Made by a program: the position numbers and the translations under genes. Below are positions 1 to 64,000 of a stretch of DNA of 64,000 nt, piece by piece. This DNA is from Lonicera japonica. Taxonomy: Eukaryota; Streptophyta; Magnoliopsida; Dipsacales; Caprifoliaceae. The notes beneath the pieces are model-generated. The model saw only the letters and a list, made by a program, of their open reading frames with translations. It was not told the DNA's origin and did no database searches. Position 1 is the first letter of the stretch; each line of letters starts with the position of its first letter. The stretch covers positions 2,170,001 through 2,234,000 of the forward strand of contig CM038468.1 of the NCBI GenBank assembly GCA_021464415.1, in the 5' to 3' direction.

Positions 1-754
1 AGATATATGTTTACATGATTGAAGAAACAACATCGCTACGAGTGGATATCATTATTTTGCTTCCCTCGGAACCATCTATTCCTAGCAGAGCATTTACCAT
101 GTAATCTTATTTCTCTAAAATCATGTTCCATATGTCATATAATAGAAGCGAGTATTTTATTCCTTTCAGTTTTCCTACAAGAAAATTCTCTATGAGCCCT
201 TCAATATTTGAAATATGGGGATTGGTTTCAGTGACAGATTTTAGTTTTACCATGTGGTTTAAAAGCCATGGGACCTTAAAATAATCTAAAAAACAAACCC
301 ATATTCTTTAATCAAAATGACTCACCACCTTCTCATCCTTATAAACAAACTAAGCAATGATCGTTTTCCCTTGACCAGGCATTCCCACACAATGCTGATG
401 ATTTGTAATCCTTTTCATCATTTGAGTTAAGTAACATATTCTACTATATTAGACATATCTTTATCCCTTCCCACCACTTTTAACTCATCTACATAGGGGT
501 GGTTCAATTGGATTTCTTTAGGATCGACAGTGCTATTTATCAATTCCACCATCCCAAGTCCTATTTCACTAGATTCTTTGTAAATGTGGTTTAAGGATCT
601 ATTGATATTTCTAATTTTGTGACCCATACTTAGATGAAATGCATCGGGGTTTCTTGAGGGAGAAAAAAAGTCGTGTACCTTTTTAGCTACAAATGAAAGT
701 ACCTTGCTTATGATTTCTTTTGTGTGCAATATCACTTACAAAAACTTCTGCCAT
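1..754 (-). pseudogene. CNL resistance gene fragment (CC start plus NB-ARC), broken
   Basis: Read on the minus strand, the segment starts with an ATG at 754 and encodes the N-terminal coiled-coil start of a CNL (NBS-LRR) immune receptor. It then jumps directly from KVLSFVAKKV to HDFFSPSRNP, so the middle of the coiled-coil domain is deleted compared with the related gene at 16183. A one-base shift lies just after the start. The open part (735-427) carries the linker before NB-ARC (GLGMVELINSTVDPKEIQL). Beyond it, with several stops, degraded P-loop (GMPGQGKT), RNBS-A and RNBS-B-like (GSKIMISTRSD) sequence can be read down to base 1, so the fragment continues beyond the window. It is inverted relative to its paralogue. 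No functional product is expected. Confidence 0.85.
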
Positions 755-787
755 ATTTTCTTTCGATTAGTAAAGGAGGAAGAAAAA

Positions 788-815
788 AATATATATATAT
801 ATATACATATATATC
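788..815. repeat. AT dinucleotide microsatellite
   Basis: A nearly pure run of AT repeats lies immediately upstream of the CNL fragment. Nothing else is recognisable here. Confidence 0.8.
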
Positions 816-1694
816 TATAATAATAAGGGACAATGGTATTTGAAGCTTAAAAATGTCCCTCTCTTATAAAAAATCGTGTGGCTGAATTTTCACCAATTTT
901 AGCATCAACGGTTAAGATCAATTGCATCTTTTTATTTTCTCGCTTCTCTCTTCTCGAAGTATTAGATCTAGACTCCCACTTTTCTTCACATCCCTACTCT
1001 CTCCCCTCTCTCATGCTCAGCCTCTGCATCGTCACCTAGCAAATCGGAATCCCCGCTTCCCCCCGTTTCCCATGGATTCACCAACTGACCGCTACCTTCA
1101 ATCTTCTGAAAACCATTTTAGCTCCACCACCGCCTGCAATCAATCATCTCTTTTATGTATATGTAAATATGTGTGTGAGATTTTATCAACCTTCTATTCT
1201 TCGGCCAAACCAAACCGCAAGCGAGTTCTTCTTCGGTACTACTTTCTCTCTATCTCTCTTATGTATATGTAGAGATGTGTATTTAATGTTATTGATTGAT
1301 TTTTTTTCAAGTTTGGGTATTTTCAGAATTTAGGCTTTAATCCCCTTTATGCTCTAGCTTTTGTCTCATATTCCAAATCATTATATATTTTTTCCCTTTA
1401 GCAGATCCACGATATACATTTTGCAAGGTCTTTGTAATAAGACCCTCTTAACACCTTTACTTGAAAAAGTTGTTGCTTTTCATTCTTGATAGCCTTCAAA
1501 AGTGGGTTCTTTTTGCCTTTAAAATTTTCTGTCATTTGTTTTTTTGTGTTTTGAGTTATTGTTAATTATCATTTGCTGAGGGTTTAAATATTTCAACTTT
1601 AGGAAGGACACATATGGTGTGTTTAAGAAACCAGTGGACCTGCAAGAGATGATTTTACCATTTTCTTTTTCAACCACCATTTATATATTATTTC
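816..1694. other. Gene-free stretch, pyrimidine-rich, possibly old leader DNA
   Basis: No convincing coding sequence. A CT-rich block (about 925-1060) and the segment to 1260 resemble plant 5' leader sequence. A short open frame from 922 has no recognisable domain and is low complexity. With the exon-like patch at 6071 it could be the remains of one host transcription unit into which the Mutator-like element inserted, but this is weak. Confidence 0.4.
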
Positions 1695-1793
1695 TCCTTT
1701 TAAGGCTAAACGACCAATAAGCATAACGTATTTTACCACGTATTTCACTTATGCTAACAAACTCCATTTTCCATCAAAAGTACCAATGAACTT

Positions 1794-2649
1794 TGATGGG
1801 GTTAAATATTAATTTTACCATTGGCATACAAAGGTAATTCAACATTTTTTACCCCGGTAAAATCCCATTTTTACCCTCGGTAAAATCTCATTTTTACCGT
1901 CCACTAAAATCCCACTCAACTCCACTCAAATTCCACTCACCTCCATTAACTTCCACTCAAATTCCACTCACTTCCATTAACTTCCACTCAAATTCCACTT
2001 ACATCCACTCACCTTTGTAAAATTATCTTTTTACCCCTCATCTTCATCAAATTTACTTTTTTACCATTCTAGATTTTACCTATAAATACCCCCTTCATTC
2101 ATTCATTCAAACCACACCAAAAAACATAATTCTTCTCATCCAACACCATCATTCTCATCCAAGATCCATCTATCTCATCCAAGAGATATAAAGCCATTGG
2201 CAAAATAAATACAAGCCAATTTAAGAAGAAATAGAAGGGTCTTATACCCTCTCTTTTCATACCCCAAAAAAATAGAAGAGTCATATACTCTCTATTTTCA
2301 TACCCCAAAAAATACCAACAACCCTTATACACTCTCTCTCTTACACAGTTTATTATTTATTCTATTGAAATATTTGTAATCCTAATTCTATACTTATAAA
2401 TAGAATTAAGGAAATTATAGAGAGAGAAGTTGGTAGCTTGTATTACCATCCAAATCGATCGCCTTTGAGCTAATACAGAGCAAGCACACACGAAAGGATG
2501 ACGTACCACTGGAATAGCATAAGCGCTACCGGGGGAACCTACCTTAAAAAAAAAGTCATGTGTTCATCATTGCGCCGCATTTATTTTTTATTCACTGATA
2601 TTCGCTTATTGATTAGTTAATTATCTATTTCTAGATTTTGACACCATCA
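1794..2649 (+). repeat. 5' LTR of family A element
   Basis: Starts TGATGGGG and ends ACACCATCA (inverted TGATG/CATCA ends). It contains hairpin-forming GGTAAAAT...ATTTTTACC units near 1855-1900, a CCACTCAAATTCCACT-type minisatellite at about 1915-2015, a TATAAATACC TATA-like box near 2081, and a conserved 3' half shared with the other family A copies. Confidence 0.93.
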
Positions 2650-2650
2650 G

Positions 2651-2670
2651 TTGGCGCCGTCTGTGGGAAC
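2651..2670 (+). other. Primer binding site
   Basis: TTGGCGCCGTCTGTGGG starts one base after the 5' LTR. TGGCGCC-type sequences at this position are tRNA primer sites common in plant Ty3/Gypsy elements. The exact tRNA was not checked. Confidence 0.8.
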
Positions 2671-4195
2671 GATAAGCTCTCTAAAGCTCTCGTTCTTTAG
2701 AAATTACAAGTGAATTTTCGGTGAAAAACTCATAATCCCGCGGGTCTACGTTGCTCGATATTCTTGGGGGCATAACTTCTTGCTAGGAACTCCAAATCAT
2801 GCGATTCTGGAGTCTATTTTGGAGAAAATTTCAAGAGCTACAACTTTTCAGTTCAAGCTTTCTTCAAATTCGTCCATCTCGGGGTTCAAAACTTCGATAA
2901 AAACTTTCTAGAACGAAATCCCGCGTGCCTATGGTAACTCAATATTATTAGGAGCGTAACTTTGTGCTCAAAACTCCAAATCATGCGATTCTAGAGTCCA
3001 TTTTGGAGTAAATTTCAAGAGATAAAACTTTCCAGTTCAATCCATTTTCAAATTTGGCCATCTTGGTGTCCAAAACAGGAATACAAAGTTGCTGCAACAA
3101 AAAATGCGAAAATCCTAAAAGGCCTACGCTAGCTCAATATTTACGGGCGCATAATCATTCAAAAATCCGGTTACCCAAGGGAATAAAATCCAAAAAAGAG
3201 ATAAGTTATTTTTTGATAACTCATATATGATTTTTTATCTTTGTTTTAACATATCTAAAGTTGTATCATTTTCTTACGATCAATAATCTTTATTGTAGGA
3301 AAAATTGATGAGCTTCCAAAAAATTACAATTGAATGTAATTTTCATCAAGTTCGTCCAACAAACCACAAGAAAGAAATTAAAGAAATTTTCAGCGGATAT
3401 CAAACTTCCACAAAAGCTAAACGCGATTTTGAAATCCGTCAGACAACCGCTGGATTACCCCAGCCCAAAGAGATCTCGTTGAAAATTGGCCGACAACAAA
3501 GGCAGGCCTAAAAAAAAAAGAAGAAAAAAAAAGAAGAGAAAGAAAGAAATTCGAGAATTTGATGACAGTTGGAAAATGCCCGAATATAATCAAAATATTT
3601 ATGACCAAAAGTATAGCGAGCTTTACATATTAATGTTCCAAGCTCTACGACTTACATCCAATGTCTAACGAGTTCTACACATTGATGTTTCGAGCTCAAC
3701 GACTAGCATCCGAGATCTAGCATCCTTGGACTACGACTCGAGATCAACGTCTAGCCAGCCTTACACAATGATGTTTTGAGCTCAATGACTAGCATCCGAG
3801 ATCTAACGTCCTTGAACTAAGACTCGAGATCAACGTCTAGCTAGCCTTACACAATGATGTTCTGAAACTCTAAGACTAATAATCAAAGTCTAGCTAGCTT
3901 TACACATTAATGTTCCGAACTCCACAAACTTATGGTCAAGGGCTAACAAAGCTCTACACATCGGTTATTCGAGCTTTTTCCATGATTATCTTTCTCGACA
4001 AGTGCCCCGCTCTCACGCTTCAGCTTCGAAAAAGATTTCTAATAAAGACAAAAGACCTAACACATGCATTGAATTGTCGACCTTGTTCGCCTACGAAGGA
4101 TTCGAGCCTAAGACATCACGAACATCAGAGCTCATAGCTACTACTAGCTCCCGGGTTGAAGGATATCCTCACCAATCAGCTCATCCTAGCTAAAT
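2671..4195 (+). other. Non-coding internal region of family A element
   Basis: No gag, protease or polymerase motif is seen in any frame. The left part holds a tandem repeat of about 182 bp: the phrase AACTCCAAATCATGCGATTC recurs near 2788 and 2970. The right part (about 3660-3900) holds repeats of roughly 110 bp built on GAGCTCAACGACTAGCATCC and ACACATTGATGTT. A lysine-rich A-tract patch lies at 3490-3560. These features fit a retroelement carrying structural or packaging sequence rather than genes. Confidence 0.75.
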
Positions 4196-4214
4196 GATAA
4201 GGATAGGGGGCAAT
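4196..4214 (+). other. Polypurine tract
   Basis: The purine-rich AAGGATAGGGGG lies directly before the 3' LTR, the expected place of the plus-strand primer for reverse transcription. Confidence 0.75.
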
Positions 4215-5024
4215 TGATGGGGTTAAATATTAATTTTACCATTGGCCTACAAAGGTAATTCAACATTTTTTACCTCCGGTAAAATCCCATTTTTACCCTC
4301 GGTAAAATCTCATTTTTACCCTCCACTAAAATTTCACTCAACTCCACTCAAATTCCACTCACCTCCATTAACTTCCACTCAAATTCCACTTACATCCACT
4401 CACCTTTGTAAAATTATCTTTTTACCCCTCATCTTCATCAAATTTACTTTTTTACCATTCTAGATTTTACCTATAAATACCCCTTCATTCATTCATTCAT
4501 TCAAACCACACCAAAAAACATAATTCTTCTCATCCAAGATCCATCCATCTCATCCAAGAGATATAAAGCCATTGGCAAAATAAATACAAGCCAATTTAAG
4601 AAGAAATAGAAGGGTCTTATACCCTCTATTTTCATACCCCAAAAAAATAGAAGAGTCATATACTCTCTATTTTCATACCCCGAAAAATACCAACAACCCT
4701 TATACACTCTCTCTCTTACACAGTTTATTATTTATTCTGTTGAAATATTTGTAATCCTAATTCTATACTTATAAATAGAATTAAGGAAATTATAGAGAGA
4801 GAAGTTGGTAGCTTGTATTATCATCCAAATTGATCGCCTTTGAGCTAATACAAAGCAAGCACACACGAAAGGATGACGTACCACTGGAATAGCATAAGCG
4901 CTACCGGGGGAACCTACCTTAAAAAAAAAGTCATGTGTTCATCATTGCGCCGCATTTATTTTTTATTCACCGATATTCGCTTATTGATTGGTTAATTATC
5001 TATTTCTAGATTTTGACACCATCA
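4215..5024 (+). repeat. 3' LTR of family A element
   Basis: Same ends and overall sequence as the 5' LTR but 46 bp shorter, mainly because of fewer copies of the CCACTCAAATTCC minisatellite and a shorter TCATCCAA segment. Followed by the TSD AACTT. Confidence 0.93.
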
Positions 5025-5154
5025 AACTTTTTTCATTTTTTCACTTAGGTCCAAAACATAACTTACGTTAAATTTCTCTAACGGAAGTGTGATGTGGCAG
5101 CTGACGTGGCATTTTAATATGACGTGGTTATTGAGTTGGCAAATATCTCCATTT

Positions 5155-5400
5155 TCTCCGGCCACCTCTATTGATTCCGATCATCATCACCATTTTCTCC
5201 GGCCACCTCCATTTTTTCTTGTTTTCTTCTTTAATCATCACCGTAGCTCCACATTTTCATCATCTTCACCATATCTCCACCTTTTCACCTCTATTAATTC
5301 CGGCCATCAAGATCATTTTCTCCGACCACCTCCATTAATTCCGGCCATCAAGATCATTTTCTCCGGCCACCTCCATTAATTCCAGCCATACCACCATTTT
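5155..5400. repeat. Minisatellite in the MULE core
   Basis: Imperfect tandem copies of a unit containing CATTTTCTCCGGCCACCTCC and ATTAATTCCGGCCATCAAG. The reading frame across it is a repeat artefact rather than a gene. Confidence 0.7.
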
Positions 5401-5873
5401 CTCCAGTCACCTTTTCACCTCTAATTCGTCTTTCATTTTTTTTCTCTCCTCTTCTCTTTGCTTCTCCTCTTCCATTTTTTTTTATAAAAGCACATCTTTT
5501 TCTGGTGATTCTTTTGGTAGCTGGGATTTTGAAATATATAGTCGGCCGTCTAGACATCATTACGTGGGGTGATGAAGTTGTGGCTTAGGCAGTTAGGGTT
5601 TCGACATGGATGAATAGGGAGGGCGACGAGGAGAGAGAGAGAGATGCCACATCAGATTAAAATGCCAACTTAGCAGCCACATCAAAGTAAAATGCCACGT
5701 TAGATGCCACATCACACTTCCGTTAGAGGAATTTAACGGAAGTTACATTTTGGACCGAAAAGAAAAAACGGAAAAAGTTAATTGGTACTTTTGATGGAAA
5801 ATGGAGTTCATTGGCATAAGTAAAAAATGTGGTAAAGTACGTTGTGCTTAATGGTCATTTAGCCTCCTTTTAA

Positions 5874-6346
5874 TTATATTTTTACTTCATTGTTGACTTG
5901 AATTATATTTTTTAGGTTGTGCTTCAGTAATTGGTAATTTCACTCTATTTTTTATGAGGAATGCTTAATATATAATTTTATTTTTTTGAACTAAGCTTAG
6001 TATATAATTGGAGGTAGAAAAGTATGTCTATTGTTTAAATAACCTAAAAACTATTTTATCATTTTGGCAGGTGCATTTGTTCAAAACTCCCCTTTGAAAA
6101 TGAAGGAACTAGCAATTCTGAAGGTTGAAGCTTCTATAGCTCCACATCCAAGTAAATCGCAATTTTCTTTCTTTCTTTCGTTCTTTCTTCCTTTTATAAT
6201 TTTATGTTTTATTTTTAGCTATGTCTTGGCTCGATGAATCCCAAGTTTGTGTTTTGAATTCGCTGTGTACAATCCTAGTAATAATCTTAGTAATGAAACT
6301 TTTTTTTGGATTCCTTTTCTTTGTTTTTGTTTTTGTTTTATGGTGT
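5874..6346 (+). other. Possible relic exon between two transposons
   Basis: At 6060-6070 a TTTTGGCAG acceptor-like site precedes a short open stretch (about 6071-6151; reads LKMKELAILKVEAS) ending near a possible donor. It may be a remnant exon of a host gene that once included the CT-rich DNA at 900-1260. No domain is recognised. The rest is T-rich intergenic DNA. Confidence 0.25.
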
Positions 6347-8287
6347 CACTACAAGAAACATGACCTTTGCCGGCGCGTTACTTGAAACGCGTCGGGAAAG
6401 ATCGTCTATACTGACACGTTCTAACCCGTTCTGAGTACTTTTACTGGCACAGTTAGACGCATCGTTAAAAATTACATCAACTTTTACCGGCGCGTTTATA
6501 TTAATGTGTCATTATAGAGTGTTCACATAAACTTTTGCTGACGCGTTTGTGATAACACGCTGTTATAGAGTAAAAAAAGTGGCACTCACTTCCCCGCCCT
6601 TCTTTTCTGGCCGAAATATTTATTTTAATTAAGTAAATACTTAACCCATAGCTCCCTCTCTCTCACAACGTACGCAGGCGCGCTCGCTCGCTCTCTCTCT
6701 CTCTCTTATCTCACACATCGCGCTCTCTCTCTCTCTCTCATCTCACACAAAGAGGTCGCCCTCTCTCATCTCGTCTCCGCCGCCGTTGAGCCACCCGCAA
6801 TTGTCCTCGGCTTCATCTGATCTTCATAGCCTCAGCCACGGGCACATCTCCATCTCAGGTAACAAAAAGGTAAAATCCCCAATCTTATAAAGCCCCAAAT
6901 TTATAGAGCCCCAAATTTCAGTTCATTTTTTTATTTTTATTTTAGACTTTGATTTAGTTTCCTTGTTAAATAGATGGTGTTTTATATATGAGATATATAT
7001 ATAGAGGGTGGGTGCTTTGGGGTTAAAATCATATGTGTGTATATAAACTCCATAGCCATAGGGGTATATGCATTTAGTGATATGTTGATCGGGCTTTTAC
7101 ATGCTTGCATGGACATGTGTGAATTCATCCATTTTTGTGAATCCATGGTTACCATCTTGCGGAAAATTTTAATAGTCAATAGACCAATAAATTGAATCAT
7201 ATATGCCTAGTTTCTCTTAGTTTACCAAGTATCAGTAATTTTGAGTGTTGCATAACATAAAAAATATAGATATTTTTTTGCTTTTATTCCTTCCTAGATA
7301 GAAAAACATAGCCCTTGCTTGTAGGGATTTGCTTGCTCTGGATTGGGTGTCCTCTCCTCCCCCGGCGACATCCTCGGCTTTGTATTGCAGCTTTAAGCCG
7401 CCTTAGTCTATTTTTTTGTTTTCCTCTGTATGTTTTTTTTTTTTTTGCCTTTGTCTTTTGTTTTGGTTTTGGTTTTCGGCCTGTTTACAGTTAATAATAA
7501 TAAAAAAGAGTCAGGCTATTTTTTGAAGGGGATAAATTCCAAGAGGTGCCCCTCTAAAATTTTATTAATATCAAAAGTTTATCAGTGTTTCACTAAGTTA
7601 AAAGTAAAATTGGTCCAGTAATTAACCAGTATTAATTTGTGATTGTCTTTTATCCCTGACAGTAAGAATATAATTTAAAATGAACAACGCGCACGCACAA
7701 ACCACACATTAAGAACTCTTTGTTTTATTTGAGTAGACAATTATTTCTGGGCTTTCAAATTGATTTGAGCTATTAGCTGGGCTACTACTACTACTACTAT
7801 AAACTATTGCTTTTCGTTCTTACTTGTTTATTAATTAGTTTCTATTTTGTAATTTGATCAAAATTAACTATTGATCAATATATATATATACTTTTTTTTG
7901 ACATAATCAATCTACCATTTCTTTTTGTTTTTTTAAAAAGTAAGTTGTATTTTAGATTATATATTTAGTTCAAATTAATGTTTTCGTGAGAAGTATAAAA
8001 TTATTGAGATTATAAATTTGAGATGGAGGCAATAGTTGGAACTCTTGTTATGCCTACCAAGACTTTTATCGACGAGTTTACTTTTGCGCCACTAAAGAAG
8101 ACTTTTATCGATGCGTTTACTTTTGCGCCGGGGAAAGTCAGTAAGTTACTTTTATTGACGCACTTTTGCTGGCGCTCTTTGCCGGCGTGAAAACGCGTTG
8201 CCAAAGGTTGATCGACTTTTGCCGACGCGTTTTTAGTACTTTTGCTGGCGCGTTGATGTGCCACTAAAAGTCGTCATTTTTGTAGTG
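6347..8287. mobile_element. Non-autonomous CACTA (CMC/EnSpm) transposon
   Basis: Begins CACTACAAGAAA and ends TTTTTGTAGTG, with a 3-bp TSD TGT at 6344-6346 and 8288-8290. Both ends are rich in subterminal repeats of the form CTTTTGCCGGCGCG or CTTTTGCTGACGCG (6364-6550 and 8060-8260), the usual transposase-binding arrays of CACTA elements. The approximately 1.9-kb body has no transposase. It includes a CT microsatellite and a GC-richer leader-like patch (6755-6865), perhaps captured host sequence. Confidence 0.9.
6691..6740. repeat. CT/GA microsatellite inside the CACTA element
   Basis: Runs of CTCTCTCT interrupted by TTATCTCACACATCGCG. Confidence 0.8.
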
Positions 8288-8290
8288 TGT

Positions 8291-9654
8291 TTTTTTGGGT
8301 TAAATGCTTATAACATTTTTTTTCAAGTGATGGATAGATCAAAGTGATTCATAATTTGTACTTTTGTAGTGGTTCAGGAACTGAGTTGGCCCGGCTACTT
8401 TCTAGGATTTATTTTCTTTACTATAATAATAACGAAATTCTTTCGACCTGAAGAGAGTCAAATTCAAGATTTCTTCTAAAATTAGGTGGATGTCTTACCA
8501 ACTAGGCAAGCCTATTCACTCAAAGAAAAGGATGCGTTACTTTTTTATGATATATGCAATGCTTCCTTTTGTAATTTTGTGTAACTATAAGTACTTTCAA
8601 TGATTGTTTATTAAAAGGACACATTTTTTCTACTTAATTTTCAATTACATTGTTACCAAACTGTCGTTCTTTATTCTCATAAATACTTACTAAGATTCAC
8701 CAACAACATATGCCCATTGTCATAATTTATGTGACCGCTGCTAGACTTATGGTAATGGTCACTACAGCTTGAGAGGACGGTTGCAGCGGTGGTGGGCAGC
8801 AGTTTGTGTCAAACAACCTGTGTTGCATAAAATTCAAAACAACAGGCTACTTCACTAAACTATTGTTTAAAAAATGTGTAAGTTTCACCATTAAGTTCAT
8901 TTTTATTTGTGGAACGTCCTTACTAACAAGCTAATAACGTATTTAGAATAAAAGGGTTATGCCTATCTAGGTTTGATACAGCGGCAAAGCAAAGAATGTA
9001 TAAACATTAATTTTTTCTATCTCATATTGTTTGATTAAGTTCGTGGCTGATCTGGAACCAAGTTAATTGTTGACGATCTTTCATATTTGCAGGTCAACCG
9101 CCTATTTGTTGTGATCAATATGATTTTTAATCATAAGCTCATCATCCAACTAAATGACTATTTTTTTTTATACGGACTATTTTTTTTTAAATAAAATAAG
9201 ATTTGTCATTATTGGTTTACATTGTCCATTAAGATTTAAGTTTGGACGCTTAATAGCTGGACGAGTTTTGCCATAGTAGCATCGGCATGGGTTAACTTGC
9301 ATAATTTTCATATACATAATTATCTATCCATACTAATTGTAAAATGGCGAAGGAGGGGATGGATTTGTAATTTTTTATTAAAAAAAATGCATAATTTATT
9401 TTGGTAAACTCTTAACTAAATTTAAGTGCTAAATTGATAAATTGTAAGGCAAAAAAGAGAAGAAAAAGAAGTAGATGTATTAACTCCCTAGGAAAATTAA
9501 TATTTAAATTAATCCTATTATATTGTTTTCTATAAACATGATATTCATGTAAATTGGTTCCATTAAAAGTAAAATTGTTTTAGAAAAATAATTTAATTTT
9601 CATTTACAATTGCAGTTATAACTTTTTTATTTATTTATATGTAATTATTATTTT
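8291..9654. other. Gene-free AT-rich DNA
   Basis: No domain, RNA gene or element ends were recognised. All open frames are short. Confidence 0.6.
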
Positions 9655-9659
9655 AAATT

Positions 9660-11313
9660 TGTAGACACCCCGATCCGTGACCCCCGCAAGAACCCTAACA
9701 ACCTTCGAGAACTGCTGTTTCTGGACTCCGAGACTCACCCAAACACCCGAGACTGCCCCGGAAGCGTCTATTGGCCAAACAAACATGTTTTAAAGTGAAA
9801 TGTCGCACGACATTCAAGATTGTCGCGCAACAGTCAAGATTGCCGCGCGACATACACCAGTATGTCGCACGACAATCCCACTTTTGGGGAACATGTCGCG
9901 CGACAAACACCCCACCACTCCACTTTCTGACTCAGCAATGAGTCAGAATCATCATTAAAGTAGAATGTCGCGCGACAGTCAAGATTGTCGCGCGACATAC
10001 ACCAATATGTCGCGCGACATACACCTTTTCGCCACTATAAATAGGCCAGCAGCACCCAAGGTTTAAGGACACCAACAACAAAGCAAAAAAACAGCAATTT
10101 TAGAGTAGGATTGCGGGTTTATGATCTGATTTTCTGATCTTTCGTCAAGTATTTTCTATTATCGTCTTATTTCTGAAGAATTATCGAATCTATTCTCGAC
10201 ACTCGACGTGTCCGGTCTCGGGAATCGAATTCTTGGAAATATCTGAAGAAGGAGAAGATTATTATCGCCGGAGATCTCTCTGCTGTATTATATTCTCTTT
10301 CTTATTATTATTCTCGTCGGGAAGGTAAATAAAGTTTCTTCTAGTAATTAAATAAGATATTATCCCCGTTCTAGTAAGCGAAGTGGCAACATGGTTGTGC
10401 TAAGTTTCTAACGCGCCCGAAAATCAAGTTTATCTGTGTACTTGTTTTATTTCTGTTGTTTTGTCCACATTTTATTTGAATAAACTTATTGCCAAGTTAC
10501 AAATAGTCTACTGTTTTCAAAACAAAAGACCCTGATAAAACCATTTGCAAAACCAGAAGAATAAGTACGTTATCGTCCGGATAAAATTATGTTTCCAAAA
10601 CCCAGACTGATACGACTTATCTAGGAATTAAAATCAACATATCCTGTCTTCTCTATAGACTGCGACGTGTCTGATAACTCTCCTCAAAGAGTTCTAGTTC
10701 CATATTAAATTAGTCCCGATACAAGATCCGAACTTTTACCAAACTAATCACAACCCGAGAAAACTGTCATTATCTGAGGAAATAATACGGGACACTCTTT
10801 CAAAATAAAAGATTTTGTCATTTGTATTTACATCTTTTAATAAATAAAACATCGGATCTCGGAACACAAAGGTTTTCATCCCTTTCCTGTTTTCCCCCAG
10901 AAATTAGGGTTTTCATCTGAAAAGTAGTAGACTGTCAGTAAAAGCATCCAAGTTTTTCAACATAGAATAAATATATAAGACCACTAGAGACCGAAAGGGC
11001 GGAATGTGTGCTTAACACCTTCCCAAACCGTAATATAGTTCCCAAACCCTATATAATCCTGGTTTCGTAGACAAACGTGTAAAGAAAGGCTTATCTGTAG
11101 CCTTCTCTCTTACACGACCCCTTTTTGTCCGTTTTCTCGTAAAACGTACTGGCGACTCTGAACGAACCCCTTTGCATCTAGAATAGACGTAGGGATACCC
11201 GATATAAATTATCAAACAACTCCAAGCAAATGGAGCGACGGAATCCCTTTCGACGCTTCAGACGCCCAACGAGCGGGGACGAGACCCGGGGGTCGCATTT
11301 GCGGATTCTCACA
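9660..11313 (+). mobile_element. Solo LTR, family B (Tat-type Gypsy)
   Basis: Runs from TGTAGACACCCCGATCC to GCGGATTCTCACA and is flanked by the 5-bp TSD AAATT (9655-9659 and 11314-11318). No internal region follows, so it arose by LTR-LTR recombination. It is homologous along its full length to the inverted LTR at 50193-51859 that belongs to the Tat element. It carries a U3 promoter (palindrome array plus TATA box) described separately. Confidence 0.93.
9801..10044 (+). promoter_or_regulatory. LTR promoter: eight TGTCGCGCGACA-type palindromes and TATA box
   Basis: Perfect 12-bp palindromes start at 9894, 9966, 9986 and 10008. One-mismatch variants start at 9801, 9821, 9841 and 9863; most differ by a transition in a CpG. 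The TATA box CTATAAATAG lies at 10035-10044, 15 bp after the last palindrome, so transcription should begin near 10065-10075. A second palindrome (10-bp arms TTCTGACTCA around spacer GCAA, 9925-9948) contains two TGACTCA half-sites like those of bZIP factors. Confidence 0.85.
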
Positions 11314-11318
11314 AAATT

Positions 11319-12811
11319 ATATTTCCATGAGTCATCACAATTAGGTGTATTTTTACTAATTAAATTAAAAGTTCAGACTTGAGACTTGGTGTTAAGAACG
11401 TAAGGTGTTGTTTGATAACAAAGTTTTTAGATTTAAGTGGTTTTAAAGTTATTTGTTAACAAAAAAAATTAAGTGCCAACTTAAGTTTCTGCACTTAAAA
11501 CTAAAAAATTTCATCTAAAATTTTAAGTGGTATTTCCTATTTAAAATTGAAAACTTAATTTTAAAGAGTGTAAAATACCTATTTTATCATTTTACATTTA
11601 AATAAATTACCATATTATCTAGCAACCCTTTAACTTTACTTTTAACTCTTTAGGTTATAGTTCCCAATTCGTAATCCATCATCTCGTATCTCTTCGTACT
11701 CCTTAGGGCTCTCAGCACAGCTATCGCCATACGCACGGGCCACTACTGCCACCATACCCAAATGGCTTAGCTTAGTTGAAAAGTTTAAATTATATGATCT
11801 CTTTTCTTTTTCTTTTTCTTTTCATTAAGAATCATGCAATCCAAATAAATTAATAAGGGAAAAATTGTCATACTAAAAAAATTTGATGTGTTATATTCAA
11901 ACAAACAATATTTTTTCAGATACAGTTTTTCAGAACTAAACAAACAATTTTTTAAATATCAGTTTTTTTAATTAAACGCGGCCTAAGACTTAATCGCTGA
12001 ACACATTTCTCGTCTTAAAAACCATTGAAACAATTTTGCGCTAGGAGAAGACAATATTTGGTATAATATATCTGCTTCGGAAATGATTTTGATTATTGCA
12101 TGATCGATATTTGTTCTAATTCTAGAAGACCCGTCACTTTTCTTTCTTAATAAGAATCTTTTTCTTTCAAAGGGAATCGTGTGATCATTGAAAGTTGTAT
12201 CATTATATTTTTACTTTCTAAACTATATATAGTACCAAACATTATCCATCCAATCCAAAATAGGATGCTATAGCTATGGAGCTAGGAAACGAAACATATC
12301 TGTGATGTGGATATGTTTCGTGTGATCGAAGGAAAATACGGTTGAGATTAGCAACCTCTTTAAATTGAAAGCTTGACATTGTCTCATGTCTAAGCCAGGA
12401 GTAAATTTTAGGTGGGGTTAAAAAAAAAAATTAAGCCAAATCAAACTCAATAATTATGTTTTTAGGCTAAATTTTTACTAAAATACTTTTTCATTCTATT
12501 TCGATATTTTGGAAAAGTTAAAATTGATATACTAAAATTAATTATATATTTTGAAATATTTTTATCAACTCAATATTCAACCTACTATAACCAACAAACA
12601 CATATATTAATCTAAATATTAATTTATCAAATAATAATTTAATAAGAAAATTAACCCCAATAATCAAATTTAACATCAATATTTAACAATTTAATAAGCA
12701 AATCAACTTCAATAATCAAATTTAATATAAATATTTAACAATTTAAAAAGCAAATCAACATTAATAAATACTAACCAACAAACAATTATATTAACAATTT
12801 AAGAAGCAAAT
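11319..12811. other. Gene-free DNA with a possible hAT-type MITE and AT-rich repeats
   Basis: About 11399-11990 starts AAGGTGTTGTTTGATAAC and ends with GTTTAATTAAACGCGGCCTAAG-like sequence, broadly resembling hAT MITE ends. No clean 8-bp TSD was found, so this is weak. From about 12650 to 12811 a roughly 60-bp AT-rich unit (containing AATAATCAAATTTAA and ATATTTAACAATTTAA) is repeated about three times. The family A solo LTR landed in this repeat, which resumes at 13675. Confidence 0.4.
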
Positions 12812-13674
12812 TGATGGGGTTAAATACTAATTTTACCATTGGCCTACAAAGATAATTAAACATTTTAATTGCCGGTAAAATTCTATTTTTATCCCCGGTG
12901 AAATCTCATTTTTACTCTCGGTAAAATCTCATTTTTACCCCCGGTAAAATCTTATTTTTACCTCCACACCTACCACATCTCACCTACCACATCTCACCTA
13001 CCTCACCTACCTCCACCAAAGATTACCTTTTGCCATTCATTTTTATCATATTTACCCTTTTTACCATTCTCCATTTACCTATAAATACCTCCTACCATTC
13101 ATTCATTCAACACACAACAAAAACATATCTTCTTTCTCTCTTAAGGTTCATCTATCTCTTCCAAGAGATATAAAGCCATTGGCAATACAAATACAAGCCA
13201 ATTCGAGAAGAAATAGAGGAGTCATATACTCTCTCTTTTCATACCCCCCCAGAAATAGAAGGGTCTTATACTCTCTATTTTCATACCCCAAAAAATAGAA
13301 GGGTCTTATATTCTCTATTTTCATACTCCAAAAAATACCAACAACCCTTATACACTCTCTCTCCTACACAGTTTATTATTTATTCTGTTGAAATATTTGT
13401 AATCCTAATTCTATACTTATAAATAGAATTAAGGAAATTATAGAGAGAGGGAAGTTGGTAGCTTGTATTATCATCCAAATTGATTGCCTTTGAGCTAATA
13501 CAACACAAGCACACACAAAAGGATGACGTACCACTGGAATATCATAAGCGCTACCGGGGGAACCTACCTTAAAAAAAAAGTCATGTGTTCATTATTGCGC
13601 CGCATTTATTTTTTATTCACCGATATTCGCTTATTGATTGGTTAATTATCTATTTCTAGATTTTGACACCATCA
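12812..13674 (+). mobile_element. Solo LTR, family A
   Basis: Same TGATGGGG...ACACCATCA ends as the element at 1794-5024, flanked by TSD CAAAT (12807-12811 and 13675-13679). It has four GGTAAAAT-type hairpin units (12872-12965), against two in the other copies, and an extra CATACCCCAAAAAATAGAAG unit near 13240-13330. Confidence 0.93.
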
Positions 13675-13679
13675 CAAAT

Positions 13680-14383
13680 CAACATTAAAACACCAAATTC
13701 TTAATATTCAAAATTTTAAAACAAAATTTATAAGATTATAAAAAGGAAATATAACCTAAAATACCGGAATAAATGAAGAATAAAGATGGAAAGAAGAGCT
13801 ACTGCATTGGTTGCTACTGCCAAAATAAAATGAAGACTGTGTTTTAAAAAAAAAAAAAAAAACAGTAGTGAAGACTGAATTCCTTTATGTTATTTAACTT
13901 ATAGCATAAAACCTAATATATATTACGCACATGCACCCTATACTTATAACCTACTAGCGCAAAACCTCCCACCCACAAAAACTGACCAAACTCCCAAAAA
14001 TTACGCCGAAGCCCCCGCACACAATACCTAACCAAGCTGCCAAACTTTCCTTACTTAACTTGTATTACGACGCCTGCCCCTAAACTTATAAGCTTGATTG
14101 CACACAGCGCCTTCTCCCAAAATTGCACAATGACCCCTAAACTTTTCCTTCTCACACAAAAACCCACACACTCTCTAAACATTTTCAAATGGTCCGGGTG
14201 GGGCCATCCAGTGCCTCCGCCTCTGGTCTAAGCCAACTACATTTGGTTACGAGTTAAACCCTGTAGATACAGCCTTTATTAGGATAAAATATTAATATAG
14301 AGATAAAATCATTATAGATACATTTAGTCTAGTACCATAAAAGTTTATTATAAGTGAGGGGATATAAAATTATTATCAAAGTA
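13680..14383. other. Gene-free DNA
   Basis: A poly-A run lies at 13846-13862. No coding or RNA gene was recognised. The CA-rich part (13960-14200) is low complexity. Confidence 0.5.
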
Positions 14384-15088
14384 TGTTGGGCTGGTCCAAC
14401 GCTTTAAAACCCACATGCCAGATACGATTCGGCAGTGTAATGGTCAAGGGGTCAACAGAGAGCCCCTTAGGCGCTGAAGTTATCGCCCTGTCGAGAAGGT
14501 TAGGAACTCGGCATATCTCGGTGCCAATCACATAGCATGACCAACACACATAGGAGAATAGAGAATGTACAGATAGATGTGACTGAATTTTACTCATTAT
14601 GAAGCATACGTGTGAGGCTACCAACTTGTGATGGAAGTCACCAATTCACGCCGTATTTCACCCGCTCTTGCAAAAAGCAACCACCAAACCCTGACATCTA
14701 TATAATATAAAAGTGACTGATCTTTAATGGAAATCATTTGACAATTAATAATGCGGGCCCACATTTTAGCCCCAACTGTCTTTTGGTTATTTGTTTTAAT
14801 AGAGCATTGTAATCCTAATTCTATACATGTATAAATAAAAAGGGATAGCTCTAAAATAGGGATTGAATCCTAGAACTCGAGAATCTAGATAGAGAAGGTG
14901 AGACAGAGAGAAAAGCTGGTAACTTGTCTTCTTGTATTAAACTCCATTCGTAACAGCAATAAAAGCCCACACACATACAAAGGAGAACATACTGCTAGTA
15001 GGCTTAAAAATCACTGGAAGAACTTACTTACAAACCAAATGACATTGTTGTATCTCTCTTATTACTAATGGTGCATTCATATCTAACA
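14384..15088 (+). mobile_element. Probable LTR related to family A layout
   Basis: Begins TGTTGGGCTGG and ends ATCTAACA. The inner order resembles family A LTRs: GTAATCCTAATTCTATAC, a TATAAATAAA box near 14830, AGAGAGAAAAGCTGGTAACTTGT, then CACACACATACAAAGGAGAAC. The flanking 5-mers do not match exactly (AAGTA against AGAAT), so the ends or its solo status are uncertain. Confidence 0.4.
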
Positions 15089-16182
15089 AGAATATCACTC
15101 CCGTGAGCACGGCTAAATTTTTCGCCATCCACAATATGAAAAATCGATCAATTTTAAAACAAGTAAAACAAATTTTAAAATAAAATTTTGTTACAAATAC
15201 AGTTCATGACCTATAATCTTGAACTTATATATTTTTCTGGGAAAAGTATAAATTTAAGAAAAATCAAGGTTCAATTTTGTGCACGAGGTTTAAATTAGAA
15301 CATGAGGGTTCATTTTGCAACAATCGCAACATTGAGGGAAACGTTGAAACAGCAGCCATATGTCCATAACTACTCCTTCAACTTGTACCTGCGAGCAGCT
15401 CGCTTCTCATCTTCACATTCAACATCAAATCCCCAATTCTTCTTCATTCATTCTCCTGTTTAGGTAAAGATATATTTTTTTGCTTATGGAGTTTTTTTAA
15501 TCTTTGTTTTGTGTTCATATTAGTACGGATTAAATACTTAATTAGTGGAATTAGATCTTCAATTGGCCCTTTTTTTTGATGAAATATACATTGCTTGATA
15601 ACTGTTATAGTTTGATATTGAAAATGAAATAAAGACTATTTTTTAGTAATTTTTTCGCAATTCTATTGAGTTCCAATTGCTTTGGATTTAGATTATCATT
15701 TGGCTCTTCAGTTCGAAATTTCCATTTTTAGTTAAACCTTATGTTGTTTGTGGGATTTACGTTTCTTGTGTTTACATTACGCTTATACGATTATGATTAC
15801 AGAATTAGTAGATTATGTTCCAGAATTCAATTGAATAGGGAGAATTCTCTTTCAAGCGACTATTCCCTAGATATGCACGTGCTGCTATTTATTTCCGAAT
15901 TGCATCAACTTCAATATTAAAATGAAGAATTTTGCTGAACACAATGAATGTTATGTTCTCCCTACAAATTTTCCACTTTAACGAGGAGATGTTAGTAGAT
16001 TATATTGTGCCCTTGTGCTTATTATCTAGTTTCAACTACTATCTTATGTTTAATTCGTTCGACATTTAGTTTAAGGGCTAAAATGATCTTTGGACTAACC
16101 ATTTACTTTTTTATTTTTCCCTCTCTATCTAATAGATATTGAATAAAAAGAATCTATTCTTCTGCACAGAAAGGCAACAGAC
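15089..16182 (+). promoter_or_regulatory. Upstream region and possible 5' UTR intron of the CNL gene
   Basis: A leader-like exon near 15400-15461 ends in a TTTAG/GTAAAG donor, and a pyrimidine-rich tract ends in CTAATAG at about 16134. A 5' UTR intron of roughly 0.67 kb just before the CNL start at 16183 is therefore plausible. The core promoter is not clear. Confidence 0.4.
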
Positions 16183-19100
16183 ATGACCGAAATTCTCAAT
16201 AGTGCTGTTGCGGAAGGGATCATAAGCAAGGTACTTTCACTTGTAGCCAAAGAGGTGAGCCTTGCTTGGGGTTTTAAGAGATACCTCAAAAGGCTTGCTG
16301 AAAGGGTGTAAATGATTCAGGCTATAGTCTCTGATGCTGACAGCAAGCAACTGACGTTGAAATCTGTGAAACTTTGGCTGAAAAAACTCAATTCTGCAGC
16401 TTATGATGCCGATGCCGTGTTGGACGAGTTCACTTATGAAGTTCTTCGCCGGAAGGTAGAGCAGAATGATCGAATCAAGAACAAGGTACAGGACTTCTTT
16501 TCTCCATTAAAAAACCAACTTGCATTTCGTATAAGTATGGGTCACAAAATTAGGTCGGTGAGATAGGACTTAGGATGGTGGAATTGATGAGTGGCACTGT
16601 TGAACCTAAGGAAATCCGATTGACCCATCCGTATATAGACAAGTCAAAAGTTGTGGGAAGGTACAAGGATATGTCGATTCTAGTGGATATGTTACTTGGT
16701 TTAAATAATGAAAAGGGTTTACCAATCATCAGCATTGTGGGAATGCCTAGTCAAAGGAAGACGACCCTCGCTCAGTTGGTATATAAGGATCCGATGGTGG
16801 TGAGTCATTTTGACCTAAGAATTTGGGTTTGTGTGTCTGCTGATTTTGATATCCCTAGGCTTTTAAACCAAATGGTAGAATCTCTCACCGGAACCAATCC
16901 CCATATTTCAAATATTGTAGGGCTGACAGAGAATTATCTTGTAGGAAAACTGAAAGGAAAAAAATACTTGCTTATATTAGATGACATATGGAATTAGATT
17001 CCAGAGAAACGGGATTGCTTGGTAAATGCTTTGCTATGAATAGGTGGTTCTATGGGAAGCAAAATAGTGATAACCACTCGCAGTGATGCTGTTACTTCAA
17101 TCATGCAAACAACTCACACATATCAGTTGCTAGGACTATCAGAGGATGACAGTTGGTGCCTGTTTAAACAAAAAGCATTTGCAAATGGTGGTGCAACTGA
17201 GACTGGTAGTTTTATGACTATAGGTAGAGAGCTTGTTAAAAGGTGTGGGGGTGTTCCATTAGCAATAAGTGCTTTAGGAGGTTTATTACACTCTAAAAAA
17301 TTGGAAAGTGAGTGGTTGTCAATCCAAAATAGCAATATATGGGATTCTCAGGAAAATACAAGTGGAGTCATAACCACCTTGAAGTTGAGTTATAATAATT
17401 TGTCGTCAGCTTCTTCGAAGCAGTGTTTTTCATATTGTTCGGTGTTTCCTAAAGATTCTGACATCAAAAAGGATAAATTAATACAACATTGGATGGCCAT
17501 CGGTTTGCTTAATCCTCATAAAGGAAGTCATTTGTTGATGGAGGATATTGGGAACTCCTATTTTAAAACTTTGTTATGGAACTCTTTGTTACAAGATGTA
17601 GTGAAGGACGAATGCGGGAACATTATAGGCTGCAAAATGCATGATCTCGTCCACGATCTTGCACAGAACACTACAAAGGATTATTACTCAGTTGTGGAGG
17701 GTGGCAAGGTGAATGATGTTTCTGATGTTATTCAGTTATCACGGATTCCTGCCTCTGGTAATATAGAAGAATGTTCAAAGAGGAGTTTTCCGAGGTTACA
17801 AACATTGTGTATGTTGAATGGTGTCATTGGTAAAATGTTCACAAAATTTAGATGCTTACGGGTTCTAATTTTGGATAATTATGAAATCAAAGTGTTGCCA
17901 AGTTCAGTCGGAAAGTTGAAACATTTAAGATATCTTGACATTAAGCAGACTTTGATCCATGCTCTGCCTGAAAGCATAGGTAAGTTGTACAATTTGCAGA
18001 CCTTGAGAGTTTTTTATTTGGATGTGCTTCCCAAAAAGTTCTGGAATTTGATTAGTTTGAGACAATTTTATACTAGCAATTTGCTTTGTCATAATGAATG
18101 CATATTTACTGGGGTCCGGCAGTTGACTTGTCTTCAGATATTGCCATTATTCATAGTTAATAGAGAACAGGAATGCCACATAGAGGAGTTGGGAGGCTTG
18201 AATAATCTTAAAGGTGAATTACGAATTTATGGGCTTGAGGACGTGAAGAGCCTAGAAGAAGCCAAAAGTTCAAATTTGCCGAAAAAGTCAAGCATCGACG
18301 CTTTGGAGTTTCACTGGAAGTCCCACCACGAGTACGATAATCATGTCTTGGAGGGTCTCGAACCTAACTCGAATTTGAGAAATTTTCATTGTGGATGATG
18401 ATGGGAAGTCGGTCTCTACTAGTACTTAACAGCTTGGTGAGGATCAAATTGGACGGCTGCACAAGATGTGAGAAACTCCCAACGGTCACCTTCCGAATCT
18501 CAAGTTTATCGAGATCAGGGGAATGCGTAATCTGAGACATATTGGGCCTGAATTCTATGGGACGAATAATGCAACCAGTAGTAGCACTGAAGCAGCAGCT
18601 GTTATGATATTTCCATCACTAAGAGAACTCACTCTAAGTCATATTTTTTATCTAAAGGAATGGTCAGAGGCAGTGCTCCCGTCCCCTTTATTTAAGGTAT
18701 TTCCTTGCCTTTTGAAGTTGAAAATAAAAGAATGTTACATGCTGAGAAGAATCCCAAGCCATTTTTCATCAATTACTCAATTGGAAATTGACGGAAACAA
18801 GAGTGGCCGGCCATTGGGAGGCTTGTTGAGAAACGGGACCTCACTTCGAAGTTTGGTCATCCAATCTTGTGACAAGGAGTTGTGTTTGGCTAAAACACCC
18901 TACAATCCTGCACACATCTCTCGGGGATTTGACCATTAGTAAGTGAGGTGCTCTAGTGTCTCTTCCAGACTTGCACTTTCTAACCAGACTTACAAGCTTG
19001 ACCTTAGGTGCATTCTCTGAGGGGCTTGATTATTTTCCATGGCCCTCATCCTCCTCCTCTTTGTCCTCGTTGCAACGACTACATTTGATTGGGTGGCCGA

Positions 19101-19402
19101 AGCTTGAGTCTTTGCCTGAGCCACTTCAGCACCTCTCTTCATTGACAGAGTTGTGGTTAGAGGAATTTTATGGGTTGGAGGCTCTCCCAGACTGGCTGGG
19201 AAGCCTCTCGTCTCTTGAAGTTTTGAAGATTTGGGCTTGCAAGAAACTGACGACTCTGCCCACAGTGGAAACAATGCAGTGCCTCACCAAATTACAATAC
19301 CTTAATGCTATCTATAGTCCTCTTTTAAAAGAAAGTTGCGCCGAAGGAAGCAGCTCAGAGTGGCATAAGATTGCTCATATCTCTAACTTGATCATCTCTT
19401 GA
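16183..19402 (+). pseudogene. CC-NBS-LRR (RGA-type) disease-resistance gene, degraded
   Basis: CNL receptors detect pathogen effectors in the cytoplasm and trigger immunity. Domains in order: Rx-type coiled coil (from ATG 16183), NB-ARC with RNBS-A (FDLRIWVCVSADFD), kinase-2 (LLILDDIWN, ends 16994), RNBS-B ([11 protein letters not shown]), GLPL ([12 protein letters not shown]), MHD ([12 protein letters not shown], about 17632), then LRRs to 19402. Damage: TAA at 16309, a deletion with frameshift near 16560, TAG at 16995, TGA at 17034, a frameshift near 18390 and another near 18945. The P-loop reads GMPSQRKTT instead of GMGGxGKTT, so nucleotide binding would fail. Kinase-2, GLPL and MHD remain. 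The family is certain, and the gene is almost certainly dead. Confidence 0.95.
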
Positions 19403-20070
19403 CGGTTCAGCCTCTCGGTATGTTAATTGTCTCCTGCCCATTTGTATTTGCTTTTTTGTATCGCCTAGCACTTGTATGATTTTGTTGCTCGCTTGGTACA
19501 ATATTTTAATATCCATTTTCATCCGTTGGTATTTACCATTCCTTTATAATTATCATTCTACTTTATGCATTAATTTAGGTCTCTTTACAATTACATTGGA
19601 AACAATAATTTGCTGTTTCATGAATTGGCCAAATGGACAATTGAGACATCAAGCAACGCACAATACTTTATGCTAACATTTTACTATTAAACAGTTATTG
19701 GTACAACCACAAATATCTGTAAATTGCTAGTAATAACGATTTCATGGGTAAATTTGTTTTCTTAACTAGAATATTTTGGGGAAACCAACTTTCATTCCAT
19801 GGCTGATAATATTATGATTTTTATCTACTATTATATTTCTTCAAAAATATTATGATGTTTCCAACTATAAGAATGTAAGATGTTTAGATAAGAGAAAACT
19901 ATATTAATAAACAAGAAAGCGTAGAAGGAAAGTACATTATTTATTTCGCATTTATAAGCGAATTGTGATATATATATATATATATATTTTAAATTATATG
20001 TCTATTGGTGTTGAATGTATGTAGATCACAACCTGATATTTCTTTAATTATACTACTCTTCCACTTGTAG
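19403..20070. other. 3' flank of the CNL gene, gene-free
   Basis: AT-rich. The phrase around 19740-19800 (ATTTCATGGGTAAATTTG, then GGAAACCAACTTTCATTCCATGG) recurs in diverged form near 25150-25215, marking repeated CNL 3' flanks. An AT microsatellite lies at 19970-19990. Confidence 0.6.
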
Positions 20071-20418
20071 AACCACTCCTCCGCACAGCAACTATGGATC
20101 ATTGGATTGCCAAAGCTTGAGTAATTTCCTCAGCGCCTCTCTTTCTTGACCCATTTGTGGTTATGTGTTTTGATGGGTTGGAGGCTCAACCAAACTAGCT
20201 GGCAAATCTCGTCTCTTCAATTGCTGGATATTTTGAAATGCAAGAAATGCAAGAAACTGACGATGATGCCCACGGTGGAAGCAATGCAGTTCCTCACCAA
20301 TTTAAGAAAGCTGGAGATTTCAAATTGTCTCCTTCCAAAAGAAAGGTTCAACAAGAAAAGCGGCCCAAAGCGGCAAAAGATTGCTTCTAAAAGGACAACA
20401 CGTAAATTGGTATATTAA
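20071..20418 (+). pseudogene. Truncated duplicate of the CNL C-terminal LRRs
   Basis: The segment matches the end of the gene at 16183: CKKLTMMPTVEAMQFLTNLRKL corresponds to CKKLTTLPTVETMQCLTKLQYL, and PKERFNKKSG..RQKIA to LKESCAEGSS..WHKIA. It lacks all upstream domains and has stops in its first part. It shows partial duplication of the gene's 3' end. Confidence 0.85.
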
Positions 20419-20929
20419 TCATCTCTTTTCATTTTATCCTTTCCTCTTTTCAAAAGTAATGGAGAACATTTGAATTCATCTGCACTGTACCATAAACAAC
20501 CTCAATGTCAACATATGCTTTCAACCCTTGAACAGAAAACAGCTTTCTTTAACTATAATCCGTCCAATATTTCTCTTTAAAAAGAACTTCAGCTGAACAG
20601 ATATTTCACTGTTGTTTCACTGTTCTATCATATGTCCCCAAGGAACAAGTAAACACATATGTTCATCCTATTGTTTCACTATTGAAAATTGGTTTCAGTT
20701 ACATATAGGGCTGTGCAAAAAATACCAAAAAACCGAAATTACATGTTTTGCAGATTTGCTACAGTTTAAGGTGAATTTGTGTATATATCTAACTTGTTTA
20801 GAGCTAAATATATGTATGTAGGGTTCTTATTTGATGTGAATTTTTTCATTTCTGAAATTAGATTCTTACAAAACTTGAATGAGTTTGAATCAAAATTAAC
20901 CGAACAGTTCACACCCTAATTACGTTTAT
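20419..20929. other. Repeated CNL downstream flank, gene-free
   Basis: Contains a diverged copy of the flank motif TATTGTTTCACTATTGAAAATTGG also seen near 25055. No gene recognised. Confidence 0.5.
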
Positions 20930-21350
20930 ATATATATCTATCGACCTAAGCTATAAAGAGAAATTTCCTCACTTTAGCTAAAAGAAGGGATGCATATTTG
21001 GAGGGGTAAATAGATGAAATTTGTTTTAAAACTTTGTAGAGATGATCTATATAGTGAATAGATCACTTCCACTAAATTTGATAAAAAAAACTCAACATAG
21101 AAATGGGTGTATTGAAAAATTGATGTATATGCAAATTTTCAATCGTTGAAATTTTTGATGATCATCGCACCTACTTCTAGGTTGAATTTTTCAATGAAAT
21201 TTTATGGAGATCATTTATTCATAATATAGATCATCTGTACAAAATTCCATAAAATAATTCATCAATAAACCCATCTAAATAGGAATCCCTTCTTTTTGTT
21301 AAAGTGAGAGAATCTCTCTTTATAGCATAACTCTATATCTATATATTATT
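20930..21350. mobile_element. Fold-back MITE with long inverted repeats
   Basis: The left arm (about 20945-21080: GCTATAAAGAGAAATTTCC, then AAAAGAAGGGATGCATATTTGG) is the inverted complement of the right arm (about 21190-21335: AGGAATCCCTTCTTTTTGTTAAAG, then CTCTTTATAGC), giving arms of more than 130 bp. The right tip is duplicated again at 21351-21411. The superfamily is not certain. Confidence 0.65.
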
Positions 21351-21450
21351 TTTGTTAAAGTGAGGGAATCCCTCTTTATAGCCTAACTCTATATCTATAT
21401 ATATTATAGTCAAAGTTTGTATCATGGAATTGAAGTTGACTTAAATAATA

Positions 21451-21672
21451 CTCCCTCCGCCCCACAAAGATAGACCCATTTTTTTTTCACATAGATTAAG
21501 AAACTTCATTTAATGTAATTGGAACCATAATCTTTTTACACATTTTTCCCATTATACCCTCATTTATTGTACTATAATAAATGCATTGGATTAGAAGATG
21601 AATACACATTTTTTTTATCTTTCCTTTGGAGATGGATATTTATTAGGTAAAATTAATTGTTTTGGAATTGAT
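21451..21672. mobile_element. Stowaway-like MITE end, probably cut by a LINE
   Basis: CTCCCTCCGCCCCACAAAG preceded by TA is the classic Stowaway/Tc1-mariner MITE terminus. No matching right end was found before the LINE tail at 21673. Confidence 0.45.
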
Positions 21673-21704
21673 AACAACAACAACAACAACAAGCCTTTAT
21701 CCCA

Positions 21705-23162
21705 CTAGGTGGGGTCGGCTACATGGATCAAACAAGGCCATAGTGGCCTGTCATGAATCATATCTATAGTGAAACCATTTTCCTCTAAATCCTTCTTAAT
21801 AGTTTTACCTATAGTTTTTCCCGGTCTTCCTCTGCCTCTAACAACTAGGCTTCCCTCCATATGATCAACTCTCCTTACCACGGCATCTACCGGTCTCCTC
21901 CATACATGACCAAACCATCTAAGTCGAGATTCAACCATCTTTTCTGTAATAGGTGCCACCCCAACTCCCTCTATGATGGTATCATTCCTGATCCTATCTT
22001 TCCTATTCTTGCCACTCATCCATCTCAACATTCTCATATCAGCTACATTTAGTTTATTCTCGTGTTGGCTTTTGACCGCCCAACACTCAGTCCCATACAA
22101 CATCGTTGGTCTAACCGCAGTACGATAGAATTTTCCTTTTAACTTGAGTGGTACCTTTTTATCACATAACACACCCGAAACTTTCCTCCATTTCAACCAC
22201 CCTGCTTGAATCTGGTGGTTTACATCTCCCTCTATCTCCCCATCTTCTTGTATAATGGATCCAAGATACTTAAACTGAGTGACTTGTGATATGCCATTGT
22301 CCCCAACTTTTACCTCTAATTTAGGAGTGCTCCGCCTTTTACTGAACTTGCATTCCATATATTCTGTCTTACTTCTGCTTAAACGAAAGCCATGCGCTTC
22401 TAAAGCTTGTCTCCAAGTTTCCACATTCCTATTTAGCTCTTCTCTGGACTCACCCACTAGGACAATATCATCTGCAAATAGCATACATCGCGGTGCTGGC
22501 TCTTGAATGTGTTCCATGAGTACATCCAAGACCAAGGTAAACAGATAAGGGCTCAAAGCTGACCCTTGGTGTAGTCCTATAGTTATAGGAAAATCTTTTG
22601 TGGACCCACTATGTGTTCTCACACTAGTCTTAGCTCCCTCATACATGTCCTTGATACCATGAATATAGGCAATCCTAACCCCTTTCTTCTCTAGGGCTTT
22701 CCACAAAATCTCTCTTGGTACCCTATCGTACGCCTTCTCCAAGTCAATGAAAATCATGTGTAGGTCCTTTTGATCCTTCCGATATTGCTCCATCAAACGC
22801 CGCAACAAGTAAATTGTTACCATGGTCGACCTTCCGGGCATAAAACCAAATTGATTATCTAAAATACTGGTTTCCTTTCTTAGTCTCCGCTCAATCACCC
22901 TTTCCCATAACTTCATAGTATGGCTCATGAGTTTAATCCCCCTGTAATTGGCGCAATTTTGTATATCCCCCTTATTCTTATAAATCGGGATTAGGGTGCT
23001 TCTCCGCCATTCTTCCGGCATCTTCTTTGATCTCAATATCTCGTTGAAAAACCTTGTGAGCCAACCAATGCCTTTATCACCTAGACCCTTCCAAACCTCA
23101 ATAGGTATACTATCTGGCCCAACTGCTTTACCACTATCCATTCGTTTCAATGCTTCTTTCAC
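21705..23162 (-). CDS. LINE reverse transcriptase domain (RTE clade), open fragment
   Basis: A 485-residue open frame carries the RT of an RTE LINE, which copies its own RNA at a nicked target. Visible motifs: KNKGD and NYRGIKL near the start, FGFMPGRST, the catalytic [24 protein letters not shown], and the active-site [10 protein letters not shown] thumb/C-terminal region follows, ending at VADPT just before the (TTG)n tail. The RT motifs are intact, but the frame is separated from the endonuclease by several breaks (23163-24064), so the element cannot make a complete protein. The start given is only the first Met of the open stretch, because the natural protein begins at 24642. Confidence 0.9.
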
Positions 23163-24642
23163 TTCCTTTTCTTGAATTCTGCGATAAAAGGTGAAATTTT
23201 GGTCATCCTCTCACATGTTCAGCTCATCTCCACATGCTAGAATCTCATAACCTTCATTAAATAATTTGTGAAAATAATTCTTCCATCTCTCTTGTATGTC
23301 TTGTTCCTTAACCAGAACTTTACCTTCTCGTCCTTAATGCATCTCACTTGATCCAAGTCTTTTGTCTTCCTCTCTCGACCCTTAACAAGTCGGTAAATAG
23401 CTTTTTCCCCATCTTTGGTGCCTAAAGATTGGTATAATCCATCAAAGGCTTTAGTCCTTGCCTCACCCACTGCCTTCTTGGTCTCTTTCTTTCATTCTTT
23501 GTAAGATTCCCAATTTTCCGCATTTTTACATAAAGACCAAGCTTTAAATCATTTCCTTTTTACCTTAACTTTATCTTGTACACTATCATCCCACCACCAA
23601 GATTCTTTATCCCTAGATCCACATCCTCTTGATTCACCCAGCGTCTCTTTAGCTATCTTCCTGATCCCCTCGGTCGCCTTGTCCCGCATATCATTTGCGC
23701 TTCCGTTTGCCTCCCAAAACCCTCCCTCCAACACCTTGTGTTGAAAGATCCTTTGTTTTTCACCCTTCAAATGCCACCATCTAATCCATGCAACCTTACC
23801 TTGGCCCCTTCTCTTCACTTTCCCCTTAACTCGTATATCCATCACAAGGACTCTATGTTGGGTAGTCAAGCTCTCTCCAGGTATGACTTTACAGTCCATA
23901 CAACTCTTTCTATCTCATTTCCTAAAGAGGAAGAAATCGATCTGAGAGCATGTTTCCCCACTCTTGTATGTGATGAGATGCCCCTCCCACTTCTTAAAAC
24001 ATGTATTGACAACCGTAAGGTCATAAGCAGACGAGAAATCAAGGATAGATTTTTCCTCGGTATTTACCACCCCAATGCCATAACCTCCATGCACCCCCTA
24101 TAATTTTCAGAAGAATTCCCTACGTGCCCATTCAGATCCCCTCCTAGGAAAATCTTTTCTCTAAGTGGTATATCCTGGATCAAGCCTTCCAAGTCCTCCC
24201 AAAATTTTATCTTGAGGTGTTCTTCACACCCGACCTTAGGTGCATAAGCACTGATCACATTAAAAGTGTCTTGCTCCACTACAAATTTTAGGGCTAGGAT
24301 CCTATCTCCTACCCTCTTTACATCTACAATGTCCTTCCACCATTTGTCGACAATTATACCCACTCCATTTCTCGATTTAACCTTGCCAGTGTACCAAAGC
24401 TTAAAACCCGAAGTGTCTAATTCCTTCGCCTTAGCTCCAACCCACTTAGTTTCTTGAAGGCACATGAAATTGATCCTCCTCCTGATCATTGTGCCAACTA
24501 TTTCCATAGATTTTCCTGTAAGTGTGCCTATATTCCAAGTCCCAAAACGAATCCTCCTCTCATGAACTAGCTTCTTTACCCGCACCCGTTCACAAAGATG
24601 CGGGAACCCTTGCTTATTTTTCACTACATATCGTGTAGACAA
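23163..24642 (-). pseudogene. LINE endonuclease and linker, frameshifted
   Basis: APE-like endonuclease from Met 24642: TWNIGTLTGK, CLQETKW, NGVGIIVDKWW, VISAYAPKVG and LGGDLNGHVG are readable to about 24064. There a frameshift ends the frame just after MALGW. The linker continues in other frames (MDCKVIPGESL..., 23899-23549, then TKAFDGLYQSLGTKDGEKAIYRL, 23470-23237) with several stops. In a working element this enzyme nicks target DNA; here it is inactive. Confidence 0.88.
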
Positions 24643-24655
24643 TATGGCTAACTGT

Positions 24656-25296
24656 GAAGATCAGATCACCAGTCAATCAAGCAGGTCAATGATTGGTGGT
24701 ATGAATTTTTTTATTTTTTTTAAACTTTTCATTTATTTTAATATTTATGGTGGTATGACTTTTTTTTGAACCTTTTCATTTATTTTAATATTTATGGTGA
24801 TGGATTTGCTTGTATTTCATGTTCACCCTATATATACGGTTTTCATTAATGTATCAAGAATACATTGGGAACAGAAGAAGAAGAATCAATAAGATTTGAT
24901 GTTTCCCTCATGGGCATTTGTTCCATTGATGTTGCTAATATAGGGTGAATTGAACAGTGTAATTTGTACCTTCTCTTGGTCCTTTATATTCTGTTTGGAC
25001 TGACAGGAGGGAATTGAAAGAAAATGATCTATGATTACGTTGGAGTCACAAATTCATTATATCGTTTCACTGTTAAAACTGATTTCAGTTGTATATATTT
25101 ATATTTGCGTAATATGATGGAATTGAAGTTGAATTAACTAAAAACTATTTCATGGGTGAATATAGTATTCTCTTTTAATTAATATTTCTTTTGGAGAACC
25201 AACTTTGTTCCATGACTCCTGGTCATATATATTTTGGAAAACTCCTTTTGTGTCATTAATTTGTTAAAATGTTATTAGATAAAAAGTAACTTGAAT
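24656..25296. other. Gene-free DNA, repeated CNL 3' flank
   Basis: A tandem duplication of about 60 bp (CTTTTCATTTATTTTAATATTTATGG twice) lies at 24700-24797. The part from 24805 to 25030 matches, in diverged form, 27075-27290: CCTATATATACGG, CCCTCATGGGCATTT, ATAGGGTGAA. Confidence 0.55.
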
Positions 25297-25586
25297 GGCA
25301 CCGTTTGATAACATGATGGAAAATGATAGAAAAAATATTTGATTTGTGTGAGAAATTGGAAAATAAGTTGAGGGAGGTGGTGAGATGTTCTCTTACTTTT
25401 TTGACTTTTTCCCCGAAATTTTTTTCTTTAGGTAGAGAGAAAATTTCCACAAAAAATAAAGAAAGATGGAACACATCTACTTATAAAAAGTGGAGAGCAT
25501 TACACCCCATTAATCAAGTTATTACCAACTTCTGAAACAAATCAATTGTTCTCCTATCATTATCCATCTTGTTATCAGACGAAGCC
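25297..25586. mobile_element. hAT-type MITE
   Basis: Left end GGCACCGTTTGATAACATG followed by ATGGAAAATGATAG. Right end, complemented, GGCTTCGTCTGATAACAAG followed by ATGGATAATGATAG. The inverted repeats are about 33 bp. A convincing 8-bp TSD was not seen. A related piece lies near 43975-44218. Confidence 0.6.
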
Positions 25587-25848
25587 TAATATTTTAGTAA
25601 ACTTGCATGTTTCTTTCCTAACACCATTTTTCATATTTAGCTAAGATTTGGCTTCAATTGTAGCACTAGATTTTCTACTGCTCCAGTAGGTGATGATGTG
25701 AATGCCAGAGTTCTCAGCAGCTACATTTTCCACCTTACGGCGCTGTCGTGATTAAGCAGTTTATATATATTGTGGATTATGATAAATATTGCGATGTGGT
25801 GATCAAACAAATCCATCCAATTAGTGTGTGGTTTTGTTTTCCTCAATA

Positions 25849-27029
25849 GACTAAGAAAGGAAACCAGCATTTTAGATAATCAATTTGGTTTTATGCCCGG
25901 AAGGTCGACCATGGAAGCAATTTACTTGTTGAGGCGTTTGATGGAGCAATATCGGAGGGATCAAAAAGACCTACACATGGTTTTCATTGACTTGGAGAAG
26001 GCGTACAATAGGGTACCAAGGGAAATTTTGTGGAAAGCCCTAGAGAAGAAAGGGGTTAGGATTGCCTGTATTCGTGTTATCAAGGACATGTATGAGGGAG
26101 CTAAGACTAGTGTGAGAACACACAGTGGGTCCACAAAAGATTTTTCTATAACTATAGGACTACACCAAAGGTCAGCTTTGAGCCCTTATCTGTTTACCTT
26201 GGTCCTGGATGTACTCACGGAACACATTCAAGAGCAAGCACCGCGATGTATGCTATTTGTAGATGATATTGTCCTAGTAGGTGAGTCTAGAGAAGAGCTA
26301 AATGGGAAGGTGAAAACTTGGAGACAAACTTTAGAAGCGCATGGCTTTCGTTTAAGCAGAAGTAAGACATAATATATGGAATGCAAGTTCAGTAAAAGGC
26401 GGAGGACTCCAAACTTAGAGGTAAAAGTTGGGGACAATGTCATACCACAAGTCACTCGGTTTAAGTATCTTGGATCCATTATACAAGAAGATGAGGAGAT
26501 AGAAGGAGACGTAAACCACCGGATTCAAGCAGGGTGGTTGAAATGGAGGAAAGCTTCGAGTGTGTTATGTGATAAAAAGGTACCACTCAAGTTAAAAGGA
26601 AAATTCTATCGTACTGCGGTTAGACCAGCGATGTTGTATGGGACTGAGTGTTGGGCGGTCAAAAGCCAACACGAGAATAAACTAAATGTAGCTGAGATGA
26701 GAATGTTGAGATGGATGAGTGGCAAGAATAGGAAAGATATGATCAGGAATGTTACCATCATAAAGGGAGTTGGGGTGGCACCTATTACAGAAAAGATGGT
26801 TGAATCTCGACTTAGATGGTTTGGGCATGTATGGAGGAGACCGGTAGATGCCGTGGTAAAGAGAGTTGATCATATGGAGAGAAGCCTAGTTGTTAGAGGC
26901 AGAGGAAGACCGAGAAAAACTATAGGTGAAACAATTAAGAAGGATTTAGAGGCAAATGGTTTCACTATAGATATGATTCATGACAGGCCACTATGGTGTT
27001 GTTTGATCTATGTAGCCGACCCCACCTAG
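25849..27029 (+). pseudogene. LINE reverse transcriptase, truncated and mutated
   Basis: Covers the RT from [21 protein letters not shown] to VADPT. A single in-frame TAA at 26373 replaces the Glu codon of KTEYMECK; otherwise the frame is intact to 27029. Two key motifs differ from the sister copy: GLHQRSALS instead of GLHQGSALS, and FVDDIVL instead of FADDIVL. The piece is 5'-truncated and lacks the endonuclease, so it was dead on arrival. The first residues of the open frame come from flanking DNA. Confidence 0.92.
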
Positions 27030-27060
27030 TGGGATAAAGGCTTGTTGTTGTTGTTGTTGT
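25849..27060 (+). mobile_element. 5'-truncated RTE LINE with 15-bp target-site duplication
   Basis: The body begins inside the RT domain and ends CCTAGTGGGATAAAGGCTTG plus (TTG)n. Direct repeats TTGTTTTCCTCAATA flank it at 25834-25848 and 27061-27075, the hallmark of target-primed reverse transcription. It is the same family as the copy at 21673 but in opposite orientation. Confidence 0.93.
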
Positions 27061-27075
27061 TTGTTTTCCTCAATA

Positions 27076-27956
27076 TTTTTGGTTGTGTATTTCACTTCCA
27101 TCCTGTATATATATATGGATTCCATTTCTTGTCTCATATAATAACAATAAGGAAATGATGTTGCCCTCATGGGCATTTCTTCTTCGATGACTTGGTTATA
27201 GGGTGAAGTGAAAGGCTTAAGTTTGTATATCTTCTCTTTGGTGCTTTACATTCAGTTTGAATTTATAGGAGGAAATGGAAATCAAAGGAAAGGTAAGGAT
27301 TGATTAGTACGGAAAGGAATTTGGATAGTAAATGATAGAAAAAAGAAGGAATGGAAATAACTCTTGTTTGTAGAAGATGAAGAAGAAAAGGAGAAAACTA
27401 GTGGATTGTTGTTTACAAGAATGAGATTGTGGCGAGGCATTTCATTGAAGGAGTGTGGGTTTGTGTATGATCCGATAATTTGCTTACCTTGATTTTGAAA
27501 AGCTAGATTTCTCTTCATGAAAGCTGATAATTGTTAAGAAGTCAGAGTTTGTTTTACTTATGGTATTTAATAATATTTATAGCTTCAACAGCTCGTTGGG
27601 TTCGACTTTTAATAAAGAAATTAACGTTTTGAATCATAGGATTAAAGAGCCTCTCTTAGGGGGGGTGTATTGGATTTAAAATCTATAGGATTTTTATGGA
27701 CTTTTAAAGTTTATGGGTATTCAATTGAGATTTTAAAAAGTCTTTTAAAATCTTGATGTATTCAATTAGGATTTAAAAAAATCCATCTAAATCTTCTGGT
27801 ATTCAAAAGTTTAATGACTTAGTAGGATTTTAATTAGTTGTGAATTCTGGTAGATTCTAGAGCTTTTTTTATACATAAAAATCCATCTTGAAATCTTCTC
27901 ATTTACCCAAATATTCCATATTGATTTCTAATTTCTTTAAGAACTTCTTTACTCAA

Positions 27957-28000
<44 letters not shown>

Positions 28001-29922
28001 ATCCAAATTTCTTATTATATGATTAACGCATTAATTTTTTCTTCATCCCTATAAAGCCTTTATGCTCTCTTTTACAGTGGCATAATAATGTACAATTCAT
28101 ATTAACTTTGTAATCAAAATTCTTTTATTATTTATTCTTTAATTTTTTATCATAACTAGTTTTTATGCACGTGCATTGCACGTGATTGTAGTGCTTGACA
28201 AATGCCATTAAATGCATTAATGAATACGTATATATTAAGAATTGAATAATTAGTATGAAATACAAATAATAATAACATATAAACAAAACATAGTATCAAG
28301 TGTAATTAGTATGAAATTCCTTTCTATTGTTCGGTTCATACTAGAATTCTCATTTTTTGGATTACAAGAAAACTCTTCCTAAGAATCTCGAAATTCCAAC
28401 TAAATGCTAGAATCCAAGAGGAAAGGAAATTCAAGAATTTGGAATTAAAGGCCCGAAGGCAATGGCCCATAGACAGACATGCTTCGGAGTGCCCATATGG
28501 CCAACATTTGAAATAATATATTTACTACTTTAGTGTTCGTGTCTATTTTGTTTTGTAGGCTGTTTCGTTCATATGAATATTTTTTATTATTGGTTAACAA
28601 TATGTCTACCTGTTTTCGCTAATTTGCTATCAGACATATTAAACATGAGGTTGTTTATTCACTATATGTCTGTATAAGCACATACTAGCTGGTACATTTT
28701 GAAAATATTCTTATCTTCTTAACTGACTTTTTTGCTAACATTTTGGTTACTTGTTTTTCAAATTTGAAATTTCTATTCGAGTTGAATTTGAGTTTTTGTT
28801 ATTTATATTTATTTATGTTATTTTAATTTTAGCAATTGTTGTTATCTTTAATAAGGGTACTTTTGGAAATAACTTTATATTTTATTTTTAATAAATTAAA
28901 ATACATTTTGTCCTTGATTATAAAGTTTTCCTTGAAACTAATTGTGAAAATAGGATGTCCTTCGATAGAAATAGAGTAAGAGATTTGTCCTTTAGAAAAA
29001 GTCCCAAAGAATTACGCCGAAATCTTAATTTAGTTAATTACTAAATTAACATTATCACATAGTCCACCATATCATAAAAAAATTGTCTAAAAAAAGTCAG
29101 CGAACTAACATAATTAATGCATTAATAAATCCTCAGTTCATCTGAAACTAAGATTTATTTTTTATGCTTTTGCAATGTTTTAAGAAACCCACAATTTCTA
29201 TTTAATCTGAAGTTATCTTGAGAAAAGTAAACAACTCTTGACTCGATAAAGTCTCGTGATGAAAAAATTAAAAATTTTAATTTAAGAGGAAGGTAGTATT
29301 TAAGATAAAAGGTAAATGATTTTTAATTATTTTAAATATAAAAAAGAAGTAGAGCATATTATTCAAAGGCTATATATTTTTGGACCTATAGAATTAAAAT
29401 GAAGATGAAATTAAAAAATAATATTAATTAATTAATATTACCACTTACACTGTAAAGTGCAGCCAAGAGTTTAGTATCAAAGTGAATAGACCATATAAAA
29501 GTGTTGCCCTTTTCAACAATAAGTGTTAAAGTTGTGAGGGATAGCTCTGCTGCATATGTCTTCAATGAAAACTGCCTGTACAATAATAATTTTAAGTTAA
29601 ATTCTCTTAATTTATAGGTTTTATTTTATGTAAATTAAAAACAAAATATATGACAATCAGGTGCTAATTAAGGATTATATTTCTGATTAACAATATGTTT
29701 ATAAATGGGTTCTTAGTTATTCTGATTGTTCCCAATATTCAAACAAGAAATGTGGCACAATTGACACGTGTATTAATGGGTTTAATTCCCAATTCACACA
29801 AATACACAACATATTTTAATAGTTTTAGGTGCATAACAAATGGATAAATATTATAGGATAACGTTAACACACCTATACTGCAGAAACTAATCCTTGTAGA
29901 TACACTAATAATATTGTATAAT
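27076..29922. other. Gene-free AT-rich DNA with microsatellite and element scraps
   Basis: Contains a CNL-type downstream flank (27075-27290), a Tourist-like left end (GGGGGGTGTATTGGATT near 27660, partner end not found), and a G-box pair (GCACGTGCATTGCACGTG near 28170). No gene was recognised. Confidence 0.5.
27959..27997. repeat. TC/GA microsatellite
   Basis: About 19 consecutive TC units. Confidence 0.95.
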
Positions 29923-30450
29923 AAAATTAGGGAGATGCTAATACCAAATCAATAGTTCCCTGCCAAATCAATTTAATCTCATTTTAAAAGTATCGTAAAT
30001 GATGTGGCTTCCTCTTGCAATGTACTATTGCTTTGAAATCCGGAAATCAAAGCCTTGCAAAGTAGTAATTAATATATAAGATCTCGGGACTAGTGCCCTG
30101 ATTCTTATAAAGTGCTCTTGACTTCGGTCCTTGTCCGATGTGGGACCTCTATAATAAGAGGAGGATAAAATTGGGGAGATGCTAATACCAAAGCAATAAT
30201 TCTCTACCAGATCAATTTAATCTAATTTTGAAAGTATCATAGATGAGGTGGCTTGCTCTTAGTAATTAATATATAAGATCTTGGGACTAGTGCCTCGACT
30301 CTTAGCGTGCAGTGCCCAAAAACCAAAAAAGCCCCAACACTGACACAGAATTCCAAGGTAGAACTCCACCATAAAACCTGTGTTATAGTGAAGGTGCCTT
30401 ACTTCTTATAAACAACTTATTACTTTGATCCATGTCCGATGTGGGAATCA
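29923..30450. repeat. Tandem duplication, about 244 bp period
   Basis: GGAGATGCTAATACCAAA, GTAATTAATATATAAGATCT and TCCGATGTGGGA recur in order in copy 1 (29931 on) and copy 2 (30175 on). Copy 2 is interrupted at its end by the family C solo LTR. Confidence 0.75.
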
Positions 30451-32118
30451 TGACGGAACTTAAATAACGCGCTTCGATGTAGCCCAAGTGCAGGCGCGTC
30501 AAGTTGTAATATAGTCTCGGAAGTCCGAGTGTCGAACCACAGGGATAAGTGAAAAGGAATGAAATGGATTACGGATTAAATGGTTTTCTGGTTTCTGTGA
30601 GCTGGTTTGGTTGTAGAACAACGTAAATGTAAAACAGTTGTGAAAATTAATAAGAAAGCACTAAGGTAGGTGGAGGTTAGTTAGGATTTAAGAGACGGTG
30701 ATCACTAGCTCATACGAAGATTTTAACACAAGGATTCTCGAGATATGGGGAATGTTGGTGTATCTCTCAATAGCAAAGGGTGCGACGCTAGGCGACTCAT
30801 TCCCGGATTGAAGCTATATCAAGAAAGAGACAACCGACATTCCACCGTAGACGAAGTTATCATTTCTACCTCTTAGCTACGGGTGTGAAGCAAAACAACC
30901 CATTCCCGATGAAGCTAATCCGAGATAGATATGACAAACTCATCGTAAAAAGGTTTAACATAACACAAGTATGTAATCTCATGGTTTAAAGAATGAAAAT
31001 TATAAAGTGAATCCTAACAATGAAACGGAAGGAAGTTTATGGGATAAATTTGTCAACTCATCGTTTATCACTCATGATAGAGAATAAAGAGTCTAAGTAT
31101 CACATATAGTGTAAGAAGCACTCAATATATCAATAAATAAATCAAAGATAAGCTAACAAATTTATAACCCATCTATGGAGTTTTATGACTATTTATAATT
31201 CCTACAAAAAAGATCAAAAATTCCATGAATGGGGGAAAAAGACTACAAGCTTTCTAGAACCATATAAATATGTTGTATGATCATTAACAACCAAGAACTA
31301 AATATACAAGGCATATAAAGTCTTAACTTATCATGAAAATACCTAGAAAGCTAGAAAGAATGGATGATATGATGAAGCAAAAGATTCATAAACATTTATC
31401 AAACTTTAAACATGGATTGAGCCAATAATCACCCAAAAATCATATCGCAACCAACCTCTGTAACCTTAGTAAGAGACTACTCCATAATAGATGCAAAAAC
31501 AAATATTATAGAAAAAGAAATCATTCTTACAAATCAAAAACTTACAATGGAGAAATGAAGAACAATGCACAAATAGCTCTCCCTTCTCTTTAGAACTTCT
31601 TAAAAATGTGTATAAACTAGATAATGATCTATCCCCCAATCCCCTAGACTAAACAATAGCTAAAGGAGTACAAAAACTAATAAATTAATCAAGGGAAAAT
31701 ATCTAGGAACCAAAACCCCCGAAATAAGGCTAAAAGCAGGAGTTGATGGCTGTCCCCGCCAGGCCATGATCGATCATGGCCAACCCATGATCGATCATGG
31801 GGTTCTCTGCCTGAAAGCCAATTTGCACCATAATCGATCATGGGTTACCCATGATCGATCATGCTTTTGGGAAATTTCTCATATCAGCATTTTGCGAGCT
31901 CTTCACTAGCGCTTGATCAATTCTTCAAAGGCCATTGCATCCTATGCCTATAAACACATAGAAACACAACAAAATCACACCTAGCGGGACGATGTTAGAT
32001 ACAAAACTCGCTAAGACACTAATCTTGAGATAAGAGGATAATTAGGCAAAACAAAAGCGACAAACGCGTCAAGCGACTCCCTAAAGAGCTTATTCATGAC
32101 AATATTATGCGTTTATCA
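30451..32118 (-). mobile_element. Solo LTR, family C
   Basis: On the minus strand it runs from TGATAAACGCATAATATTG to GTTCCGTCA, with the 5-bp TSD AATCA at 30446-30450 and 32119-32123. Orientation is inferred from the 3'-end phrase CCCTGTGGTTCGACACTCGG, a type of sequence often found near the end of plant Gypsy LTRs. No internal region is attached. It holds a cluster of long palindromes at 31763-31863. Confidence 0.85.
31763..31863. repeat. Four palindromes built on ATGATCGATCAT
   Basis: Two perfect 18-bp palindromes, GCCATGATCGATCATGGC (31763-31780) and CCCATGATCGATCATGGG (31784-31801), are followed by two slightly degraded ones near 31828-31844 and 31848-31863. They lie inside the LTR. Confidence 0.9.
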
Positions 32119-32123
32119 AATCA

Positions 32124-34525
32124 CGGTTTATAGTCCACACCCACCTTCAATTAGTTTAGGTGCCATACAATTCTTTTAAATGGAAAAACTTTCCATGGAA
32201 AACAAACGCTTGGGTGGATTTTGAAATCTGGAGTACATGAAGAAAAAAAATAGAGAGGAGAAAACTAGGCTAAATTAAGTTCAACACCAGAAGACAAAGT
32301 CCATGGAGGATTAGGCAATCAAAAACTAGTAAACAAGTGAAGCATATGGGATTTTGAACATTTTCGGAAGGACCGAAGTACTGTGCTTTTCAAGAAATCT
32401 AAATTGATAAATTTTTGCATTTAAGATATCATATTTTATGCCAAGAGTTCGAATTATATAAGGATGCCAATTCTTTAATTTGCTAAATCTCAAACTTTAT
32501 GTATCTATGAAATTGCCATTTCATCTATACTATTATATAAATTCATTAAGCATTTAAACTCTCACTACTGAGAAAATTACACTCATACTTAACCACTAAA
32601 CCGTCTTGAAGTTTAAGTGAAATTTTCTCCTCAAATTATATACACGCAAGTAGCACATGCATCACCTGTATGTGTACTGAGTTGAAAAAGCACAAAAGCT
32701 CAAACCGATCATATCTGCAGCTGTTTGGTTAAATTCGTGATATGATCTCCATAGTACAGTGATATCCTTGAAAAATATGAATGAATAAGAATGGATGCAA
32801 AGAGAATATAAAGATCTACAAGTGAAAATAGAATGAAAGAACAAGAAATCATGTGAGGGCTGAGTGATAGAAAAGTGGAAAAAAATACCGATTTTTGGAA
32901 ATAAACTGCATAGAGGCTGAGCCGTCAACATATTCGATCTTCTTTCAGGGATATGGGCAATCGTACACCACTCTGGACTGCTTCTCTAGCTGTACCATTC
33001 TTTTAGAATATACACATAACTGCAGAACAAAGTTGGAGTAATAAATATCACATCATAGAAATAATCGTGTTCCCATTAAGGTTTAGAAACTATTCGAGGA
33101 AATGTTGGCTGTTTGACTTTTAACAAATCTTGTGAAAATTAATTACCATTTATTAGGCTAATTTACTGGAGAAATTAAAAACCATTAGTGTATGTATCAA
33201 ACTTTAGAAAATTTTGCGGTACAATTAGGGCGACAAGATCTAAAGTATGCCTACAAGGGCAACATCTTTTCCTAATGATTCTTTCTTTCTCACTTTATTT
33301 AATACATGAATGGAACCCATGTGTGAATGGATCAAACTAAACAAAATACAAGCAAATGCATAAAAGGGTAAGAAAAAAGACACTACTAGTCAGACCTGTT
33401 TGGTTGAACCGTGATCGATATGATGATATCCACTGTTAGTGGTATCCTTGATATTATCATCTTCAACAAATTAGGTGAAAACAAAGAAACTAAAATCAAA
33501 TTAGTTACTTCAACTCAGCAGCAATAACAACTAATTAAAGATTTATCACAAGAGAGGCATACCACTTAAGCAGCAGCAACACATAGACAGCACCGGCAAC
33601 CATAGCAGTAGCAAAAAAGGAAAAAAACCCGAAAGAGGCTGAACATACCAATTTCTAAACAACAAAGCCGCACTAGAGGCTGAATGTACCATCACTAAAA
33701 GACCCTTGAATGGATTTGGGCAATTTTATGCCACTCCGAGGTAATTCCTTTGATGCATATTCCTATTAAAAGAGGAACTATAAGTTGGTAAGGCTTTGCA
33801 TTGTTTCCACTGTGGGTATAGTCAGTTTAAAATCCACTCTGAGTGCTAATTGCATAAAACACAGCTTCTTTAATGGCTAATTGTTCAAAAACTACTCAGT
33901 TTATAATCCTTTAATTTTAGTGCCTGTCTGGTTCGATATTTTTTTCGTTCCTGAAATCCAAAATGGTAATTTCGCATAGAAAGTTTGAGCTTTATCAACT
34001 TATAATTTAACTTGTTAATGTGAACTATAAGAGATTCCTAACGTGAATTAATCAATTTAGGATTCTAAGAATGAACTAAAACTCAAACCAAACGAGGCAA
34101 CCGTGGCACATATTAAGATCGACCTTATCTCCCAGTGGAACACTAGTCCATAATTACCGAAATTGAAAATGTTTAAATGTAGATTACTTATTCCAAATAT
34201 GCTCAAATGAGAATCGAAAATCAAACACAATATATAATATAGTATCCACAACACAACTAAACCATATAATATTGTCCATTCTACAGTAACATTCTGCAGA
34301 GGAAATACATTCATCAAGAAAGAAAGTTGTTGTAAAAAGAATAACTTCTCCGATAATCACCCCAAATATGTACATCATCGTGAACCTGTGAACAAGTGTT
34401 TACATAAATAAAATGTATTAGGAGAAAATGGTTTATATATTTCATCAGTTCAAGTTTGAGGAGTATATGGACTATTGTAGCAATAGCTAAAGCAGAAAAA
34501 AGAGTGCCACAATTAGACTTATATA
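32124..34525. other. RLP downstream flank and remnants, gene-free
   Basis: Modules near 32690-32990 and 33640-33770 (GAGGCTGA..., CCTTGAATGGATTTGGGCAA) are diverged copies of the duplicated module at 38325-38552, so this is the 3' flank of the RLP unit. Short open frames on the minus strand at 34057-34577 have no recognised domain. Confidence 0.55.
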
Positions 34526-34708
34526 CTCCCTCCGTCTCTAATTCAAAGTCACATTTTTCATTTTTGGGACTTCTCAAATTAATTAGGAGTCACCTTTCCT
34601 TTTGAGATGTAATTGATGGACAAAGAATTTCATAATAGTAAAAATATAGTTATATCTCTAACCATTCCTTATGTTGAAATAAGTGTTTTCTTAAATCGGA
34701 TGGAGTGG
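34526..34708. mobile_element. Stowaway MITE, copy 1
   Basis: CTCCCTCCGTCTCTAATTC to AAATCGGATGGAGTGG, flanked by TA on both sides, about 183 bp. The orthologous insertion lies downstream of RLP2. Confidence 0.85.
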
Positions 34709-34856
34709 TACATTATTAGCCTACTACATAGGTGCCCCATTAAGAGTCATGTATCTTAGTGGCTTTTGCATGACAGTTTAGTTGCAAAAGTGAGGTGGAA
34801 ATATGAGTAAATCGTAAAGGAAAAGAACTAACAAATAAGAAGAACATACTAACCAA

Positions 34857-37823
34857 TTAGCCCCTAAACTTCCTCTGCACTCTCGCCGTATTTACTGCTA
34901 TCATCACATAGATCCAATCTTGTATCTTGTCCAAAAACTTTAAATAGGCGTATCTCCATGAGCTTCGGAGCATTAATGAACCAAATAATCCCCAAAACCC
35001 AGTAGCAAAACCAAGAACTGCACTCACATATAACCCCGTTGTCACAAACGTATCCTCATCTTCTTGATTGGTGTAACCTTTGCCATGATCAGTAGTGGGG
35101 CAAACCGAAGTTGATTCATCTTCTGGGCACTCATTTAGCGGAACCCCACAAAGTTTGTCATTTCCAGCATACACAGAGGCACTGAAGGTCTGGAGTTGAG
35201 TGCTTAGTGGAATTTTACCCGAAAAATTGTTAATTGACAAGTCTAATACACTAAGAAAATTCAAACTTCCAAGATCAATAGGTATTGCACCAGAAAGCTG
35301 GTTTCTGGACAAAACAAGAATTTCGAGATTCTTCATCTGACTAATATTTTGAATTATATGCCCAGTCAAATTGTTTCTTGAAAGGTTCAGGGAACATAAT
35401 CCTGCAAGACTTGCGAGTTCTTGGGGAATTTGTCCAACTAGTTTATTACTAGAAAGATTAATGCATTTCACTAATCTTAGAGTACTTTTGTATTCTAACA
35501 ATTTTCCTTTCCACTGTACCAATGCACTAAGCATGTACAATTCAAGGTAATTTTTACGATACATTATGGGAATTTTAAAATTCGTGGGCTTCCTCGAACT
35601 TTCTGTTTGAATCAAAGAATAAAGTTTGTCGAAGCATTGTGGAATGATTCCTGATATTTTATTCTGAGAGAGGTCCAAGACTTGAGTATTATTAAGAAGA
35701 CACATGCTAGGGGGTATGCTTCCATAGAACTCATTATTTCGGAAACTAAGGAAAGATAAATGTGTTAGGTCTGTCCCTATCCACGTCGGTAGTTGTCCTG
35801 ATAATTTATTTTCATTCGTATCAACAACTTCTAGACTTGAACAGTTCTTCAAAGATGACGGGAGTTCCCCTATGAAACTGTTGTTACGCAAGTTCAACAA
35901 CATAAGCTGATCAAGGAAGCCAAAAGAGGCTGGAATTTTCTGAGACAAATTATTGTTTGACAAATCAATAAATCCCAATTCATTCCCGTTGATCCAACAA
36001 TCTGGAACCTCACCTGATAAAAGGTTGTTTGAGAGGTTGAGAAAATTTAAAAAATCAGTCACAATTGTGCACAATGAAATGATTGATCCAGAGAACATAT
36101 TTCTAGAAAGATTCAGCCATGTCAAATTACGAGGAAACAAAGGTATTGGACCCTTAAAACGATTAGAACTCAAATCTATTGGATCAAGTTTAACAAACTT
36201 GAGTGATAAATCAGGTAGTATTCCATGGATCTGGTTATCAGAGAAATTTAGGTGAACTAATTTTGGTGAGAGATCCCAAAACCAATGTGGAATTGTATCC
36301 AAAATTCGAGCACTAGAGATATCAAGGAAGGAGAAATTGCTTTGAGATCGAAGCCATTTTGGGAAATGAGGTCCCAACATACAACTTGAAAGTGCAATAT
36401 AATCCAACTCAAAATGAGGAGTCCAATCAGAGCTGAACTCCAAAGTCAACAAGTTAAAAGATAAGTCTAATGTCTTCAATTTGGAAAGTTTCCTGATGCT
36501 TTTGGGTCCCACTTTAAGAATATTTTTGCTAAGATACAGGTATCTCAACAGAGGAAACGATGTTAGGTCGGGCAATGACCCATTCAATTCATTCCCGGAT
36601 AAGCTGAGATATTCAAGACTAGAACTTTGGCCAAAACATTTCGGGAAAGACCCATTCAATTTATTACTTCCAACCCCCAATTGCCTCGAAGATGAAAAGC
36701 TTGTAAAATCAGGTAATGAGCCACTGATTTTGTTTTCAGATAAATCCAAAATCTCCAATGGATTATTTGATGCGAATAACGTTTCGAAAAGCTCTGGAAG
36801 TTGTCCAGTTAAATTATTATAAGATAGGTCCAGTGACCGGATACGACTTAAGTTCATGAATGATTTTGGAATCTCACCTTCAAGGGCACAACCAGAAAGA
36901 CTGAGAGTTTTGAGGGACATCATATTCCCAAAAGCATCAGGAATAGAACCTCCTAAAGGATTATAAGACATGTCAACATCGACAAGGCTACTACTGAAAT
37001 TGAATAACCAATTGTAGCTCGAAGAATTAGTGAAACTGTTATAAGATAAGTCAATTATAGAAAGAGGAATAGAAGAAGAGTTTATCAAGTGAAGTGAGGG
37101 AGAAATGATTCCAGGGAGGTTGCATTCAGAAAGGTGCAAACTTGATAGGAAAGAGAGCCTATCAATGGATTGCAGCAAGTCGACCTTCTGAAGGTCAATA
37201 GTACTGAAATCAAGGTCTCGTAACAAACGAAGATCAGAAAGCCACTCTAGGTTTTCCACAGTCAGGTCGGAATTAAACCCCAAGTCAAGAGAGTGCAAGT
37301 TAGTAAGGTTCCCAAGCTGATGAGGAACTCTACCACCGAAATAATTGAATGATAAATTCAGGTATTGTAATTTGTTAAGGGAACCAATGAATTCTGGGAT
37401 TGGGCTCGGCTGGAAATAATTGGAACTGAGGTCCAAATACTTCAAGTGATTCAATTCAAGTAAAGAGGGACTAACCTTTCCACTGAGATGGACAAGATAA
37501 AATGAATTATCAGTGGCTTCATCATACCAACCATGAAGATCGAGAAGGATTACATGACCAGTAGTATTGCTACAGCGGATTCCTCTCCATTTGCAGCAGT
37601 CTTCTTCTTTGCTCCCCCAAGAAGAGAGAAGTCCACCCTTATCCAATGTGATTTCTTTTTTAAAATTGAGGAGGGCTTGTCTCTCATTCTCTCTGCACCT
37701 GATCAACTTCACAGCTGTATTATCTCCAACACTTCCTGAACTGAAAAGTAAACAAGTGAAGGCTACGAACAACATTGATACTGTTATTATTTTGGAAACC
37801 ATAATTATCAAAGCAAAAGGCAA
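34857..37823 (-). CDS. LRR receptor-like protein (RLP1), intact
   Basis: A 988-residue cell-surface receptor without a kinase. A hydrophobic signal peptide (about residues 1-34; Met8, at 37802, is the equally likely start and matches the paralogue) precedes the LRRNT cap ([25 protein letters not shown] at 76-84). LRRs run to about 900, interrupted near residue 770 by an island with a Y-x8-KG motif ([11 protein letters not shown]). An acidic stretch and a transmembrane segment (about 930-953) with GxxxG spacing ([11 protein letters not shown]) follow, then a basic tail of about 35 residues ending RVQRKFRG. RLPs of this type signal through SOBIR1- and SERK-like kinases, and the GxxxG helix fits that. 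The frame is single-exon and open, so it is likely functional. EIX-type RLPs are the best match; ligand unknown. Confidence 0.95.
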
Positions 37824-39491
37824 ACGAATTTTTATTTTTTTTTGTGGGTTGATGTTTTGAGTTACTTAAAAGACGTAATAGGCCCTTTTTATAGCCAAAT
37901 AAAAGTTCTGACCTTCGTTTCTTTCTTTCTTTCTATCTAATAGGGTCCCACTTCACATTAATTCTTATCTTAATTATATCTTAATTAATTAACTGATAGA
38001 ATAGATTTTCTGATTTTTTAATTGGTTTATAAATTAACAAGTCAAGGTCTGGCAAAAGTCTTTTATTTCTTTTTGGTATCCACGAGCAGTTCTCGCATCA
38101 CATTAAATTGCAAAAACTTTAATAGTTATAAATTGAGCATCAATTAACGTAGGATTAAATCCTTTAATAAAACAATGATGAAAAAGAAACAGTAAATACC
38201 ATTGGATCCATGAGAAAGGATGTAATAAAAATATTAATATACCAATATAAATACAAGTAAAAATAGACCGATAAAAAAACATATATACACAAGAGCTGGA
38301 TGATACAAAGGAGATAAAACCTGAAAGAGCCAGAGACAATTAACGTACCGACTTTAAAAACATAAGCCGCATTAGAGGCTGAACCATCACCAGAAGTTCC
38401 TTGAAGGGATATGGTCAATCTTATATATGCCACTCCAAGCCAGAGACAATTAACGTACCGATTTTAAAAAATAAGCTGCATTAGAGGCTGAACCATCACC
38501 AGAAGTTCCTTGAAGGGATATGGTCAATCTTATATATACCACTCCGAGCTGCTTCCTTCGGTGCATATTCCTTTTCAAAGAGAAGATTGCATTGTTTCCA
38601 CTATGGGCATGGTCAATTTAGAATCCACTCGTGATAAAATAAGTAACTTCCAGTAACGCTTGTTAATGGCTTAAAACACAGCTTCTTTAATGGTAAAGCT
38701 TCAAAAACAAATCAGTTTAGAATCCTCTAATGTTAGTGCTTGTTAGGTTTGAGTTTTTGTTCGTTCCTTGAATCCAAAATAGTAATTTCACGTGGAAAGT
38801 TTGAGTTTCATCAACTTATAATTCAACCTGTTAATATGAACTATAAGAGACTTCCAATGTAAGTTTACCAATTTAGGATTCTAAGGATGAATCAAAACTT
38901 GAACCAAACGAGGCAACCCCAGCACATATTAAGATCGACCTTATCTCCCAGTGAAACACTAGTCCACAAAAATCGAAACTAAAAATTATTAAAAAAATCT
39001 AGATTACCTATTCCAAATGAGCTCAAATGAGAATCTAAATCAAGCACAATACATTATAAAGTATCCAGAACACAACTAAACCATATAATATTGTCTACTC
39101 TACAGTAACATACTGTAGAGAAAATACATTCATCAAGAAAGAGAGAAGTTGGTGAAAGAGTAGCTTCTTCGATAATCGCCCGAAACTTTTACATCATTGA
39201 AAACCTGAGAACAAGTGTTTAAATCTTAGAATCCATTTGTCTTGCCTTCAACAAAAAGAAATTAAAAAATTAGAAGAAAATGGAGCGTATATTTTATTTG
39301 TTCAAGCTTGAGCATTTTCTTTATAAACATGATAAAGCAGTAGTTATTCTTGTCATAGGTTTCACATTTTAAGAGTATAAGGATGAATGTAAAAATAGCT
39401 AAAGCAGAAACACTCAAAGATGAAGAAGCATTATTTCGAACTAATTAAATTCAAAAGACTCAATTAATGGTGCCACAATTACACTTACATA
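37824..39491. other. Intergenic DNA between the RLP genes
   Basis: 37860-38060 is the RLP1 upstream flank (CCCACTTCACATTAATT, AATTAACAAGTCAAGGTC). 38560-39490 is the RLP2 downstream flank, parallel to 33780-34525 in gene order and sequence. No additional gene. Confidence 0.7.
38325..38552. repeat. Tandem duplication of about 113 bp
   Basis: GAGCCAGAGACAATTAACG through GGGATATGGTCAATCTTATA occurs twice head to tail, starting near 38325 and 38438. Diverged single copies occur at 32930 and 33690. It may be a downstream untranslated exon of the RLP transcription unit; this is inference. Confidence 0.85.
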
Positions 39492-39670
39492 CTCCCTCTA
39501 TCTCTAATTCGGAGTCACATTTTTCTTTTTTGGTACTTCTCAAATAAGAAGTAACCTTACATTTTGAGATATAATCAATGGACAAAGAATCTCATAATAG
39601 TAAAAATATAGTTTTATCCATAACCATTGCTTATGTTGAAATCAGTATTTTCTTAAATCGGATGGAAGAG
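39492..39670. mobile_element. Stowaway MITE, copy 2
   Basis: CTCCCTCTATCTCTAATTC to AAATCGGATGGAAGAG between TA dinucleotides. It lies at the same distance from the RLP2 stop codon as copy 1 lies from RLP1, so it was present before the gene duplicated. Confidence 0.85.
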
Positions 39671-39769
39671 TACTTTATTAGCATGACAGTTCAATTGCAA
39701 AAGTGAAGTGGAAATATGAGTAAAACGTAAAGGAAAAGAACTAACTAATAAGAAGAATATACTAACCAA

Positions 39770-42700
39770 TTATCCCCTAAACTTCCTCTGCACTCTCGCC
39801 GTATTTACAGCTATTGTCACATAGATCCAATCTTGTATTTGGTCCAAAAACTTGAAATATGCGAATCTCCATGAGCTTCGGAGCAGTAATGGACCAACGA
39901 ATCCCCAAAATCCTATAGCAAAACCAAGAACTACACTCGCATAGAAACTTGTTGTTACAAATGTATCCTTAGCTTTGCCATGATAATTAGGTGGGGGAAA
40001 CGAAGTTGATCCATCTTCTGGGCACAGAGGCAACGGAAGCCCACAAAGTTTGTCATTTCCAGCATAAACAGAGGCATTGAAGGTGTCGAGTTGAGTGCTT
40101 CGTGGAATTTTACCCGAAAACTTGTTACTTGATAAGTCCAAGACATTAAGAGAATTCAATCTTCCAAGACCGATAGGAATCGTACCAGAAAGAATGTTTC
40201 TTGACAAATCAAGAATTTCGAGCTCTTTCAGTTGACTAATATTTTGAATGAAATGTCCAGTCAAATTGTTTCTTGAAAGGTTCAGGGAACGTAATCCCAC
40301 AAGACTTGCAAGTTCTTGGGGAATTTGTCCCACTAGTTTATTACTAGAAAGATCAATGCATTTTAGTAGTCCCAGAGTAGTACTGTACTCTAACACTTTT
40401 CCTTTCCATTGCACCAATGTACTAGCCACATACATTTCACCCATGTAAAACCGGGTATTGCTGCTAAAATAGGTTAGTAGAGAAATTTCAAAAGGCAAGG
40501 TCTTTGAACTTTCTGTTTGAATCATTGAATAAAATTTATTGAAGCATTTTGGAATGCTTCCCGATATTCTGTTCCGAGAGAGGTCCAAGACTTGAGTATG
40601 ACTAAGAAGACACATGCTAAGCGGTATACTTCCGTGGAACTCATTCCTTCGAAAACTAAGGACAACTAGTTGCGTTAGGTGTGTCCCTATCCATATCGGT
40701 ACTTGTCCTGATAACTTATTTTCACTCATATCTATAACCTTCAAATATGAACAGTTCTTCAAAGATGAAGGGAGTTCCCCTGTGAAATTATTGTTACGCA
40801 AGTTCAATAAATGAAGTTTATCTAGGAAGCCAACAGAGGCTGGAATTTTTTGGGAGAAATTATTATTTGCCAAATCAAAAATTTCCAAACTACTCATGTT
40901 GATCCAACAGTCCGGAAGCTCACCTGATAAATGGTTATCTGAGAGGTCTAGATACAGTAAGAAATCAGTCGCAATTGTGCACATTGAAATAATTGATCCA
41001 GAGAACATATTTTTAGAGAGATTCAGGTATGACAAATTACGAGGGAATAAAGGTATTGGACCTTTAAAACGATTAGAACTCAAATCTATTTGAAAAAGTT
41101 TAACAAACTTGAGTGATAAATCGGGTAGCATGCCATGGATCTCGTTGTAAGATATATTTAGGTTGCCTAAATTAGGTGAGAGATCCCAAAACCAATGTGG
41201 AATTGTATCCGAAATTGTAGCATTAGAGATATCAAGGGAGGAGAAATTGCTTTGAGATCGAAGCCATTCCGGGAAATGAGGTCCCAACGTGGAGCTTGAA
41301 AGTTTAATAATATCCAACTGAAAACTAGGAGTCCAACCAGAGCTAAACTCCAAAGTCAACAAGTTAAAAGACAAGTCTAATTCCCCCAAGTTGGAAAGAT
41401 CCCCAATGCTTTCGGGTAGTCTCCCTTGTATCTTATTATTTGTAAGATACAAGTATCTCAACAGAGGAAATGATGTTAGGTCAGGCAATGACCCATTCAA
41501 TTCATTCGCGGTCAAGTAGAGCTCTTCAAGAGAAGAACTTTGACCAAAGCGTTTTGGGAAAGGCCCACTCAATTTATTACTACTAACCAGCAACTGCCTC
41601 AAAGATGAAAAGCTTGTAAAATCAGATATTGAGCCACTGACTTTGTTTTCAGTTAAATCCAAAATCTCCAATGAATTATTTGATGCGAACAATATTTGGA
41701 AAAGCTCTGGAAGCTGTCCAGTTAAATTATTATAAGATAGGTCCAGTGACCGGATACGACTTAAGTTTTTGAAAGATTTTGGAATCTCACCTTCAAAGGA
41801 ACAACTAGAAAGACTGAGACTTTCGAGGGATATCATATTCCCAAAAGCATCAGGAATAGAACCTCCTAAAGGATTATAAGACATGTCAACATCGACAAGG
41901 CTACTACTGAAATTGAATAACCAAATGTAACTCGAAGAATTAGTGAAACTGTTAAAAGACAATTCAATTATAGAAAGAGGAATAGAAGAAGAGTTTATCA
42001 AGTGAACTGAGGGAGAAATGATTTCAGGAAGATTGCAATCACAAAGGTGCAAACTTGATAGGAAAGAGAGCCTACCAATGGATTGTAGCAAGTCGACCTT
42101 CTGAAAGTAAATATCACTGAGATCAAGGTGTCGTAACAAACGAAGATCAGATAGCCACTCTAGGTTTTTGACAATCAGGTTATTAGACCCCAAGTCAAGA
42201 GAGCGCAAGATAGTAAGGTTCCCAAGCTGATGAGGAACTCTACCAATGAAATCATTGTACGACAGATTCAAGTGTTGTAATTTACTGAGGGAACCAATGA
42301 ATTCTGGGATTGGGCTTGACCGGAACTTACTGAAACTGAGGTCCAAATACTTCAAGTGATTCAATTCAATTCAATTCAATCAAACTGAGATCAAGGTGTC
42401 GTAACAAACGAAGATCAGAAAGCCACTCTAGGTTTTCCACAGTCAGGTTGTAATTACGCCCCAAGTTAAGAAAGCGTAAGCTAGTAAGGTTCCCAAGCTG
42501 ATGAGGAACTCTACCAACAAATAAATTGTTACTGAGGTCCAAATATTTTAAATTTGTAAGGTTCAAAAGTTGATGAGGAACTCTACCAACAAAGTAACTG
42601 TCCGACAAATTCAAGTGTTGTAATTTGCTAAGGGAACCGATGAATTCTGGGATCGGGCTCAATTGGAAAAAATTGTAACTGAGGTCCAAATACTTCAAGT

Positions 42701-43055
42701 GATTCAATTCAAGTAAAGAGGGACTAACCTTTCCACTGAGATAAAACGAATTATCATAACCATACCAACCATGAAGATCGAGAAGGATTACATGAGCAGT
42801 AGTATTGCTACAGCGGATTCCTCTCCATTTACAGCAGTCTTCTTCTTGGCTCCCCCAAGAAGAGAGAAGAAGTCCATCGTTATCCACAATTTCTTTTTTA
42901 AAATTGAGGAGTGCTTGTCTCTCATTCTGTCTGCACCTGATCAACTTCACAGCTCCAGCACCTCCTGAACTGGAACTGAAAAGTAAACAAGTGAAGGCTA
43001 CGAACAAAGGTAGGTTTTCAAACAACATTGATTTTGTTATTATTTTGGAAGCCAT
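39770..43055 (-). pseudogene. LRR receptor-like protein (RLP2), frameshifted by an internal duplication
   Basis: Paralogue of RLP1 with the same architecture. Translation should start at Met 43055 (MASKIITKSMLFENLPLFVAF, signal peptide); the earlier in-frame Met at 43142 would put a polar stretch before the signal. It then reads LRRNT ([21 protein letters not shown]), LRRs, a Y-x8-KG island (YVASTLVQWKG), a GxxxG transmembrane helix (GFAIGFWG) and the tail RVQRKFRG. The frame stops at 42366 after LSLIELN and resumes one base over (MNHLKYLDL, 42364) for 864 more residues. At the join, the first LRR block (NHLKYLDL to LRHLDLS) is repeated and four TCAAT units occur where two would keep frame. 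The conceptual product is a 229-residue secreted stub. Genome error is possible but unlikely given the duplication. Confidence 0.92.
42361..42380. repeat. TCAAT microsatellite at the RLP2 frameshift
   Basis: Four TCAAT units mark the junction between duplicated LRR blocks. Two units would restore the frame, so the expansion adds 10 bp and shifts it by one. Confidence 0.85.
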
Positions 43056-43142
43056 AATTATCAAAGCAAAAAAGAAAAACGATTTTTTGTTGTTGTCGTT
43101 GTTGATGTCTTGAGTTACTTTTATAGCCAAAAGTTCCGACAT

Positions 43143-46100
43143 TTCTTTCTCACTACGTTCCCCACTTCACATTAATTTGTTATGTCAATTAACTTGTACA
43201 TTAATTTAATAATTTGTCAATGTCCGTGGTAAAAGTCTTTCTTTTTTTTTCTTTTTCTTTTTGGTATCCATGAATTATCCTGGCACTGCATTAGATGGCA
43301 AAGTGTTTAATTGTTACAATTGGTCCATTCATACTTAAGAGTTTTTAATTTTTTTTAGTTGGTTTAAAAATTCAGATTTAAGCATTTATTTTGCCTCTTA
43401 AAAAATAAAAAGTATGCTTAACTCTTAAGTCTGAAGTCTTAATTTTTAAAGAGGTAAAATATATATTTACATAAGATCATTTTACAAATGCTTATAAAAA
43501 AATTACACCACAAAACATCCAAAAAGTGAATCAACGATGACTATCATCGGTCTTGAGTTTTTTTTTTTATATATATAATTTTATATTCACGATGCTTATA
43601 AATATTGATTAGTAGATTTCAAAAATAAATTTTTTATATAAATATTCGATTTTTTGCATTAAAAGTTGTCACACTTTAATTTTATTTATTTTTATCGGCG
43701 AAAACTAATTAATTGAAAGACCTATTAATGTGATTTTACATATAAAGGAAAATTCTAAGCAACTTATACCTTTGTGGCCATCACCACATGTTTAGCACAA
43801 AAAATCAGTACGTAGTGGCATAATAACTTTTAATTATGTCTAAACTTGTAGATTAAATTTATTGATTTATTAAGAAATTTGCTGTGGAACCTAAAATAAT
43901 GGAAATGGAAAATCACCAAATGAGATAATTACTTTGAATTGGAATAAATTTAGATTTCTTCATTTTTTTTTTCTTTCGCATATGTTTGATAGTAATATGA
44001 AAAATGATAGAAAAAAAAAACTACTAATTTGTGTGAGAAGTTGAAAAATAAGTCCATCTCATGCTCATTTTTATAATTAAGTAAATATCCTGCATTATTC
44101 TTTATCATTTGAAGATATTTTTTCTTTCTCACCAAATGGCCGGCTCACTTATTTCTCAACTTCTCATAGAAATTAATTAATTTTCTTACTATTTTCTATA
44201 TTCCTATTAAACGGGGCCTATATGTTTATATATAAGAGCCCTTTTGACCATTTCCATATACTATATATTTAATACAAAGACAAAATTCTAAATGGAAATA
44301 TTACATCCACATTCAAGAATACCAACTTCTAATGTAAATATGCAGATGATTCTTAACAATTTCATCAAAACAATTCATGTGATTTTGCATTCTAGAGGAA
44401 ACGTCATAGCAAGATACACATTTATAGCTACCACTATGTGTTTTCAGTGGGGAGCGAGAAGTTAATGGTAAAGGGGCAAAAAAAATTTCTATATAGTATG
44501 TAACTCTCTTACAAAAGGTTAATCTTGAAGTGTTAATGTACTCAAATGTTAAGCGAGTAATGCTACATTTACGGGCTTTATAAAGTGGTTACTCATACTA
44601 AATATATTGTTATATATTTTTAAAATGCATAAGTCATTGATACATTGGATACAATTTTTCAATAAACAGCCGGAAAGAAAATTTGTTATTGTAAGGTAGG
44701 TAGCAACATGTTTCCACCTAATAAAAAACATGTACTTTTAGCCCTTCAAGAAATTCTGGAAGATCACACTCTAGCTATAATAATTGACTTTACCTTTAAG
44801 CAAGTCTTCCTTCCGACTTTATCCAAAACAAAAAAAAAAAACCACTTTTAAGTGGAAGACATAATTGAATAGCTCTTATTTTGTTATATCCGTTCAAAAA
44901 AATAGTGTTTTAGTCGAAGCATATATATGTGTGTATAGTTGTGTGTGGATACAAAGAAATCCTGCAGTGCAAAAAGCGAATTCAAACGGGTGAACAAGGG
45001 CACGCAATAAGTACTAGTTCCAGCTAAACAAAGGCATAATCACAAATCAATACTGAATATGAAACAATTGGTTTTGTTTTGTTTCCATTAAATAACTTAT
45101 CAAAATGATTAATGTTTGTCCGTAAACAACCTGTTGTTGTACATGGGTGGGTTGACGTCTGTGCATATGTGGCTGCAATACGTGCTGGCAGACTGTTTGT
45201 CCCACACCGCCTAGGTGTGGTCACTACTACTTCTAAAGAGATCTTTGTAGAATAAACGACGTGTGTGCACTTGTGCTTAAAATAAAAAAATATCTTACTG
45301 GATTAGACCAGACCACGTGTGCACTTGTGTCAGCTTTTTTAACCAGAATTCCTTGGAAAGATCATTCTTGCTTCCTTCACGCTGTCCACACTTGCCATTA
45401 ATGGGGGTAGACTAATTAAAATACCAATTGGTCCGCTTTTTCACACCAAGGAAAATTCCAAGCAAGTTACAACTTCTTGGCCACCACCGCATATCAGCAT
45501 ATCATATAATTACTTATAATTGTTATGTTAATTATGTCCTTAATTAACTAGTAGGTTTTATTTATTGATTTTATTGAGAAATTTGATGTGCAAAATATGG
45601 GGCTTTTAGGATTTGGTTCCAGAAATTTTATCAATGATTGACTTTACCTTTATGCAAGTCTTCTTTGCAACTTGATGCAATGGAAATGGAAATGAAAATA
45701 ATTTTATTATTTTTTATATTGTAATTTTTTGTTTTTATTTATTAAGAGAAATATTTTCCATATTTTTAGTTTTTTGAATTTGAATGTTAATTGAATTAAT
45801 TATAAAAGATTTGATTTTAAATTTGAAATCAAATCTTAGTTAATTAAGGCAGGTATATAATTTTAGCATTATAATTAATTGATTATTCTACATTGTATTA
45901 GGCAACAATTGGATGAATAATTTTTTTTTTATCCAAATATTTCTTTAACCACTTTTCATCGTGCATTCACCGTTTATTATACTTTGTAACCACTTTTCGT
46001 CATGTATTCACCGTTTATTTCTTTAAATTTTTTATTTTAATTTTTTAAAATCTTAAGAAAATACTTAAAGTAATCATATATTCCGATCCATTTAAGAGGA

Positions 46101-47470
46101 ATAACTTTGAAAGAACACTCAGTTCCTAGAATGAAACATTCATATTTTAAAACCCGAATCAAATATCAGAATCTTTTTAGAATGGAATATACTATTTCGA
46201 GAATAAAACTCGAACCAAACGAGCTCTTAAAAAAAATTAAGGAAGAGTTAAGAGAGATATTGAATAGAGAAAAACCTAAAGTTGTACCAATGAAGAAGAG
46301 ATGAGTAGAACAAAAAAGTACCGTCCTCACACTAAACAAGATTAGGAATGATGTAATTATCATCTCCAAAAAGCCCAATATATTGTTAATTTGCACCTAC
46401 AAAAGAATTAAAGTTTTAACAATATCTTCCAACTATCAAGAATTTAATTAAATGGGTACATGTCATAATTATCTCTTTAATTTATAGTCTACAACTATAT
46501 ATTTCCAGGACCACTCTGATTTATGCAAATTAATTTAGGTGGGGCTCTCTAGATTACAACTGATTTATTAAAAATGCCTGCTCATGTGAAATGGGTCCTT
46601 CAAGAATTATTAGATTACATATTTGGGATTTATTGGCAAAGTCGATCATTAATGTGACTTGTGAAAATTTATATTGGAAATTAAAATTATTCATCAAATG
46701 GCACAATTGCATTATGATTATTTGTCCTTATATATTGGTCTAGGGTCTAGATTGAGACTTGTGAAAATTTATTTTGGAAATAAAAATTTTTTCATTGTTT
46801 TGTATCTAAATGAAGTGAAATTAATAATCGCCGTATAAATATACATATAAAAAAAATTGCTGCTTTTTTAAGAGATACGAATATGACTAGAATCATACAA
46901 AATATGTCATACTTAACGTGGTCTGAATATTTGAATTTCATGTAAAGCCAACAAAGTAATATAATAACTCACCAAATTGCTTTTTAAATTTTTCCATCCC
47001 ATCAAAATTAGATTTTTTTTTTAATAATATGGGGCTTGTTTTATATAATAGTGTGTATATAATAGTGTGTATATATAAATATCTTTTTTTTATTATTGTT
47101 CTTGGAAAGGCCTTTCTTTTTTAATATGGTCCCAGTTCACAATAATTGTTATATTAATTATGTCTTGAGTCGTCAAGTTATAAATTAAATTTATTGATTT
47201 TTTGATTTGTTTAGAAATTAATAAAGGTCAACAAAATTTTTGGTATTCCAAGCTTTGCCCACCAATTTAAGACAAAGTCTTTAACTAAGGGGCAATTAAA
47301 AAAAAGGGGCTTATTAGAGAAAGATTTTCACATTCAAGGAATAATTTTTTTTTAAATAAAGGGCCTATTTTTTATTTTATTGATAATATGACATGTGTCT
47401 TTTTTTTTCATTTTGACATCCCAACCCTTAAAATAAACTAAAAAAATACCAATATGCATTAAAAATGGAC
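43143..47470. other. Gene-free AT-rich DNA with RLP-type upstream flank and MITE pieces
   Basis: 43150-43260 is the RLP2 upstream flank. 43310-43500 contains a module (AGTTGGTTTAAAAATTCAGAT, GTCTGAAGTCTTAATT) that recurs at 49060-49170. 43975-44218 is a diverged hAT-type MITE (ATGAAAAATGATAG at the left end; TTAAACGGGGCCT at the right). Further flank-like phrases occur near 45410-45600 and 47125-47250. No domain-bearing frame was found. Confidence 0.55.
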
Positions 47471-47705
47471 TGCAATGTGAATTGCAGTCTATATTTCACT
47501 GCAATATGAACTTTGCAGTCCATATTTCACTGCAATGTGAACTTTGCAGTCGATATTTTTAGTGCAAAGTTCATATTGCAGTCCATATTTTACTGCAATG
47601 TGAACTTTGCAGTCCATATTTTTAGTGCAAAGTTCATATTGCAGTCCATATTTCACTGCAATATGAACTTTGCAGTTCATATTTCACTACAATATGAACT
47701 TTGCG
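47471..47705. repeat. 31/32-bp array with flipping 18-bp cores
   Basis: A leading 16-bp core (47471) is followed by seven 18-bp cores starting at 47500, 47531, 47563, 47594, 47626, 47657 and 47688. Five read TGCAATATGAACTTTGCA (or one or two changes); those at 47563 and 47626 read its exact reverse complement, TGCAAAGTTCATATTGCA. The spacers between them, GTCCATATTT plus CAC or TTAG, keep one orientation. No coding role is apparent. Confidence 0.95.
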
Positions 47706-50192
47706 GTCCATATTTTTTGTGTAAATTTCATAAAAAGGGGTAATTTAGGTAATACATAACATGTTTTTATTAATTAAATGATATTTAAATTTATTCAAAT
47801 ACATTCATTTAAAATTAAAACAAAATAGGCCTCTTACACTAATAACCAATTAAAAATAGGCCCTTCATTCAAAAAAATATTTTCATTGGATTTTTGGTAA
47901 AAATCAATGTATAATAAGCCCTTCTACCTAATTTCTAGTTAACCTAAATTAGCCATCAGTCAATACAGAGCTAGCTTTATGTCCACCTACCTATTGGTCC
48001 AAATTTAGACTAGTGGAAATTTCTTTTAGAAATTAAAATATCTTCAAATTAAATGGTTTGTTTTCTTTTGTATATTTGTTTTGTAACCAAATGAGGTGAA
48101 ATAAAAATTTTTTTAAATACACATGAAAAAAATTACTAATTTTTTTGGAAATAGAAATTGTTTTGCATAGAAAAAAATTTCTTACCTACCGTGGTCAGGA
48201 GAATTGGATTTCATGAAAAACCAAAAAATTAAAATAACATACATCTCACTAAATCATTTTCACATTATCTGACCCCATTAAAAGTAGTATTTTTTTTTAT
48301 AATCATATTCTAATTTTGAAACAATGTACCCTTCATAATAAATTGTAATAAATGGAAAGTTAGGAGATCATATATATAAACACACACACACAGCTAAACC
48401 TCTATAAATTTATAGTTTTCTCTATTCTTTTAACAAAATTTTGTGGTGCTTCTTAAAATTTCAGTTTGATTTCTTCAAAAAGAAAAGTCAATTTGGTTTC
48501 CATACTTTTTTGTTTTAAATTTATTTTTAATATGATAGTTCTTGACAACAAACTTTCTAATATAATGCAATTTCTTCATTAATTAATTTCAAAAAGAAAA
48601 TTGTACCTTCGAGCGGGTGGAGGTTCATGTTACACCTTATTGGACCCCTTCAAGTTTTTCTTATAAAACTTATAATATATAGGGCTTAAACATATAAATA
48701 CAAACACTAATCTTGCGTACAATGATGTTTAAGGGTATAAAAATTTGCATAAAAAATCTTGTTACATTTTTTCTTAATATGGTCCCCACTTTACATTAAT
48801 TGTTACATTTTAATTAATTAACTTGTAGATTAAATTTATTGATTTTTTGATTTGTTTAGAAATTAACAGGTCAAGGTCAACGTCCTGGCAAAAATCTTTT
48901 TTTTTTCTTCTTCTTTTTTGTATGTTACAAATTCAACATCAATTAATTTAGGTGTAACTTCTTATCTTGTAAAAAAAATAATGTTAGGGGCTCTTTGTTT
49001 TAACTCTTTAGTCTGAATGGTTGGTCAACTAAAATTTAAGAGGTTATAATTTTGTTTAGTTGGTTTAAAAATTTAGATATAAACACTTATTTTATCTCTT
49101 AAAAGAATAAGAGGTAAGTTTATCTCTTAAGTTTGAAGTCTTAATTCTTAAAGAGGTAAAATACCTTTTTTGCCTGTAGTCATTTTTATAAAAATAAGTG
49201 CTAAAGGCAAATTTGTTTAAATTACATTTTTTTTCACCATTCAGATGTGATATGTTCCAATAAATAACACATATTCAAATAAGACATTCAGGAAAAAACA
49301 AAGGTTTTTTAGATTCAATTTTCAGACTTCAGAACCAGTATTCACTCTTCAAATTTAGCATCATATTTAGACAACGAAACAAATGGACACCCTTAGTAAG
49401 GCAAGAGCCAGCTTTCTGTCCAGATATCCTATTGGTCCAACTTCAGAGCAGTGGATATTTCTTTTGGAAATTAGAATACCTTCAAAGTAAATAGTGTGTT
49501 TTCTTTTGTTTATTTGTTTTCTATCCAAATGAGTTGAAACTAACAATTTCTATATAAATACACTTGAAAAAAATTCTAATTTTTTAGGAGGTAGGAATAT
49601 GTTTCACATCATGGTAAATATTTCTTACCTACCATAGTCCAGAGAATTGGATTTCATGAAAAACCAAAAAATTAATATAACGTACACCTCACTAAATCAT
49701 TTTTCACATTATCCAACCCCCATGAAAAGTAGTCTTTTTTTTTAAATCATGTTCCAATTTTGAAATCAAATGTACCCTCACAGAATAAATTCTAATAAAT
49801 AGAAAGTTAGGGGATCATATATATGTATATACACACAATTAAACTTTTATAAATTTATAGTCTTCTCTATTCTTTTAACAATATTTTGTGATACTTCCTA
49901 AAACATACACTTGTAGGCCGTATACATGCAAATTAAATTTTTAGTTTGATTTACTACAAAAAGAAAAGTCCAATTAGATTTTCATATTTTTTATAGTTTT
50001 AAATTTATTTTGAATATGTTTAATTATTGACAAGAAAACTTATCAAATATAATGTCATTTCTTACGCTGATTATATTTCAAAAATAAAATTGCGCCCTCA
50101 ATTCGAGATAGATTAGTGGTGGATGGAAAGCGGCGGGGGTATGTTAATTACACTTTATTGTACCCCTTCAAGTTTTCTCCTATAAGTAAAAC
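47706..50192. other. Two diverged copies of an RLP-type upstream flank, gene-free
   Basis: The block 48180-48670 matches 49620-50170 in order (GGATTTCATGAAAAACCAAAAAATT; GGAAAGTTAGGAGATCATATAT; ATAAATTTATAGTTTTCTC; CCCCTTCAAGTTTT). 48780-48900 repeats the RLP upstream phrase (CCCACTTTACATTAATT; AGAAATTAACAGGTCAAGGTC). A MITE-like piece with GGGGCTCTTTGTTTTAAC lies at about 48986-49398. No gene accompanies the flanks. The second copy is cut by the retrotransposon at 50193. Confidence 0.6.
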
Positions 50193-51859
50193 TGTGAGAA
50201 TCCGCAAATGCGACCCCCGGGTCTCGTCCCCGTTCGTTTGGGCGTCTGAAACGTCGGAACGGATTCCGTCGTTCCATTTTGCTTGGAGTGATTCATATTG
50301 GGTGTCCCTACGTCTATTCTAGATGCAAAGGGGTTCGTTCAGAGTCGCCAGTACGTTTTACGAGAAAACGGACAAAAGGGGTCGTGTAAGAGGAAAGGCT
50401 ACAGATAAGCCTTTCTTCACACGTTTGTCTACGAAACCAGGATTTCTATAGGGTTCGGGAACTATATTACGGTTTGGGAAGGTGTTAAGCACCCATTCCG
50501 CCCTTTCGGTCTCTAGTGGTCTTATATGTTTATTTTATGTTGAAAAACTTGGATGCTTTTTACTGACAGTCTACTACTTTTTAAATGAAAACCCTAATTT
50601 TTAGGGAAAAACGGGAAAGGGGTAGAAACCTTTGTGTTCCGAGATCCGACGTTTTTATTTATTGAAAGATGTAAATACAAATGACAAAACCTTTTATGTT
50701 GAAAGAGTGTCCCGTATTATTTTCTCAGATAATGACGGTTTTCTCGTGTTGTGATTAGTTTTGTAAAAGTTCAGATCTATATTGGGACTGATTTAATATG
50801 GAACTAGAACTCTTTGAGGAGAGTTATCAGACACGTCGCAGTCTATAGAGAAGACAGGATATGTTGATTTTAATTCCTAGATAAGTCTTATCAGTCCGGG
50901 TTTTGAAAACAGAATTTTATCCGGACGATAGTCTACTTATTCTTCTGGTTTTGCAAATGGTTTTATCAGGGTCTTTTATTTTGAAGATGGTAGACTATTT
51001 ATAACTTGGCAATAAGTTTATTCAAATAAAACGTGGACAAAACAACAAAAATAAAACAAGTACACAGACAAACCTGATTTTCCAGCGCGTTAGGAACCTA
51101 GCACAACCATGTTGCCACTTCGCTTACCAGCGCGCCCCGTTAGAAAAAATTGAATTCTAAAAGTTTACAATAAAACAAATATGCAAATATTTAATTACTA
51201 GAAGAGACTTTATTTACCTTCCCGACGAGAATAATAATAAAAAAGAGAATATAATACGGCAGAGGGATCTCCGGCGATAATAATCTTCTCCTTCTTCAGA
51301 TATTTCCGAGAATTCGATTCCCGAGACTGGACACGTTGAGTGTCGAGAATAGATTCGATAATTCTTCAGAAATAAGACGATAATAGAAAATACTAGACGA
51401 AAGATCAGAAAATCAGATCATAAACCTGCAATTCTGCTCTAAAACTGTTGTTTTTTGCTGTGATGTTGGTGTCCTTGAACCTTGGGTGCTGCTGGCCTAT
51501 TTATAGTGCCGAAAAGGTGTATGTCGCGTGACAATCTTGACTGTCGCGCGACATTCTACTTTAATGATGATTCTGACTCATTGCTGAGTCAGAAAGTGGT
51601 GGGTGGGGTGTTTGTCGCGCGACATGTTCCCCAAAAGGTAGGATTGTCGTGCGACATACACCAGTATGTCGCGCGACAATCTTGACTGTCGCGCGACAAT
51701 CTTGAATGCCGTGCGACATTTCACTTTAAAACATGTTTGTTTGGCCAATAGACGCTTCCGGGACAGTCTCGGGTGTTCAGGTGGGTCCCGGAGTCCAGAA
51801 ACAGCAGTTCTCGAAGGTTGTTAGGGTTCTTGCGGGGGTCACGGATCGGGGTGTCTACA
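50193..51859 (-). repeat. 3' LTR, family B
   Basis: Reads on the minus strand from TGTAGACACCCCGATCC to GCGGATTCTCACA, homologous to the solo LTR at 9660-11313. The base before it, on the genome side, follows AAAAC, the presumed target 5-mer; the matching copy would be outside the window. Confidence 0.95.
51494..51718 (-). promoter_or_regulatory. LTR promoter: seven palindromes and TATA box
   Basis: The TATA box is TATTTATAG on plus (51498-51506). Exact TGTCGCGCGACA copies start at 51542, 51613, 51667 and 51687. Variants start at 51522, 51645 and 51707. The TTCTGACTCA inverted repeat lies at 51571-51594. Same arrangement as in the solo LTR. Confidence 0.85.
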
Positions 51860-51977
51860 GACCCTCTCGACTCAAGCTCCTTGCTTGCAAGGAATTGAGG
51901 CGACTGGAAGAGACCATGATCCATGGCTCCCGCATGAACTCTAAAGGAGTGTGTGTATACAACAGGTGCTCATGAGT
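51860..51977. other. Junction between 3' LTR and accessory region
   Basis: On the minus strand AGTCGAGAGGGTC directly precedes the LTR; it is only a weak polypurine tract. Confidence 0.4.
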
Positions 51978-52510
51978 GCCTCCGGAGAGGGCTTTTGTGT
52001 TTAGTTTTGCCTCCGGAGAGGGCTTTTGTTACCTCATTGCCTCTTTCGAGGGCTTTTTGCTCCACGTGCCTCCCCCCGGAAGGACTTTTTGCTCCACTTG
52101 CCTCCCCCCGGAAGGACTTTTTGCTCCATGTGCCTCTCCTCGAGAGGACTTTTTGCTCCACTTGCCTCCCCCTGAAAGGACTTTTTGCTCCACGTGCCTC
52201 TCCTCGAGAGGACTTTTTGCTCCACGTGCCTCTTTGGGAGGACTTTTTGCTCCACTTGCCTCCCCCCGGAAGGACTTTTTGCTCCACGTGCCTCTCCTTG
52301 AGAGGACTTTTTGCTCCACGTGCCTCCCTCCGGAAGGACTTTTTGCTCCACGTGCCTCTCCTCGAGAGGACTTTTTGCTCCACTTGCCTCCCCCCGGAAG
52401 GACTTTTTGCTCCACTTGCCTCCTCCCGGAAGGACTTTTTGCTCCACTTGCCTCCCCCCGGAAGGACTTTTTGCTCCACGTGCCTCTCTGGGAGGACTTT
52501 TGATCTGTAA
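51978..52510. repeat. 32-bp minisatellite, about 14 full units
   Basis: Unit GCCTCCCCCCGGAAGG followed by ACTTTTTGCTCCACGT. Units alternate between CCCCCGGAAGG-like and CTCCTCGAGAGG-like versions, plus short CTTTGGGAGG forms. Because 32 is not a multiple of three, all six frames look open for long stretches (up to 278 codons), which is an artefact. It lies between the 3' LTR and the antisense gene. Confidence 0.95.
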
Positions 52511-52529
52511 AAAGAAATAAAGAAAGAAA

Positions 52530-53020
52530 ATTGCCTCCGGAGAGGACTTGCGCCTGTGGAAAGGACTTGATGACCGGTTTGCCTGTAGAAAGGGCTTAGG
52601 TGAATGGATTGCCTCCGGGGAGGGCTTGTGCCTGTAGAAAGGACTTGTGGATGATGTTTTGCCTGTACAAAGGGCTTATGTGAATGGATTGCCTCCAGGG
52701 ATGGCTTCGCCTCAGGTGGGAGGACTACCAGCTGCGCCTCAGGTGGGAGGACTACCATCTGCGCCTCAGGTGGGAGGACTACCATTGCTCCACTGTGCCT
52801 CCTCATGAGGGCTTTTGATATGTAAAAGAAAGAAAAAAGAAAAAGAAAACAAATTGCCTCCGGAGAGGGCTTGTGCCTGTGTTAAGGACTTGATGACCGG
52901 TTTGCCTGTAGAAAGGGCTTAGGTGAATGGATTGCCTCCGGGGAGGGCTTGTGCCTGTGAATTGCCTCTGGAGAGGGCTTGTGTTGGTGAATTGCCTCCG
53001 GAGACTGCTAGAGTGAGAGA
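52530..53020. repeat. Related minisatellite plus 27-bp triplet
   Basis: Degenerate units containing GCCTCCGGAGAGGGCTTGTG and GCCTGTAGAAAGG recur. Three head-to-tail 27-bp units (CGCCTCAGGTGGGAGGACTA then CCA plus three bases) start at 52708, 52735 and 52762. Confidence 0.85.
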
Positions 53021-53802
53021 GAGAAATTTCTGATGAGGGTGGAAAGAGCTCCTTGAGATCTATTCCGGATGTTCGTTTCCCTGTATATTTCTAAACTTTA
53101 CTCCCATGTTTTCCTCGAGTGAAGATACTTCACCCAGAAGGCAGTTTTCGGATTTCCTTTGCTCTCCGCAAAGTGATGGTCTGAGGTTTTCCAAATCATC
53201 TCTTCTGTATCGTGCTGAAAAGAAAATTTGTTTGAAAGTTCAATCTCTGATCTCTATCCTCTTCTTAGTTTTCTCTTTTTGGTGGGCCCACATCGTTTTC
53301 TATTTTTCGATGCCCTTATTTCTCCCTCTTTTGGGAAAGACTTTTCCTGGCCTTTTCTGTTTTTAACCAGGAGTCTTTTCATCCCTTTGTCGTGACCAGG
53401 AGCCTTACTCACCCAAAACGAAGCCCTGAGCCGGTTTTGGCCTAACTGTCACTTTTGGTGTGGCTTTCCCTGTCACTCTGCATTTATGTTTCTCTCGCTC
53501 GCTCTGGGCGCTCGTGCGGGTTCTTTCTCTTTTCTACTCTTTCAATTTTTTTCTATTCCCGTCTTATTCTAATATATTGCTTTCTCTCATCGACGATCTC
53601 AGTCTTCTTAGGAGATCAAAGATTACTTTTAAACTTTGTGTCTTGTTCTCGCTTTTTCAGAGAGATGATTTAGAAGTCCTTCCTCGTGTTCTCATCTTGG
53701 GTGTGCGGTTTTTAGCAATTTTTTTCGAAAACTGCTTCTCGGAAGTCCTCCTGCAGGAGATAAAATGAGACAAAGGTCAAAAAATCAGGGGAGGGCACTG
53801 AT
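53021..53802. other. Unexplained accessory DNA upstream of the antisense promoter
   Basis: T-rich on plus, with no domain recognised in any frame. Probably promoter-distal sequence of the antisense gene. Confidence 0.4.
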
Positions 53803-53885
53803 TGTCGCGCGACACCTCGTGAGAGGGCTCTTTGTCGCGCGACAATGATGCCATTTGTCGCGCGACATTTGGTTCCACTATATAA
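53803..53885 (+). promoter_or_regulatory. Promoter of antisense gene 1: three palindromes and TATA box
   Basis: Exact TGTCGCGCGACA copies at 53803-53814, 53833-53844 and 53856-53867. The TATA-like CTATATAA follows at 53878-53885, 10 bp after the last copy. A pyrimidine-rich leader leads to ATG 54021. Confidence 0.8.
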
Positions 53886-54020
53886 CCCTCTTGCTGAGCT
53901 CATTCTCTCCTTCCTCTTTCTCTCTCTAGCTTCTTTTTCTCTCTCTTTCTCTCTTCTCCTAAGCGCGGAAGCCCTGCTGCCTTTCCGACTTTCTCGTTTA
54001 TTCCACTCATATATATACAG

Positions 54021-57000
54021 ATGGATCCTCCAGAGCCTGATAGATTGGAGGGTGACCAGGAGGAGATTACTTTCACAGACGCGTAGGGCGTTCTTCGGTG
54101 TAGTCCTCATCACGATGACTGGGAGGACTTGGATTGGTATGCCGAGGATGGGGTGGACCGCGGTCAGGCGGTGGTCTACCGAGATGCTACCCGGGCTGCT
54201 CCAGTCCCGGATATTCCATGGCTCTTGATGGAGCCTGCTTCCCATGAGATTCATCGACGATCTCTGGTATGTTTTCTTGAAATTCTATCTTCTTTTGATT
54301 TATTTCTGCCGTTTCCTGCACGTATTTTAAACAATTCATATTTAGCATACATGTCTGCCTAGGAATAGCGTCCGATTTTATGAGTCCGTACTTTTACTTG
54401 TGATACCTTTTAGGTTTTTAGAAAATTACATAACGTACCCCTATAACTCTATAACTCTCATAATTACACCAAAGTACCCTCAGGTTTGGAAAATTACATA
54501 ATTTACCCGTATAACTCCATATCTCTCATAATTACACCAAAGTACCCTCAGGTTTGGAAAATTACATAATTTACCCGTATAACTCCATATCTCTCATAAT
54601 TACACCAAAGTACCCTCAAGTTTGGAAAATTACATAATTTACCCCTATGACCCTATATCTCTCATAATTACACCAAAGTACCCTCAGGTTTGGAAAATTA
54701 CATAATTTTACCCTATAACCCTATATCTCTCATAATTACACCAAAATACCCTCAGGTTTGGAAAATTACATAATTTTACCCTATAACCCTATATCTCTCA
54801 TAATTACACCAAAGTACCCTCAGGTTTGGAAAATTACATAATTTACCCTTATAACCCCAAAACTCTCATAATTACACCAAAATACCCTCAGGTTTTGGAA
54901 AATTACATAATTTACCCCCATAACCCTATAACTCTCATAATTACACCAAAATACCCTCAAGTTTTGGAAAATTACATAATTTACCCCCATAACCCTATAA
55001 CTCTCATAATTACACCAAAATACCCTCAGGTTTCTTATATCCATATCTCCATTTGGTTTGCAGTGGGTTGGCCGAGGTTGGGGTTCTCCCAACACTATAT
55101 CATCGGAGTGGCGACGGGCACCGGCCCCCGTCCAGGAGTTGCTCCTTTCGACTCCTTTTGGTTCCCTCTTCGACACCCTCCCGGAGCGAGTTTCTAGGGC
55201 GACGGTTTTGGTGTCGGCACTGGCTTGTCATTGGTGGGATACTACTCATACCTTCCATTGGAGCTGGGGTGAGATGACGATGACACCCCTCGATCTTTTT
55301 GCTTTGACTTGGATTTCTTTAGGGGGGTCCCTATTCGGATTGACGTCCCTTTGCGTCTGACGGCGGAGGGCATTGTGGGCGCACTTAGGTGGTTCCCGAG
55401 CGACGGAGTTCGGGTGATACGATTCCTTGGGGTGTCTTAGTTACGCGACTAGCCACAGAGAGAGCTCGACTAGTTGCTTCGGGGGTGCCGATGACCCGTC
55501 AGGAGGCGTGTCAGTATGCCCGCGTCCTTCTCCTACTGACACTCCATGACCTATTCGAGGCCCGTGGGGGGATACGGCCCATCTTTGGTGGTTTCCCTAT
55601 CTTCGGGACTTCAGCCTCATGTTTGATTATGACTGGGGCGGCTTCATTCTCGCAGTCCTATATGATGCCATGGACCAGGTCTCTCGCCATTTAGCCTTGA
55701 ACCTCAAGGGCTTCTCTTTACTATGGGAGGTACTTACTTTTGTCCTTATATCTTTGCTTTGGACCTTCATATATCACATGTTGATTATTGCTAAAATCCT
55801 TTATCTTTCCTTTTCAGAGTTGTTTTGTGGCATACACACGTCTGGGCCTGGCCCAGGTGGATCTCCTCGTTGAGAACGAGGATCAGTTTCCCCTTCTCCG
55901 CCGATTCATCGTGGGGAACTATAGGGCTCCTTATGTATACCGGATTAGGGAGACCGGAGCTGCTGCCATCCACGACCTGTTGGAGGAGCAGGTAAATATC
56001 TTAGTATTTTTTCAATAAATAGTAACATAAAATATGAATTACTAAAATAAAATCTTATTCTCTTTTCAGATTGAGTGTGCCCTTGGGGTGATCTGGGCCC
56101 CCATTTTGGATATGGCCCTGCTTTGGCTGCTTCGAGGACCAGGCGGCTCATCAGAGACGAGTACGACTTTCACTTCTACTTGGGTGAGAGAGTTATTCGC
56201 CAGCATTCGCCTGCCCAGTGGCCTCGGGTTCCTTTATTCCCGCCAGTTCAGATGAGGCGGACCGGTGAGATTGACTCGGTGATGGTGCAGTCCCTTATAG
56301 GCGGGCTTGGCTTTCAGAGGTTTACTGAGGAGGGGGATTATGACATCTTTGCTGCCCGTTATCTGATGAGGGAGCCGAAGGGGACTCGGGGACGGGTCTT
56401 CTACGAGAGGTACCGGGCATTGGGAGGCGATCCCAACTACATACGAGGGCAGACTCACTTGTCCAGGACTGTCCCTGGTTACTTGCCGCCTATCCCTGAT
56501 CAGAGGGATAACATTTTGGACTCTGATGATGATGATCCAGATGGCGAGAGGGACGTCCCTGCTGGTGCTGAGAGAGGTGGTGATAGACCCGAGGGTGCTG
56601 ACGATAGGCCCGAGGGTGCTGAGGGAGGTGGGACGGCGGCGGTTCCAGAGCAGTCGTCTCCGACTGTACCGACAGAGGGACAGTATACCGAGAGAGAGAG
56701 AGGTGATTTCTCTGAGCGGTCCTGGGAGCCTGCAGACCTTGGATTTGGTTACGAGCATTTTGGGCGGACTCCTTCTACTGCTGCTGCTACTTCTAGTGGG
56801 GTCCCACCTTTGAGGGAGACGGCTGTTGTGGACCCTCCTGGTGTTCGTACCTTCGCCACACTGACTCCCCTTCCGTCTGCTGTCATGGGTCCTCCGGTCA
56901 GATCTACAGGTCTTGGTGGCTCGTCTTCTCGTCCTCCTTTGTTTCCGATTTATGAGGAGGGCGGGTCTACTTCTGCTGCTATGCCGGGGAGTTCGTCCAT

Positions 57001-57587
57001 TCATCCGGTAGATCTACCGTCACTCCCTCGAGACTTCTCCTATGTTGGTGCTGGCTTACGTCGATATGCAGTGCCTGAGTATCCTCTCCCTAGAGACACG
57101 TTTGACTACTTGGGTGGCCGTTCTGATGATGAGGTATGTGCTTTTCTTCCTTCGATATCTTTTCATATCCATGCTTACTTATTTTATCGGTGCTGATTCT
57201 TCTTTCTTTTCTTTTCAGCGGGTGAGCGTGCGAGTGGCAGATCTGAGGGCTTGGCAGTCCCAGTACCTTTACAGCTGGAACCTGCTCCAGTACATTGGTC
57301 GAGACCCTACGACATACATGCGGGACTATCAGAGGGCGATCGACGTTTCCTTACGGGCAGATGACCCTTTATCTTCCTCTCGCGCTCGGACGGAGTCTCG
57401 GAGGAGCAGTAGCCAGACTTCCAGGTGGTCTCGATCCCCGATGATCCGGTCCATGGCTCCGGTCCAGGCGACAGGGCCTTCGCAGGCAGCGGCTCCTTCT
57501 ACACAGGGCGTCCCAGAGGTCGATCCTACTCCCGAGGAGGGTTCGGGTGATAGTGGGAGTGTGTCTAAACGCTCCCGATTAGATTAG
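54021..57587 (+). pseudogene. Antisense accessory gene 1: plant-mobile-domain-like protein
   Basis: Spliced gene opposite to the retrotransposon. Proposed exons: 54021-54268, 55064-55729, 55818-55991, 56070-57133 and 57219-57587, each bounded by GT and AG. The product resembles plant mobile domain (aminotransferase-like, MAIN/MAIL1-type) proteins, e.g. HWWDTTHTFHW, MTPLDLFALTWI, FDYDWGGFILAVLYDAMD and AYTRLGLAQVDLL. Then follow an acidic, low-complexity region (DSDDDDPDGERD, GGDRPEGADDRPEGAEGG) and a basic tail SKRSRLD that could be a nuclear signal. Damage: TAG at 54084 and at least three frame changes in exon 2 (about 55330, 55430, 55585). Such domains are known to travel in plant transposons; its role there is unknown. 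Exon limits are estimates. Confidence 0.75.
54420..55032. repeat. 68-bp tandem repeat in intron 1 of the antisense gene
   Basis: Nine copies of GAAAATTACATAATTTACCC, then TATAACCCTATATCTCTC, ATAATTACACCAAAGTACCC and TCAGGTTTG, with starts at 54421, 54489, 54557, 54625, 54693, 54761, 54829, 54898 and 54967. It ends just before the splice acceptor at 55063. Confidence 0.95.
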
Positions 57588-57884
57588 CTTTCCTTCCTGC
57601 ATTTAGTTAGTCCTGACAAATATGTAGTTTTTATACTTTTAGACAGGGTTTTTTTGTAGAAAAACTGTTCTTTTATTGGTTTTATATATAAAAAAATCTT
57701 CATTTGTGTCTGATGATGATAATCACATGAATTGATAATTTTCGGAAACGTACCTTTGTTATGGCATAATACTTAAGGTCGCTGCAAAAGAACAGAGTGA
57801 GTACAAGTACACAAAAGTGGATCTTTTGGCAAAACCGACTCTTACGTGTAAGAAAAACTCAAAACAAAGCACACCCAGGGAGTT

Positions 57885-57965
57885 TGTCGCGCGACATTCC
57901 CTCCTGGACATGGGTTTGTCGCGCGACAAACAGGTACAGGAGCCCTCTTTTTTGCTATAAATACA
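57885..57965 (+). promoter_or_regulatory. Promoter of antisense gene 2: two palindromes and TATA box
   Basis: Exact TGTCGCGCGACA at 57885-57896 and 57917-57928, TATA box CTATAAATACA at 57955-57965, ATG at 58003. The sequence between 57588 and 57884 holds the end of gene 1 (T-rich, A-tract near 57690) and nothing else seen. Confidence 0.8.
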
Positions 57966-58002
57966 CCCATCTTCCTTCCTTCATCCTCACACCTTTCTCA
58001 CA

Positions 58003-58353
58003 ATGTCCTCTTATCTCACAAATTCTGATTTTTCTTACGTTGAAGCCCGAGATGCTCTGATATCTTCTGAGAATGGCTTGAACTTTGGTGTATTCAGTCC
58101 TTTAGCAAGCTGGTGCCATCGTCCTGTAGATTTCTCCTTTTTGCTTGGTGCTCTGTACTTCTGGAGTCCTGCCGATCATCTTTTCTGTTTCGGACTAGAC
58201 GAGCTCTGCCCGACTTATGAAGAATTTTCTTGGCTATTGCATTCTGACGTTCGCGTTCCGATGGCTATTCCCGTAGAAGAAATCGGTCCTCGAGAGATGC
58301 TGATTGCTTCCGTTCTGATGGCTATTCCCGTAGAAGAAATCGGTCCTCGAGAG
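58003..58353 (+). pseudogene. Antisense accessory gene 2, N-terminal fragment
   Basis: From ATG 58003 about 100 residues read as a conserved-looking protein: DFSYVEARDALISSENGL, FSFLLGALYFWSPADHLFCF, LDELCPTYEEFSWLLHSD and VRVPMAIPVEEIGPRE. The pattern of a region describing FWxPxxxxFxFG...LxPTxEE is reminiscent of DUF7745-type uncharacterised plant proteins that often accompany retroelements; this match is from memory of the pattern and moderate. The gene is cut at 58353, where it meets the integrase gene tail to tail, and its final 42 codons repeat. Function unknown. Confidence 0.6.
58254..58353. repeat. 57-bp spaced duplication at the integrase junction
   Basis: About 42 bp (GATGGCTATTCCCGTAGAAG, then AAATCGGTCCTCGAGAG) occurs twice, starting about 57 bp apart, separated by ATGCTGATTGCTTCC. 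Confidence 0.9.
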
Positions 58354-59387
58354 GGAACCTCTAATTCAACAGGGAGGACTGCTTCCATCCCGTATGTAAG
58401 TGAAAATGGTGTTGCCCCGGTAGAGACCCTTTCAGTGGTGCGGTATCCCCACAATGCGTATGGTAATTTCTCTGGCCAGTCCCGATAGGTGTCGGTCATC
58501 TTGCTCAGGATGTTCTTCAGATTCTTGTTGGTGGCCTCAACTGCCCCATTGGTTTGTGGCCTGTATGGTGAAGACCTGTGTCGGGTAATACCGTATTCTT
58601 CCATGACTGTATTAGCTTCTCCTTCGAAGTGGGTGCCGTTATCCGAGATGATCTCGTGTGGGACCCCATACCGGCAGACGATATTTCGTTTGATAAATCG
58701 GGCAACTTTCTTGGCGTCAAGGGTCTGGAAAGACTCGGCCTCTACCCATTTGGTGAAGTAGTCGATGGCCACTAGTATGAATTCGTGGCCGTTGCTGGCT
58801 TTGGGCAAAATTTTCCCAATGATGTCAATTCCCTAGGTAGCGAAAGGCCAGGGAGCTGTCATGTTGTACAACTCTTTCGGAGGAAGCTTCTGGGATTTAG
58901 CATAAATTTGGCACTTGTGGCAACGGCGTACGTGGTTAATGCAGTCGTTTTGCAAGGTAGACCAGAAATAACCTTGTCTGATGATCTTGCGGGCAAGTGT
59001 ATGGCCGCTCATATGAGGTCCGCAATCGCCCCCATGTATCTGATCCATCATTTTGACGGATTCTTCTTCAGTGAGACATTGGAGATGGGTTCCGTCGTAG
59101 TTCCTCTTATACAGCCTTCCGGCACAAAGTATGAACCCGGATGCTAACCTTCTGAGTGTGACCCGCGTTTTCTTATCTGTTTGCTCGGGATACAGATGAT
59201 TTTTCAATTAGTTCCAGATGTCATAAAACCAAGTAGTCGAGTCCCCCTCTTTTTCGTTCTCTACCTCAAGGGCCATGCAGTGTGCTGGCCCTGATTTCCT
59301 TTGTACCGTAAGAGTAATTTCTTCCATCCCCTCCGGGATATCGATCATAGATGCCAAGGTTGCCAGTGCGTCAGCAAAACTGTTCTG
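58354..59387 (-). pseudogene. Integrase of the Tat element, 3' end deleted
   Basis: Integrase inserts the cDNA into the genome. Visible: HHCC zinc-binding region (MDQIHGGDCGPHMSGHTL, HVRRCHKCQIYAK) and a catalytic core with D (VAIDYFTKW), D (ISDNGTHF) and E (GAVEATNKN) all present. TAG at 58833-58835 falls where a Trp codon is expected (PFAT*GIDI), and TAA at 59208-59210 lies upstream. After VLPVELEVPS the coding sequence ends abruptly; the C-terminal domain is missing and replaced by the antisense gene junction. Inactive. Confidence 0.9.
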
Positions 59388-60403
59388 TTACCTGGGGACA
59401 TAGTAAAACTCCGCATGCTCGAATTTTCCTACGACATCCCCCAATCGGGCGAGGTATGGTACTAACTTCTCATCTCTGACCTTCCATTCTTGTAGCACTT
59501 GGTGGACTACTAATGCCGAATCTCCATACACTTGTATTCTCCGTATACCCCTTTGGAGTGCAATCTCTAATCCAATTATGCAGGCTTCATACTCTGCCAT
59601 GTTGTTGGTGCAGAAGAAGTCCAGACGATACGATAATGGGGAGTGAGTTTGGTCTGGAGAGACTAACAGGATGCCTATCCCGTTTCCGTTTCTGTTGGCG
59701 GCCCCGTCGAAGTATAATTTCCAGTCTTCATCGATCTCGACATTCATGATAGTTTCGTCGGGGAACTCGGCTTCTTCTAGCATATCCCCCAATATCGGAT
59801 TGTGGGCCAGGTAATCAGCTATGATCTTGCCTTTGACTGCCTTCTGGGTCATGTAGGTGATGTCAAATTCGGAGAGCATGAATAACCACTTTGCCATACG
59901 ATTCGAGAGAGCTGGTTTCTCGAAGAGGTATTTTAGCGGATCAATTCGTGATGCCAGGATGACCGGAAGACCAGCATGTAATGCCGTAATTTCTGTGTTA
60001 CCCAGATGAGAGCGGCGCATGAATTCTCTAATGGCGTGTAGTTTATTTCGAATGGGGATAACTTTTTGCTGACGTAGTAGATGGCTTGTTCTTTTCGAGT
60101 ATCAACTACATGTTGGGCTAGCATAGCTCCTGCAGCTGAATCCATAACCGTTAGGTATAAGATTAGTGGCAGTCCGGTCTGTGGTGGAGCTAATACTGGG
60201 GGATTGGAGAGATAGTCCTTGATTCTATCAAAAGCCTCCTGACACTGATCGTCCCACTTTCCCGGTGAAGATTTCCTCAGGAGTTTGAAGATAGGTTCGC
60301 AGGTCTGAATGAGCTGAGAGATGAACCTACTGATGTACTGCAGATTACCCAAAAATCCCCGGACTTCTTTCTCGGTACGAGGCTCAGGCATTTCTTGGAT
60401 AGC
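59388..60403 (-). pseudogene. RNase H domains (connected and Tat-type second copy)
   Basis: First part (60403-about 59990): end of RT plus Ty3-type RNase H (MDSAAGAMLAQHV, IYYVSKKLSPFEINYTPLE). A frameshift lies near 59950-60010, after which the frame reads LASRIDPLKYLFEKPALSNRM and then the second, archaeal-like RNase H: LYFDGAANRNGNGIGILL, NMAEYEACIIGLEIAL and YGDSALVVHQVLQEW, with the Asp/Glu/Asp catalytic positions retained. The stretch ends at TAA 59388-59390. Two RNase H domains in tandem are diagnostic of the Tat lineage. Confidence 0.9.
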
Positions 60404-63400
60404 TCAAACCTTGGCAGGGTCTACCTCGATTCCTTTCTTACTGACAACATAACCCAGGAGTTTTCCCTTGGTTACCCCGAACACACACTTCTGCGGATTG
60501 AGCCTCATCTGGTATTGGCAGAGGCGGTCAAAAAAAGCTCGTAAGGCTGGTACATGGCCTCCCCTTTCTTTTGATTTGATTATCATATCGTCCACATATA
60601 TTTCTACTTCTTTGTGGATCATGTCGTGGAAGATAGTTGTAGCTGCCCTTTGATATGTTGCTCCGGCATTCTTTAGCCCGAATGGCATAACAGTGTAGCA
60701 GTATGTTCCCCATGGCGTGATAAATGTTGTTTTCTCTTGGTGATCTGGGTGCATCTTGATCTGATTATACCCGGCAAATCCGTCCACAAATGACTTCAAG
60801 GCATGGTTGGCAGTATTATCTACTATCAAATCAATGTTGGGTAATGGAAAATCGTCTTTTGGGCAGGCTTTATTGAGATCTCGGTAATCCACACACATGC
60901 AGACCTTCCCATTTGCCTTTGGAACGGGTACAATGTTGGCTAACCATAAAGGGTACTCGATCACCCGCAAAAACCCTACACTCAGTTGCTTCATCACCTC
61001 TTCTTTTACTTTCAGGGACCATTCTGGCGTAAGCTTTCTCAATTTTTGCTTGACGGGTCTGAATTCCGGCTTGGTGTGTATCTCGTGCATGACTATCTGG
61101 CTGTTCAAACCTGGCATATCTGCATAAGACCAGGCGAAGACATCCACGTACTCTTTCAGAGTTTGTGTGAATTTCTCTCTTTCTGTCTCACTTAGACTTG
61201 CCCCAATACGGACTTCCTTCCTTTCCTCTTCTGTTCCAAGGTTAATTATAAGAGTGTCTCCTTCTTCACTTTGTATACGCTGATCCTTCCGTTTAGGGTG
61301 TTCGTTTAGTCTTTCCAACTCCATATAAGCAATTACAGAATTGAAACTAACAAGATAACGCAAAATAGAGTTTTCCTCATTAATAACAGTGCTTACAGGT
61401 ACAAGTTTGAAAAGTAAATTTAGGAAAGACTCTTCCCTACCCTTTTCCCCACTCTTATCTCTCACCCTTACAATTTCACTCTTTCCCCCCTTTTTTCGGT
61501 AATCTGGATCAGCGTGTATCAGGTGTACAGGGTCGTCTCTTGGCTCGTCATCCCCTAGAGCCATGACATCGAAGAGATTTCCGATCATTTCTTCCTCTTC
61601 CTTGTCTTCACTTTCTTTTCCTGGTCCGATCGTTAACTTGGCAGAGAAGCTGTGTGTGATACTTTCTTTGAGGTAAAGGTCCTCTTCATAGAAGATTTCC
61701 CATCCCGGAAGGTTATCTCCGTTGCTATTCCTCCAGGGCTCTTGAAAGCCACAAAAGGGGAAGTCTTCTCCTTCCTTGACAAAAAACCCATTCAGAGAGC
61801 TAAAACTCGGATACTGATGCCCTCGGCTCATTTTTTCTTGGTTGTCCTCTCCGGTGTGTTGATACCCCAAACCTTCTCTTTCGTACCTCGTTACCAGTTC
61901 TAAGGCTTGAAGTAATCCGAACTGTCCCATTCCCAGACTGGCTCCAGGTAAGTATTTCATCTTTCTCAGCATGTTCGTGATCTTGGTACTGAGACCGGGG
62001 ATATTATCAAGGGGTAGATACTTGATTCTCTGGGTGGTGAGAGCTTGTACTTGAGGCTCATAAGAAAAGCCTCCCAACTGTATGCTTTGACTCCCGATGC
62101 ACAACACAGGTAATTCCAGATCTGCCAAGGTCCTTTCAGGATCTCCTTGGATGGTGATTACATTCCCTTCGAAGGGTGTCTTGATTTTCTGGTGTAAGGA
62201 GGAGGGGAGTGCTCCTATGTCATGTAGCCAGGCTCTTCCTAACAGTAGGTTGAAACTGGAGGGAATGTCTATGATTTGGAACTTGGCCAGAAAGTTTCCG
62301 GGACCAACCATGAGATCAAGCTTTAGGGAACCCAGAACGGCCCTCCTGGTATTGTCATAGGCCCTGACGGTTACGGCTGATGGAGAAAGTTCTGAATCCA
62401 ATATACCCAAGCATCTGGCGGTCTTCAGGGGGCAAACATTTATAGTCGACCCGTTATCGATGAGAACTTGCGGCAGGATTTTTCCTCGAGTCCGAACAGT
62501 GATGTGGAGAGCCAGGCTGTGTTTCTTCCCCAATGGAGATAAGTCTTCATCTGAGAATGACAGACTTCTTTGAACTGTAAGTGACCCAATCATGTTTGGC
62601 AGTTGTTCGGGCGTAGAGTCTGGCGATATGACAGCCTCATCTAGGAGTTTGATGAAGGCGGTCCTGTGAGGTTTGGAGGCAACCAGAAGGCCCCAAATGG
62701 TGATGTGAGCCTGGGTTTTCTTTAGCTGTTCCAATACTCGATCTTCTCCTACTTCCTTAGGAGGTGGCGTTTTCTCGACATCCATTAGCGGTGGCTGATA
62801 TACCCTTCCCGAACGGGTAATTTGCTGTATCCAAAGGGATGCTGGGTCTGATCCCTCTGAGACTTCCGGTGATTCTGGTTCTGTTGACCAACTGAAGGCT
62901 TTGGGGGAGGTTTCTGGCATACAGATTGTCTCCTTGGGAAGGCCTCGGGGATTCCATGGTTGTTTCTTCCTGTCTTGGGTCCATCCTATCCTAGCTTTTC
63001 CGGGATTGGTTTTAATTGAAAGTGGCTGTGAGATCCCCTGATTGGTTCTTCCTAAACCCTGCCCAGGTAGAAAATTCATCTTATCCATCCATTGGTTGAT
63101 TATCGGATTAAGGCCTGGCGCCATTTGAGCCTTTGCTGGCGGTACGACGGGTGCCTTGCAGGCTGGGTCATCTCGAATGAGTCTTACGGGGTCAAAGCCT
63201 TCTTCATCAGTGGTCAAGGTATTAATTCCCGCAGGTGGAGCATGGTTGGGAAGTGGGTTGTTGGTAACATTGGGCCCACCAGGTGCGGGAATGGTTCCGG
63301 CTTCAATGAGGTCCTGAATACGGTGACGAAGAGCCAACCAGCGTTCCGTGTCATGGCCTGCTGCTTGATGGTATGCACAGTTCTCATTCATCCTCCAAGT

Positions 63401-64000
63401 AACGGGAATAGGACTTGGTGGAGGACGTGGGTTGAGTGGGGTGATTAGTCTGGCTTTCCGGAGTAGTTCCAAGCTTTTGACCAGGGTAGTGGGAAGAGTA
63501 CAGATGTTCCTTTTTCTCCTGACTTCAGTGCTCGAAGAATCTCCTTGTGTGGGCCAATTCATCGAAGGTGCTTGTTGTGGCTGCTGAAACGGATTTTGTT
63601 GATACGGGTATGAGCCTATTTGGTTAACGGTTGGAGTGGCCATCTTTCTCCCTGCGTATGAGGCTTTCTTGGTATCATTCTCGGCTTTCTTAGCCAACTC
63701 TTCTTCTACTTGTGACCCTATGCTTAACAAGGCCCTGAAATGTGGAAATACGTGCTTTCCCATACAACTTAATACAGCTGGAGTAAAATTCCTCTGTATG
63801 ATCTCCAACTGTTCTTCTTCATCAGGCCGTTTGTGCATTTGGGATGCCATCTCTCTCCAGCGTGTGACGAAATCACTGAAGCCTTCCTTCTCTCCTTGCT
63901 TGGTCATTTCCAGGTGCTTGCGGGTAATTTCCAAATCTTCGTTGGACCCGTATTTATTCATGAATTCCTTAACAATATCTCCCCAAGTCTTCGTGTGGTG
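60404..64000 (-). CDS. Gag-protease-reverse transcriptase polyprotein (Tat/Gypsy), partial
   Basis: Open from the right edge to TGA at 60404-60406. The first Met is 63961, but the frame continues upstream, so the true N-terminus is outside. Order: gag (SDFVTRWREMASQM; nucleocapsid-like NCAYHQAAGHDTERW), a G-patch-like stretch (LPGQGLGRTNQG), aspartic protease (VLIDNGSTINVCP), a second G-patch-like stretch (YLPGASLGMGQFG), and reverse transcriptase (LANIVPVPKANGK, YRDLNKACPKDDFPLP, SFVDGFAGYNQIKM, active site IYVDDMIIKS, LGYVVSKKGIEVDP). The TGA replaces a CGA-like codon in VxAIQEMP, a typical methyl-cytosine transition, and cuts RT from RNase H. Confidence 0.93.
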   Translation of the reverse strand, partial: HHTKTWGDIVKEFMNKYGSNEDLEITRKHLEMTKQGEKEGFSDFVTRWREMASQMHKRPDEEEQLEIIQRNFTPAVLSCMGKHVFPHFRALLSIGSQVEEELAKKAENDTKKASYAGRKMATPTVNQIGSYPYQQNPFQQPQQAPSMNWPTQGDSSSTEVRRKRNICTLPTTLVKSLELLRKARLITPLNPRPPPSPIPVTWRMNENCAYHQAAGHDTERWLALRHRIQDLIEAGTIPAPGGPNVTNNPLPNHAPPAGINTLTTDEEGFDPVRLIRDDPACKAPVVPPAKAQMAPGLNPIINQWMDKMNFLPGQGLGRTNQGISQPLSIKTNPGKARIGWTQDRKKQPWNPRGLPKETICMPETSPKAFSWSTEPESPEVSEGSDPASLWIQQITRSGRVYQPPLMDVEKTPPPKEVGEDRVLEQLKKTQAHITIWGLLVASKPHRTAFIKLLDEAVISPDSTPEQLPNMIGSLTVQRSLSFSDEDLSPLGKKHSLALHITVRTRGKILPQVLIDNGSTINVCPLKTARCLGILDSELSPSAVTVRAYDNTRRAVLGSLKLDLMVGPGNFLAKFQIIDIPSSFNLLLGRAWLHDIGALPSSLHQKIKTPFEGNVITIQGDPERTLADLELPVLCIGSQSIQLGGFSYEPQVQALTTQRIKYLPLDNIPGLSTKITNMLRKMKYLPGASLGMGQFGLLQALELVTRYEREGLGYQHTGEDNQEKMSRGHQYPSFSSLNGFFVKEGEDFPFCGFQEPWRNSNGDNLPGWEIFYEEDLYLKESITHSFSAKLTIGPGKESEDKEEEEMIGNLFDVMALGDDEPRDDPVHLIHADPDYRKKGGKSEIVRVRDKSGEKGREESFLNLLFKLVPVSTVINEENSILRYLVSFNSVIAYMELERLNEHPKRKDQRIQSEEGDTLIINLGTEEERKEVRIGASLSETEREKFTQTLKEYVDVFAWSYADMPGLNSQIVMHEIHTKPEFRPVKQKLRKLTPEWSLKVKEEVMKQLSVGFLRVIEYPLWLANIVPVPKANGKVCMCVDYRDLNKACPKDDFPLPNIDLIVDNTANHALKSFVDGFAGYNQIKMHPDHQEKTTFITPWGTYCYTVMPFGLKNAGATYQRAATTIFHDMIHKEVEIYVDDMIIKSKERGGHVPALRAFFDRLCQYQMRLNPQKCVFGVTKGKLLGYVVSKKGIEVDPAKV

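Follow-up and report, generated by a model that had tools for sequence, protein, structure and literature searches.

A 12-bp palindrome shared by the LTR and two antisense gene promoters of a Tat-clade retrotransposon family in Lonicera japonica

Why should the LTR promoter of a retrotransposon and the promoters of two internal genes read in the opposite direction carry the same short palindrome, and what kind of protein would recognise it? This question is raised by a 64-kb stretch of the Lonicera japonica genome (64,000 nucleotides, here called the window), for which the original prediction, made from the letters alone, proposed that one control element is common to the sense LTR and both antisense promoters of a single family. 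The element in question is the 12-bp palindrome TGTCGCGCGACA. The features that enter into the argument are the following, with positions counted from the first letter of the window:

9660 to 11313, plus strand: solo LTR, about 92% identical to 51859-50193 in the alignment, with its ends read from the sequence.
9801 to 10019, plus strand: palindrome array of the solo LTR, with eight palindromes, exact copies starting at 9894, 9966, 9986 and 10008, and a TATA box starting at 10036.
50193 to 51859, minus strand: 3' LTR of the window's element, placed by alignment to the solo LTR.
51522 to 51718, minus strand: palindrome array of the 3' LTR, with seven palindromes, exact copies at 51542, 51613, 51667 and 51687, and a TATA box starting at 51505 on the minus strand.
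53803 to 53867, plus strand: promoter of antisense gene 1, with three exact palindromes whose positions are conserved in 14 copies, and a TATA box starting at 53879.
54021 to 57587, plus strand: antisense gene 1, which contains introns and codes for a plant mobile domain (PMD); the copy here is interrupted, with the PMD in two pieces and approximate ends.
57885 to 57928, plus strand: promoter of antisense gene 2, with two exact palindromes and a TATA box starting at 57956, compared over 30 copies.
58003 to 58345, plus strand: 5' part of antisense gene 2, weakly PMD/DUF7745-like and truncated, with an approximate end.
58221 to 63961, minus strand: remainder of gag-pol, with RT, RNase H, a second RNase H and integrase, its 3' end lost at the gene 2 junction.

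The window's element is oriented on the minus strand, with its 5' LTR outside the window, and both antisense genes are read on the plus strand. Its pol domains follow one another as RT, RT_RNaseH_2, RVT_3/RNase_H, Integrase_H2C2 and rve, with the second RNase H between the RNase H and the integrase, an order that one survey describes, in its available text, as that of the Tat clade's Ogre and Retand branches (PMC6317226). The family also has LTRs and a 5-bp target duplication, seen as AAATT on both sides of the solo LTR (9655-9659 and 11314-11318), and its extra ORFs, genes 1 and 2, lie in antisense between pol and the 3' LTR. Judged by these sequence features, the element is a Tat-clade Ty3/gypsy LTR retrotransposon, placed at the level of Ogre/Retand; TRP28 (PF04195), the mark of the Retand sublineage, had no match in the scanned pieces of genes 1 and 2, gene 1 having been scanned in part. 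The copy in the window is not a working one, because it has an interrupted gene 1 and a truncated gene 2.

The palindrome occurs in 13 exact copies in the window, all of them at the coordinates predicted and with no further exact copy elsewhere, and none appeared in 100 dinucleotide shuffles of the same stretch. When up to two mismatches are allowed, 20 copies are observed against 0.28 expected, the seven inexact ones all falling within the two LTR arrays. All 20 copies lie upstream of four TATA boxes, those of the two LTRs and the two antisense genes of this one family, and every one of the window's 14 CGCGCG strings falls inside a copy of the palindrome. Chance or base composition as the origin of these copies is rejected by the shuffles, the mismatch count and the genome-wide count given below, in agreement with the earlier expectation that such a number was beyond chance. 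It had also been stated that a CTATA-type TATA box follows every copy within about 10-36 bp, which holds for the exact copy nearest to each TATA box (11-36 bp) but not for the distal exact copies of the LTRs, which lie at distances of up to about 180 bp. Across seven sites picked for their differing flanks, 12 of 12 core columns are invariant and nearly all flanking columns hold one bit or less; once the palindrome is masked, no 6-mer is common to the four promoter regions (151-257 bp). Across the family's three promoter types, which otherwise have nothing in common, the palindrome is a single delimited 12-bp element that is conserved while its flanks vary.

The distribution of the palindrome beyond the window points to the same family. 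In the 886-Mb genome, TGTCGCGCGACA occurs exactly 29,561 times, against a single occurrence of the reversed string (a control with two CpGs, the motif having three) and about 12 copies expected from base composition alone, the GC content of the window being 36.9%. A first sample comprised 50 listed places on C1 up to 4.54 Mb, covered by 14 stretches that hold 53 exact sites, and alignment assigned all 53 to the family (41 to LTRs, nine to gene-1 promoters and three to gene-2 promoters), counting two sites of stretch L011 that fall between the family-aligned blocks and not in them. Complete elements are found on C1 at 559-577 kb, in the order LTR, gene-2 promoter, gene-1 promoter, LTR, and in mirror order at 4188-4207 kb; over the parts compared, identity between the two LTRs is 95.9% in the first element and 98.9% in the second. 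A G or C on both sides of the palindrome is present at 273 of the 29,561 sites, and from the 50 listed among these, 16, all on C1 and C2, were chosen as the likeliest outsiders. Fifteen of these 16 nevertheless belong to the family (12 LTRs and three gene-1 promoters), and the remaining one, L088, has no alignment to the family and holds two degenerate look-alikes. The palindrome, whose confinement to this family had been suspected, is therefore abundant in the genome yet non-random, with 53 of 53 and 15 of 16 sampled sites inside the family.

These samples bear directly on the reading in which a host transcription factor recognises the palindrome and has been recruited for all three promoters, without any regulator made by the element itself. 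A site in several copies upstream of a TATA box is an ordinary promoter layout, which favours this reading, but none of the sampled sites was placed at a host gene, although these roughly 70 sites are still compatible with some hundreds near host genes among the 29,561. Nor do two familiar types of host site fit well. The CAMTA consensus is VCGCGB and the ARF site includes a TGTC half-site; both CGCG cores of TGTCGCGCGACA read TCGCGC or GCGCGA, leaving VCGCGB unmatched on either strand, and of the ARF site only the TGTC half is present. CAMTA-like and ARF-like sites had been described beforehand as loose matches, which is what they are, and both identities are rejected here.

Comparison across copies of the element indicates that the sites are constrained. 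The gene-1 promoter was compared in 14 copies, namely nine from 12 fetched stretches (of the other three, two had no match and one was LTR-like), four further copies and that of the window. Its motif columns differ at 3.6% against 31.7% for the flanks, an exact palindrome fills 33 of the 42 motif slots, and no copy is without one. Random triples of 12-column blocks differed as little in 2 of 5000 draws, and single blocks 5' of the first gene-1 site are equally conserved, so that the motif is not the sole constrained part of this promoter. For the gene-2 promoter, the 30 loci compared are best-scoring matches and no random sample; here the motif columns differ at 3.9% against 21.0% for the flanks, with both sites exact in 20 copies, one exact in eight and none in two. 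Five loci have a third exact copy, an extra site gained by one subgroup. Related elements thus keep the palindrome (at least one exact site in 28 of 30 gene-2 and 14 of 14 gene-1 promoters), and together with the samples from the genome they support the proposal of one control element common to the sense LTR and both antisense promoters. Neither of the two refuting conditions named in the original prediction, random occurrence elsewhere and loss from related promoters, was borne out in these samples.

The LTR sites raise the question of whether repetition alone could account for this pattern. Fourteen LTR arrays hold between two and nine sites each, exact or near. Their number grows through local duplication, with spacings near 20, 22 and 31 that recur, and the family has thousands of copies from few sources, as the 2,769 gene-2 candidates illustrate. 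In these respects the pattern resembles what passive spread would leave, with repeats copied by duplication or gene conversion and preserved for no other reason than that the copies share a recent ancestor. However, the flanks of the LTR sites and of the antisense sites have nothing in common, and divergence of the motif is lower than that of its flanks by a factor of about nine at gene 1 and about five at gene 2, even though CpGs mutate fast, so passive spread is a very improbable explanation.

The three CpGs in each site suggest yet another reading, in which host silencing or chromatin machinery reads the CpG-rich palindromes, or they act as a boundary, and the promoters are marked for repression instead of activation. 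Among the single-mismatch copies in the fetched loci, some of which overlap, 35 of 56 are G-to-A changes at a CpG, as would be expected if the sites were methylated. On the other hand, the element would not benefit from maintaining a site that represses it, yet the palindrome persists amid changing flanks and one subgroup acquired an additional copy. We consider this reading unlikely, though less so than passive spread.

The products of the two antisense genes are the candidates for an element-encoded reader. The pieces of gene 1 in the window score 31.3 and 16.2 bits against the PMD profile, below the cut-off of 34.9 bits, and one stretch of a related copy reaches 58.3 bits, which bears out the earlier description of its product as plant-mobile-domain-like. 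The third-position tendency of the gene 1 pieces is weaker than that of gene 2 (for example, 11/8/29 over 80 codons). The full frame of gene 2 encodes 418 aa and is uninterrupted in 10 of the 30 loci; its copies differ chiefly at third codon positions (for example, 37/23/146) and it is therefore a protein gene under purifying selection. In three copies a large part of this protein matches PMD (18.2-20.8 bits) and DUF7745 (14.0-23.5 bits) with scores under the Pfam cut-offs, which weakly suggests a distant PMD/DUF7745 relative. When the profiles of the two genes were compared, on the basis of shallow alignments, homology between them received no support. The Pfam scans of gene 2 and of parts of gene 1 returned PMD, DUF7745 and, weakly, DUF364 only, with no recognised DNA-binding domain, a result that favours a host factor as the reader.

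Other PMD genes of the genome offer a control. There are 162 matches, with 117 of 4,837 candidates scored; the eight sampled all lack the palindrome in the 2.1 kb upstream, and these eight upstream stretches contain no palindrome of at least 10 bp in two copies. The control is a weak one, because several of the eight look by eye like MULE transposons.

What is observed, then, is that the sampled sites belong to the family, L088 aside, that the sites are constrained, and that the coding sequence of gene 2 is constrained as well. The best explanation, to which we give about an even chance, is that TGTCGCGCGACA acts as an upstream control site private to the family, that the LTR and the two antisense genes form one regulon, and that the reader is probably a PMD-type protein encoded by the element. 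An element-encoded reader is favoured because the family contains nearly all sampled sites, because the two accessory genes have the sites in their own promoters and, by analogy, because the Arabidopsis PMD proteins MAIN and MAIL1 are reported as needed for genes with a common promoter motif (PMC7156037). The two-fold symmetry of the palindrome suggests a dimeric factor, which would bind upstream of the TATA box and activate all three promoters or keep them unsilenced. Either antisense product could act as this reader, the gene 1 protein with its PMD or the PMD/DUF7745-like one from gene 2, perhaps together with a factor of the host, and it would create a positive loop in which the element activates, or shields from silencing, its genomic promoter together with its own regulators. 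A tie to DNA methylation may exist, given the three CpGs per site.

The same Arabidopsis work is also a reason for taking the host factor seriously. In the available text, its authors weigh two candidates for the reader of the motif, the PMD complex itself and an independent transcription factor (PMC7156037), and, since they do not choose between them, a host factor, perhaps recruited by a PMD protein, is a strong rival; we regard it as a real possibility, while leaning against it. For the element-encoded reader, the fullest version would be a closed circuit resembling a retroviral transactivator, in which antisense-encoded PMD-type dimers recognise a family-confined 12-bp palindrome and thereby switch on, or release from silencing, both the LTR and the genes that encode them. 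This version is plausible and is held tentatively, at somewhat less than an even chance.

The nearest known design is VANC/VANDAL, through which Arabidopsis MULE transposons counter silencing in a sequence-specific way (PMC5735166, PMC10398659), and which by analogy is the same arrangement in DNA transposons. Both systems, in the Lonicera samples and as far as the consulted portions of those papers go, have a short motif specific to the element and dense in its own non-coding regions, target repeats that multiply by tandem duplication, and accessory protein genes carried by the element itself. In contrast to VANDAL, the Lonicera element is an LTR retrotransposon, its site is palindromic whereas the VANC motifs are directional (YAGTATTAY, AGTTGTCC), and its proteins match PMD/DUF7745 in Pfam. 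VANC binding was shown by ChIP and EMSA, whereas the Lonicera element is known from its sequence.

A second parallel is the 'DOWN' motif of MAIN, MAIL1 and PP7L, where PMD-type proteins are likewise tied to a short promoter motif (PMC7156037, PMC9899485). Gene 1 belongs to the same protein type by its PMD score, and gene 2 weakly so. However, the motif at MORC1 is CATGCAGTTT (PMC9899485), different from TGTCGCGCGACA, and the sections available on that module concern host genes, without LTR or antisense genes, as opposed to a retrotransposon. The TGTCGCGCGACA system resembles VANC/VANDAL and the PMD-motif modules, yet it carries neither known motif.

A search of the literature found TGTCGCGCGACA only in an unrelated context, and half-motif words likewise, and it returned no report of a motif common to an LTR and antisense genes. 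Outside that search lies a study by Pelissier et al. (2025, Nat Plants), which reportedly deals with PMD protein-DNA motif modules; should it extend to transposons, the present case would be less new. Relatives beyond this genome were sought in viral contigs by pattern and protein, with nothing usable, and in genome contigs, where the protein search found none and an RT-pattern search gave two stray matches.

Antisense accessory genes as such are established in the Tat clade, with gene23 of Grande and the TRP28 proteins of Retand as examples; an own promoter and a nuclear protein have been reported for the Grande gene (PMC7264820), and a regulatory role has been proposed for the TRP28 proteins (PMC11963269). 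In their available text, both papers call the function of these genes unknown and neither describes a cis-element common with the LTR; the genes of the Lonicera element differ further in being PMD-type, with no TRP28 match in the pieces scanned. PMD genes are also known from Ty3/gypsy elements, as here: PMD extra ORFs are present in 57% of surveyed Ogre elements (PMC6317226), and there are PMD-A clades found in Gypsy elements only (PMC5418596). The function of the PMD is called unknown in the latter study, and the accessible parts of these two papers, unlike the Lonicera case, describe no target motif. As measured against these sources, the VANC-type design, the Tat antisense genes and the presence of PMD in Gypsy elements were already known, and the cis-element common to the LTR and the antisense genes is new.

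If the closed circuit described above is real, the PMD, or a partner tethered by it, would be a sequence-specific reader, and the unexplained antisense genes of Tat elements would have a function. Binding of the 12-mer by an element-encoded PMD-type protein would amount to a VANC-like self-regulation module in LTR retrotransposons. A private palindrome in the LTR and antisense promoters merges the question of the Tat antisense genes and that of the PMD into a single one that can be tested.

The 12-bp palindrome is absent from the 2.1 kb upstream of eight other plant mobile domain (PMD) genes sampled from the genome (loci L068-L075). Ahead of several of these genes, zinc-finger-like or transposase-like ORFs, as judged by eye, are reminiscent of MULE transposons. 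Among the sampled palindromes, only the one at L088 (C2:65281887-65282487) lies in sequence that does not align to the retrotransposon family, and two degenerate look-alikes of the motif are found close to it. This site could belong either to a distant relative or to the host.

Several repeats lie inside the element, and the window additionally carries other genes:

51979-52565, tandem array of a unit of ~32 bp, inside the element and adjoining its 3' LTR
54349-54969, tandem array of a unit of ~68 bp, inside the element, within intron 1 of gene 1
58260-58345, short tandem duplication within gene 2
17052-18398, NB-ARC/LRR gene fragment
34857-37802 and 39770-41884, two LRR genes, tandem duplicates of each other

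The array of 68-bp units is also present in related element copies. The short duplication, in turn, immediately precedes the junction at which the rest of gene 2 is missing, as is the 3' end of pol.

In a pattern search of genome contigs, the Tat-type RT pattern was also matched by a 4.7-kb contig (BMWJ01000029.1) from a Streptomyces clavifer assembly, which is possibly plant contamination. Among the matches listed in a PMD profile search of the Lonicera japonica genome are two gene clusters, at C8:2656690-2673737 and C1:76297746-76330411. Three genes of these clusters match the entire profile within a single reading frame, and the PMD genes of both clusters may be MAIN/MAIL-type genes of the host.
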